Source: a virus. From it: 39,234 nucleotides of DNA. The notes beneath the pieces were generated by a model. That model had not been told where the DNA came from and ran no database searches. It saw only the letters and a list, made by a program, of their open reading frames with translations. Positions 1-39,234 of this stretch are shown here, piece after piece (within the stretch, counting starts at the first letter, position 1; every line of letters starts with the position of its first letter). The translations under genes were made by a program, and so were the position numbers. The DNA lies in the IMG/VR virus record IMGVR_UViG_3300022214_000014, positions 1 through 39,234 of that record; one strand, 5' to 3'.

Positions 1-2
1 TT

Positions 3-89
3 CAATGGGATCACCGATTCAGCTTCGCACCGAGCGATTGTACATGCGGCGCTGAGGTAGAGCTGGCTAACATTAAGGGTGAGGTATGA
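3..89 (+). CDS. C-terminal fragment of Cys-rich small protein (second copy)
   Basis: This reading frame is open from the left edge of the window and ends in TGA at 87-89. It encodes the last 28 residues of the same protein that is complete at 38012-38233, including the CTCGA motif and the ELANIKGEV tail. The nucleotide sequence is identical to the other copy. The stop overlaps the next start as ATGA, so the two genes are translationally coupled. The 5' part is missing because the contig begins here. Function unknown; the paired Cys residues suggest metal binding. Confidence 0.6.
   Translation, partial: QWDHRFSFAPSDCTCGAEVELANIKGEV
59..87 (+). repeat. 29-base repeat, third copy
   Basis: Exact match to the other two copies, in the diverged left-end duplication, before the start at 86. 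Confidence 0.8.
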
Positions 90-352
90 GCGACGAATAT
101 CTGACGTTGAAATGGGGCGGTCCTAAATCGTGGTTTTTCAACAAAACAAACGAGCGAGCCGTAGATGCGTTCGAGAGATGGGTAAGCGGCGGAGTGAGCT
201 TGAGCGCCGCCATGCAGCGCAACACAGAAGAACAGAAGCAGGCCATCTGCGACCTTATCGACGCCGGAGATTTCGATACTGTCTATCTCGATTGGGACGG
301 CAAGGAAGTCTCGAAAGAAGAGGCGAAGGCATACGTTATGAACTATGACTAG
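86..352 (+). CDS. Small acidic phage protein, copy A of 38230-38508
   Basis: An 88-residue protein with no family I recognise. It starts MSDEYLTLKWGGPKSW and has a conserved central stretch (QKQAICDLIDAGDFDTVYLDW). It matches the 92-residue protein at 38230-38508 over its whole length with no gaps; the DNA of 121-360 is about 86 percent identical to 38265-38504 by hand count. Many changes are synonymous or conservative, which indicates that both versions have been maintained as proteins. A GGTGAGG ribosome site lies just before the start, inside the previous gene. Copy A ends earlier (TAG) than copy B. Confidence 0.8.
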   Translation: MSDEYLTLKWGGPKSWFFNKTNERAVDAFERWVSGGVSLSAAMQRNTEEQKQAICDLIDAGDFDTVYLDWDGKEVSKEEAKAYVMNYD

Positions 353-360
353 GAGGTCGC

Positions 361-456
361 ATGAATGAGCAGGTCTACTTTTGCGAAGCCTTCCGATTCT
401 CGATAACTTCACGCTCTATTCGGTCCAGGCTGTTTTTTATGTCTGTAAGCGCTTGA
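361..456 (+). pseudogene. Possible truncated start of the gene equivalent to 38505-38720
   Basis: An AGGAGG ribosome site (351-356) precedes ATGAAT at 361, exactly as before the gene at 38505. Here the frame runs only 31 codons and is antisense to the 3' end of the lysis-region gene 375-668. After the first few bases it has no similarity to the 38505 product. I read it as the remnant of a junction, either a real deletion or an assembly join, rather than a functional gene. Confidence 0.25.
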
Positions 457-668
457 TTGATAACTGCAACGCCTTGAGCGTTTTGTGCAACCGTTTTACG
501 GTCGTCACTAACTTCCCTTTCAAGCCGGAATGACCGTTCTTCAACGTTGGCGATACGACTGTCCTGCTTGCTAAGGAACCATACCAAAGCACAAGTTTGT
601 AACACAATGGATACAATCAGAGTTATAGGGACGCGCTTATCTAGGTGCCAATCGTTCAAAAACTTCAT
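375..668 (-). CDS. Membrane protein with coiled coil, lysis module
   Basis: A 97-residue protein if started at ATG 668 (MKFLNDWHLDKRVP...). An upstream TTG at 692 would add eight residues. One hydrophobic segment (about residues 14-32, VPITLIVSIVLQ...ALVWFL) is followed by a charged, heptad-like C-terminal region (residues 38-97) predicted to be a coiled coil. This one-TM plus coiled-coil shape is common in small proteins beside phage holins, where they act as accessory holins or i-spanin-like factors. It is the last gene of the minus-strand late module, directly after the holin. The role in lysis is inferred from position and topology only. Confidence 0.65.
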   Translation of the reverse strand: MKFLNDWHLDKRVPITLIVSIVLQTCALVWFLSKQDSRIANVEERSFRLEREVSDDRKTVAQNAQGVAVINQALTDIKNSLDRIEREVIENRKASQK

Positions 669-692
669 CCATATATTGTTGCTTACTTCCAA

Positions 693-743
693 TTAAACTA
701 AACAGCTTGGGATTTTTCGACCAATTAATTGCAACCAGCTCAT
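693..743 (-). CDS. Possible 16-codon ORF between holin and lysis membrane gene
   Basis: ATG at 743 overlaps the holin stop as ATGA and gives MSWLQLIGRKIPSCLV before TAA at 693. The coupling geometry matches the rest of the operon, and a TTG that could start the next gene follows directly. The product is very short and no homolog is known to me, so it may only be a coupling leader. Confidence 0.25.
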   Translation of the reverse strand: MSWLQLIGRKIPSCLV

Positions 744-1153
744 GTAAATTCCTTTTTCTTCATGGCTTCTGTCATGGCCGGTACAACCTTTTCGACGCTG
801 CGCCCAACAACGTACCCGCCAAGACCAAGCTGCAACAATGTCCACGCTTCTTCGTTCAAGCGAAAGGCAAGCCAACCGAACTGATCGCAGACGACCAGGG
901 CGAGAAACGTCAGCATTGTAATGGGCCGCCACGCCGAGGTGATCCAGTGATCTGACTGTGCCTCTGCCGTAATGATCTTGGCGCGCGCCTCGAGCTGTGC
1001 GAGTTCGTACTTCAATCCTTCTTCAATGGCTCCAACCTGCAAGTCTAGAAGCTTCGCTTTTTGCTCAAGCTTTTCTTCCTTGCTGGTGTGTACATTGTCA
1101 ATCATTTCCATTGCTGGTTTGAAAATCTGACCTATCAATCCGAGTACGTTCAT
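740..1153 (-). CDS. Holin, 3TM gene-transfer-release family-like
   Basis: A 137-residue protein. An N-terminal amphipathic, charged region (about residues 20-68, rich in Lys/Glu) is followed by the hallmark segment SAWRPITML and hydrophobic stretches at about 78-96 and 102-120 (LLQLGLGGYVVGRS). This matches the phage and GTA holin family (3TM holin): membrane pore formation that releases or triggers the cell-wall enzyme. It overlaps the DUF5675 gene upstream by 4 bases (ATGA), consistent with a lysis cassette at the end of the late operon. Family assignment is from the WRPITM signature and topology. Confidence 0.75.
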   Translation of the reverse strand: MNVLGLIGQIFKPAMEMIDNVHTSKEEKLEQKAKLLDLQVGAIEEGLKYELAQLEARAKIITAEAQSDHWITSAWRPITMLTFLALVVCDQFGWLAFRLNEEAWTLLQLGLGGYVVGRSVEKVVPAMTEAMKKKEFT

Positions 1154-1614
1154 GTGATTGTCAACTCCGCTTCATCGTCGCCAATATATTCCATGATTTT
1201 TTTCATGGCATCCCTCGAAGACGTTACCGACTGACCGCTTCGGCCAAGACCAGGTGCAATACAGCCGATCACATCCTTCGATGTATTGCCGGCATGTATC
1301 AGGATCAGGTAACGCCCAACTCCATTCGGCCTATCATAAGCCTGATAGTAAACGCCAAGGCCAGGGTTTATCAGGGCCACTACCTTGTCGCCACTTGGAC
1401 GAACATGAGGAATCAATTGGTATTGGCCAGCAGGAACACAGGAATTGTTTGGCTCGCCACCTGGCGCTGTCGGCCGCCATTCCTGTTCAACCGTGTGAAC
1501 CGTTTCAAGATTGAACTGTAACCGCCCCATTGTTTCAGTGGCAGTTGACGGTTCGCGTTGAAGGTAAAGCTTCTTCACCTTGGCTCGCTCGTATTGACTG
1601 ACATATTTCCCCAC
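1150..1614 (-). CDS. DUF5675-like protein, candidate cell-wall enzyme
   Basis: A 154-residue protein with GTG start at 1614, overlapping the fibre gene by 40 bases. It shows the DUF5675 pattern: an early strand ending in LE (FNLETV), then CVPAGQYQL, then a C-terminal ILIHAGN...IGCIAPG block. The His in LIHAGN and Cys in GCI are arranged as in YkuD-type L,D-transpeptidase folds. DUF5675 proteins are frequent in phage lysis or late regions. With the adjacent holin and no other lysozyme in the window, this is the best candidate for a wall-acting protein, but the activity is inferred. Confidence 0.65.
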   Translation of the reverse strand: MGKYVSQYERAKVKKLYLQREPSTATETMGRLQFNLETVHTVEQEWRPTAPGGEPNNSCVPAGQYQLIPHVRPSGDKVVALINPGLGVYYQAYDRPNGVGRYLILIHAGNTSKDVIGCIAPGLGRSGQSVTSSRDAMKKIMEYIGDDEAELTIT

Positions 1615-2543
1615 TGAACATAGAGCTCACCGGAATTGGCACCAACAGGAAAGATATCAATGGCCGCAATCAATGTGCCGGCGCCGTTGAAGTAATCAAT
1701 ATCCTGTTCAATGTCCATGAAGTGAAATGGTATCGAAGACGTTGGCGGAATTTTGATCAGATATGACGAGTTTGTTTCCTTGGTGATTTCAGAATAACAC
1801 TCAACCGTATACCGATAGCGAACACGAAAGGATGCTTCTGCACCACCACGATTTTGAATGAACGCAAAGTATTGCGTCATTAGATCGAATATCTTGGTTG
1901 TTGCCGTCACACTTCCCTGAATGACAACATCCGTTATTGTCATTATGGTATTCCATTGATTGTATTCTTCAATGGCTATTTCCAGATTGTCGTCTTTGAG
2001 TCCGTTCGGTCCCTGCGCGTCGGCCTGCCGATTGGTTGCAACGCAATCATCGTCTTCCGATTCACCAACATTACAGATTGCTCTACCAGACGAATCGTAT
2101 GGCGAATCAGACAACGAGCTTTCAGGAATAGAAAGATAGGTTGCCTTCTGCGATTCGAGTTCCTGGCATATGGCAATCTGTTTGCTCAACTCATGGTTCA
2201 ATTGAACAATTGAAAAGGGTCCAGTGCTGGAAAAATTTGTAACCCTGTCAATAACCGTATCGCGATATATCTTGATAACCGTATTGACAGGAACAGAAAC
2301 GACAAGCGTTATCCCGCCACTGTTGTAACCGATACCTTCCTGGCCGGACGGAAAATTCAAATCCGTAAAGTAGAAATCTGTTGTCAGAACCATCGCCACT
2401 TCGTTGCCACCAGGTACGCGCTTGGTGGCCTTGACATCAGACAACTGAAAGAAACTGAAGGGCACAACGAATGGGCCGATGCCGGCACTCGCAGCAATGT
2501 ACTCGACTGACGTTGCCTGAACAGGCATTGTAATTTCACTCAT
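1575..2543 (-). CDS. Tail fibre protein, T7 gp17-like N-terminal domain
   Basis: A 322-residue protein. Residues about 12-130 match the T7 tail-fibre N-terminal domain that anchors fibres to the tail: VEYIAASAGIGPFVVPFSFF, a DFYFTDLNF strand, an IKIYRDTVIDRVTNFSS turn and the helical LNHELSKQIAICQELE. The rest is a shorter beta-rich C-terminal part (about 190-322) with no recognisable depolymerase. At 322 residues it is short for a T7 fibre (over 500), so it may be an adaptor onto which the adhesins encoded at 19-29 kb are mounted. It follows the internal virion genes, as in T7-like late modules. Confidence 0.8.
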   Translation of the reverse strand: MSEITMPVQATSVEYIAASAGIGPFVVPFSFFQLSDVKATKRVPGGNEVAMVLTTDFYFTDLNFPSGQEGIGYNSGGITLVVSVPVNTVIKIYRDTVIDRVTNFSSTGPFSIVQLNHELSKQIAICQELESQKATYLSIPESSLSDSPYDSSGRAICNVGESEDDDCVATNRQADAQGPNGLKDDNLEIAIEEYNQWNTIMTITDVVIQGSVTATTKIFDLMTQYFAFIQNRGGAEASFRVRYRYTVECYSEITKETNSSYLIKIPPTSSIPFHFMDIEQDIDYFNGAGTLIAAIDIFPVGANSGELYVQWGNMSVNTSEPR

Positions 2544-2545
2544 AA

Positions 2546-5500
2546 CTAATCCTCGAGAAAGTCAGTGGTTGCCCGCTGCATCCTGTTGACGTACTCATTC
2601 CACCAGAGAAGATTATTGTACGGAATCATGTAACGCAAAGCCCTTGTCTGATCCGCAGTATCCGCATCATCTGAGCCGAAAGCGTACAAAAGTGTAAGCA
2701 ATTGATTTGGTACGGCACCTGCTGTTCCGAGACGGTTTGCCCAATTGGGATCGCGCTCACGAATATCCATACCAAGCGATGGACGAAGACCAACAGCGCC
2801 GGCACTTGCGCGCTCGATGGTATCGTTCACATCAAGAATAATTCCGGTAACACCAGACAGCTCAACCGCACGAAGCACCGCTTCTTCCATTGATAGATCG
2901 ATGTAATCAGGACGCTTGAGTGCATCGACAACCATTGCAATGGTTATCATGGATGCGATGCCGGCGTACTTGGCCGCGCTGTCTGTCTGCAACCCTGCCG
3001 ACATAATGCGATGCGTTGCACCAATACTGAATCCACGGTACTGGCCTATGATTTTCCACCACTCTGACTTCAATAGTCCTTTGGGTTTATCGGCAGCGCC
3101 AGGTGTTGGCACCATGCGATTCATTTCTGTGTTCATGGCCGATCGAAACAGCAACTGCAGTTCCTTGCTCTGCCATTCCGATGTATTGGCAATGAACATG
3201 GCATCGTGTTTCAAAGAGCCGGCGTCTTCCCATTCTTTAAGCATACGCAAGGCATTGTCTTTGTTGATGCCAAGCCTGGCCATAACCTTGATGTCTTCGG
3301 CTTTTATCGTGCCATCACGAAACGCGTGTGCGTTCTCAATGATCTTGGATTGCAGCATCGAGCCTGATACCCGGCGCATCATATCCGTCCAGGGTGACAT
3401 CAGGTTGTGCAGGAAGAAACGCTGACTGGCGTTCTGCGCGAATCGCTCGACCTTATTAAATGCGCTGCCAGTACGCGGCGCCGATCCACCAAGCTCAGTC
3501 ATTTGCACAAATCGCTGCGACATAACAACTTCAATAGCAGCACCAGCCAGATCAACTTCGTTTTCCATCATGCGAATTGATCCGTCCGTTAATGACTTAC
3601 GAAAGTGACGAACCAATTGCCGGAATGTATTTGTGAATCCCTGGCTGACCACTGTATTGCCAACGTCACCGAAGGCCATCAATACCGAACGGCCCATGGC
3701 AGAAATCAAATTGATGTTACGAAGCAACCGAAGCACTCGACCGGTCATAGCTTCCGGGTTGTCTGGAATACCATAGACACCGTGCACGATATCGCGCAGG
3801 TCTTGCATGGCGATCAGCGTGCGCTCAGCTTCTTCGCGTAACATTTCCCCTTTCTTTGTGTCACCATTTCGAATCGCGTCGCGTGATTCCTTGATGATGG
3901 ACGAATAGATTTCGCCAATCTCTTTGGTTGCTCTGCCATCACCAAAGATGCGTGATGTTTCAATCAATGGAGCCAGTCGCGTTACATAGTGTTGTGCCCA
4001 TGCCGTAACACCACGTTCAATAACTCCCATGCGATGCAGAACGGCATCATCAAGATCAAGTCCTCGACTGATCAACGACGATGCTCCGCCACTTGTTGGC
4101 CCACCTTCCTTGAGTCGCAGCAACTTGCCTTCAATAATGGCAATACGAACGCCAATTTGTTTTTTGTCTTGTGGTGTTCCTGCTTTTGCTTTTTCCTCGA
4201 GCACGGCTTTGCGTTTCCGCAGCCAGTCAGCAGAGTCAACGCTGGTTACAACAAACTCGCTGTCACCGCCATGTTCTGCTTCTTTCAGGATAGAGGCATA
4301 GGCTTCATCGACACGTGCCTTGATTGCATCCGGATCACGCAAATCTATTTCAACAAGCTGATCGTCAATATAAACAAGCGTCGATCCTTTGACAGGATTC
4401 TTCGTAAACTCCTGCTCAATGTACGCTTTGAGTTCAGCTTCCTTTGCTACCACAGAATCTTTATGCCAAATGCGGTGCATCCAGCCAGGGCCACCAACTT
4501 CAAGAAAGTTTGCAAAGCTGTAAGCTTCAAGCCTGCTCTCCAATTGCTCGATATGCAGCTCGAGGTCTTCAACGAATGGGTTCGGTTGCTTCAATGTGAG
4601 CGAGCCATCTTCTTCAACCGTGTGCCACGATTTTTTAATAGCCTTGTCTCGCTCGACTTTCAATCGCTCGATCATGTTGGCCAGACTTTTCTGCGTAGCA
4701 AACAATCCTTGTTCCCTGGCGGCATCGCCAACTTCCTGAAGCCACTTGATATAGTGACCAGCCGCTTCCGATACTAGCGGTTCGCGATGTTCACCCTTCT
4801 GCAATATAGCCAAAGTGATTTCATTGTCCCATTCCTGCAGCGACATTTTGTTGTCTGGCGCTAATGGCGCTTCTTCCTTGCCGGCCATCTTGCGCATCTT
4901 GTTAAGCGATCCAGTAACGCGCTGTCCCTGATCAACCGTGTAGTGGCTGAAGCCACCGGTGTTCTCACCATAACCAAGGTACTTCATGTATAGCTTGTTC
5001 GATATTTTTTTCGCGCTGACAAAACCAGCGTAGTGAACAGGCGCCGATGATTCAACGGAACGGCCAGCAGCAAAGCCAAGCTTGTGCGCTTCAGTGTTCA
5101 GGCCAGGTGTTGACGACATTCTCAATGCGTAGAGTTGCATACGCCGGCCGATTTCCGGTAATGCCTCACTGATCGGTGACTTCATCAATTGCCAAAAGGG
5201 AAATTGGTTTGTATTGGCCAGTATCTTGTTGTAACCGGTCGGCAACAAGTCCCACTTCTTGGCAACCTCTGCATCCAGCATCAGTGCCATCCTGGTATTA
5301 ACGTCAGTCAATTTGCCATTTGCATATCGCTGTTCTGATTTCGCAAATGACAGGTCGCGCTGTGAGTCTTTAATCTCGGCGTGTTTCTTTGTTTGGCGAC
5401 CACCGGCATTGTCCGGCATGGCCTTGAGCTTTGCTTCCAGATCAGCAATGCGTTTTGAAATGCGCGCAATCTTTGCGTCAACTTGTTGAACTGCACTACT

Positions 5501-6739
5501 CCAATCTTTGAAATCCTCTTTCAATGATTCCGGTATTTTCTTTGCCTGGTCTGCAAGCTGCGGAAGAACCTCGAAGTTCGGTTTGCCATCGCCGGATCGC
5601 AGAACCATTTCACCATCCAGTCCTTCTTCGCGAACCGATGTTTCATTGCGCTTGATGTTGAAACCTTCTTTCTCTAGCTTCTTCCAGACGCCAGCGGCAG
5701 CGTCCGTTGTCTGAATATCCGATACAACACGAAGCTTGTTCTTTTGTGCGTAGTCAATAACAGCCTTGTATGCAGCAGTTCCAATTCCCTTTTCACGCAG
5801 TTCTGGAACAAGCTCAATCGATGAGATTTGAACCGTATCGCCGCCACGAATAATGCCGAAGCCTATTTCGCCATCGTCCAGGCGGATAGATAAAACATCC
5901 TGATTGTCCGGGCTCGCAACACGATCGACCGAGACGCGCTCTTTCCACACATCGGACTTGTTGCCACCCATGTTGTCGGTCGATCGCAGGCTGTCGTGTA
6001 TGCGGCGAAAGGCACCCTTGCCTGCAAATCGTATCCAGTTGAACATGCCGGCTTCGGCACGAATCGGACGATCCAGCGGCACAAGAATATCAAGCGCATC
6101 GCTGACAGTCATTTTGCCAATCGGTCCCTTGTATGCGCCAGCCATGCCACCAATCAAACCAGCGAATAACATTGAACCCATGGTCGAATACAGAACTTCC
6201 ATTCGATCAGCTGTTGGGTCCATATCAACACGGAAAGCTTCGGTACCAGCAACCAATGGCGCGTTGATAGCCGCAGCTCGTCGGGCTCCAGCAAGGAATC
6301 CCTTGCCAAGTACCAATGGCACAGGTATCAGGTTGATAGGATCAAGCACGCCGGCCGCAAGGAATGTCGTTATCGGATAATCTTCTGTTGCGTGACGCAA
6401 ATCATTGTTGATTTTTATCTGGTATTTCTTTGCAAGGAATTCCTTGTGCGAGTACACATCGCGAAGTTCATCAATGTACGGGTACATATCCGACAGGTCT
6501 TCATCACGATACACATTGTAGTTCTCATCAATGCGATCAAGCTGCGGACCAACAATGCCTGCTTCCTGACGGGCTCGTTGGGTCACGCCTATTTGTCCCC
6601 ACCAGGTATGCAACGATACCGCATCGGCCGATGCCTGGAACACGGTGGCCGAATCTTGTGGCAATCGATGCAACTGACGCGGACCCTGTAATTGCAAGGG
6701 CGGCGTCAGTCTCGCCATTGGTATGCGTCCGTCCGTCAT
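2546..6739 (-). CDS. Large internal virion protein with embedded GNAT-like domain
   Basis: A 1397-residue protein, the largest in the window, in the position of T7 gp16. It overlaps the upstream internal virion gene by ATGA. The N-terminus has a hydrophobic stretch (about 123-150) and a Gly/Ala-rich possible membrane segment (186-203). Residues about 270-372 look like a GNAT acetyltransferase: a core strand, then VPELREKGIGTAAY (acetyl-CoA loop pattern R-x-x-G-x-G, near 311-324), then AAGVWKKLEKEGF. The remainder is mainly helical with coiled coils (about 405-470). Such proteins are ejected to build a channel across the envelope. No lytic transglycosylase motif was found. Confidence 0.8.
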   Translation of the reverse strand: MTDGRIPMARLTPPLQLQGPRQLHRLPQDSATVFQASADAVSLHTWWGQIGVTQRARQEAGIVGPQLDRIDENYNVYRDEDLSDMYPYIDELRDVYSHKEFLAKKYQIKINNDLRHATEDYPITTFLAAGVLDPINLIPVPLVLGKGFLAGARRAAAINAPLVAGTEAFRVDMDPTADRMEVLYSTMGSMLFAGLIGGMAGAYKGPIGKMTVSDALDILVPLDRPIRAEAGMFNWIRFAGKGAFRRIHDSLRSTDNMGGNKSDVWKERVSVDRVASPDNQDVLSIRLDDGEIGFGIIRGGDTVQISSIELVPELREKGIGTAAYKAVIDYAQKNKLRVVSDIQTTDAAAGVWKKLEKEGFNIKRNETSVREEGLDGEMVLRSGDGKPNFEVLPQLADQAKKIPESLKEDFKDWSSAVQQVDAKIARISKRIADLEAKLKAMPDNAGGRQTKKHAEIKDSQRDLSFAKSEQRYANGKLTDVNTRMALMLDAEVAKKWDLLPTGYNKILANTNQFPFWQLMKSPISEALPEIGRRMQLYALRMSSTPGLNTEAHKLGFAAGRSVESSAPVHYAGFVSAKKISNKLYMKYLGYGENTGGFSHYTVDQGQRVTGSLNKMRKMAGKEEAPLAPDNKMSLQEWDNEITLAILQKGEHREPLVSEAAGHYIKWLQEVGDAAREQGLFATQKSLANMIERLKVERDKAIKKSWHTVEEDGSLTLKQPNPFVEDLELHIEQLESRLEAYSFANFLEVGGPGWMHRIWHKDSVVAKEAELKAYIEQEFTKNPVKGSTLVYIDDQLVEIDLRDPDAIKARVDEAYASILKEAEHGGDSEFVVTSVDSADWLRKRKAVLEEKAKAGTPQDKKQIGVRIAIIEGKLLRLKEGGPTSGGASSLISRGLDLDDAVLHRMGVIERGVTAWAQHYVTRLAPLIETSRIFGDGRATKEIGEIYSSIIKESRDAIRNGDTKKGEMLREEAERTLIAMQDLRDIVHGVYGIPDNPEAMTGRVLRLLRNINLISAMGRSVLMAFGDVGNTVVSQGFTNTFRQLVRHFRKSLTDGSIRMMENEVDLAGAAIEVVMSQRFVQMTELGGSAPRTGSAFNKVERFAQNASQRFFLHNLMSPWTDMMRRVSGSMLQSKIIENAHAFRDGTIKAEDIKVMARLGINKDNALRMLKEWEDAGSLKHDAMFIANTSEWQSKELQLLFRSAMNTEMNRMVPTPGAADKPKGLLKSEWWKIIGQYRGFSIGATHRIMSAGLQTDSAAKYAGIASMITIAMVVDALKRPDYIDLSMEEAVLRAVELSGVTGIILDVNDTIERASAGAVGLRPSLGMDIRERDPNWANRLGTAGAVPNQLLTLLYAFGSDDADTADQTRALRYMIPYNNLLWWNEYVNRMQRATTDFLED

Positions 6740-9219
6740 TGGCGCTTTTCACTCGGGAAGAAGGGTTGTTCTGCCTGACGCGCTTTGCGTTTCTCGAGCG
6801 CTGCCGCTTCTTCCGCTATGCGTTTTTCACGGAATGACAGAACGGATTCCTGTGGATAGAAATAAACAGGCTCGCCATTCCAGCGCATATCAGTTGTGAT
6901 TTGCTCCGGGTCGGCATCGGTAGTTACATACATTTCGTATGCGGGTTCTCTGGCGAGAACGGATTGCGCTGCATTGTAAACAAGGTGCACGTTCTCGCCT
7001 GCGCGCAACGGCACCTCGGATTGAATCATGTTCAATTGTTCCTGCAATGCAGGACGTATGGCTTGTTCCTGTTCAGCCTTGTCGGGCCACCAATACGAAG
7101 GCGGGTATTCTGATATGCCGTTGCTTGGCTGTTTCGATAACCAGGCACCCAGGTGCGTACCAACAAACAAGTCAGGGCCATGCATACCGTAGCCGCGCGC
7201 CTTGTCTGCATTAAGCCCCAATGGATCGCGACGCCAACGAGAATCAGGCGACGTTAATAGTTCCTCAACAATACCTTCGGCAACAGCCTTGAGCTGATTG
7301 CTGCTTGGATCAATTCCAAGAATATGTGCAACACCGGGTATCTTGTCCTTTGCCTCGACGATCAATTCAAATGGAACGGCAGCGCCTTCTGATCCAAACC
7401 ACGGATCGTTCATGCCACGAAGTGTGTCAAATATTTTTTCCTCCATGGTTGATTTCGAATCTTCACTCATGGCCTTCCAGGGATCGAACAATGTTCCTTT
7501 CGATGCGCGCTCGACAACATCAGCAAGGACAGCACTGTCCTGCATTTGCGATGGCATCATGTGATCCTGCATGAAAGCCAGTGCCGCGTAATTGGATTCC
7601 CCAAATGCTGTTTTCAGTTTACCTCGCAGGTTGGGTGTATCACGCATCGCATCAAAGAACGACAGCATACGCATGACTTCTTCGCCACCAGTTGATTCGA
7701 TGTTGCCAAGCACACTATTGAAATAGTTGATTGCATCCAGCGGCACAAGCCCTACGCCCTGCATATCGGTACGAATGAACTCGTTTATTTCGCCGGCCGG
7801 CGTGCCGCCCTGGTCTTCACTATGCCAACGCAATGTCGGTGCCATGTTTTCATAGATGCGATCCGCGAGACGCGCGCTCTCATTGGTTTGCGGTAAAGCA
7901 AAAACACCAATCAATGGCGGCAATGATTTATTGAACTCAGTCTGTTGCTCTGGCGATAACAGCTCAAACCGTTCAACGCCCTGTTTCTTTGCGTAGGTAT
8001 CCTGCGCAATCAACATACGTTGCATCATGTCTTCGGCCTGGCCGAGATAGTTGAGCTCAAGCTCCGTTGGCTTCTCGCCGGTCGGAAAGGCCATGTTTAA
8101 TTCTTGACGGATGCGCGCCTTTAGCTGTTCGTTATCTGTCGCGTCCGCTTTACGAAACTCTGCAAGCAACCAGTCGCGATCGGCATGACCACCATTAAAT
8201 TCTGCTTCAACTGCCTTGACCATAAATTGCTGCAAGAACTCTTTGTACTGTCGTTCATGCCGCGCATTGGTGAGATTGACAAAGCCAGCTTCCTGCGCAT
8301 TGATTGCCTTCACCGCATTGCTGGCAATGACATCACGCAGCTCCGGATCAGGTATGGCTTCATTGACAGGCACGCTCACCATGACACCGTTGCGCACAAT
8401 CTTGACTGTGCCATCGCCCTGGCGAAATGTTTCTACAGCTCGAACTGCTTCAGCAAAGGCAAGCTCATCGTCTGGCAGGCGAGTTATGTCACCGATCAAA
8501 TGGGCAGACACCAGCCGCTGGTTGAATTGCTGCAAGCGCGCCTGTCCATAGGCTTCTCCCCAGAAGTTCGGTTCCTGACCATCGACCAGGCCAGTCACCA
8601 TCTTCAGGTAGCCTTCCATTACCGCGGCATCGTCGCCGGCCACCGCATACGACATAGCCTCGTCTTCGATACGGTCAAGCGCAAACACCTGCTTCTTGCG
8701 GGAATCGTCCCAATGGTGTTCTGCGGTATCACGCACGATGCGGTTGAAGTGCTCAACCATTCGCTTCTGTGCGGTAATGTTAACGTCAGCCTTGAACGTA
8801 TCCGGCGCCAGCGAAGTCACCTTGTTCACATAGGCTTCGGCGGCCTGCTTGTAACCTTCCGGATCGAGGATGTGCCTCGAGGCGATATCGTTCAGGCGAG
8901 TTTCGGTATCAACGTCAAGCTGCTGCAGGTAGCGGCGCCCGACCATTTCCGTGTAGGTGCGGTCATAGATATTCGGCGCAACCAGCCCGTTGTCACCGAT
9001 TGGCAAACTCGGGGCGGCCAGGTTGCCTTCAGCATCACGCTCGAAGTTCAGTGACGCCGCGAACTGCTGTGCTTCCTGGGTACGACGATCGGCGCCACGC
9101 TGCGCAGCGATATCCTGCAAGCTTTGAGCAGTCTTGACAAGCGCCGGACCAATCGTTTGTGTGGCCGGCAGATTGATCTGCGGCCTGACGATACCAACCT
9201 GTCGTGTAAGTCTGGCCAT
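6736..9219 (-). CDS. Internal virion protein, T7 gp15-like position
   Basis: An 827-residue, largely helical, charged protein without obvious enzyme motifs. It lies between the 151-residue gp14-like and the 1397-residue gp16-like proteins, the order seen in T7-type virions, and overlaps both neighbours (4 bases and 1 base). It starts MARLTRQVGIVRPQINLP and has repeated Arg/Glu/Gln-rich helices over residues 60-250. By position it is probably part of the internal core that forms the ejection channel. Sequence similarity to T7 gp15 itself is not evident by eye. Confidence 0.75.
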   Translation of the reverse strand: MARLTRQVGIVRPQINLPATQTIGPALVKTAQSLQDIAAQRGADRRTQEAQQFAASLNFERDAEGNLAAPSLPIGDNGLVAPNIYDRTYTEMVGRRYLQQLDVDTETRLNDIASRHILDPEGYKQAAEAYVNKVTSLAPDTFKADVNITAQKRMVEHFNRIVRDTAEHHWDDSRKKQVFALDRIEDEAMSYAVAGDDAAVMEGYLKMVTGLVDGQEPNFWGEAYGQARLQQFNQRLVSAHLIGDITRLPDDELAFAEAVRAVETFRQGDGTVKIVRNGVMVSVPVNEAIPDPELRDVIASNAVKAINAQEAGFVNLTNARHERQYKEFLQQFMVKAVEAEFNGGHADRDWLLAEFRKADATDNEQLKARIRQELNMAFPTGEKPTELELNYLGQAEDMMQRMLIAQDTYAKKQGVERFELLSPEQQTEFNKSLPPLIGVFALPQTNESARLADRIYENMAPTLRWHSEDQGGTPAGEINEFIRTDMQGVGLVPLDAINYFNSVLGNIESTGGEEVMRMLSFFDAMRDTPNLRGKLKTAFGESNYAALAFMQDHMMPSQMQDSAVLADVVERASKGTLFDPWKAMSEDSKSTMEEKIFDTLRGMNDPWFGSEGAAVPFELIVEAKDKIPGVAHILGIDPSSNQLKAVAEGIVEELLTSPDSRWRRDPLGLNADKARGYGMHGPDLFVGTHLGAWLSKQPSNGISEYPPSYWWPDKAEQEQAIRPALQEQLNMIQSEVPLRAGENVHLVYNAAQSVLAREPAYEMYVTTDADPEQITTDMRWNGEPVYFYPQESVLSFREKRIAEEAAALEKRKARQAEQPFFPSEKRQ

Positions 9220-9674
9220 TACGGTCCCCCACCAAAGACTTGCCTGCCGGTTGAAATGCCACTACCCAATTGACCGAGTATTCCAAGAAAGCCTGACGTC
9301 TTCAGCGTGGACCGGTTGCTTCGCAGTATGCCTATCTGTCTATCGATACCGGAGCGACCCGTAGCCAGGTTCAGACGAATGTTGGCAATGTCTTCATTGG
9401 CCACCTTGAAGTTGTACTGCCTTGCGGCAATCAGCGAAGGTGAAGCGAAGGCATCAATGCCATTGGCAAACGCACCGATCTCGTCATTCGCTTCGCGAAG
9501 CTCTCGAAGCCGCTGGTTTTCCTGATCCAGCGCAATCAATTCCTCGGCTTGTTTTTCTTCCTGCAACTGTCGCTCTCGTTCATGCGCATCGCGGCGTTGC
9601 TGGTCAATATCAATAGCTGTGCCGACAGCCGTAGCACCAAGAGCCAGGTAATAGAAAGTTGCTCCACCGTCCAT
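9219..9674 (-). CDS. Internal virion protein A, T7 gp14-like
   Basis: A 151-residue protein: a short hydrophobic N-terminus (ATFYYLALGATAVGTAI, residues 5-21), a long Glu/Gln/Arg-rich helix (24-60), a conserved-looking middle containing FASPSLIAARQYNFKVANEDIANI, and a Gly-rich tail (GILGQLGSGISTGRQVFGGG). This architecture is typical of gp14-like internal virion proteins, which insert in the outer membrane after ejection. The start overlaps the tail tubular B stop as ATGA. Confidence 0.75.
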   Translation of the reverse strand: MDGGATFYYLALGATAVGTAIDIDQQRRDAHERERQLQEEKQAEELIALDQENQRLRELREANDEIGAFANGIDAFASPSLIAARQYNFKVANEDIANIRLNLATGRSGIDRQIGILRSNRSTLKTSGFLGILGQLGSGISTGRQVFGGGP

Positions 9675-11881
9675 CAGTATTCAACCTCAGCGCCAAGTGA
9701 CAGGACTTCGCAGGCCAGCGGTATGTTGTTCTGAATAACAACCGTTGGGCGTTCACTGTACCCCAGAAGATAGAACTTGCGTAAGCCAGTGATTGCAGCA
9801 GGCTTTTGCGTCAAGTCATTCTGTGCCTGAAAGGTCTGGATGCCACGACCGTTTAGCTGCACGGCCAGCGTCGATGCAATATACAAATCCGCATACACAA
9901 TCCGCTTCGGCATACCGGTCGTGATGCCGTTCTGATCCTTGATTTCGATTGGCATTGGCTCAAGCTTTTGTGTGAAGTTCAGCCCAACACCAATGTTGGT
10001 CAGCTTGGTAATGCCTAGCGCCGGCGTAAGGTCGATGGTGTTTCCTGTCGCAACAAACTCACCCAGGAAGTAATCGTTGTCACCAGCCGTTACGCCACTG
10101 GTGACACCCAAGGTCTGATCCGCAAGGTACACGTGAACAGACGTCCAGACGTTTTTTGCCGTTACGCTGGTGTGATACACCATGCAGTCCATCGTGGCAT
10201 CAAGCTCAAATCGCTCGAGGAACAATCGTGGACCCGCATTGGTCGTTCGTTCAACCATGGCCCACAGCTTGTCCTGCACAACGGTCAGTGACTTGTACAG
10301 TCCATTGGTTGTCCACTTTCCCCAGGCGCGAATCGACTCCGCCCTTGCCGAGTGATACCAGACAATTGAACCATCACCATTGACGAAGAACGCCAGTTGT
10401 TCCGGCCGGTCATAGCCGCCATAAAGAACTTCCAGGTCCTGAATGTTATTCAGGTGTTCCTCGGAAATCAGCGATATCGCATCCGATGTATAGCGCCCGC
10501 TTTCAGTCCAGCGAAATTCACGAACAGCATTGCCGAATGTCTGCACAAACAGTGTTGAATCATCGAACAGCTTCGGCTCAAGAAACTGCTTCGATCCGTA
10601 GCGTGTTTGTGGCAAGAGATCGAAAGTCTCTGGAACCAATGGGCGATCCTCGCTCTGTGGAGCGTAGTATTCACCCTTGTCTGTAAACACCTGCAAATGA
10701 TCACCACTGACGATATCGGTGATCAAATTGATTTGCTTGCCAGCAATGACCGCCTGAATCGAATCAGCCGGTAACGCATCGCCAACATCGAAATTGAAAA
10801 ACGCAGCGACCCTGGACCCGAAGATATGGGCTGGAAGTGAGGAACTACCTGCGAGCCAGAGCCGCTGCGAGTGGAACTCGATAACACCTGGCCAACCGCG
10901 ATTGTTTGAAAACGCTTCTTCTTCCCAATCGGTTGAGGCAAGTGGATTGACCGTAGACGATCCGGTGATCTTTGCGATGTTACCGCTGGTCAGACCTTCG
11001 ACTTCTTCGGTCGTGCCAACAGCAAACCTTCCGGCAATGAGGGCAACGGCAATCGATGCTGATGAGGTTGTCATGACCTCCGCTTTCGTACCGGAATCTC
11101 GACCAACAATGATCTCGCCAACACGAAAGTCGTGCGGTCGATCGACCGTTGTGCTGAACGACAACACCATACCCTGGTCGAGCTCCTCGAGGATGGTGCC
11201 GCGGATAGACGTTACCGAATTGAAATTGGTCACCAGTATTTGCTTACCGCGATAACGAATCGCGCGACCAACCATATCGGAATTGAAAACAGACGCGCTG
11301 GCCGTGACAGTCACCGTTGCGCCCTTGGCCCACGCGTTCGGTGTGATGGTTACCTCACCATCTGCGAACTTGACGAACGGCATTTTCTTTGGGTAGGCAT
11401 TGGTTTCTGCCTCACCATCGAACTCGAAGTCGGTGATTACGAATGACGATGCGCCGGTTCTGCGCAATACCTTTGTGCGGATACTTCGATGCGCAAGAAA
11501 CATCACATCACCCTGTTGGGTAATGGACATTTGCTTGATGATGTCCGGCGTTGCTTCAAGAAACTGAATCTGCGTTACAACATCACCAGTCTCATGGTCG
11601 TAAAACTGAATGTAGTTGAACTCACCAACGCCAATGTAATGAAACGAAACAACGTAGGCTTGTGATTCAGAAAAGATGAAGCTCTCGATGCGCAAGGCAT
11701 CGAACAGGATGTTCATGTACAGCGAGCCAGGGCGACGCCTTACGCCGCCTGTGACCTTGGGCCACCAGTTTTCCAGTTGCTTGCAGCCGTTCTCGTAGGT
11801 CGCAAGGTCGGCGCGACCGAGCATGCCTTCAGATAGCAAGCCGCCTGAGAAGTTGCTTTGATAGTTGCGAAATTTTGGCAT
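9674..11881 (-). CDS. Tail tubular protein B (nozzle), T7 gp12-like
   Basis: A 735-residue protein with the family opening: NFSGGLLSEGMLGRADLATY, then NGCKQLENW and GGVRRRPGSLY (residues 10-55), followed by a long beta-rich body. In T7-like phages this protein is the hexameric nozzle that closes the tail and carries the fibres. Length is close to T7 gp12 (about 790). The gene abuts tail tubular A and overlaps the internal virion gene by ATGA. Assignment by motif and by gene order is strong. Confidence 0.88.
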   Translation of the reverse strand: MPKFRNYQSNFSGGLLSEGMLGRADLATYENGCKQLENWWPKVTGGVRRRPGSLYMNILFDALRIESFIFSESQAYVVSFHYIGVGEFNYIQFYDHETGDVVTQIQFLEATPDIIKQMSITQQGDVMFLAHRSIRTKVLRRTGASSFVITDFEFDGEAETNAYPKKMPFVKFADGEVTITPNAWAKGATVTVTASASVFNSDMVGRAIRYRGKQILVTNFNSVTSIRGTILEELDQGMVLSFSTTVDRPHDFRVGEIIVGRDSGTKAEVMTTSSASIAVALIAGRFAVGTTEEVEGLTSGNIAKITGSSTVNPLASTDWEEEAFSNNRGWPGVIEFHSQRLWLAGSSSLPAHIFGSRVAAFFNFDVGDALPADSIQAVIAGKQINLITDIVSGDHLQVFTDKGEYYAPQSEDRPLVPETFDLLPQTRYGSKQFLEPKLFDDSTLFVQTFGNAVREFRWTESGRYTSDAISLISEEHLNNIQDLEVLYGGYDRPEQLAFFVNGDGSIVWYHSARAESIRAWGKWTTNGLYKSLTVVQDKLWAMVERTTNAGPRLFLERFELDATMDCMVYHTSVTAKNVWTSVHVYLADQTLGVTSGVTAGDNDYFLGEFVATGNTIDLTPALGITKLTNIGVGLNFTQKLEPMPIEIKDQNGITTGMPKRIVYADLYIASTLAVQLNGRGIQTFQAQNDLTQKPAAITGLRKFYLLGYSERPTVVIQNNIPLACEVLSLGAEVEY

Positions 11882-12492
11882 TACCGATCACGCCAGAATC
11901 GCCGCACTGTACCGCCCCTCGCAAGACTGAGTTTGTTCAGCCGAACCTTTTGGTTCGTTTGCGCCTGAGCATCCTCGGTCTTGGACCTGCGCCAATGAAC
12001 CTCTGCCAGTTTTTCCATGCTCTCTGCAACGTCACTTTTCCTGGCGATAGAGAACGCCAGCATCGTCGCCAATCGGTAGATGATCAGCATTCTGAAGTAC
12101 GGATTCCACAGTGTTTCATCAGCACGGTACCGGTACTTGATTATCACCTCATCGGCGGACGTGTCCTTGGTGTGAATCTGATCCTGATAGCGGTCGTAGT
12201 TAATGGGCGACTCACCCACCAGCACCGTATCGACCGACAGCACATCGTTCGGTGCCTGGTACGCGGTGTTGTAAACCGTGTCCGGCGTGATGTTCAACAG
12301 GCTTGATTTGAGATTGACGGTCTTGGTTGCGAACCGCCACTTGTACAACGACAGTTCTGATTCAACCGTTATTTCGTACCACTCACGGAGAAAGGTGGCC
12401 TCGGCGCTACCGTCATTGAAGCTGGTGATGGTATTGACACCCCCACCAAGGCAGGCTTTGTTTGCAATCGAAATTCGGTCTGCTTCACTCAT
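11881..12492 (-). CDS. Tail tubular protein A (adaptor), T7 gp11-like
   Basis: A 203-residue protein from ATG 12492 (MSEADRISIANKACLGG); TTG 12498 is an alternative. The pattern of an N-terminal helix, then ITSFNDGSAEATFLREWY and later WNPYFRMLIIYRLATMLAFSI, is typical of gp11-like adaptors, which form a 12-mer ring between portal and nozzle. Unusually, there is no Shine-Dalgarno sequence. A strong hairpin with a T-run ends only 4 bases before the ATG (12497-12533), so initiation may depend on read-through or on the hairpin. Confidence 0.85.
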   Translation of the reverse strand: MSEADRISIANKACLGGGVNTITSFNDGSAEATFLREWYEITVESELSLYKWRFATKTVNLKSSLLNITPDTVYNTAYQAPNDVLSVDTVLVGESPINYDRYQDQIHTKDTSADEVIIKYRYRADETLWNPYFRMLIIYRLATMLAFSIARKSDVAESMEKLAEVHWRRSKTEDAQAQTNQKVRLNKLSLARGGTVRRFWRDR

Positions 12493-12496
12493 AAGC

Positions 12497-12533
12497 AAAA
12501 AGGGGCGAATCGAGCGAACTCGACCCGCCCCTT
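12497..12533 (-). terminator. Rho-independent terminator after capsid genes
   Basis: On the minus strand an 8-bp stem (AAGGGGCG with CGCCCCTT, 12526-12533 pairing with 12500-12507) encloses a second 4-bp stem capped by a TTCG tetraloop, followed by a run of five T. The T-run is only on the minus strand, so it stops transcription coming from the capsid genes. It sits in the 57-base gap before tail tubular A and takes the place of that gene's ribosome site. Confidence 0.7.
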
Positions 12534-12549
12534 ACTCCTGTCGTTAATG

Positions 12550-12834
12550 CTAAGTCTTGACGTAGACAGTGACTGTTGCTGCATTGTCAGCAGAACTGAC
12601 AACCGCAGAGTCACGGACCACCGTGCCACCGATAGCGGCAGAAATCAGAATCTGATCTCCTTGGCGCAGAAAATTGGTATAGGTATTGAAATACCCAGAC
12701 GCAACAATCGTTGCCAGCGCATCGGTTGACTTGTATGCAAAAACGCTAACCGTGCCAGCATGGATGCGGTTCATGTTCGCAGCACTGAACGCACATGGAA
12801 GGAATCGAAGCAGATACGAGATTATATGTTTCAT
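12550..12834 (-). CDS. Small capsid-associated protein with hydrophobic leader
   Basis: A 94-residue protein with a GGAG ribosome site 8 bases before ATG 12834. The N-terminus MKHIISYLLRFLP is one of the six shared leaders in this genome. The body (residues about 21-94) has the pattern AYKSTDALATIVASGYFN...LRQGDQILI, seen in small proteins downstream of capsid genes in marine podoviruses, which are likely decoration or stabilising subunits. It lies 2 bases after the capsid stop and ahead of a terminator, so it is probably expressed at high level with the capsid. Decoration role inferred. Confidence 0.65.
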   Translation of the reverse strand: MKHIISYLLRFLPCAFSAANMNRIHAGTVSVFAYKSTDALATIVASGYFNTYTNFLRQGDQILISAAIGGTVVRDSAVVSSADNAATVTVYVKT

Positions 12835-12836
12835 AA

Positions 12837-13703
12837 TTACGTCTCCGTTGAGCGAATACGATATCCGCCCAAATTATCGATAAGGCACGCCTGCATCGAC
12901 ATATAACCAACTGCCAGATGCGCTTGCTCCTTACCCTGCCACGTGAAGTCCATCGAAACGTCTGATCCAGAAGCATGACCAACTGCTGACTTGTGATAGG
13001 CAACATTCTGGCGAACACCGCCAGTCAAGGTCAAACCAGAGAACGAAAAGACGTTAAACGAGAACCAGTTCTTTGCTGAAAAACCAACCTTCGGAAACGG
13101 AAGGTCGGATTCAGGAACGTAATCCAGAGAGGCGAACGGCGTTAATCCCATGAGGTCTGTCCAGCCCTGCGGAGCGACGGCAAGAAAACGCTGACCATCA
13201 TCAGGAACATCACCCTCGCCCATGAACTCGAAAGCTTCTTCGATCTTGGGCTGTGTCACAACACCCGTCGCCGTGGTTTCCCCGGTGAAGGTATCCGTGA
13301 TTGCGGTAATGTCTGCGTCTGATGCGCGACCCAATGCAGCAGCGATGGAACTCGTTACTGCGGCGCGTTCGTCATGCTCAATCTTGAGCTCATCGAGTTT
13401 ATCAATGAACTCGCCACCGTAACGATCGACCAAAGTACATTCGACGTTCGTGTGAACGAGATTGAGAATTGGAACCTGACCGCCTCGGGTCTTGGTGCCA
13501 GCGACACCCTTGCCAATCTTCTGAAAGGTTGTGGACTTACCTACCACGTTGGTCTTCCGCCTGACAGTGTTGAGTAACTTGGAGCCCATGCGCTGATACG
13601 CAAGATGCACTTCGCTCTCGAACTGCTTGGTGAAAGCAACGTCGATCGAATTGTCCTGGGTCATTGGAAGGAGAAGACCCAAGAAAAAACGAAATAGGTT
13701 CAT
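12837..13703 (-). CDS. Major capsid protein
   Basis: A 288-residue protein. After a leader (MNLFRFFLGLLLP) and a second Met at residue 14, it shows the podovirus HK97-like coat pattern: AFTKQFESEVHLAYQRMGSK, VVGKSTTFQKIGKGVA, KIEHDERAAVTSSIAAALGR and a C-terminal hydrophobic domain (Phage capsid family, PF19821-like). The ribosome site CTAGGAG lies at ideal spacing to the first ATG, identical to that of gene 23470-23976, which argues that the leader is translated. It is downstream of the scaffold, with a hairpin in the 5' gap. An N-terminal extension on a coat protein of this family is not what I expect. Confidence 0.85.
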   Translation of the reverse strand: MNLFRFFLGLLLPMTQDNSIDVAFTKQFESEVHLAYQRMGSKLLNTVRRKTNVVGKSTTFQKIGKGVAGTKTRGGQVPILNLVHTNVECTLVDRYGGEFIDKLDELKIEHDERAAVTSSIAAALGRASDADITAITDTFTGETTATGVVTQPKIEEAFEFMGEGDVPDDGQRFLAVAPQGWTDLMGLTPFASLDYVPESDLPFPKVGFSAKNWFSFNVFSFSGLTLTGGVRQNVAYHKSAVGHASGSDVSMDFTWQGKEQAHLAVGYMSMQACLIDNLGGYRIRSTET

Positions 13704-13776
13704 CGCTTTTCTCCTAGTAGATTGAGGTACCGTTTCAGGTTGTCTCTATCTTCTAGCCGGATTCGATTGTGCCGGT

Positions 13777-13818
13777 TATCCGGGTCGTGGCTAGTAATAG
13801 CGGCCTTCGACCCGGATA
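13777..13818 (-). promoter_or_regulatory. Hairpin in the leader of the capsid gene
   Basis: A perfect 11-bp inverted repeat (TATCCGGGTCG at 13777-13787, complement at 13808-13818) with a 20-base loop lies in the 125-base gap between scaffold and capsid, one of the few real gaps in the operon. No T-run follows on either strand, so it is more likely an RNA processing or stability element than a simple terminator. It could let capsid mRNA be more abundant than the upstream message. Confidence 0.55.
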
Positions 13819-13828
13819 GTAGACTGGT

Positions 13829-14596
13829 TTACTTGCGGTTGTAAAGCCGCTGATACCCTTCCTGCACCTTTTTGATAAATACCGGGTCTTTCTCGCGCCA
13901 GTAGCGCGGGTCATTTTGCATGTTGCGAAGCTCGCCCAACGTAAGTTGATCGCCTGGCGGGGATCCCTCAAAGCTACCAGGACCCGATGTTTTCATTAGC
14001 TTTTCCATCGCCTGAATTGCTTCCGCGGTACCGAGAACAGGACTTAATGCGGAAATTTCGTCAGCAGATAACCGTTGCTCAAGCCAGTTATTGACCTTCA
14101 AAATACGGTCTTTGCCGTAGTCGCCAAGCTTGGCTATTTCATCTGCCAGCTTCGGCATAGTGGACATTTCGTTTTTTATGTACTCGGCAATAGCACCGTC
14201 AACGTCTTCCTGCTTCATGCCGTGAGCCTTGGCAAAACCGAAAAACCACTTGATCAGCGGATCGTCTTCGGTTAGGCCAAGCTCCATACCGTCAGGAAGC
14301 TCAATGTCCGGCTGCTTCAGCTCATACTTTTCAGGCGCTGACGCCTGCATCTCCTTAATGACCTCGGCTTTCAACTCCTCGGTCTTGCTACGAATCTTGC
14401 CCTCAAGATCGGTGTACGCCTTGGCCATGACCTCGGCGCGAGGCTGTTTCACATCTGGGTTCCAGAACTTCTCTGGGCACCAGTCTGGCCTGCCGTCCGG
14501 GTCCGATCCGCCAGGGTTGGAATTGCCTTCTGGCGTTGGAGCTGGCTGTGTTTCACGTGGAACAAGCAATAAAAGCAGGCGAATCAATAATTTCAT
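13829..14596 (-). CDS. Scaffolding protein
   Basis: A 255-residue acidic, Pro/Gly-rich protein upstream of the capsid gene. RPDWCPEKFWNPD (about residues 38-50) matches the scaffold signature RPDWLPEKFW of T7-like phages. Helical charged segments follow, with a basic C-terminal tail (VFIKKVQEGYQRLYNRK) that in this family binds coat protein. The N-terminus MKLLIRLLLLLVP is a shared leader and precedes a low-complexity linker (RETQPAPTPEGNSNPGG). A hydrophobic leader on a scaffold, usually soluble and reused, is odd. The ribosome site is GTGAGGA. Confidence 0.82.
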   Translation of the reverse strand: MKLLIRLLLLLVPRETQPAPTPEGNSNPGGSDPDGRPDWCPEKFWNPDVKQPRAEVMAKAYTDLEGKIRSKTEELKAEVIKEMQASAPEKYELKQPDIELPDGMELGLTEDDPLIKWFFGFAKAHGMKQEDVDGAIAEYIKNEMSTMPKLADEIAKLGDYGKDRILKVNNWLEQRLSADEISALSPVLGTAEAIQAMEKLMKTSGPGSFEGSPPGDQLTLGELRNMQNDPRYWREKDPVFIKKVQEGYQRLYNRK

Positions 14597-14898
14597 GGTT
14601 TCTTTTCCTCACCGTGTTTAATACGAGTCTCAATAATGCCCATCAGCCAACGGGCACCTTCATGGTAGGTAATGATATTCGGGTCTGTGCCCGGGGCCAT
14701 CACCTGGTTGGTTGTAATTGACCGAAGGTAATCACGCACAAGCTGGCCGGCGCCGCCACGAAAAACAATGGCGAACGATTCATTCAGATTGTGTTCGGTC
14801 TTGGGTGGCCTTGAAAACCCATCCGGTGCAACATACTGTTTTCGCTTTGGTGTGGTTTCCTTCGCTGGCCGTGCGTACCTCGTTACGTCCTCACTCAT
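14593..14898 (-). CDS. Bbp19-like small head protein
   Basis: A 101-residue protein between portal and scaffold, overlapping both by 4 bases. A basic, Pro-rich N-terminus precedes a compact domain: FAIVFRGGAGQLVRDYLRSI, then YHEGARWLMGIIETRI. That arrangement resembles the Bbp19-like phage domain. Its function in virions is not established; the conserved location between portal and scaffold suggests a role in head assembly. Confidence 0.6.
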   Translation of the reverse strand: MSEDVTRYARPAKETTPKRKQYVAPDGFSRPPKTEHNLNESFAIVFRGGAGQLVRDYLRSITTNQVMAPGTDPNIITYHEGARWLMGIIETRIKHGEEKKP

Positions 14899-16445
14899 TG
14901 CCCTATTTGTGGTTGGGCTGGAAGCCCGCCTGGTGCTGTTTGTGCGGCGGCCTCTGCCATCCCGTCCATAACCTCCTCACGTTCTGCCTCACCTCGTACC
15001 AATCTTGCCGGTACTTCCCATTTTTCCTGAAGTTCATCAACAAGTTCGTTCTGGTCGATGAATAGCTGTGCTTGCTGCGGCCCAAGGATGCTGAGGATAT
15101 CGCCGGAAAAGCCTCGAATGCGCTCAATTTCCTCGAATCGCTGCGCTCTGGCGATAGGAGATTTCGACACAATTCTGACCTCACGGCCGTCAAGCTTCGG
15201 CATTTCAAGAACGCCCTGCTTGGTGAGCAGCCACACGATGCGTTGAAGCATCGGGTCAAGCCATTCCGTTTTTAGCCTCGATGCTGGCCCCGCCGTTTGT
15301 TCCGCAAGGTTTTGCATACGCGCCTGTATTTCGGTGGCCGATCTTGGTGTTTGATCGAGCGGTCCGAGATTTTCGGCAAATAGGGCTTTGCGTATATTTT
15401 CCTGCTGGCTGGCAATGACGATATCAGCAACGTTGAAGTTTCCAGGACTGTCGGTTCGCTCGAGACCTCTGCTGTCAGCAGGTCTGGCATATACGGCTCC
15501 GGGTACGATCTCAACATTGTCGACATTAATGCTCCCATCATCATCAACTTGCCAGATACCGGAAATCGCCATTTGCGAGTTTTCCAGAATCATTTCAGTG
15601 ACAAGGTTAACCGTGCGAATAGCAGGCAATGCATTGATCAGCGGACCCCGGCCATAACATTCGCCAGCAGCAACCGACCAGCGGGGCGTCACGTAAGGCC
15701 GCGATCCAAGTCCTTCCGTGGCATTGTCAACAACAAGGGATTTGTCTTCGGATGCTACTACCTGATATAGGTATTTCTGCGTATTCAGCTCGTCCCAATC
15801 ACGATATGACGCCTCAACAAGATTTGTTACCGCATCAGGATTGCCGCGCAATTTACCCTGCAATTGCTCGCTGATAGTGGCGTCAGCCCAGATTGTTTTC
15901 AGGTCGGCAATACGAACATTTTCCCGAACCCGGAACACACCATCAACCATCTTGAATGGGCCGGTATCCCAATAGGTATGGGACTGTGGCACACATTTGA
16001 AGTTAATCAAGCGGCCATCACGACCGTCTTCAATAATCATTGTGGACCAGCCGATGCCGATATCGGTAAGCAGTTCCTGCGCCTCATTGACGAAGTTGGA
16101 ATTCGCAAGAACGTCCCAAATGAAATTCGATACCTCGTTCAGTTCCTGTTGAAGCTGCTTTCGCTTGGCTTGATCGCGGACTTCAGGACCTGGCTCGAAC
16201 AGATACCACATGGAATGCTGTGGCACCACGCCCTGCTGTAGGCGCGAAACAAACTCAGACAGCGCCACAAGCGCGGTTTCGTCGTAAATGTATTGGGTTC
16301 GTTCTTCGCCGGGAGTGGACTCGTAGAAGCCTTCCCTGGCCGGCAGCACGTAATCGTAGATATCCTGCCAGAGGTCTTCCCAATTGCTTCGCTTTGATTT
16401 CGCGCTTGCGAAGCGCTTCAGTAGCGCCTGCCCGGAGAGTTTCAT
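14895..16445 (-). CDS. Portal (head-tail connector) protein
   Basis: A 516-residue protein of the T7 gp8-like connector family: WEDLWQDIYDYVLPAREGFY near the N-terminus (residues 22-41), FVSRLQQGVVP, the central domain FKCVPQSHTYWD, GRGPLINALPAIRTVN, and the helical RSATEIQARMQNLAEQTAG. Length matches T7 gp8 (about 536). It forms the dodecameric ring through which DNA is packaged and ejected. The gene overlaps its neighbours by 4 bases. Confidence 0.9.
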   Translation of the reverse strand: MKLSGQALLKRFASAKSKRSNWEDLWQDIYDYVLPAREGFYESTPGEERTQYIYDETALVALSEFVSRLQQGVVPQHSMWYLFEPGPEVRDQAKRKQLQQELNEVSNFIWDVLANSNFVNEAQELLTDIGIGWSTMIIEDGRDGRLINFKCVPQSHTYWDTGPFKMVDGVFRVRENVRIADLKTIWADATISEQLQGKLRGNPDAVTNLVEASYRDWDELNTQKYLYQVVASEDKSLVVDNATEGLGSRPYVTPRWSVAAGECYGRGPLINALPAIRTVNLVTEMILENSQMAISGIWQVDDDGSINVDNVEIVPGAVYARPADSRGLERTDSPGNFNVADIVIASQQENIRKALFAENLGPLDQTPRSATEIQARMQNLAEQTAGPASRLKTEWLDPMLQRIVWLLTKQGVLEMPKLDGREVRIVSKSPIARAQRFEEIERIRGFSGDILSILGPQQAQLFIDQNELVDELQEKWEVPARLVRGEAEREEVMDGMAEAAAQTAPGGLPAQPQIGQ

Positions 16446-16654
16446 GTGCCTAGCTGCGTCTGGCCACTGGTGAAACCCTGAAAGCCACCGGACAGCAACG
16501 AGAAGATACCGCGCAGCTTCTTGCGAAAGGCCAGTTGGTCACTGAAAGCGCGGGTTGTTTCGCGTGCGTTTTCAACCCGAAGCTGGCGTTCACGCTCAAT
16601 CGAAAGCTGCTCAAGTTGTTTGGATGCCTTCGATTGTTTCTCTTTCTTGCTCAT
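16442..16654 (-). CDS. Small charged protein between terminase region and portal
   Basis: A 70-residue protein from ATG 16654, chosen because GGAGGG lies just upstream; longer frames to 16696 lack this. It is Lys/Glu/Arg-rich and helical in the first 45 residues (MSKKEKQSKASKQ), and Gly/Ser/Phe-rich at the end. It overlaps the portal start by ATGA. No family recognised; a head or packaging accessory is possible from context only. Confidence 0.65.
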   Translation of the reverse strand: MSKKEKQSKASKQLEQLSIERERQLRVENARETTRAFSDQLAFRKKLRGIFSLLSGGFQGFTSGQTQLGT

Positions 16655-17099
16655 GCTCGTCCCTCCAACAGTAGACGACCTCACCGCCAGCCGCAATGAG
16701 TGTACGATATAATCCGTAGGGTGTCAGTATAACCTTGTTACCAAGGCCAAGAACCCGGCTGATCATGTTCGAGCAGTAGGTAATCAGGCCACCACGGCAT
16801 GGTTCCTCGGTGGGCCAAAACCGCACAACCGTGCCCTTTGCCTGACCAACATGACTGATCATCGCCTGTGCCTCGAAGTCGAACAGGACCATGCAATCGG
16901 TACGATATTGGCGCCAGTCAATCATGATCCAGCGGTTCGACCACTCGCAAAACTGCATGGCAAAGCAATGCCGGAAACCCTCGCGGGTACGAAATACCCA
17001 ATCCCACCAGTTGCGATCAGGGCGCTCGATGAAGTAAATCAGATATTCGCGTGGCGGGAGCGACTCGCGGCACGGCGCTTCTTGCCGAACACCGGCCAC
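16611..17099 (-). CDS. Conserved phage protein beside terminase, possible NlpC/P60-like fold
   Basis: A 162-residue protein from GTG 17099, overlapping the terminase 3' end by 61 bases. A later start is possible, but no ATG lies before residue 47. It is rich in Trp and Cys. Visible pieces are GFRHCFAMQF, RWIMIDW, then YCSNMISRVLGLGNKVILTPYGLYRTL. The C-terminal element (a Cys followed by LG...TPYxLY) recurs in phage proteins near terminases and resembles the Cys helix of NlpC/P60-like enzymes, with His in the early GFRHC. Catalysis is not demonstrated. The gene ends inside the next gene (44-base overlap). Confidence 0.6.
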   Translation of the reverse strand: MAGVRQEAPCRESLPPREYLIYFIERPDRNWWDWVFRTREGFRHCFAMQFCEWSNRWIMIDWRQYRTDCMVLFDFEAQAMISHVGQAKGTVVRFWPTEEPCRGGLITYCSNMISRVLGLGNKVILTPYGLYRTLIAAGGEVVYCWRDEHEQERETIEGIQTT

Positions 17100-18577
17100 T
17101 TCGTCTTCGCTTGAGCTTTCGGCTTTGATGATGATTGTCCTACGGTTAATGCCCTGCCCTCGCCAGCGCCAAGAAACAGGTATTGCAGCGCGTCATGAGG
17201 ATGCGAATACTTGTTTTTGGCCGGGCGTTCTTCGTAACGCGGAGCGCCATTGACGTTGATTCGACGCCGGCAATACCCGGCCACGAATCCCTTCTTCAGG
17301 GTTGCGCATTTCGGACTGACCAGCAGCGCCGGGCGACCGTCAATCATACGGTCAATGACCGCCTTGACGCACTCGATGCGCACCGCTGGATCATTGGTCG
17401 GCGCAGGCTTTGCAATGATGCCGTGCTGCTTCAGAATCTTGAACGCGCTGGCCGTATCCTCTCGCCCAGGTGTGCGTTGATCACCAGCCGGATCGCCAAA
17501 GATGCGAACTTCCTGATCGACGCTTGATGTGAGTTCCTTGATCTTGGCCTTGATTTCGCCGGCAAAGGCTGGCGTCGATAAATCATCAGCCACGATTTCA
17601 TCGAGGATGTTCCACTGACCACGCGCATAGCGTTGCGCAAATATCGCCGCTGGCTGAAAGCCGAAGTCGAGCCCGACATACAAGGTACGGTTGGGTGACG
17701 GATACAGGATTTCCTTGGCCACGTGCACCTGGTCGTTGAAGTCCGGATAAATAACTTTGCCCTCACTGACCGTGCCAAGGCGGTTCATCACGTAGACGTC
17801 GATCCAGTCCTTGCTCTTTCCGGTGATGATTTTGTTGTAGTAATCCGGCGTGAGATTTTTGCGGTTCTCGGCCTCGTCGCTGATCGTGTAACCGATCACA
17901 TCGCCATCGACGTTCTTTTCCTCGACCATCGCAGGCGGCTGCGTGAAGAAACGCCAGCCTTCCGGCTTTCTCAACATCAGCACTTCCTGCGGCGTCATGA
18001 ACTCCGGTATAGGAGCGTCACCCGACATAATTGGCCACCAGTGATCGTCTTCCGGCGCATTGGTGTCGGCAATCATGCCGTACCAGCTCGGCCCACCCTC
18101 ACGCATGGAAGGGAACCGGCCGACGCGCATGGTGCAGGCATCGATGATGGCCTTTGGCATTTCACGTGCCTCATTTGCCCACACGCCGGTCAACTCGAGC
18201 GACAGCAGTTTTCGGATATCTGCCTCGTCATCCAGCGCCAGAAAGATCACCTCGAGGTCCACATCGCCTACCATGATGCGATGCGTAAACGGCACGCCCC
18301 ACAGGAACGGGCCATAGACATCTTCCGGAAACCAGTCCAGCCAGGTCTTGATAGTGGTGGTTTTAAGCTGCGGGCCGGTATTGCGGATCACCGCCCATCG
18401 GCTGCGTCGTATGCCTTGCTCATTGGGGGCTTGCTGCAAGGCACGACGAAAGACTTCAACCGCCGATGCGACAGATTTCCCTGATCCTACCGGCCCGCGA
18501 ATACCACGAAAGAAGTCGTTGCACTTCATGTATTCACGAAGTACCACACCATCCGGCTTGTACTTGAACTCAGGCAT
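17039..18577 (-). CDS. terL: Terminase large subunit
   Basis: A 512-residue packaging motor. ATPase Walker A is GPVGSGKS (residues 28-35), with LTGVWANEARE (about 129-139) at the Walker B position. The C-terminal nuclease domain has LYVGLDFGF, IFGDPAGDQ and SHPHDALQYL (about 458-467), supplying the acidic metal ligands of the RNase H-like fold. It cuts concatemeric DNA and pumps it through the portal. The last 30 residues are basic and low complexity. It overlaps the small upstream gene by 8 bases. Confidence 0.93.
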   Translation of the reverse strand: MPEFKYKPDGVVLREYMKCNDFFRGIRGPVGSGKSVASAVEVFRRALQQAPNEQGIRRSRWAVIRNTGPQLKTTTIKTWLDWFPEDVYGPFLWGVPFTHRIMVGDVDLEVIFLALDDEADIRKLLSLELTGVWANEAREMPKAIIDACTMRVGRFPSMREGGPSWYGMIADTNAPEDDHWWPIMSGDAPIPEFMTPQEVLMLRKPEGWRFFTQPPAMVEEKNVDGDVIGYTISDEAENRKNLTPDYYNKIITGKSKDWIDVYVMNRLGTVSEGKVIYPDFNDQVHVAKEILYPSPNRTLYVGLDFGFQPAAIFAQRYARGQWNILDEIVADDLSTPAFAGEIKAKIKELTSSVDQEVRIFGDPAGDQRTPGREDTASAFKILKQHGIIAKPAPTNDPAVRIECVKAVIDRMIDGRPALLVSPKCATLKKGFVAGYCRRRINVNGAPRYEERPAKNKYSHPHDALQYLFLGAGEGRALTVGQSSSKPKAQAKTKWPVFGKKRRAASRSRHANI

Positions 18578-18854
18578 CCTCTTTCATGATCCGTTTGCCA
18601 TTGAGTCCGACTATCTGCGTCGGCAGAAAAAACTTCTTCTGGCTAAGAAAGCCACGCGATTCACCCATTTGTTTCAACTTGTCCACTGTCGATGGCAGCA
18701 ATGCATCGATCAGCTTGTCGCACTCGCGATCGGTAAAAAAAGCTTTTGTCTGCTCAACGGTAAATCCTTCTTCCCTGGCATACACCTTGCGGACGATATC
18801 GCGTAGCTGTTGCAGTTCCGCCTTGGTCAACTTGTGAAGATTCTCACCCGGCAT
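18570..18854 (-). CDS. Small protein upstream of terL, unknown
   Basis: A 94-residue protein with ATG at 18854, overlapping both neighbours. The N-terminal helical half (LTKAELQQLRDIVRKVYARE) precedes KAFFTDRECDKLIDALLP. I do not recognise the family. Position directly before terL is that of a small terminase, but there is no clear helix-turn-helix. The better HTH candidate for that role is at 29683-30063. Confidence 0.65.
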   Translation of the reverse strand: MPGENLHKLTKAELQQLRDIVRKVYAREEGFTVEQTKAFFTDRECDKLIDALLPSTVDKLKQMGESRGFLSQKKFFLPTQIVGLNGKRIMKEDA

Positions 18855-19155
18855 CGACCGGCTCCACGTCCGGTTGCGCTTTATGTTGCTGCCGATCGCG
18901 CATCATTTCCTCGGCTTCCTCGTCGTGAATTTTTTGAATGTGCTCGCGTGTTTCACGAATCTCTCGGTTCACCCTGGCGCTCATGCTCTCGCCACCATTT
19001 CGCACATGCTGTGCGCGAGCGACTTTCTCATGGCCATAGGCCACCAGTTCTTCAAAGCGTTTGCACATCTGCAGCATTTCCTGGCTGATGTTCAAACTTT
19101 CAATTTCTGGCGTCAGGTCTTTGGCGATTGCGTTGAGCCTTCTCTTAATTTCCAT
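18844..19155 (-). CDS. Helical coiled-coil protein, unknown
   Basis: A 103-residue, very charged, almost entirely helical protein (MEIKRRLNAIAKDL...). Heptad-like spacing of hydrophobics over residues 15-85 suggests a coiled coil. It sits two genes upstream of terL and overlaps the next gene by 11 bases and the metallopeptidase gene by 43. Function unknown; a packaging or head-assembly partner is possible from location. Confidence 0.6.
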   Translation of the reverse strand: MEIKRRLNAIAKDLTPEIESLNISQEMLQMCKRFEELVAYGHEKVARAQHVRNGGESMSARVNREIRETREHIQKIHDEEAEEMMRDRQQHKAQPDVEPVDAG

Positions 19156-19505
19156 AACACTCGTTCCTCTGCGGTTAGCGATTCTGTCTGCGCTTTTCGC
19201 GCCTCGACTTCGAACGGATTGTTTGCGTATCCATATCGAAGCGAATAGTAAAAATACAACAGATAGAATCTAACGAAGCCCAGCCGGGCAATTTGGTAAA
19301 CGTGTTGCATTTCGTGGCGAAACAACCATTCAGGTACGTCCCATGGCGCATCGGCAAACATCATGGTTCGGCCTATGACAATGCCACGCACCTGTTGCTT
19401 TTTCATCCATTCGACGCCGTAGCGAATCTTCAGCCTAAATAGAACGGGCTCTCGCCCTGCTTGCCGAACGGATTTTGTAAGTAACGATGAGATCATTGTA
19501 TCCAT
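19113..19505 (-). CDS. Small zinc metallopeptidase-like protein (HExxH)
   Basis: A 130-residue protein. WLFRHEMQHVYQ (residues 60-71) contains the zincin motif H64-E65-x-x-H68, and NPFEVEA (96-102) offers a downstream Glu as third zinc ligand. Between them is an aromatic hydrophobic segment (about 75-90, GFVRFYLLYFYYSLRYGY). The ATG at 19505 overlaps the end of the repeat adhesin gene by 71 bases; an internal Met (residue 34) is another possible start. Substrate unknown. In this genome it lies between the adhesin block and terminase, so virion protein processing is one hypothesis. Confidence 0.65.
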   Translation of the reverse strand: MDTMISSLLTKSVRQAGREPVLFRLKIRYGVEWMKKQQVRGIVIGRTMMFADAPWDVPEWLFRHEMQHVYQIARLGFVRFYLLYFYYSLRYGYANNPFEVEARKAQTESLTAEERVLWKLREGSTQSPKT

Positions 19506-22500
19506 CCTTGATGAATGTGAACTCGACTGTGACGTTGATTTCGCCAGTGTCTGTCACAGGTATAAAATCAGGCGCAAAGACTTCTGATTCAGATGAACAA
19601 GAATACCCATATTGCGTGCCGTTTGCAGCATCGAAGGCGAGATTGTCTGTGAATGTACCCACCTTGCCACTACCAGAACTGCCGCCTGCGTCGTTAATAA
19701 CGGATGAAACGCGACGTATTTTTACATTGTCCGGCCTGGTATTTAGATTAAATACCGTGCTGCCTGCGGTATTCGCATAACTGCCCTGATCAATTACAAA
19801 ACCATAGAACGATCCTATTGTCTTTATCAGGCAATCCGATGCGGAATTTTCCAGAACAACATTAACATTCGAGCCGCCAAGCGCTGAACCATCAGAGAGG
19901 TCTTGGAATGTACCGTATGCGTCGCCAATCAGGAGTGGTGACTGTGCGCCATTGTAGGTCGGCGCAAAGTCGATAATCGTTCGTGCGGCCAGGTCGCCCT
20001 TGAAGACGATAGTTCCTCGAGGTGCAAAGTTGGCAACCACCTGCAAGCTGCCAAAGCTGTTGATGATGGCGGCAATCGCGTTTTGCCTGCCATACGCTGT
20101 TACGCTGGATACGACATTGATCGTGCCCCTGGCAAACTTGGTGGCATCGCGGGTTCCCCTGGCCGTTGTCAGTGAGGTGAAGTTGATGAGCCCGAAAATC
20201 TCTTTCACGGCTGCACTATTGCCAATTGAGTAGAAGCCGCCCTGCGAGTTGTTGTACAGCTCGAGCGAGCCATAGGCATTGCGGATAATGGCTTTCTTCT
20301 GACCGTCGATTGTGCCAGGACCAATCTGGCCAAGCGTGCCGAAGATCGCCGCCTGCGCAAGCATGGCACTGGTACCAATGGGCAGGTTTCTGCCAAGCGC
20401 TGTCAGGCTTCCAGTGAACCGGATAACTGTTGCTCGAGCATAGACTGCGCTGACACTGAGCGTCGATGTCAATGTGATTGTTGCTGATGCGCGCTTCTGG
20501 TTCAGGTCGCCACCGAACGCGCTCATCGTTGCGCCAAGCATTGTTATCGTAGCGATTGGTCGTATGCACGAAACACGTGTAAACTTGGCTTGCGATAACT
20601 GTGCAGCGAATGTGATAGTGGCATAAGCGTAGAACGTGCCAGCTCCGTCACCGCTTATTGTTCCTGCTGCCCTAAGCGATGGCGCTGCAACTAACTCATA
20701 AATCTCATATGCATCACCATCGTCCCATCCTGATGGCGAATCCCAAAAAACCAAATTACCAAATGCTGTAACGATACGGCCTTCGCGATTCTTTGTAACA
20801 TTAACAAGCCTCTGGCCATCCAGATCACTTGGAAACACCGTGGTTGGATCAACCAGGTAATCGAAACCACCATCATTAAACCCAGAAAACTGAAGCTGCT
20901 GTGTTCCGCCGAAAGGCTGTATGCGACCCTTTGCAAGAATTCTGTTATTTGTTGGGTCTTCCGTTGCGGACAACGAAAGGCTGATTGTTATTGTGCCACT
21001 TGCCTTTACCGAGCAGAACGACTTGCCTTTACCAAACAGCGTCGCAGTCGCTGTAATGGTTGCTGTCGGAACGACGATGGCTGACGGATTCGTACCATTC
21101 GCAAACAGTGACGATGTTGTTGTGATTGTCGCTTTCGGCTGGATGTTGCCGGATACGGATACAACGGCACCAATGAAGGTGATCGTGCCGAAGGCTCGCT
21201 TGACACCCTGCACGCCAACGCCGGCCAAACTGCCGATCATTGTCGATGTAGCAAACGCGCGAGTTTTTGCGGTTGCTGCAACAGAACCTATTGCTGTCGA
21301 TGTGGCAAACGCGAAGCGTTGAATATCATTGCCAACACTAAGTGTCGCTGTTGCCCGGATTGTGCCGCGCGCTCCTAGCGATGGCGGTGGTCCACGATGC
21401 AGCCATACATAAGCGGCAGGTGCTGGTATTTCATCAACGAATACCGATGTGCTGCCAGCTACAACCGCAATAACGTCGCCGGTGCCTGCGCGAACAGCGC
21501 CGAGAAACGAAATCGTGCCACTGACCTGGACGTTGCCGCTTTGTGCGGAAAGCGAACCAATGGCAGTAATAGTGCCAACCGGGAACTTGACGCCCGAATC
21601 CGAGGTTGCCGCAAGCGAAGCAGAGAAGCGAACAACACCGAAAGCGCGAACAATCGGGCTCGCAATCGTAACCAGGCCAACATTCAGCGTGCGCTGGTTG
21701 CGTGACGGAAATGGCAGACCGACCGAGAACAAGGCGCCAGTTGGCGGTGCTTCTGCGTTTAGGTTGATTCCATTCGCTGCCAACTGACCGGAGAAGGTTG
21801 CTGTTCCTCCGGCCAGTTGGGTTCCACTCGCAGCGACTTGGGCCGAAGCTGTTATTGTTCCGGTTGCTGTTGTCGCGCCATCCTCAATGATTGGGCGCGA
21901 CACAAACGCTGGTATATCGCGATTGTAGTAACGATGCTGTGCGGAGCTAAGAGAAACACCAGACTGGCTTAGTCCGTAAAGACCCACCACATCGGCAATT
22001 GCAAAAAGGGTTCCACGAAATCGCGTCGTAGCTTTTGCGGACCGGAATGGCGAGAGCACGCCGGACAACAATACCGGTTGAGCAACCGCAGGCAACGGCG
22101 GCTGACGCGTAATGATCGGGGTTGTTGGAGCAGGTACCGCAGCACCGAGATTGGTGCCGATTGCGGATAGAGTACCACTGAATGTGGTCGTGCCAAAAGC
22201 GAACGACGCCCCACCGCCAGCAATCAGGGTGCCAATGAAGCTGGTTACCGCAAACACATTACTCGCGCCATCCGCAACCAGGTCGCCGCTTGCCGTACTG
22301 GTACCGAACACTTTGCTGGCCGCAGTTGCAACCAGATCGCCGGCCACAGTAATCGTACCGAACGCCCGAGTGACGCCAGCGCCCTGGCTTATTTGTGCCG
22401 AAAATGTGATGGTTCCGGTTGCTGTAATAGCAGCAACGGATGGAATTGCATTGGCAAATACCGATTGCGGAGTGACCTCATAGAAACGGTGCTGCGCAGA

Positions 22501-23433
22501 AGCAAACGCAACACCGTTGTCTGGCAATGCGACTGGCGCAATATCTCCGGTAGCAATGAGCGTGCCGGTGATCGTGCTGGTACCAAACGCCAGGTTTGCT
22601 GCTGTGGCAGCAACATCACCAATAGCTGTGCTGGTACCAAACGCAAACGATGTTCCACCCGTTCCAGCAAGAACGGCGGTTGCCGTGATCGTACCGGTTG
22701 CCGTTATGTTGCCGGGCGGCAGTATCTCGAAGAATATGCCGACGCACTCATCACTGGCGGCGCCAGTCCAGTCGATTGTCGGGCTGACAGTGCCACCAGT
22801 GCCACCACCAATCAGATCGCCGTAAAAATAGCTATTGTCGGCGGATGTTGCGGTGCCAGTCGCGCCTTCTTGAACCGTATTGAATGATGCGGTAGTTTCT
22901 GAGGATGGATCACCGTCACCACCAAAGAACGTACCAGCAACAACCAGCGTAGAGCCTGATGTTGTTGCGCCAGACAGGGCAACAGTCGTTGCCGCAACGT
23001 GGCCGTTCGTCTCCGTGTCGATGACATTGGTCGCAGCAGCAACACTAGAGGTTTCCGTACCTAGGTAGTTGACGGGAACAACCGAGAGGTTGTCGCCAGC
23101 CCCACCAAGCGTCCACGTTATGCTGCCAGTCTCAACCGTGGGGTTGACCAGACCGAAGGCGTAGACCCTGCAATCACCCGTGCCGGCAGAATCATCAACG
23201 CTCGTTATGAGCGTCATTGCCTCATCACCACTCCAGAACACATCTGAAATGGTGTTGTCACCAAAGCAGTGGAAGGTAACGACCAGCAGCGTCGTGCTGG
23301 TATCAACCGTGTGCGACGCCGTATCAATTATCGGCGTCGCGGTATCGGTTGTCGGTGTGTTGGTACTACCGCGGGTTATGTCCATCGGCAAAAAGAGGCT
23401 CAAGACTTTCCGCAGAAAATCTCTGAGCCTCAT
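19435..23433 (-). CDS. Giant repeat adhesin or fibre protein
   Basis: A 1332-residue protein. It has leader MRLRDFLRKVLSLFLP followed by a second Met at 17; a beta-rich N-terminal domain (17-240); then about 25 degenerate 18-20 residue repeats (242 to about 1150) of pattern FGTxTxxGxLxAxG; and a C-terminal beta domain. Two inserts share an SAQHR[FY]Y motif (near 320 and 545). Such Gly/Thr/Ala repeats favour a beta-solenoid or fibre. It is likely a host-contact structure. The repeats alternate with nonrepeated spacers, suggesting growth by duplication. Start choice: the first ATG is weakly preceded by a GAAGG site. Confidence 0.7.
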   Translation of the reverse strand: MRLRDFLRKVLSLFLPMDITRGSTNTPTTDTATPIIDTASHTVDTSTTLLVVTFHCFGDNTISDVFWSGDEAMTLITSVDDSAGTGDCRVYAFGLVNPTVETGSITWTLGGAGDNLSVVPVNYLGTETSSVAAATNVIDTETNGHVAATTVALSGATTSGSTLVVAGTFFGGDGDPSSETTASFNTVQEGATGTATSADNSYFYGDLIGGGTGGTVSPTIDWTGAASDECVGIFFEILPPGNITATGTITATAVLAGTGGTSFAFGTSTAIGDVAATAANLAFGTSTITGTLIATGDIAPVALPDNGVAFASAQHRFYEVTPQSVFANAIPSVAAITATGTITFSAQISQGAGVTRAFGTITVAGDLVATAASKVFGTSTASGDLVADGASNVFAVTSFIGTLIAGGGASFAFGTTTFSGTLSAIGTNLGAAVPAPTTPIITRQPPLPAVAQPVLLSGVLSPFRSAKATTRFRGTLFAIADVVGLYGLSQSGVSLSSAQHRYYNRDIPAFVSRPIIEDGATTATGTITASAQVAASGTQLAGGTATFSGQLAANGINLNAEAPPTGALFSVGLPFPSRNQRTLNVGLVTIASPIVRAFGVVRFSASLAATSDSGVKFPVGTITAIGSLSAQSGNVQVSGTISFLGAVRAGTGDVIAVVAGSTSVFVDEIPAPAAYVWLHRGPPPSLGARGTIRATATLSVGNDIQRFAFATSTAIGSVAATAKTRAFATSTMIGSLAGVGVQGVKRAFGTITFIGAVVSVSGNIQPKATITTTSSLFANGTNPSAIVVPTATITATATLFGKGKSFCSVKASGTITISLSLSATEDPTNNRILAKGRIQPFGGTQQLQFSGFNDGGFDYLVDPTTVFPSDLDGQRLVNVTKNREGRIVTAFGNLVFWDSPSGWDDGDAYEIYELVAAPSLRAAGTISGDGAGTFYAYATITFAAQLSQAKFTRVSCIRPIATITMLGATMSAFGGDLNQKRASATITLTSTLSVSAVYARATVIRFTGSLTALGRNLPIGTSAMLAQAAIFGTLGQIGPGTIDGQKKAIIRNAYGSLELYNNSQGGFYSIGNSAAVKEIFGLINFTSLTTARGTRDATKFARGTINVVSSVTAYGRQNAIAAIINSFGSLQVVANFAPRGTIVFKGDLAARTIIDFAPTYNGAQSPLLIGDAYGTFQDLSDGSALGGSNVNVVLENSASDCLIKTIGSFYGFVIDQGSYANTAGSTVFNLNTRPDNVKIRRVSSVINDAGGSSGSGKVGTFTDNLAFDAANGTQYGYSCSSESEVFAPDFIPVTDTGEINVTVEFTFIKDGYNDLIVTYKIRSASRARARSI

Positions 23434-23469
23434 TGTGGTGAGCCTTCTAGTCGATAAGCGGGAAGGTGT

Positions 23470-23976
23470 TTATTCTTCCCACGTGACGGTATAGCTCGAG
23501 CCGTTCGCGTCAACACCCGCCAGGTTGCGACACGACAACTGATCGTTCAAAAGGCCGTTGATCAGCAACCACGGATTGGCCAGTGGCAACACGATGTAAC
23601 CCAAGCCGCCGTGTGCGTTCCAGTTCTGGTTATGCAGCGCAACAGGTTCTGCCGGCAGCACCGGCTCGGTGGTCGCAAAGCCGCGACCGAACTCGCAGAA
23701 CGGCGTGGAATAACCAGGGTGGTGATCTTCCGGCGTGATCGCGGTCAAGGCGCCAACGCCCGCCGTGGTCGGCCTGACCCACCGGGTATGGTAGCCGGTC
23801 GATGTGGTGAGCTCGCCGCCCCAACCAATGCTGAGGATTTTGGCGACGTCGCCGGCGCTGCTGGCGTCCATCGTCCAGTTGTCGGCAGTCAGTGAGGGCG
23901 TGATGCCAGAGTTGGCACCGGAATACGCTGGCATCCTCGGTACGAAAAGCCAGAGCAACTTCATGAAAAACTTCAT
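23470..23976 (-). CDS. Virion-module protein with hydrophobic leader
   Basis: A 168-residue protein with the strong ribosome site CTAGGAG before ATG 23976. Leader MKFFMKLLWLFVPR is followed by Met 15 and a soluble, Gly/Thr/Trp-rich beta-like body (MPAYSGANSGITPSL..., TPEDHHPGY, PFCEFGRGF). No known family. It has the same initiation sequence as the capsid gene. It precedes the giant repeat protein and follows the zinc-binding protein, so a minor structural role, maybe a fibre partner, is likely. Confidence 0.65.
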   Translation of the reverse strand: MKFFMKLLWLFVPRMPAYSGANSGITPSLTADNWTMDASSAGDVAKILSIGWGGELTTSTGYHTRWVRPTTAGVGALTAITPEDHHPGYSTPFCEFGRGFATTEPVLPAEPVALHNQNWNAHGGLGYIVLPLANPWLLINGLLNDQLSCRNLAGVDANGSSYTVTWEE

Positions 23977-23986
23977 TTCTTTTCTC

Positions 23987-24319
23987 CTAGATACCCAGAA
24001 CCCTGCGATTCTGTTGTTTGCGGTAAGCCAGCTCCAGCGCCCTGTCCACTAGCTTTATAAACGGTTCGCAGCCGTGCTGCAACATGCGCGTAAGACAAGG
24101 GCCGCAGACCGGCGCAAAACACTGTCTGCACCAGCCGCCGCCGCCTTCAGCGCGCTCTTTTTTCCATTGCTGTAACTTGATCGTAGCCTGACAGTGCGGA
24201 CACAAAACGATGTCCGCTTCTTCAACACCTTCGTGTGCTGCGCGACTGTCATTCATCAGGTAGCCGGCACCGTCGCTGACGCGGCTGATAATTCGTGAGC
24301 CTGGCGGTATGGCGCTCAT
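23987..24319 (-). CDS. Zinc-binding phage protein with two CxxC pairs
   Basis: A 110-residue protein. CPHCQAT (about residues 40-46), then GWCRQCFAPVCGPC (62-75) and HGC give a zinc-ribbon-like cluster of CxxC pairs, a pattern found in small structural-module proteins of many phages. The start overlaps the adhesin gene 24316-25314 by ATGA. The function is not known; the location among receptor-binding genes suggests an assembly factor or minor virion part. Confidence 0.65.
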   Translation of the reverse strand: MSAIPPGSRIISRVSDGAGYLMNDSRAAHEGVEEADIVLCPHCQATIKLQQWKKERAEGGGGWCRQCFAPVCGPCLTRMLQHGCEPFIKLVDRALELAYRKQQNRRVLGI

Positions 24320-25314
24320 GGCAGGACGATGATACCACCCATTGACAGATTGTTTGACGATGAGCCTGCCGGTCGAATCGCTAGCGTGAACTGCACCTTC
24401 TCAAGATTCGGGTCCGTATTGTCGTGCGTCCAAACGCTCGGCGTGATCAGTCCAGCGGCTCCAACATCGGCCTTGTACGCCAACGCAATCGTATCGTAGG
24501 CAACACCAGCCAGTGATCCAGCACCCTCAGATGCGAACGTCAGACCCGATGGCGTTGTTGGCGCACCAATACTCGATGGCGGTGTCGCGGCAGTCAAATA
24601 GTCGAACAGAATCAGGGCGCAGTTGTCGGTGACGGTCTTAACGCCCGGATTCGCCTTTGTTGTATTGTTATTGGCTACTGCCACCGGGAAATAGCTGATG
24701 TTGCTGGCGGCGAGCGTCAGTGAAAAGGCATCGCCGCCTCCGGTCGAGCTCACCATGTTGAGCACGTCCGTCGCGGAGTGCCCGCCCGCATCAGGACCGG
24801 CATTTACCGAGAACTCCGTTACCACGCCAGCCGATACTGCGATTACCGTGATCAGCGCGCCGCCATCTATCGTAATGACGTCGCTGACCGAGTGACCAGA
24901 CGCGCCGCCAGAGAACGACGCGACGTAGTGTTCCTCGCCCTGATCGTGGATCAGTACATTCACCACGTCCAGATGATCGACGCTGTGCTGGCCGCGAACG
25001 ACGATCATGCTGCCAGACTTTCTCGATGCCACGGCAGTCGTTATGCTGGCCGAACTCTCAGCACCACTGGTCGCCACGCGAGTGAACAACTCGCCATAGC
25101 GATCAGAACCAGCGGACTCCGTCATAACACCCAGACTAGTCCACCCTGATAGCGCGTCGAACGTCGATACCGACGATCCAGACACCGTGTGGAACGCCGC
25201 TAGGTACGCTCGATCACCAGAGGCGTGGCCACTCGGCCAAGCGACCACTGCCGGATCGGCGGTATTTGCTGCGATCCCGTCGTTTGCTGAAACTGCACCA
25301 ACTATGGATACCAT
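24316..25314 (-). CDS. Beta-rich structural or receptor-binding protein
   Basis: A 332-residue, Ala/Ser/Thr/Gly-rich protein with alternating hydrophobic strands, low charge and no clear enzyme motif. Its pattern (SGHASGDRAYLAAFHTVSG, then GWTSLGVMTES) resembles the jelly-roll-like N-terminal domain of the repeat adhesin at 19435-23433 (...TTLLVVTFHCFGDN, AMTLITSVDDS). It ends IVLP. Probably a virion surface or host-binding subunit; no catalytic residues seen. Confidence 0.6.
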   Translation of the reverse strand: MVSIVGAVSANDGIAANTADPAVVAWPSGHASGDRAYLAAFHTVSGSSVSTFDALSGWTSLGVMTESAGSDRYGELFTRVATSGAESSASITTAVASRKSGSMIVVRGQHSVDHLDVVNVLIHDQGEEHYVASFSGGASGHSVSDVITIDGGALITVIAVSAGVVTEFSVNAGPDAGGHSATDVLNMVSSTGGGDAFSLTLAASNISYFPVAVANNNTTKANPGVKTVTDNCALILFDYLTAATPPSSIGAPTTPSGLTFASEGAGSLAGVAYDTIALAYKADVGAAGLITPSVWTHDNTDPNLEKVQFTLAIRPAGSSSNNLSMGGIIVLP

Positions 25315-25322
25315 GACGCCAC

Positions 25323-26507
25323 CTAGAGTATCTGCGCGCCTTCGCGCCGTTGAATGTCGCTGTAAATCCGTATCGGCGGACCTTTTTTAACATTGATTGC
25401 GCGCGCGTAATCATCAGCACTCAGACCCGGAAGAATATAGTTTTCTGCACTCTGATTCACAAACGCTCCAGGTGTAATCACGTTTCCATTCACGTCAGTT
25501 TGAGTCTCTGGCCAATCTGGGTGTGTCTGGAACTTAACCGTTTTCTGGTTGTACCAATAGCCGCTGGTCGGGTCTTGATGCACCTGACCGGAAAGCCCAC
25601 GGAAATCGTAGAAGGTTGGTTGGTAGTAAAGGCCATTCGGACTGGATGAAAAGATCGACGGAGTAGCCTCGGCGTTGGCCTGCGTGTTGAACACGTCGCC
25701 TGCCCAGTGATTGAGATACCAACGCACACCGAAGAAACACTCATCGCGAAGAATCTGACGGCAGTAGTAAGCATCGCCACGAAAGTGACTATTGTTAGCC
25801 CAATGCCCGACCGGAAATACTTGTCGTGTTTGCAAATCAAATAGCGTATCCAGTCCAAGCCCCTTAACTTCCCAACGCAGCCGAGATAAAAATGCATTTT
25901 TATTCGGCAGTGATGTATCAAGTCTATCGGGCCATGTCACTTTGACGCCGACAGAACCTTGACCGGGATTTGTAGTACGCAGTCGATTGACATTACCCAT
26001 GATAGTGATGCCACGCAAAGAGCCGTTTCTGCCCATTGCTCTGCCACCGCCTCCGGTGTCCGTTGCCCACGGCGCATAGGACGGATTTCCGTTACTTGCA
26101 TCCAGATCGTAAAGAATCCCTGCGCCGTTGTGACCGGTAAGATTCTGAAAGTCGATCAGGAAGCCCTTCAAGTTCACGTCTGCCTTCCTGATCGTGAACA
26201 TATTGAAGTTCGGGTCTTGATTCGTCGTGTAGAACACCACCTGCTCGCGTGGATTTCTGAGCGATGTGTGCCCCGGCCCGAAGTTCACACCGCTGCCATT
26301 ATCAAATCCTGTAGAAATCGAGTCGCCGCCAAAGCCCCACACGATCTTCGGTATCGGCCAATCCACCTCATTATTGACCAGATACAAACCAGGCGGTATG
26401 TAACCAGCATGATCGTGCTCGGCCATTGCCTGAACAGCAGAAGCGCTATTCGTGCTGCCAAGAGGATCAGCCTGCAAATCCTCAACCAGGTTAACTGGAC
26501 CACTCAT
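25323..26507 (-). CDS. Pectate-lyase-like tailspike protein 1
   Basis: A 394-residue protein. HAGYIPPGLYLV (about residues 33-44) followed by IPKIVWGFGGDS is the entry of a right-handed beta-helix as found in phage depolymerase tailspikes. The middle contains repeated short strands (VNLKGFLIDFQN, LRGITIMGN). It shares its N-terminal pattern with the next gene, from which it appears duplicated. Likely binds or cleaves surface polysaccharide; catalytic acids cannot be assigned. It overlaps 26504-27562 by ATGA. Confidence 0.7.
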   Translation of the reverse strand: MSGPVNLVEDLQADPLGSTNSASAVQAMAEHDHAGYIPPGLYLVNNEVDWPIPKIVWGFGGDSISTGFDNGSGVNFGPGHTSLRNPREQVVFYTTNQDPNFNMFTIRKADVNLKGFLIDFQNLTGHNGAGILYDLDASNGNPSYAPWATDTGGGGRAMGRNGSLRGITIMGNVNRLRTTNPGQGSVGVKVTWPDRLDTSLPNKNAFLSRLRWEVKGLGLDTLFDLQTRQVFPVGHWANNSHFRGDAYYCRQILRDECFFGVRWYLNHWAGDVFNTQANAEATPSIFSSSPNGLYYQPTFYDFRGLSGQVHQDPTSGYWYNQKTVKFQTHPDWPETQTDVNGNVITPGAFVNQSAENYILPGLSADDYARAINVKKGPPIRIYSDIQRREGAQIL

Positions 26508-27562
26508 GTTATGTTCCCCAGAACCATTACAATATCATTCGCCAGTTGTTCGACAAGCTGTGGCTGTTCGAAGATTGGAAAATTCGTTTCCGGACTATCT
26601 CCGGCGTTCGTTAATTCCAGCTTGTTGTGAGGACCGAAATGAATCGCAACGTGCGAGCATGTTGCTGCCTTTGCAAAGTCCTGCACGCCATAATCCATAC
26701 CAACATTATACGGACCCAAAACGACAGCAGTATAAGTTGTCAACGCCAGTGCAGGATCATTGAAGATATTGCTTTGTGTCTGCATCAGGTTCGAGAACCA
26801 ACTGTGACTTGATGCCGAATCGTAGTAGGCGCGATAACTTTCCGAGTAATTGACATCAACGGTATGCAGCCCTGAGTGCTGGTTATAGCCGGGATTGTAG
26901 GCGCTCACACGCCAACCGTCTTGCGCCTTGACTTGCTCTACCTCACAGCGCCAACCCTCGAACCTTGCACCATTGACGGTCTGGTTAGCGAAATTCACGA
27001 CAACGCCATGCCAGCCACTAACATCATCAACACCAATCTGACTCGCTTCCCCCTGAGTAGCAAAATTCCAGAACCGTCCACCGTACTGACCACCAAGCCA
27101 GTCCATATCAACATTGAAAGCAGCCTTATTGCAATTTGGCGGCAATACGTTCTTGCTATCAAAATTTCCACCAACCCAACTCATGAGGCTCTTGACGTTG
27201 ACAGCATCAACATTAGCAGAAGCAATAAATCGGGACTGTTCACCAAGGCGCTTGAAGTTTTTCCTGCTGGAAATCTCAACGTCCGTCTGCACCCACTTTT
27301 CGCCAAAGCACCAAACCAGCTTCGGCTTGGTTGTGTTACTGAACGTCGCCCCGTACTTGTATTCGCCAGGAGGAATATAGATCGCATGATCGGAGTCGAA
27401 CGCTGCAAGTAACTCGGCGGACGTTTCCGATACGCCGGTATCGTCCGCGTTGAATTTCGTGACAACGTTTCCACCGAGGGCCGCAAAAAAATCGCCGTAC
27501 TGAGGCTGTATGTACGTAACCTCAACATCAGCAATCAGCCCGCCGGTGGAAACAATCGTCAT
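26504..27562 (-). CDS. Pectate-lyase-like tailspike protein 2
   Basis: A 352-residue protein. AIYIPPGEYKYG, then KPKLVWCFGEKW, matches the tailspike-1 entry (IPPGxY ... PKxVWxFG) and the pectin-lyase-like fold. The body is beta-rich with Trp and Asn (GGNFDSKNVLP, WHGVVVNFANQTVNGARFEGW). It probably forms a trimeric spike or a partner of the neighbouring gene product. The ATG abuts the fibre gene's stop (TAG then ATG). Confidence 0.7.
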   Translation of the reverse strand: MTIVSTGGLIADVEVTYIQPQYGDFFAALGGNVVTKFNADDTGVSETSAELLAAFDSDHAIYIPPGEYKYGATFSNTTKPKLVWCFGEKWVQTDVEISSRKNFKRLGEQSRFIASANVDAVNVKSLMSWVGGNFDSKNVLPPNCNKAAFNVDMDWLGGQYGGRFWNFATQGEASQIGVDDVSGWHGVVVNFANQTVNGARFEGWRCEVEQVKAQDGWRVSAYNPGYNQHSGLHTVDVNYSESYRAYYDSASSHSWFSNLMQTQSNIFNDPALALTTYTAVVLGPYNVGMDYGVQDFAKAATCSHVAIHFGPHNKLELTNAGDSPETNFPIFEQPQLVEQLANDIVMVLGNIT

Positions 27563-28423
27563 CTACTGAATCTGAATATCCAGATCGCCGCTGTTGAACT
27601 GCAAGGTGTTGCCAATGTTGATCACCACGTCTGCATCGAGCTGCGTGTACATGAGCACGTTGCCAGTCGCCAGCGTTGCGTTGTCGCAGATCGCCACCCA
27701 TCTGAGAGTACCCCAGTTGGTGGTAACAGCCACAGCGAAAGTATGGTCACCGGAATTACTGCCGGCACCATCGGTTGGTGCTGTGGCAGTCAGCGCCAGG
27801 TGCGCATAGCCACGACTTGAACCGACTTCATTGGTCCAGGTGGACGCCTCGAGCTCGGATTCCACGGCGGTCGAGGTGAACATCGCCAGGTACACCGTGG
27901 TCGGGCTGGTGTAGGCGGCGTTTCGCAACACGTGGTCGTAGAGTTCGTTCGACAGGAAGTTGGAGATTTCGGAACCGGCTGGTTTGAAGTCTGCATCGAT
28001 GTCGCCAATGTTGAACTGGAACTGGTTGCCAACGTTGATCACCACATCGGAATCCAGCTGCGTATACATGAGCACGTTGCCAGCGGTGGATGCGTCCATG
28101 ATGGCCATGTAGCGAATCGTGCCCCAATTGGAACCGGTGTTGACCGGGAAGGTCACCGCGGCCGAGTTGGAACCGAGGCCATTGGTTGGCGCGCCAAAGG
28201 TGATCGCTTGCCTGGCGTAGCCATTGCCGGCTATTTCACCGGTGAGCGTTCCTGCCTCGAGGTTGCCAGTGCTGGCCGTGGTGCCGAACAGTGCCGCGTA
28301 CACCGTTGTCGGGCTGGTATAGGCCGCGTTACGAAGGATGTGGTCGTACAGCTCGTTTTCGAGATAGGTCGAGAACTCGGCCATCGGGAAGAACAGCTTC
28401 AGAATGGATTTCAGGAAATTCAT
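27563..28423 (-). CDS. Fibre-like protein with internal duplication and leader
   Basis: A 286-residue protein. After the leader MNFLKSILKLFFP and Met 14, it consists of two tandem copies (about residues 15-150 and 153-286) of one domain. Each begins NELYDH[IV]LRNAAYTSPTT and ends with LMYTQLD[SA]DVVIN[VI]GN. The unit resembles small phage tail-fibre domains that occur singly elsewhere. Copies diverge mainly in loops (AGTLTGEIAGNGY versus ASTWTNEVGSSRGY). Ribosome site: weak GAGGA. Probably a trimeric fibre or spike base. Confidence 0.7.
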   Translation of the reverse strand: MNFLKSILKLFFPMAEFSTYLENELYDHILRNAAYTSPTTVYAALFGTTASTGNLEAGTLTGEIAGNGYARQAITFGAPTNGLGSNSAAVTFPVNTGSNWGTIRYMAIMDASTAGNVLMYTQLDSDVVINVGNQFQFNIGDIDADFKPAGSEISNFLSNELYDHVLRNAAYTSPTTVYLAMFTSTAVESELEASTWTNEVGSSRGYAHLALTATAPTDGAGSNSGDHTFAVAVTTNWGTLRWVAICDNATLATGNVLMYTQLDADVVINIGNTLQFNSGDLDIQIQ

Positions 28424-28437
28424 TGGTCGGTCCTCGG

Positions 28438-28962
28438 TTAAGGTGGAGCAGTATAAGAAACAGACAACAGCTTGACGATATCATTGACAGCAATTTCAAG
28501 CTGTGGAAATGACATTTCCTCACCGGATTCAGCAACCGCCCCGGTGAGAATAACGGATTCATCGCGATCGAGCACCGTGAATTCGGCTGCCGTGCCACTA
28601 CCGGACGCCATGGGGTCCGACCACGGCAGGCCAAGGCCATCGGCCACGCCATTGACAGCATTGCCAAAGGACGGGTTCGCCATGAGGATGGTGGCAAGCA
28701 AGGTGATGCCGCCAGCGGTGTAAATTCGAATACGACCCTCGGCATTGGTGGCGCCCAGATCGAACAGATCGACCAGGGTATCGGCCAGCAAGGTGCGCGC
28801 AACGTTGTCGTGCATGAGCTGGCACGGCAAAGGAGTAAAACGGCGACGTGAAGTGTCGGGAACGCTGGCAGTCAGTAAAAGATTTTGCTTGATCGTTCCA
28901 TCGGCATTACAGATCACGCCACCGATGTTCAATAATCCGCTACTGGCGACAAATGAGGACAT
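28438..28962 (-). CDS. Beta-rich structural protein, unknown
   Basis: A 174-residue protein. ATG 28962 directly follows the upstream TGA. It is Thr/Ala-rich with RIRIYTAGGITLLATILMANP (about 78-98), a pattern typical of a fibre-associated beta domain. Cys is at residues 18 and 47. It lies between the 91-residue protein and the fibre gene, so it is probably part of the same virion substructure. No named family. Confidence 0.6.
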   Translation of the reverse strand: MSSFVASSGLLNIGGVICNADGTIKQNLLLTASVPDTSRRRFTPLPCQLMHDNVARTLLADTLVDLFDLGATNAEGRIRIYTAGGITLLATILMANPSFGNAVNGVADGLGLPWSDPMASGSGTAAEFTVLDRDESVILTGAVAESGEEMSFPQLEIAVNDIVKLLSVSYTAPP

Positions 28963-29238
28963 TCATACAATCTCCACGGTGATGGGATCGACGTCTGCCG
29001 TTCCCCTCTCATCACTCACGGTTATCACTTGTTCCTCAGTCGCCTCAAGTGGGAGCTGGATGGTAACCGGCCCCTCCGTCCTGACGCCGATGATGTTACT
29101 ACCAGCAATCAGAGAAGTCACTAATACCAGAATCGGGCTCGGACCCTCGGCCACCAGGTAATTGTTGTTGGCATCCGTCCGCCGTACCTCAGCGATCGAC
29201 AGGTAGCGGTTACGCCCGACCTTGGTGGTGTCAACCAT
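28963..29238 (-). CDS. Small structural-module protein, unknown
   Basis: A 91-residue protein from ATG 29238, overlapping the upstream stop by 8 bases. Beta-like sequence (ILVLVTSLIAGSNIIGV, PVTIQLPLE, TVSDERGTAD) is reminiscent of small fibre or head-fibre chaperone proteins in phages, but I cannot assign a family. It starts the long row of adhesin-type genes. Confidence 0.6.
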   Translation of the reverse strand: MVDTTKVGRNRYLSIAEVRRTDANNNYLVAEGPSPILVLVTSLIAGSNIIGVRTEGPVTIQLPLEATEEQVITVSDERGTADVDPITVEIV

Positions 29239-29512
29239 TGCTCAGCATGGACTGCTTCAGAAGCCGGCGCTGCACCTCAGCCACGAACCGTCGCTGCTTC
29301 TTCTTGCTTTTCATCAATCCCTGGCCCTTCTTCAGAGTCGTCGGATCGCCAATAGGACCACCCAGGGACTTCAACAACTCATCGTCCTGCTCGAAGATAA
29401 CCTGCTGGCGCTTCCTGACGTTCTCCTGACTACGAAAGGAACGTGACGAATTCCTCGACTTGCCGCGTATGTCACGACTCATATCACGAAGCATGTTGCT
29501 GATATTGGACAT
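29231..29512 (-). CDS. Small basic protein, first gene after the TerS-like gene
   Basis: A 93-residue protein started at ATG 29512 because GGAGGG lies just upstream; a TTG at 29533 would extend it by seven residues. It is very rich in Arg, Lys, Ser and Gln (MSNISNMLRDMSRDIRGKSRN..., KKKQRRFVAEVQRRLLKQ), so it may bind nucleic acid. No family recognised. Confidence 0.6.
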   Translation of the reverse strand: MSNISNMLRDMSRDIRGKSRNSSRSFRSQENVRKRQQVIFEQDDELLKSLGGPIGDPTTLKKGQGLMKSKKKQRRFVAEVQRRLLKQSMLSNG

Positions 29513-29577
29513 CACGCCCTCCAACGAAAACAAAAAAACTATACGCCCGGAAAGAGAGATTTGGAAAGGAAAATTTC

Positions 29578-29641
29578 AAAAGGCGCGTGAAAGGGAGGGA
29601 ATTTGGAACCAAAAACTTTGAAAGGCGCGTGAAAGGGGGGA
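29578..29641. repeat. Direct repeats of GGCGCGTGAAAGGG, candidate packaging site
   Basis: Two near-identical copies (AAAGGCGCGTGAAAGGG, at about 29579-29595 and 29621-29637) are spaced 42 bases apart. A third looser copy (TCGCGGTGAAAG) follows at 29644-29655. They lie in the only gap between the TerS-like gene and the late operon, and are purine-rich on the plus strand. This is the typical setting of a pac or cos recognition site, but other roles (operator) are possible. Confidence 0.45.
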
Positions 29642-29654
29642 GATCGCGGTGAAA

Positions 29655-29682
29655 GTGCCACCGTTTTGAACCCCCCTGGCAC
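29655..29682 (-). terminator. Weak terminator or hairpin after TerS-like gene
   Basis: A 6-bp inverted repeat (GTGCCA and TGGCAC) with a 16-base loop containing a G-run lies immediately after the TAG of the TerS-like gene. The tail CTTTC is too poor in T for a strong terminator. Confidence 0.35.
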
Positions 29683-30063
29683 CTACCCTAGGTCAATCAC
29701 TACACTGATTTGACCCTGCAGGGCCACTTGTGACCGTACTACAGGCTTGCCGAGGTGCCGATCGAGAATGTTCTCAGCTACGCTTGCCCGGACTGACTCA
29801 GACTGTGCGTTAAGTAGCTCCGATTGAGTCCGTGCCGCATACGGTGCCAAGATGCCGATATGTTCCAGAGTGCGCTCTTGTAAGTAACGCTTTACGTTGG
29901 GTTTTCTCAGATCACGATACAGATTCGATCCCTTTCGACCGAGCGTATCAGCGCACTCTTGGACTGACTTTCCCGTGGATAGAATCAAATCCACTAATTC
30001 ACGTTGTTTCGCAGTGATTGGCCTATCGGCATCAACGCTCATTGGCAAGCGCTGCTTCGACAT
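29683..30063 (-). CDS. HTH protein, candidate terminase small subunit
   Basis: A 126-residue protein with GGAG 8 bases before ATG 30063. It begins the minus-strand module. TAKQRELVDLILSTGKSVQECADTLG...SNLYRDLRKPNVKRYL (about residues 18-62) is a helix-turn-helix of the type in phage small terminases, followed by a helical region with ASVAENILDRHLGKPV typical of such proteins. It would recognise the packaging site and load TerL, here unusually distant (11 kb away). A transcription regulator is the alternative. Confidence 0.6.
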   Translation of the reverse strand: MSKQRLPMSVDADRPITAKQRELVDLILSTGKSVQECADTLGRKGSNLYRDLRKPNVKRYLQERTLEHIGILAPYAARTQSELLNAQSESVRASVAENILDRHLGKPVVRSQVALQGQISVVIDLG

Positions 30064-30113
30064 TCATGCACTCCGTTGTACGTGTTTGATCCCATTGCAG
30101 GGCTAGTTACTAT

Positions 30114-30141
30114 TGCACTGTGCATGCCAACCACGTGTCAA
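30114..30141 (-). promoter_or_regulatory. Possible promoter and operator for late operon
   Basis: On the minus strand a perfect TTGACA (30136-30141) lies 17 bases from GTGCAA, a poor -10, with CAATAGTAAC just beyond. The 11-base palindrome TGCACTGTGCA (30114-30124) covers that -10 position, as an operator would. Weak evidence. Confidence 0.3.
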
Positions 30142-30175
30142 GGACTTTCTTGTTCTAACGAGCAGAATCAAACAC

Positions 30176-30240
30176 TTGACCTGTGGATAACCTGTGGACA
30201 ACCTGAATCACACGCATTAGACCCGCTAATGCATCGATGC
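30176..30240. other. Candidate replication origin with two DnaA boxes
   Basis: TGTGGATAA (30182-30190) is a perfect DnaA-box in reverse orientation, and TGTGGACAA (30193-30201), a one-base variant, follows after 2 bases in the same direction. Next come a 7-bp inverted repeat GCATTAG/CTAATGC (30214-30232, 5-base spacer) and a 10-base palindrome GCATCGATGC (30231-30240). The cluster lies in the main divergent gap, the usual site of an origin in such genomes. Function is inferred from motifs only. Confidence 0.5.
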
Positions 30241-30279
30241 ACCGGAAGTGCTAATCAGTCGAACACGCCAACCACGTAC

Positions 30280-30384
30280 GGTGCTGTCGGCAGTTTGGTT
30301 TACAAACTGGCCTTCGGCCCGGCTCGGCTGGCTGTGCCGGCTCACGCCGGCGATTGCTTAAACAGCCGCCCGGCTGACAGCACC
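30280..30384 (+). ncRNA. Candidate structured RNA, branched fold
   Basis: The ends pair as a 12-bp stem (30280-30291 with 30373-30384, one G-U). Inside are a 6-bp hairpin (30292-30297 with 30303-30308), a short GGCC-TTC-GGCC hairpin (30309-30319), and a 6-bp stem (30330-30335 with 30362-30367) enclosing GCCGGC-TCAC-GCCGGC (30336-30351). This would be a four-way junction. The G-U pair would be A-C on the other strand, so plus-strand transcription is favoured. No known ncRNA class is recognised. No promoter or terminator identified at its ends. Confidence 0.45.
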
Positions 30385-30669
30385 TTCCGTGAATATGTTG
30401 GCTGGCGTTCGCGATGAAACTGCTCACGCCTGCGCTGCGCTTCGTTCGACCGAGAGTGTTCCCCTCGATAGAGCACCCGTATTGGTTTTCATGGCTTAGT
30501 AGCCTTGTTGGAGTTTCATTACGTGCCGTGCACCACACGTCCCACGCTGCACCAAACGCCGCGCCAGTCAAGTTGAAGCGCTCGGAACGTCGCCCTGGCA
30601 TTCGTGTCTGTGCCCTTTCCTTTCGGCCTTTTCCTCTGCGTTCCGTCCTTGACAGCCGCAACGTTTGGA

Positions 30670-30698
30670 GCGTGGGGCACGTGTGGCACACGCCACGC
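30670..30698 (+). promoter_or_regulatory. Hairpin upstream of first early gene
   Basis: GCGTGG (30670-30675) pairs with CCACGC (30693-30698), and CGTGT (30680-30684) with ACACG (30688-30692), with a 4-base bulge on the left side. It lies 29 bases before the ATG at 30728 and just before the AAGGA ribosome site, so it would sit in the 5' UTR and could modulate translation. Confidence 0.4.
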
Positions 30699-30727
30699 AA
30701 TTCAACTAACCAACAAGGACTAAGCCA

Positions 30728-31276
30728 ATGAAAACCAATACATCGAAAGTTGAAGTGAACACGATTGACAACGAAATCGAAACCATCAAGTCAGTGGCAA
30801 ACCCGCTGAAGACGGTCCTCGAGGACATTATCAACAACGCACCAGTAGGCAACATTCTCGCGTGCTATGACACAGGCGCAGAGTTCAATTCCGAGGAAAT
30901 TGCACAAGAAGCCGCGGAATTCGTACTCAAGGGCTTGCTCGGTGCCCTTTGTTACAACGTGATCGATGGCCGCAAGAACCAAGGCCAGAAGATGCTCAAC
31001 GATGCGCTGGATCAGGTCGATCGGGCAACCGAGCAGGACGCACAGTTTCGCTCCGAGAAATCCGCTGATCGCCTGCACAATCGCATCGTTTGGGCAGCCC
31101 GCATGGACGTCCAGCAAGCCTATCGCGCCTCTCTCGAGAAGTTCGTACTGGCCCTGTACATAGCCGTGACTGGCGAGCGTTACCAGCGTCACGTGCCAGT
31201 GGACCTGTCGGAAGCACCTGCGTCACCAGAGCAATCGGTAGCGCAGAAACTTCGCGCACGCCGGACAGCCATCTAA
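30728..31276 (+). CDS. First early protein, unknown
   Basis: A 182-residue, mainly helical protein (MKTNTSKVEVNTIDNEIETI...). Ribosome site AAGGA lies 11 bases before ATG. The charged helical middle (residues 80-125) and FVLALYIAVTGERYQRH toward the end show no known domain. It is followed directly by a strong terminator, so it is its own transcription unit, separate from the following early genes. A host-takeover function is possible, but unsupported. Confidence 0.75.
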   Translation: MKTNTSKVEVNTIDNEIETIKSVANPLKTVLEDIINNAPVGNILACYDTGAEFNSEEIAQEAAEFVLKGLLGALCYNVIDGRKNQGQKMLNDALDQVDRATEQDAQFRSEKSADRLHNRIVWAARMDVQQAYRASLEKFVLALYIAVTGERYQRHVPVDLSEAPASPEQSVAQKLRARRTAI

Positions 31277-31286
31277 ACCTGTCCAG

Positions 31287-31327
31287 ATCGGTAGCCGCAC
31301 AAGGACGTGTGGTTACCGATTCTTTTC
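31287..31327 (+). terminator. Rho-independent terminator after first early gene
   Basis: Bases 31287-31300 pair with 31307-31320 over 14 consecutive pairs including two G-U, with a 6-base loop, followed by TCTTTTC. The G-U pairs exist only in the plus-strand RNA. It ends the transcript of gene 30728-31276. Confidence 0.75.
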
Positions 31328-31532
31328 CTCACTTCTACTTGCCAGACGCATCCCCGCGCACTTGAACCTCGGCAAGCTCAGCACCGTGTCCTCGATAAAG
31401 CAAACCCGCAAGGCCAGGGCAACTCTCTTAAAGGGCCGCGAAATCTCACTCAATGGGCCACTCAGTTGCGTTCGATGGTCACTCTGGTCGTACAACAGAG
31501 TTACTTTTTAACCCAACAGAAGGAACAGTCCA
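31328..31532 (+). other. Gap before second early operon
   Basis: This short stretch between the terminator and the HTH gene should contain the promoter of the second early operon, but no convincing sigma70 -35/-10 pair is visible. The motif CCTCGATA (31390-31397) is also present at 30463-30470 and 37350-37357, each time on the plus strand in a gap; this may be chance. The last bases carry the GAAGGA ribosome site of the next gene. Confidence 0.4.
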
Positions 31533-31940
31533 ATGACTGCAATAAATCAGATTGATTATCACCACCTGGCAAAAATGTCTTCGGCAACAGGAATTCCTTT
31601 CGATACCTTATGCGAAAGGGCAGAACGTGGCGAAAACCTTGTCGAACGAGCACTGCGCCAGCCTGATAACGAATGGCTGACCTATGAACAGGCAGCGAAA
31701 ATGCTGTTCACGTCAATCAGTTCATTAAGCGGTGTTTTGACGCACCCAACCAGGACCCTTGAATATTGGGGCATCGAATGGCAAACGCGCAGCAAAACCA
31801 AGAGTAAAGGCAAACGCGGTTGCGGCGTGCTGTTCTCAAAGAAAGACCTGCTGCAAATCAAAGCCATCAAGCAGGCAACCAAATTGCAACTACTGACAAC
31901 CCTGCGAGTGTTCCAGGCAATGAAGCAAGGGAGAATTTGA
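31533..31940 (+). CDS. Putative DNA-binding HTH protein
   Basis: A 135-residue protein with GAAGGA before ATG. Residues 49-75 (WLTYEQAAKMLFTSISSLSGVL) are a likely helix-turn-helix, followed by a basic segment (about 88-98, TRSKTKSKGKRG) and FSKKDLLQIKAIKQATKLQLL. The layout suits a small regulator or replication accessory protein. It overlaps the next gene by one base (TGATG), and is first of a tightly packed set of early genes. Confidence 0.65.
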   Translation: MTAINQIDYHHLAKMSSATGIPFDTLCERAERGENLVERALRQPDNEWLTYEQAAKMLFTSISSLSGVLTHPTRTLEYWGIEWQTRSKTKSKGKRGCGVLFSKKDLLQIKAIKQATKLQLLTTLRVFQAMKQGRI

Positions 31941-32299
31941 TGAAGAAATTCAATATCAAAATCACCGAAATAGGTTGTGCTGGACATTTCGCTGCTTCTA
32001 AACACTGCCAATGGAAAAGACATACACAAATTGGCAATTCCTACCGTGTATCAAGCGTTGGCATTTACACTCCCCCGAACGAAAACGAAATGCAAACACT
32101 GGGAGCTTCAAAAGACTCTTTCTTTGAAACAATGGTATTCAAAACGACATCCAAACAAAACCCGGATAACGATGGATGCGGTTGCCATTTTGTTAGTAGC
32201 TGGACTGAAATCGACGGCAAACGATATTCAACAGCAGGAAAGGCTCAAAAAGGTCATAAACAATTTGTTAAAGAATATGCAAGGAGAGCAAGAAAATGA
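31940..32299 (+). CDS. Early protein, unknown
   Basis: A 119-residue protein from ATG 31940 (MKKFNIKITEIGCAGHF). A longer frame upstream overlaps the previous gene and lacks a ribosome site. It has NSYRVSSVGIYTPP and an SKDSFFETMVFKT strand, plus GCGCHF near residue 80, so paired Cys could bind metal. A basic C-terminus ends the protein. Short phage proteins with this YRVSTVG-type pattern are frequent but uncharacterised. Confidence 0.65.
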   Translation: MKKFNIKITEIGCAGHFAASKHCQWKRHTQIGNSYRVSSVGIYTPPNENEMQTLGASKDSFFETMVFKTTSKQNPDNDGCGCHFVSSWTEIDGKRYSTAGKAQKGHKQFVKEYARRARK

Positions 32300-32481
32300 T
32301 CTACGAAATCATGGCGTTAGCATTCATACTCTGCGCACTGTTCATCATGTTCGGCTGCGCAGCTTTAATAAACTGCATCTACCAGTATTTCTTCCCGCGA
32401 TATATGAGCGACGAAGAACTGGCTGAAAAGCTGGAAACCAGTGTTACCACAGTCAAAACCCACAGGAGAGACTACGAATGA
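32296..32481 (+). CDS. Small membrane protein
   Basis: A 61-residue protein with one N-terminal transmembrane segment (about residues 5-30, IMALAFILCALFIMFGCAALI) and a short cytosolic tail (MSDEELAEKLETSVTTVKTHR) resembling the end of an HTH helix. It overlaps both neighbours by 4 bases (ATGA). Function unknown. Confidence 0.6.
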   Translation: MIYEIMALAFILCALFIMFGCAALINCIYQYFFPRYMSDEELAEKLETSVTTVKTHRRDYE

Positions 32482-32882
32482 ACCCAATAATGGACAGGAT
32501 GGAAGATCGAAAGAAACAAATTGAAGAAGGCTTTGAATTTCTTCAGCGACATCAAGCAGAAATTCACGAAGTCGATGAGGGTTTACTAGATCTGAACCAA
32601 TGGTTCATCAAGGCAGAGCCGGACTTCAGCAATAAAGCCATTGACCTTTCATTTGCCGGTGACAAGCACGTACTCGACGGAATATTCGGCGCCTTCAGGA
32701 AACTCGGCTACAACCCATCCAGCCGACCAGGACAAAAGCCGCAGAGTTATTTTTCCTGCTTCTGGACCAATCCAGATAAACAAATCAAATACTGGATGAC
32801 ATTCACATCCACTCAATGCACGCGAATCAAAGTAGGGACAAAAATGGTCGAGCAAGACATTTTTGAAACGGTGTGCCAATGA
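32478..32882 (+). CDS. Early protein, unknown
   Basis: A 134-residue protein (MNPIMDRMEDRKKQIEEGF). Helical start, then a mixed alpha-beta body with DLSFAGDKHVLDGIFGAFRKLGYNP and KYWMTFTSTQCTRIKVGTK. It overlaps both neighbours by 4 bases. No domain recognised. It appears soluble. Confidence 0.65.
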   Translation: MNPIMDRMEDRKKQIEEGFEFLQRHQAEIHEVDEGLLDLNQWFIKAEPDFSNKAIDLSFAGDKHVLDGIFGAFRKLGYNPSSRPGQKPQSYFSCFWTNPDKQIKYWMTFTSTQCTRIKVGTKMVEQDIFETVCQ

Positions 32883-33058
32883 ATACCGAACAGGCCATTC
32901 AAATGCTTTGCGATATACAAACATCTGCACAGGAATGCCAGGAACAAACATTGCAAGCCATACAATCATTACAAACACAGCTTCGTGATACCAATGAACG
33001 TATCAACATCGTCAATATCCGCCTGCGTAAGCTCGAGACAGCACGTGCGAAGGCGTGA
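32879..33058 (+). CDS. Small coiled-coil protein
   Basis: A 59-residue Gln/Thr-rich helical protein from ATG 32879 (MNTEQAIQMLCDIQTS), with heptad-like spacing of Ile/Leu to the end (LRKLETARAKA). It couples to the previous gene by ATGA overlap. Too short for the usual gene size cut-off, but start and coupling support it. Confidence 0.55.
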   Translation: MNTEQAIQMLCDIQTSAQECQEQTLQAIQSLQTQLRDTNERINIVNIRLRKLETARAKA

Positions 33059-33254
33059 AGAAATTATTTGGGGACTGATCATGCTGTGTTTGCTCTATGC
33101 AGCCGGCATGATCATGTTCACCATCGATGCGCATATCAACGCGCCAGATATCAAACCACCGATCTGCACAACGCAACGCGAATGTCAGTTCGGCACTAAA
33201 GGAGAAACCAATGGGCGACAAAGTTCAATGCACCAAATGTCATTGGATAGGTGA
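33045..33254 (+). CDS. Possible small membrane protein
   Basis: A 69-residue frame from GTG 33045 overlapping both flanking genes. An N-terminal basic segment (RRREE) precedes a transmembrane helix (about residues 8-26, WGLIMLCLLYAAGMIMFTI) and a short exported tail containing two Cys (PPICTTQRECQF), which fits a type II small membrane protein. It overlaps the zinc-ribbon gene at the 3' end by 44 bases, and no clear ribosome site is seen. Confidence 0.4.
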   Translation: MRRREEIIWGLIMLCLLYAAGMIMFTIDAHINAPDIKPPICTTQRECQFGTKGETNGRQSSMHQMSLDR

Positions 33255-33528
33255 CGAAGTGCATGTGCGAAAGGAAGTAATCTATCCGGGCTCGCTCGAG
33301 GAACCACCGGAATACATCGATTACTGCCCGGATTGTAACGAGCAGGATAGCCTCGAGGACTTCGACCAGCCGCTATGCAGGGTTTGCGACGAAGTACAGG
33401 TATCGGACTACGGCGAAATCTGCCCGGAGTGCTACGAGGAAGACCAGGAACGACGCGCCGATGCCATCAACGATCGACGTGAAGAAGAACGAATGGAAAG
33501 AGAGCACCACATCAGAACAAGGACGTAA
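33211..33528 (+). CDS. Zinc-ribbon protein
   Basis: A 105-residue protein from ATG 33211 with AAAGGAGA upstream. CTKCHW (residues 7-12), then CPDC (about 39-42), CRVC (56-59) and CPEC (70-73) form two zinc ribbons. An acidic, charged helical tail follows (EEDQERRADAINDRREEERMERE). Such proteins are probably small transcription-linked or nucleic-acid-binding factors in phages; the role here is unknown. Confidence 0.65.
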   Translation: MGDKVQCTKCHWIGDEVHVRKEVIYPGSLEEPPEYIDYCPDCNEQDSLEDFDQPLCRVCDEVQVSDYGEICPECYEEDQERRADAINDRREEERMEREHHIRTRT

Positions 33529-33529
33529 C

Positions 33530-33715
33530 ATGGTATTCAACATCAAACCAAAGATCGAACGATATGCCATTTATCCATTGCGATATGGGTGGGGCATTAT
33601 CGATCTGACAACAGGAGAACTACTAAAGGGCAAAGAGAAACATCGACTGGAAAAATATGCTCGCCAACCGTGGGCAGAAAAACGCTGCAAAGAACTCAAC
33701 CAACAGAAGGACTAA
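33530..33715 (+). CDS. Small early protein, unknown
   Basis: A 61-residue basic protein from ATG 33530 (MVFNIKPKIERYAIYPL), one base after the previous stop codon. It has a beta-like stretch (RYGWGIIDLTTGELL) and a basic helix with PWAEKRCKELN. No domain known. Confidence 0.5.
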   Translation: MVFNIKPKIERYAIYPLRYGWGIIDLTTGELLKGKEKHRLEKYARQPWAEKRCKELNQQKD

Positions 33716-33719
33716 GACA

Positions 33720-34514
33720 ATGAGAATACAAGGTGCTTACATGCACTGTGGAGCAAAATCCACAAGCCTGCACGAACTTGCACTAATGCCAAGACCAATC
33801 CCCACTGAAACCCATATTCCAATTGCACATGACGAATTCTTTTCATTCGCTGCAAACAAAATCATGCAACAAGGCTATCAGATTCGACGCGACCGCCATT
33901 ATCTCAACCGTGAAGGCCAGCAATACTTTGCACTCATGGAGCTGGAACACCAGGACGAATCGCAAAACGAAGGCCATGCAACCATGGCTGCTTTACGCAA
34001 TGCTCACGATAAAAGTTTTATAGCCTCGCTTGCTATTGGTGCCAAGGTGTTCATCTGCGATAACCTGTCGTTCTCTGGTGACATAGTTGTAGGCCATAAG
34101 CACACGATTAACATTTGGTCGAAGCTTCCAGAAATATTTGAACGGGCAGTCAAGCAGATTCGTGTCATGCGGAAGCGCCAGGACGTACGGTTTGCCGAAT
34201 ACCGACAGGCACCCGTTGACGACAGACTTGCCGATCATTTGATGATGGAGTGCTTCAGGAAAGGTATCGTCAACCTGCAACGTATTGGGAAAGTAAACCA
34301 GGAATGGCATAACCCGAGTGCAGATCACGGTGATAAAACAATGTGGCGCTATTTTAATGCAGTAACAGCGGCACTTGGGCCATCCAGTACAAATCAACTC
34401 ATTCAATTGCCGAAAAAGACTATCGACCTTCATCTGATGCTCGACCAGTGGTGTGACGTCGATTTTCAAGCTACACAGAACGAGCTGCCATTGGATACAG
34501 AGACATTAAACTGA
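33720..34514 (+). CDS. DUF932 family protein
   Basis: A 264-residue protein from ATG 33720, with AGAAGGA upstream. It matches the phage or plasmid DUF932 pattern: alternating strands ending ALMELEHQDE, ALRNAHDKSFIASLAIGAKVFICDNLSFSG (about residues 90-120) and a helical C-terminal half. The conserved HDKS...GAKVFVCDN block is diagnostic. DUF932 proteins occur with phage recombination or replication genes but lack a defined activity. It overlaps the next ATG by 1 base. Confidence 0.8.
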   Translation: MRIQGAYMHCGAKSTSLHELALMPRPIPTETHIPIAHDEFFSFAANKIMQQGYQIRRDRHYLNREGQQYFALMELEHQDESQNEGHATMAALRNAHDKSFIASLAIGAKVFICDNLSFSGDIVVGHKHTINIWSKLPEIFERAVKQIRVMRKRQDVRFAEYRQAPVDDRLADHLMMECFRKGIVNLQRIGKVNQEWHNPSADHGDKTMWRYFNAVTAALGPSSTNQLIQLPKKTIDLHLMLDQWCDVDFQATQNELPLDTETLN

Positions 34515-34711
34515 TGGCCGCACGAAAGCCGAACCTTGACACAGGTATTACCGTCAAGGTTTACAGCCCAACCCATGACGTCACATTCGTTGGACGCATA
34601 CAAGACCTTCTGAATAGCCAATTCACTATTCAGGTTATCTCGCCAGACATTTTTCGAGACAAAATTCATTTCGTTTTTTACACTGATGATTGGTCAGTTA
34701 TTGATTACTAG
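34514..34711 (+). CDS. Small early protein, unknown
   Basis: A 65-residue beta-like protein (KVYSPTHDVTFVGRIQDLL, HFVFYTDDWSVIDY). It overlaps the DUF932 stop (TGATG) and its 3' end is antisense to the nuclease gene by 18 bases. No family known. It is the last gene of this early segment before the antisense island. Confidence 0.5.
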   Translation: MAARKPNLDTGITVKVYSPTHDVTFVGRIQDLLNSQFTIQVISPDIFRDKIHFVFYTDDWSVIDY

Positions 34712-34993
34712 TTTCCGCCACGCGCGCTGGACTGCATCAATTGCTTCTGTTGGGGAACGCACGATGTAGGCCGGCGCCGTGGTTTTTTCAAAAAACTTTA
34801 CCTGTGCATCCGTCAGCTTGTTCAAGCCATCCTTGTTTTTGACCTCGAGCACCACCCAGATCGACCGAAATTCCACCAGTAAATCAACCGGTCTTTCCAT
34901 CTCATAAACTTTGCAACCGATAGCAGTCAGGGCTTTGACAATGGGCGCCTGGTTGCTGTCAGTTGCGTGCTGCTTGGCAAACCTATTGACCAT
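34694..34993 (-). CDS. VRR-NUC / PD-(D/E)XK nuclease-like protein
   Basis: A 99-residue protein. MERPVDLLVEFRSIWVVLEVKNKDG contains the PD-(D/E)XK core: D37 of VDLLVEF and the E-V-K triad in LEVK (about residues 50-53), followed by LTDAQVKFF (Q as in nucleases of this fold). Length is that of single-domain VRR-NUC proteins. They are often Holliday-junction or flap endonucleases. It is transcribed against its neighbours and overlaps the HTH gene by 11 bases, forming a two-gene minus-strand island. Confidence 0.75.
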   Translation of the reverse strand: MVNRFAKQHATDSNQAPIVKALTAIGCKVYEMERPVDLLVEFRSIWVVLEVKNKDGLNKLTDAQVKFFEKTTAPAYIVRSPTEAIDAVQRAWRKLVINN

Positions 34994-35177
34994 TTTCCTG
35001 CTCGAGCTCCCACTTGTAGACTTTCGATTTCAAATAGCGAAACTCCCTGCCTATTTTATAAAACGGCGGTCCATAACCCACCGATCGCCAGCGGCCAAGC
35101 GTCAGCCTGGTCACGCCAAGGTGAGAGCTTAAAGAAGTTGTTGTGAAATAACGACTATTTTCGCTGTCTTTTGGCAT
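34983..35177 (-). CDS. Excisionase-like HTH protein
   Basis: A 64-residue protein with SSHLGVTRLTLGRWRSVGYGPPFYKIGREFRY (about 17-48), a MerR/excisionase/AlpA-type winged HTH. The G-P-P-F-Y-K-I-G turn and R-E-F-R-Y wing are typical. It would bind DNA at its own promoter; a palindrome lies immediately upstream at 35194-35206. It is transcribed divergently from the exonuclease gene and could repress it. No integrase is present in the window. Confidence 0.75.
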   Translation of the reverse strand: MPKDSENSRYFTTTSLSSHLGVTRLTLGRWRSVGYGPPFYKIGREFRYLKSKVYKWELEQENGQ

Positions 35178-35193
35178 AAGAAATTCTCATGGT

Positions 35194-35206
35194 GCATCAT
35201 TGATGC
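35194..35206. promoter_or_regulatory. Operator-like palindrome in divergent gap
   Basis: GCATCA-T-TGATGC is a perfect inverted repeat in the 62-base gap between the HTH gene (minus) and the exonuclease gene (plus). Position and symmetry fit an operator for the HTH product. Confidence 0.45.
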
Positions 35207-35239
35207 GCTTACTGTATCATGAAAAAGAGGGACAAAGCG

Positions 35240-35821
35240 ATGTATGACAGAAGCAAAACCGTTGGAGCCAGCGATGCCGTGATGATTAAGTCCGGAGAAT
35301 GGGCTCAACTCTATGATCGGAAAACATCAGCAGACGCAGCCAGTTCATCGGAGCCGAACGATCGCCTGGAAGGCGAAATTGGCCATGCCCTGGAGCCGCT
35401 TAACAGGCTGGTATTCACCAGAACAAGCGGCATCGACGTTTTACACGACGATCTTGACGAAGATAAACCGTTTACCCTGAACGGCTATGATTGGTGCACC
35501 TACCTTCCAGACGGATTGTGCAAAAACAATGACCATAGCCATATCCCGTTCGAAGCCAAGGCCGTCAACATGATGTGGAATCCAGTCAACCTGCTCAACA
35601 AATACATGCCACAACTACAGCATGCCATGCGAGTCATGCAAGCACCGTACTGCTATTTCTCGGTGATCTATCTGAACACTCGATACGAATACACACAGGT
35701 TCACTACGATCCACCGTATGACGATGCACTGTTTGAAAAAGAACAACTGTTCTACTTCATGTTGGAGCGCGGTATTCGCCCACCGGAATACCAGGGTAAG
35801 CGCGCAGGGTGGACAGCATGA
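35240..35821 (+). CDS. YqaJ-like viral recombinase exonuclease
   Basis: A 193-residue protein. ATG 35240 was preferred over the ATG at 35219 because AGAGGG lies at proper spacing. The fold markers of lambda-exonuclease-type YqaJ proteins are present: GASDA near the start, EGEIGHALEPLNR, the acid in LPDGLC, FEAK (catalytic E-x-K), and MPQLQHAMRV. It degrades one strand of double-stranded DNA from an end so that the partner annealing protein can load. It heads the recombination cluster with the annealing protein and SSB. Confidence 0.85.
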   Translation: MYDRSKTVGASDAVMIKSGEWAQLYDRKTSADAASSSEPNDRLEGEIGHALEPLNRLVFTRTSGIDVLHDDLDEDKPFTLNGYDWCTYLPDGLCKNNDHSHIPFEAKAVNMMWNPVNLLNKYMPQLQHAMRVMQAPYCYFSVIYLNTRYEYTQVHYDPPYDDALFEKEQLFYFMLERGIRPPEYQGKRAGWTA

Positions 35822-36177
35822 TTTTACTAACCGGCATGGAGTTGCAACGATCTGGGTTAACAACGGAAACACTGATGAAAATAACTGACGATACACACAA
35901 ATATCCGCCAGGCTTTTTTCAATGGCTCAAAACAAACGGACACATCTGGAAAAACTTCGAAGCAAAAGCACTCAACATGGCAATCGTACGATCACGCTAT
36001 TCGGCACGAACAATCGTCGAGGTCATGCGATGGGAAACGGATATCAGGGAACAAACAAAAACCGGCAAACCAGCAATGTTCAAACTCAGCAACGACATGG
36101 TGCCTGGGCTGGCACGACTTTGGATGACTCTCCACGGAGACGCGCATCCAAAATTTTTTCAACTGCAAGACAAGTGA
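35818..36177 (+). CDS. Early protein between exonuclease and annealing protein
   Basis: A 119-residue protein from ATG 35818 (ATGA overlap with exonuclease). Helical, Trp-rich (HKYPPGFFQWLKTNGHIW, SRYSARTIVEVMRWE), no domain recognised. Its place inside the recombination cluster suggests an accessory role. The stop is followed 9 bases later by the annealing-protein start. Confidence 0.6.
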   Translation: MILLTGMELQRSGLTTETLMKITDDTHKYPPGFFQWLKTNGHIWKNFEAKALNMAIVRSRYSARTIVEVMRWETDIREQTKTGKPAMFKLSNDMVPGLARLWMTLHGDAHPKFFQLQDK

Positions 36178-36186
36178 GGAACAACC

Positions 36187-36888
36187 ATGAAGGAAAAGGA
36201 CAAAGACAACATGCGGATATGGGACGCTGTATCCAAGACGGACCCGGACCATACCAAAGCAATAGACTTCGGCCGCAAGTTTACAGCGATCGATGCGCAC
36301 TACCAGATCATGGAAGCAACGCGCATGTTCGGTCCCATTGGTGAGGGATGGGGATACAACAATGCGTATTCAGAAGTCCACCTGCAGGACGGACGAATCC
36401 TTGTGTATTGCGATGTCATTGTGTGGTGGGGCGAGAAGGGCCAATGGGAAGGCAACCCGGTACCACCAACACATCGAAGCTTCGGACCCATTCGCGGCTG
36501 TTCGGTACTACTTGGCTTTGACAAGTCGGGCAAACTGAAAGCACCGGATACCGATGCCTACAAGAAAGCCGGCACGGATGGCTTGACCAAAGCACTGTCG
36601 CACATCGGTTTCAATGCTGACGTATTCCTTGGCATGTTTGACGATAACAAATACGTCCAGGAATTACGCAGCGAGAAAGCCAGAGAGAAAACAGCAAGCG
36701 AGTTGGCTTATCAGCAAGACCGTGATCGTTTCATCAAGGCAATTACTGCCTGCAACAAGCCTGAACAAATGGATGCAGTTCTGGAGAATCACAAACTGTG
36801 GATGGCCAGCCTGCCAGTATCGACCGCAACTGAAATGCGGTCATGGGTGTTGAAGAAGAAAACGGAGCTCGCTGATGGACGTGAATAA
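36187..36888 (+). CDS. Single-strand annealing protein, Rad52/Erf-like
   Basis: A 233-residue protein with GTGAGGA before ATG. Signature pieces of Erf/Rad52-like phage annealing proteins are present: FTAIDAHYQIMEATRMFGPIG, GWGYNN, DTDAYKKAGTDGLTKALSHIG and FLGMFDDNKYVQ. The C-terminal region (160-233) is helical. It anneals complementary single strands produced by the exonuclease, with SSB encoded next (14-base overlap). Family call is by pattern. Confidence 0.75.
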   Translation: MKEKDKDNMRIWDAVSKTDPDHTKAIDFGRKFTAIDAHYQIMEATRMFGPIGEGWGYNNAYSEVHLQDGRILVYCDVIVWWGEKGQWEGNPVPPTHRSFGPIRGCSVLLGFDKSGKLKAPDTDAYKKAGTDGLTKALSHIGFNADVFLGMFDDNKYVQELRSEKAREKTASELAYQQDRDRFIKAITACNKPEQMDAVLENHKLWMASLPVSTATEMRSWVLKKKTELADGRE

Positions 36889-37348
36889 AGTAATCCTGAT
36901 CGGACACATTGGAAAAGACCCGACTTTTCACATGATGCCAACCACACAAACAGAGCTGTGCAAATTCTCTGTTGCAACCTCGAGGCGATGGAAAGACAAG
37001 CGCAGCGGTGAATCGAAAGAGGACACTAGCTGGCACAACATCGTTGTATTCAACGAGTACCTGGTTGGTATCTGCCGTAGCTGGCTGCAAAAAGGAACAC
37101 GCGTCTACATCGAGGGCGAAATCAAAACCAGATCGTACGAAAAAGACGGTGAAAAAAAATTCATTACCGAGATAGTGATACCGCAAATCAAAGGCGAACT
37201 ATTCGTAATTGAAAAAGGAAAGGGTTGGGACGTCAACGAAACACCGGGATCGGAGCGACGATTCGGCGGCGGAGGCGGCGCGCCAACAAGCGCAGGCGAC
37301 GCCGCACGCGCAGCAGTCAACGACTTCGATGATGATATACCGTTTTAG
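36875..37348 (+). CDS. ssb: Single-stranded DNA-binding protein
   Basis: A 157-residue SSB. The OB fold opens with MDVNKVILIGHIGKDP, with KFSVATSRRWKD, SWHNIVVFNEYL and TRVYIEGEIKTRSY (residues 1-95). After a Gly-rich linker (residues about 130-136) it ends DFDDDIPF, the acidic tip that recruits replication and repair partners. Slightly shorter than bacterial SSB. It overlaps the annealing gene, forming a recombination trio. Confidence 0.93.
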   Translation: MDVNKVILIGHIGKDPTFHMMPTTQTELCKFSVATSRRWKDKRSGESKEDTSWHNIVVFNEYLVGICRSWLQKGTRVYIEGEIKTRSYEKDGEKKFITEIVIPQIKGELFVIEKGKGWDVNETPGSERRFGGGGGAPTSAGDAARAAVNDFDDDIPF

Positions 37349-37373
37349 ACCTCGATAGGCAGGAGAAACAGGA

Positions 37374-37484
37374 ATGAAGAAGTGGCTTTGCAAGATCGGA
37401 CTGCATAAATGGGTCTACTGGACGCACGAGTTCGATTACAGAACATGCTCCGTGTGTGAGCTACAGCAAGCGCTCGATCATTGA
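37374..37484 (+). CDS. Very small zinc-finger-like protein
   Basis: A 36-residue protein with AGGAG ahead of ATG. MKKWLCKIGLHKWVYW then CSVCELQQ carries C, H and a CxxC pair. The form is typical of tiny phage proteins of the DUF1660 type, which are probably metal-binding. Function unknown. Confidence 0.6.
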   Translation: MKKWLCKIGLHKWVYWTHEFDYRTCSVCELQQALDH

Positions 37485-37508
37485 CCAGCCCGAACAGGAG
37501 AAGCAGGA

Positions 37509-37847
37509 ATGAGTGACGACAGAATCAAGCTGGCCGAGGCCATGGGGTGCGTTGTTGAAACCCACAGCGGACAATACGGAGTCTTGTATGGCGTCAGGAA
37601 TAAAAACGGCGTGCTTGAGCTGTTACCAGACCCATTCACAGACGCCAATGACGACTATGCTGTGTTGGAGTGGATGCGCAATACATGCCCCGGAGGTTGT
37701 TTCGACGATGGATATGGTGATGAACGTCCACTGTGGGTTGCAATGCTCGCACAAGTCATGGAAGCGGATGATCGTGAAAACTGCCTTGACTATGGAGTCT
37801 ACAAAATAGGCGATTACGCCAGAGCCGCACTAAAGGTGCTAACATGA
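37509..37847 (+). CDS. Phage ABA-sandwich-domain protein
   Basis: A 112-residue protein (MSDDRIKLAEAMGCVVETH). PFTDANDDYAVLEWMRNT (about residues 41-58) and a C-terminal YKIGDYARAALKVL are the usual hallmarks of the small phage ABA sandwich family, whose function is unknown. Ribosome site GGAGAAGCAGG precedes ATG. The stop overlaps the next start (ATGA). Confidence 0.7.
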   Translation: MSDDRIKLAEAMGCVVETHSGQYGVLYGVRNKNGVLELLPDPFTDANDDYAVLEWMRNTCPGGCFDDGYGDERPLWVAMLAQVMEADDRENCLDYGVYKIGDYARAALKVLT

Positions 37848-38008
37848 CTGACCAAGAATTGGACAAACTGGCGGTCAAGATCATGAAAGACTTTGGATTT
37901 GACAAGCTGGACGATCTTTCCAGGTTCGAGCTTTTCAAGCTCGGCATTAACTACGGTATCAAGTACCAGCTTGAGAGAGAGCTGGCTAACATTAAGGGTG
38001 AGGTATAA
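37844..38008 (+). CDS. Small protein ending in ELANIKGEV
   Basis: A 54-residue protein, coupled by ATGA overlap to the previous gene. Helical (MTDQELDKLAVKIMKDFGF..., YQLERELANIKGEV). Its last nine residues, and the DNA encoding them, are identical to the end of the unrelated next gene. Function unknown. Confidence 0.6.
   Translation: MTDQELDKLAVKIMKDFGFDKLDDLSRFELFKLGINYGIKYQLERELANIKGEV
37978..38006 (+). repeat. 29-base repeat, first of three copies
   Basis: A 29-base sequence is repeated exactly at 38203-38231 and at 59-87. It encodes ELANIKGEV at the end of a gene and includes the ribosome site GGTGAGG. In the other two copies it runs directly into a start codon; here one base change gives a stop codon instead. 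Confidence 0.8.
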
Positions 38009-38011
38009 GGC

Positions 38012-38233
38012 ATGACGACAGTTGACGCACAGCTTGATCGCTGCACTTGTGGGGCCACATTTTCGGAGCCGTGGTATCACATGAGTTTGTGTCCCTTTCG
38101 CAAAGGTCGAGAACGAGTCCTGCATAAACGATTCTGCTCATTTTTTCAATGGGATCACCGATTCAGCTTCGCACCGAGCGATTGTACATGCGGCGCTGAG
38201 GTAGAGCTGGCTAACATTAAGGGTGAGGTATGA
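38012..38233 (+). CDS. Cys-rich small protein with two CTCGA motifs
   Basis: A 73-residue protein beginning MTTVDAQLDRCTCGA and with a second CTCGA near residue 60; other Cys (SLCPF, RFCSFF) could complete a zinc site. It ends ELANIKGEV like the preceding gene. The final GGTGAGG of its coding sequence is the ribosome site of the next gene. A partial copy lies at the left edge (3-89). Confidence 0.65.
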   Translation: MTTVDAQLDRCTCGATFSEPWYHMSLCPFRKGRERVLHKRFCSFFQWDHRFSFAPSDCTCGAEVELANIKGEV

Positions 38234-38504
38234 GCGACGAATATCTGACGTTGAAATGGGGCGGCCCTAAATCGTGGTATTTCAACAAAACAAATGAGCG
38301 GGCCGTAGAAGCATTTGGGCGATGGGTTGCCGGCGGGGTGAGCACGAGCGCCGCCATGAACCACCCCACAGACGAACAGAAGCAGGCTATCTGCGACCTT
38401 ATCGACGCGGGAGATTTCGATACCGTCTATCTCGATTGGGATGATAAGGAGGTCACGAAAGACGAGGCGAAGGCTTACGTTATGAACTATGGCAAGGAGG
38501 TCAC
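38145..38504. repeat. Partner copy of the left-end repeat
   Basis: This is the right copy of the duplication described for 1-360. Here the downstream sequence leads to two further early genes instead of to the lysis genes. Confidence 0.85.
38203..38231 (+). repeat. 29-base repeat, second copy
   Basis: Exact match to 37978-38006 with different upstream coding sequence. It carries the last codons of the Cys-rich gene and the start of the gene at 38230. Confidence 0.8.
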
Positions 38505-38508
38505 ATGA
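38230..38508 (+). CDS. Small acidic phage protein, copy B of 86-352
   Basis: A 92-residue protein almost identical in pattern to the copy at 86-352, with four extra residues (KEVT) at the end. It couples by ATGA with its neighbours. Conserved core QKQAICDLIDAGDFDTVYLDW. Function unknown. Confidence 0.75.
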   Translation: MSDEYLTLKWGGPKSWYFNKTNERAVEAFGRWVAGGVSTSAAMNHPTDEQKQAICDLIDAGDFDTVYLDWDDKEVTKDEAKAYVMNYGKEVT

Positions 38509-38720
38509 ATGGACGGAATAATTTTTATCGTCGCGTTCTTGTTGAGCGTGCTATTGCTGCGACTGACAAGTATACTGCTCTTGAGCTTATGCGAATCTAT
38601 ACGACAGCGGCTTTTCGGGAGTGGGAGACACCGCTTGTAGAGTATGGGAGAATGAGGGAAGAACAGCTATTACAGCAGCATGACGCTGCACAACGGATAG
38701 AGGATGAGAGTTATGACTGA
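38505..38720 (+). CDS. Small basic helical protein
   Basis: A 71-residue protein (MNGRNNFYRRVLVERAIAATD), helical with LELMRIYTTAAFREWE and an acidic-Gln end. AGGAGG lies upstream inside the previous gene. It overlaps the following gene by 8 bases. No family recognised. Confidence 0.6.
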   Translation: MNGRNNFYRRVLVERAIAATDKYTALELMRIYTTAAFREWETPLVEYGRMREEQLLQQHDAAQRIEDESYD

Positions 38721-39234
38721 GGGCATTGTAAATATACACGGCAAGCAGTACCAGACGGTTGCCTACCGGGTCAATAAATTCCGCGAGCAGCACCCAGACT
38801 GGACCATTCAAACGCAGCTCATCATGCAGGATGACGAAAAGGTTATTATGAGGGCGCTTATTCGGAACGGTGAAAAACTGCTTTCCACTGGTTACGCGGA
38901 GGAGGTAAGGGCCGCGAGCAAGATCAACGCGACATCGGCGCTAGAGGTGGCCGAGACATCGGCTATTGGAAGGGCGTTGGCAGCCCTTGGGCTTGCCGGC
39001 ACAGAATACGCCTCAGCAGACGAGGTGGCTGGCGCGATAAGCCAGCAAAAGACGCAGGAGGCTATAGACTATCTCAAGGCCCACAACGACGCCTGGAAGC
39101 GTCACGAAGCGTCAATACAGGCCATCAGGGAATACGTGGACGCCGGGAACCTTCCTGCCGTCTGGGAGGCGTGGAACGAGATACCAGAGGACGACAGGCG
39201 CGCGCTCAGGGTTGCCCCGACAAAGGGTGGATGG
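38713..39234 (+). CDS. Rad52/Erf-related protein, truncated by window end
   Basis: 174 codons visible without a stop; the 3' end lies outside. Residues 20-60 are beta-like (WTIQTQLIMQDDEKVIMRALI), then ALEVAETSAIGRALAALGL (about residues 75-93), a motif shared with Erf/Rad52-superfamily annealing proteins and related phage ssDNA-binding proteins. A long helical C-terminal part follows. The codon preference here looks richer in G and C than in the early genes before it, hinting at separate origin. It would be a second annealing-type protein beside 36187-36888. Confidence 0.6.
   Translation, partial: MTEGIVNIHGKQYQTVAYRVNKFREQHPDWTIQTQLIMQDDEKVIMRALIRNGEKLLSTGYAEEVRAASKINATSALEVAETSAIGRALAALGLAGTEYASADEVAGAISQQKTQEAIDYLKAHNDAWKRHEASIQAIREYVDAGNLPAVWEAWNEIPEDDRRALRVAPTKGGW

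Follow-up and report, generated by a model that had tools for sequence, protein, structure and literature searches.

An uncultured phage lineage carries, on a set of virion proteins that are otherwise unrelated, a common N-terminal leader: a short, hydrophobic, mostly positively charged peptide that ends in proline. We analyse this leader in one window, the whole 39,234-nucleotide stretch of the virus record IMGVR_UViG_3300022214_000014 (39.2 kb), and in the relatives of its genes. The original prediction proposed a phage-specific, translated leader; amino-acid selection and conservation across a clade of relatives support that claim, and the pattern is real, solid, and stronger than first stated. 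On what the leader means, we place even weight for and against the view that, in this lineage, a general sorting tag that can be transferred between virion proteins has arisen: a short Pro-capped N-terminal helix, prepended gene by gene, that gathers parts at one cellular site, either the membrane or an assembly center.

The late genes of the window lie on the minus strand and encode the terminase, the portal (with the head-tail adaptor family phrog_332), a protein in the scaffold position, the capsid (PF19821), a small protein after the capsid (phrog_18004), tail proteins, a large internal virion protein, fibres, and a holin with 3 transmembrane segments (3TM); the early genes include YqaJ and SSB. 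At the DNA level, the late region has no match in phage records. The leader-bearing phages form a single group, short-tailed and uncultured. Capsid relatives that have no leader come mainly from alphaproteobacterial prophages, Pelagibacter phages, and Vibrio phages, and the nearest of these suggest that the host of the window phage is probably alphaproteobacterial. Two further features of the window deserve mention. Its two ends (1-367 and 38145-38511) share 367 bases at 91% identity, and within this repeat lie two versions of a small gene that have diverged (86-352 and 38230-38508). The internal virion protein (2546-6739, minus strand, 1397 aa) matches the acetyltransferase family phrog_1249 over residues 276-362, a GNAT-like domain within a virion protein that is probably ejected.

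Table 1. Leader-bearing genes of the window and two further genes discussed in the text
Feature	Coordinates	Strand	Leader	Leader coordinates	Remarks
Scaffold-position gene	13829..14596	(-)	MKLLIRLLLLLVP	14558-14596	Leader followed by Pro/Gly/acidic linker
Major capsid protein (PF19821)	12837..13703	(-)	MNLFRFFLGLLLP	13665-13703	
Gene after capsid, probable decoration protein (phrog_18004)	12550..12834	(-)	MKHIISYLLRFLP	12796-12834	
Fibre protein, two Gp80 domains (PF23140)	27563..28423	(-)	MNFLKSILKLFFP	28385-28423	
Late protein of undefined role	23470..23976	(-)	MKFFMKLLWLFVP	23938-23976	
Repeat adhesin	19435..23433	(-)	MRLRDFLRKVLSLFLP	23386-23433	
Late gene without leader in the window	9219..9674	(-)			Starts MDGGATFYY; relative in L007/L008/L021 carries MFDRFLVWVLSRFIP
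Zincin-like gene	19113..19505	(-)			HExxHxxQ...NPxExxA, invariant in clade; candidate leader peptidase, unspecific

All 6 leaders named in the original prediction are present, each behind a purine-rich ribosome site, and its details hold (Table 1). Proline is residue 13 in 5 leaders and residue 16 in the repeat adhesin; a second Met follows the leader at once or after one residue in 4 of the 6, and the scaffold and decoration genes have no usual start Met after it. The sequence CTAGGAG precedes the first ATG of both the capsid gene and the late gene of undefined role. Between genes, the leader DNA is unalike (31-56% identical). To score the pattern, we use a profile trained on the scaffold, capsid, and decoration leaders of relatives only, with the window and all other proteins held out. 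The window leaders score 21.8 bits (late protein of undefined role), 19.3 (capsid), 18.6 (adhesin), 15.6 (scaffold), 13.7 (decoration), and 13.6 (Gp80 fibre). The next-best start in the window reaches 5.5 bits and belongs to a spurious plus-strand open reading frame; other late genes with a Shine-Dalgarno (SD) site score negative, and the portal has no leader. Among 6107 SD-preceded starts of leaderless loci, the best scores 8.8 bits and none lies above; in 2 more background sets scored with an earlier profile (1947 and 4175 starts), the best reach 7.0 and 6.8.

The leader is conserved in a clade of 15 other distinct IMG/VR contigs with capsid identities of 82-90%: it is on the capsid in all 15, and on the scaffold and decoration proteins wherever their genes are covered. 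Close relatives thus retain it, and several copies have no second Met, contrary to the refuting outcome named with the original prediction, homologs that simply begin at that Met. Most scaffolds, 2 capsids (MYLLRFILGLIFPTIQ and MFLLRFLLALFPRQQ), and one Gp80 protein (MRFLKTLLFDIRYLLLRSFLPFAEF) lack a second Met close to the junction; these copies offer no other start, so their leader must be translated. Together, conservation, the copies without a second Met, and the background scores rule out chance or mis-called starts. Two small late genes (16442-16696 and 18844-19155, minus strand) are likewise kept in the clade and absent from 194 leaderless relative loci.

Each carrier has its own version of the pattern. 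All 15 scaffold copies read have a leader, mostly MKYLLxLLWLFxPR(E), with the second Met absent; M1 and P13 are invariant among the 14 aligned. The capsid leaders of the 15 other contigs read M-x-L-L-R-F-L-L-G-L-I-F-P or near, with M1, R5, L8, and P13 invariant among 16 sequences, and the 16 decoration leaders, nearly all of the form ...LLRFLPCAF..., have an invariant terminal LP and next Cys. One-residue deletions in leaders retain the Pro. The Gp80 fibre carries a leader in 4 of 4 clade copies (13-26 aa); the long leaders of some relatives (21-26 aa) score weakly with the held-out profile (2.4-8.8 bits), and we accept them by homology and position, not by score. Both clade copies of the late protein of undefined role have it, the relative in L082/L130 reading MKFLLKFLWLFLP. 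The leader of this late protein matches that of the scaffold residue by residue (KLLWLFVPR), and the match is order-specific (shuffle p 0.0002, 21 comparisons), a likeness that suggests copying from gene to gene or an order-specific constraint. The adhesin leader is absent in L130, the sole relative with a readable adhesin start, and a search of viral contigs with the adhesin found nothing. The gene set that carries the leader differs between genomes: the 9219..9674-type protein has one in L007/L008/L021 only, which indicates that leaders are gained or lost gene by gene.

Comparison with leaderless orthologs shows where the leader was added. Such capsids start MADNTISSSF in L023 and MADNTISTSF in L024 (60% identity), or MSTSIST in EXVC031P, and such scaffolds MSEE... 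or MADE... Decoration orthologs without a leader begin MALDRTKLHR, MALVRANMHR, or MAYSASNLKK, against ...LP-CAFDATNMNR with one; for Gp80, starts outside the clade read MAExSxY (MAEMSNY) and the GP4 fibre (8jou) reads MAAASTY, against ...P-MAEFSTY. Since the first residue of these orthologs falls just behind the end of the leader, the leader was prepended directly at the native Met1. The Gp80, capsid, and scaffold relatives read in phage records are all leaderless, and genome contigs hold no capsid with a leader and no scaffold relative. Pfam profiles that match carrier proteins begin after the leader: the capsid matches PF19821 (Phage_capsid_2) with 170 bits over residues 21-287, against a curated cut-off of 25, and the fibre exceeds the curated cut-off of PF23140 (GP4 fibre, Gp80) over 2 stretches, the best at 17-143. 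The window fibre is a tandem of two Gp80 domains, whereas the GP4 protein (8jou, 140 aa) has one. The predicted capsid structure is unusable (pLDDT 30); the decoration model has no significant match among PDB folds, and its matches in a viral structure library are uncharacterised phage proteins. By sequence, the decoration protein weakly matches chain H ('orf16') of 9eg4 (E 0.38), an entry that also holds the only match of the capsid; we regard this as suggestive only.

The original prediction suggested that the amino acid pattern itself is selected, and the substitution record agrees. Leader pN/pS is 0.37 in the capsid, 0.35 in the scaffold, and 0.40 in the decoration gene, and synonymous sites are unconstrained: synonymous divergence in leader and gene body is 0.60 versus 0.62, 0.81 versus 0.74, and 0.68 versus 0.71, respectively. 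A leader kept by natural selection is real, and one selected as protein is translated. Changes that exchange one hydrophobic residue for another are more frequent in leader than in body (capsid 72% versus 30%, scaffold 59% versus 20%, decoration 52% versus 31%). This excess is supportive only, since leader residues are hydrophobic from the outset and random changes at hydrophobic codons would stay hydrophobic in 62%, 46%, and 61% of cases, respectively.

The 50 distinct leaders that we tabulated (one extra row, L242, is a false positive) are 12-26 residues long, mostly 13. Net charge is positive in 48 and negative in none; mean hydrophobicity is high (0.65-1.48), and the helical moment, generally moderate, varies from 0.22 to 0.71. 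Some leaders of scaffolds and capsids are of near-uniform hydrophobicity and have low moments (0.22-0.27). The model of the decoration protein places the leader in a helix (residues 2-10) outside the folded domain, predicted with low confidence. A Sec-type basic n-region and hydrophobic h-region are present in the leaders. None has a signal peptidase site (small residues at -3/-1); they read L/F/I/V, then Pro, then M, C, R, L, F, K, or T. Nor is there a lipobox ([LVI][ASTVI][GAS]C): decoration leaders end FLPC or LLPC with Pro at -1, and the other junctions have no Cys.

The explanation that we prefer, and hold tentatively, is that the leader is a Pro-capped N-terminal helix and keeps head parts attached to the inner membrane as they assemble. 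The roughly 12 residues would form a short hydrophobic, positively charged helix, capped by Pro and joined directly to the native protein start, that may lie in the inner membrane on its cytoplasmic side. Many weak copies would concentrate scaffold, coat, decoration, and fibre proteins there, and procapsid building would thereby become membrane-bound; the scaffold leader, at the tip of a flexible acidic/Gly/Pro linker, would be placed like a tether. That unrelated folds share one simple tag points to a partner-independent target, of which the membrane is the obvious one. Scores far beyond background, the clade-wide presence on 3 adjacent head genes (with copies that have no second Met), exact N-terminal addition, selection at the protein level, net positive charge, hydrophobicity with a moderate moment, and the low-confidence helix of the decoration model are consistent with this explanation. 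There is precedent for both of its elements: to bind membrane, Escherichia coli MreB requires a short amphipathic helix at its N-terminus, and this helix suffices (PMC3163269), and phage T4 assembles its proheads at the inner membrane (PMC9958956). Against membrane tethering, the low-moment scaffold and capsid leaders resemble a signal h-region more than a surface helix, the portal is leaderless here although it nucleates T4 heads at the membrane, and a membrane-bound coat protein would need release. In addition, mutual binding would serve equally well if the scaffold and capsid are considered by themselves.

In a somewhat unlikely alternative, the leader mediates docking or self-association: the hydrophobic N-terminal helices on scaffold, coat, decoration, and fibre would bind mutually or in a common groove and serve as assembly glue within the head or on its surface. 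The universal carriers are indeed head components (scaffold, coat, and probable decoration protein), a flexible linker tethers the scaffold leader, and leader order is alike in the scaffold and the late protein of undefined role. However, coat, decoration, and fibre proteins occupy different places in the virion, which makes one groove for all unlikely, and the adhesin and the 9219..9674-type protein also carry the leader, each in single lineages.

Alternatively, the leader could be removable, keeping the protein inactive or directing it until maturation, when a cut after Pro would restore the native N-terminus; we consider this unlikely. Exact joining to the native start and the invariant Pro at the junction would suit such a cut, and the window encodes a possible enzyme: the zincin-like gene (Table 1) is found in the clade contigs that cover its region, whereas none of 194 leaderless relatives (by capsid, portal, or scaffold) has it. 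Its product matches phrog_37302 (function undefined) and neither Pfam nor NCBIfam models, and it has homologs in many other phage contigs. Members of this family are also present at 65 further phage loci that have no leader, so nothing links the HExxH gene to the leader, and its candidacy as a specific leader peptidase is weakened. Furthermore, the residues after Pro are unlike those of signal peptidase sites, and the second Met is lost in several copies. Among the window genes searched against PHROGs and Pfam (part of the open reading frames), no prohead protease is recognised.

Co-translational targeting has a low probability in our assessment: the nascent leader would recruit the signal recognition particle (SRP) or membrane-bound ribosomes, and late mRNAs would be translated at the membrane with no stable insertion. 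A very hydrophobic stretch of 10-12 residues behind a basic N-terminus would fit, but it is followed by no site for cleavage or export, and an exported coat protein would be harmful. Finally, we consider it highly improbable that conservation acts on the nucleic acid, whether as a codon ramp or as a hairpin that conceals the ribosome site, with Leu, Phe, and Pro encoded incidentally: the decoration gene shows slightly low mean SD accessibility (z -0.56), and its SD CGGAG faces a leader CTCCG in most relatives (12800-12860 of the window, minus strand), but in the capsid (z +0.98) and scaffold (z +0.8) genes synonymous variants leave the SD less open than the natural sequence does, and these accessibility results, the synonymous divergence and constrained nonsynonymous change described above, and the dissimilar leader DNA of different genes lead us to mostly reject it. 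As an observation in its own right, the CGGAG/CTCCG pairing is a possible local hairpin for translational control.

The usual explanation for head assembly in tailed phages is specific protein-protein contacts. If the leader is a general sorting tag, a phage would, in addition, address its parts to a destination, much as targeting peptides do in cells; the assembly site of such heads becomes testable, and the tag could be borrowed to position proteins inside laboratory bacteria. The original prediction called the leader possibly undescribed, and apparently it is: no precedent appears in the libraries and open papers searched. Amphipathic anchors are known as such; a leader shared by unrelated virion proteins within a single phage lineage is apparently new, as far as those libraries and papers reach.

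The leader can be set beside several known systems. Sec signal peptides comprise a basic n-region, a hydrophobic h-region, and small residues at -3/-1. The leader has the first 2 in common with them, and differs in the Pro at its junction, the missing small residues, and its place on cytoplasmically assembled proteins. The HK97 delta domain and the N-terminal regions cut by T4-type prohead proteases are likewise extra N-terminal segments on coat or core proteins, but these are long or have defined cleavage motifs, whereas the leader has about 12 residues ending in Pro. The Pelagibacter phage EXVC031P Hodr and alphaproteobacterial prophages share the order and families of scaffold, capsid, and decoration genes; their proteins, in contrast, begin at the native Met without a leader. 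The MreB helix resembles the leader, itself a putative helix, in being short, basic, N-terminal, and on a cytoplasmic self-assembling protein, of which many weakly binding copies attach to the membrane; it belongs to a single protein, has no terminal Pro, and is more amphipathic and less hydrophobic (PMC3163269), whereas the leader is on unrelated virion proteins and its membrane binding is putative. The T4 prohead shares with our preferred explanation the building of a tailed-phage head on the membrane, but its attachment is via portal and chaperone (gp20/gp40, YidC), with no shared leader (PMC9958956), whereas here it is the portal that is leaderless.
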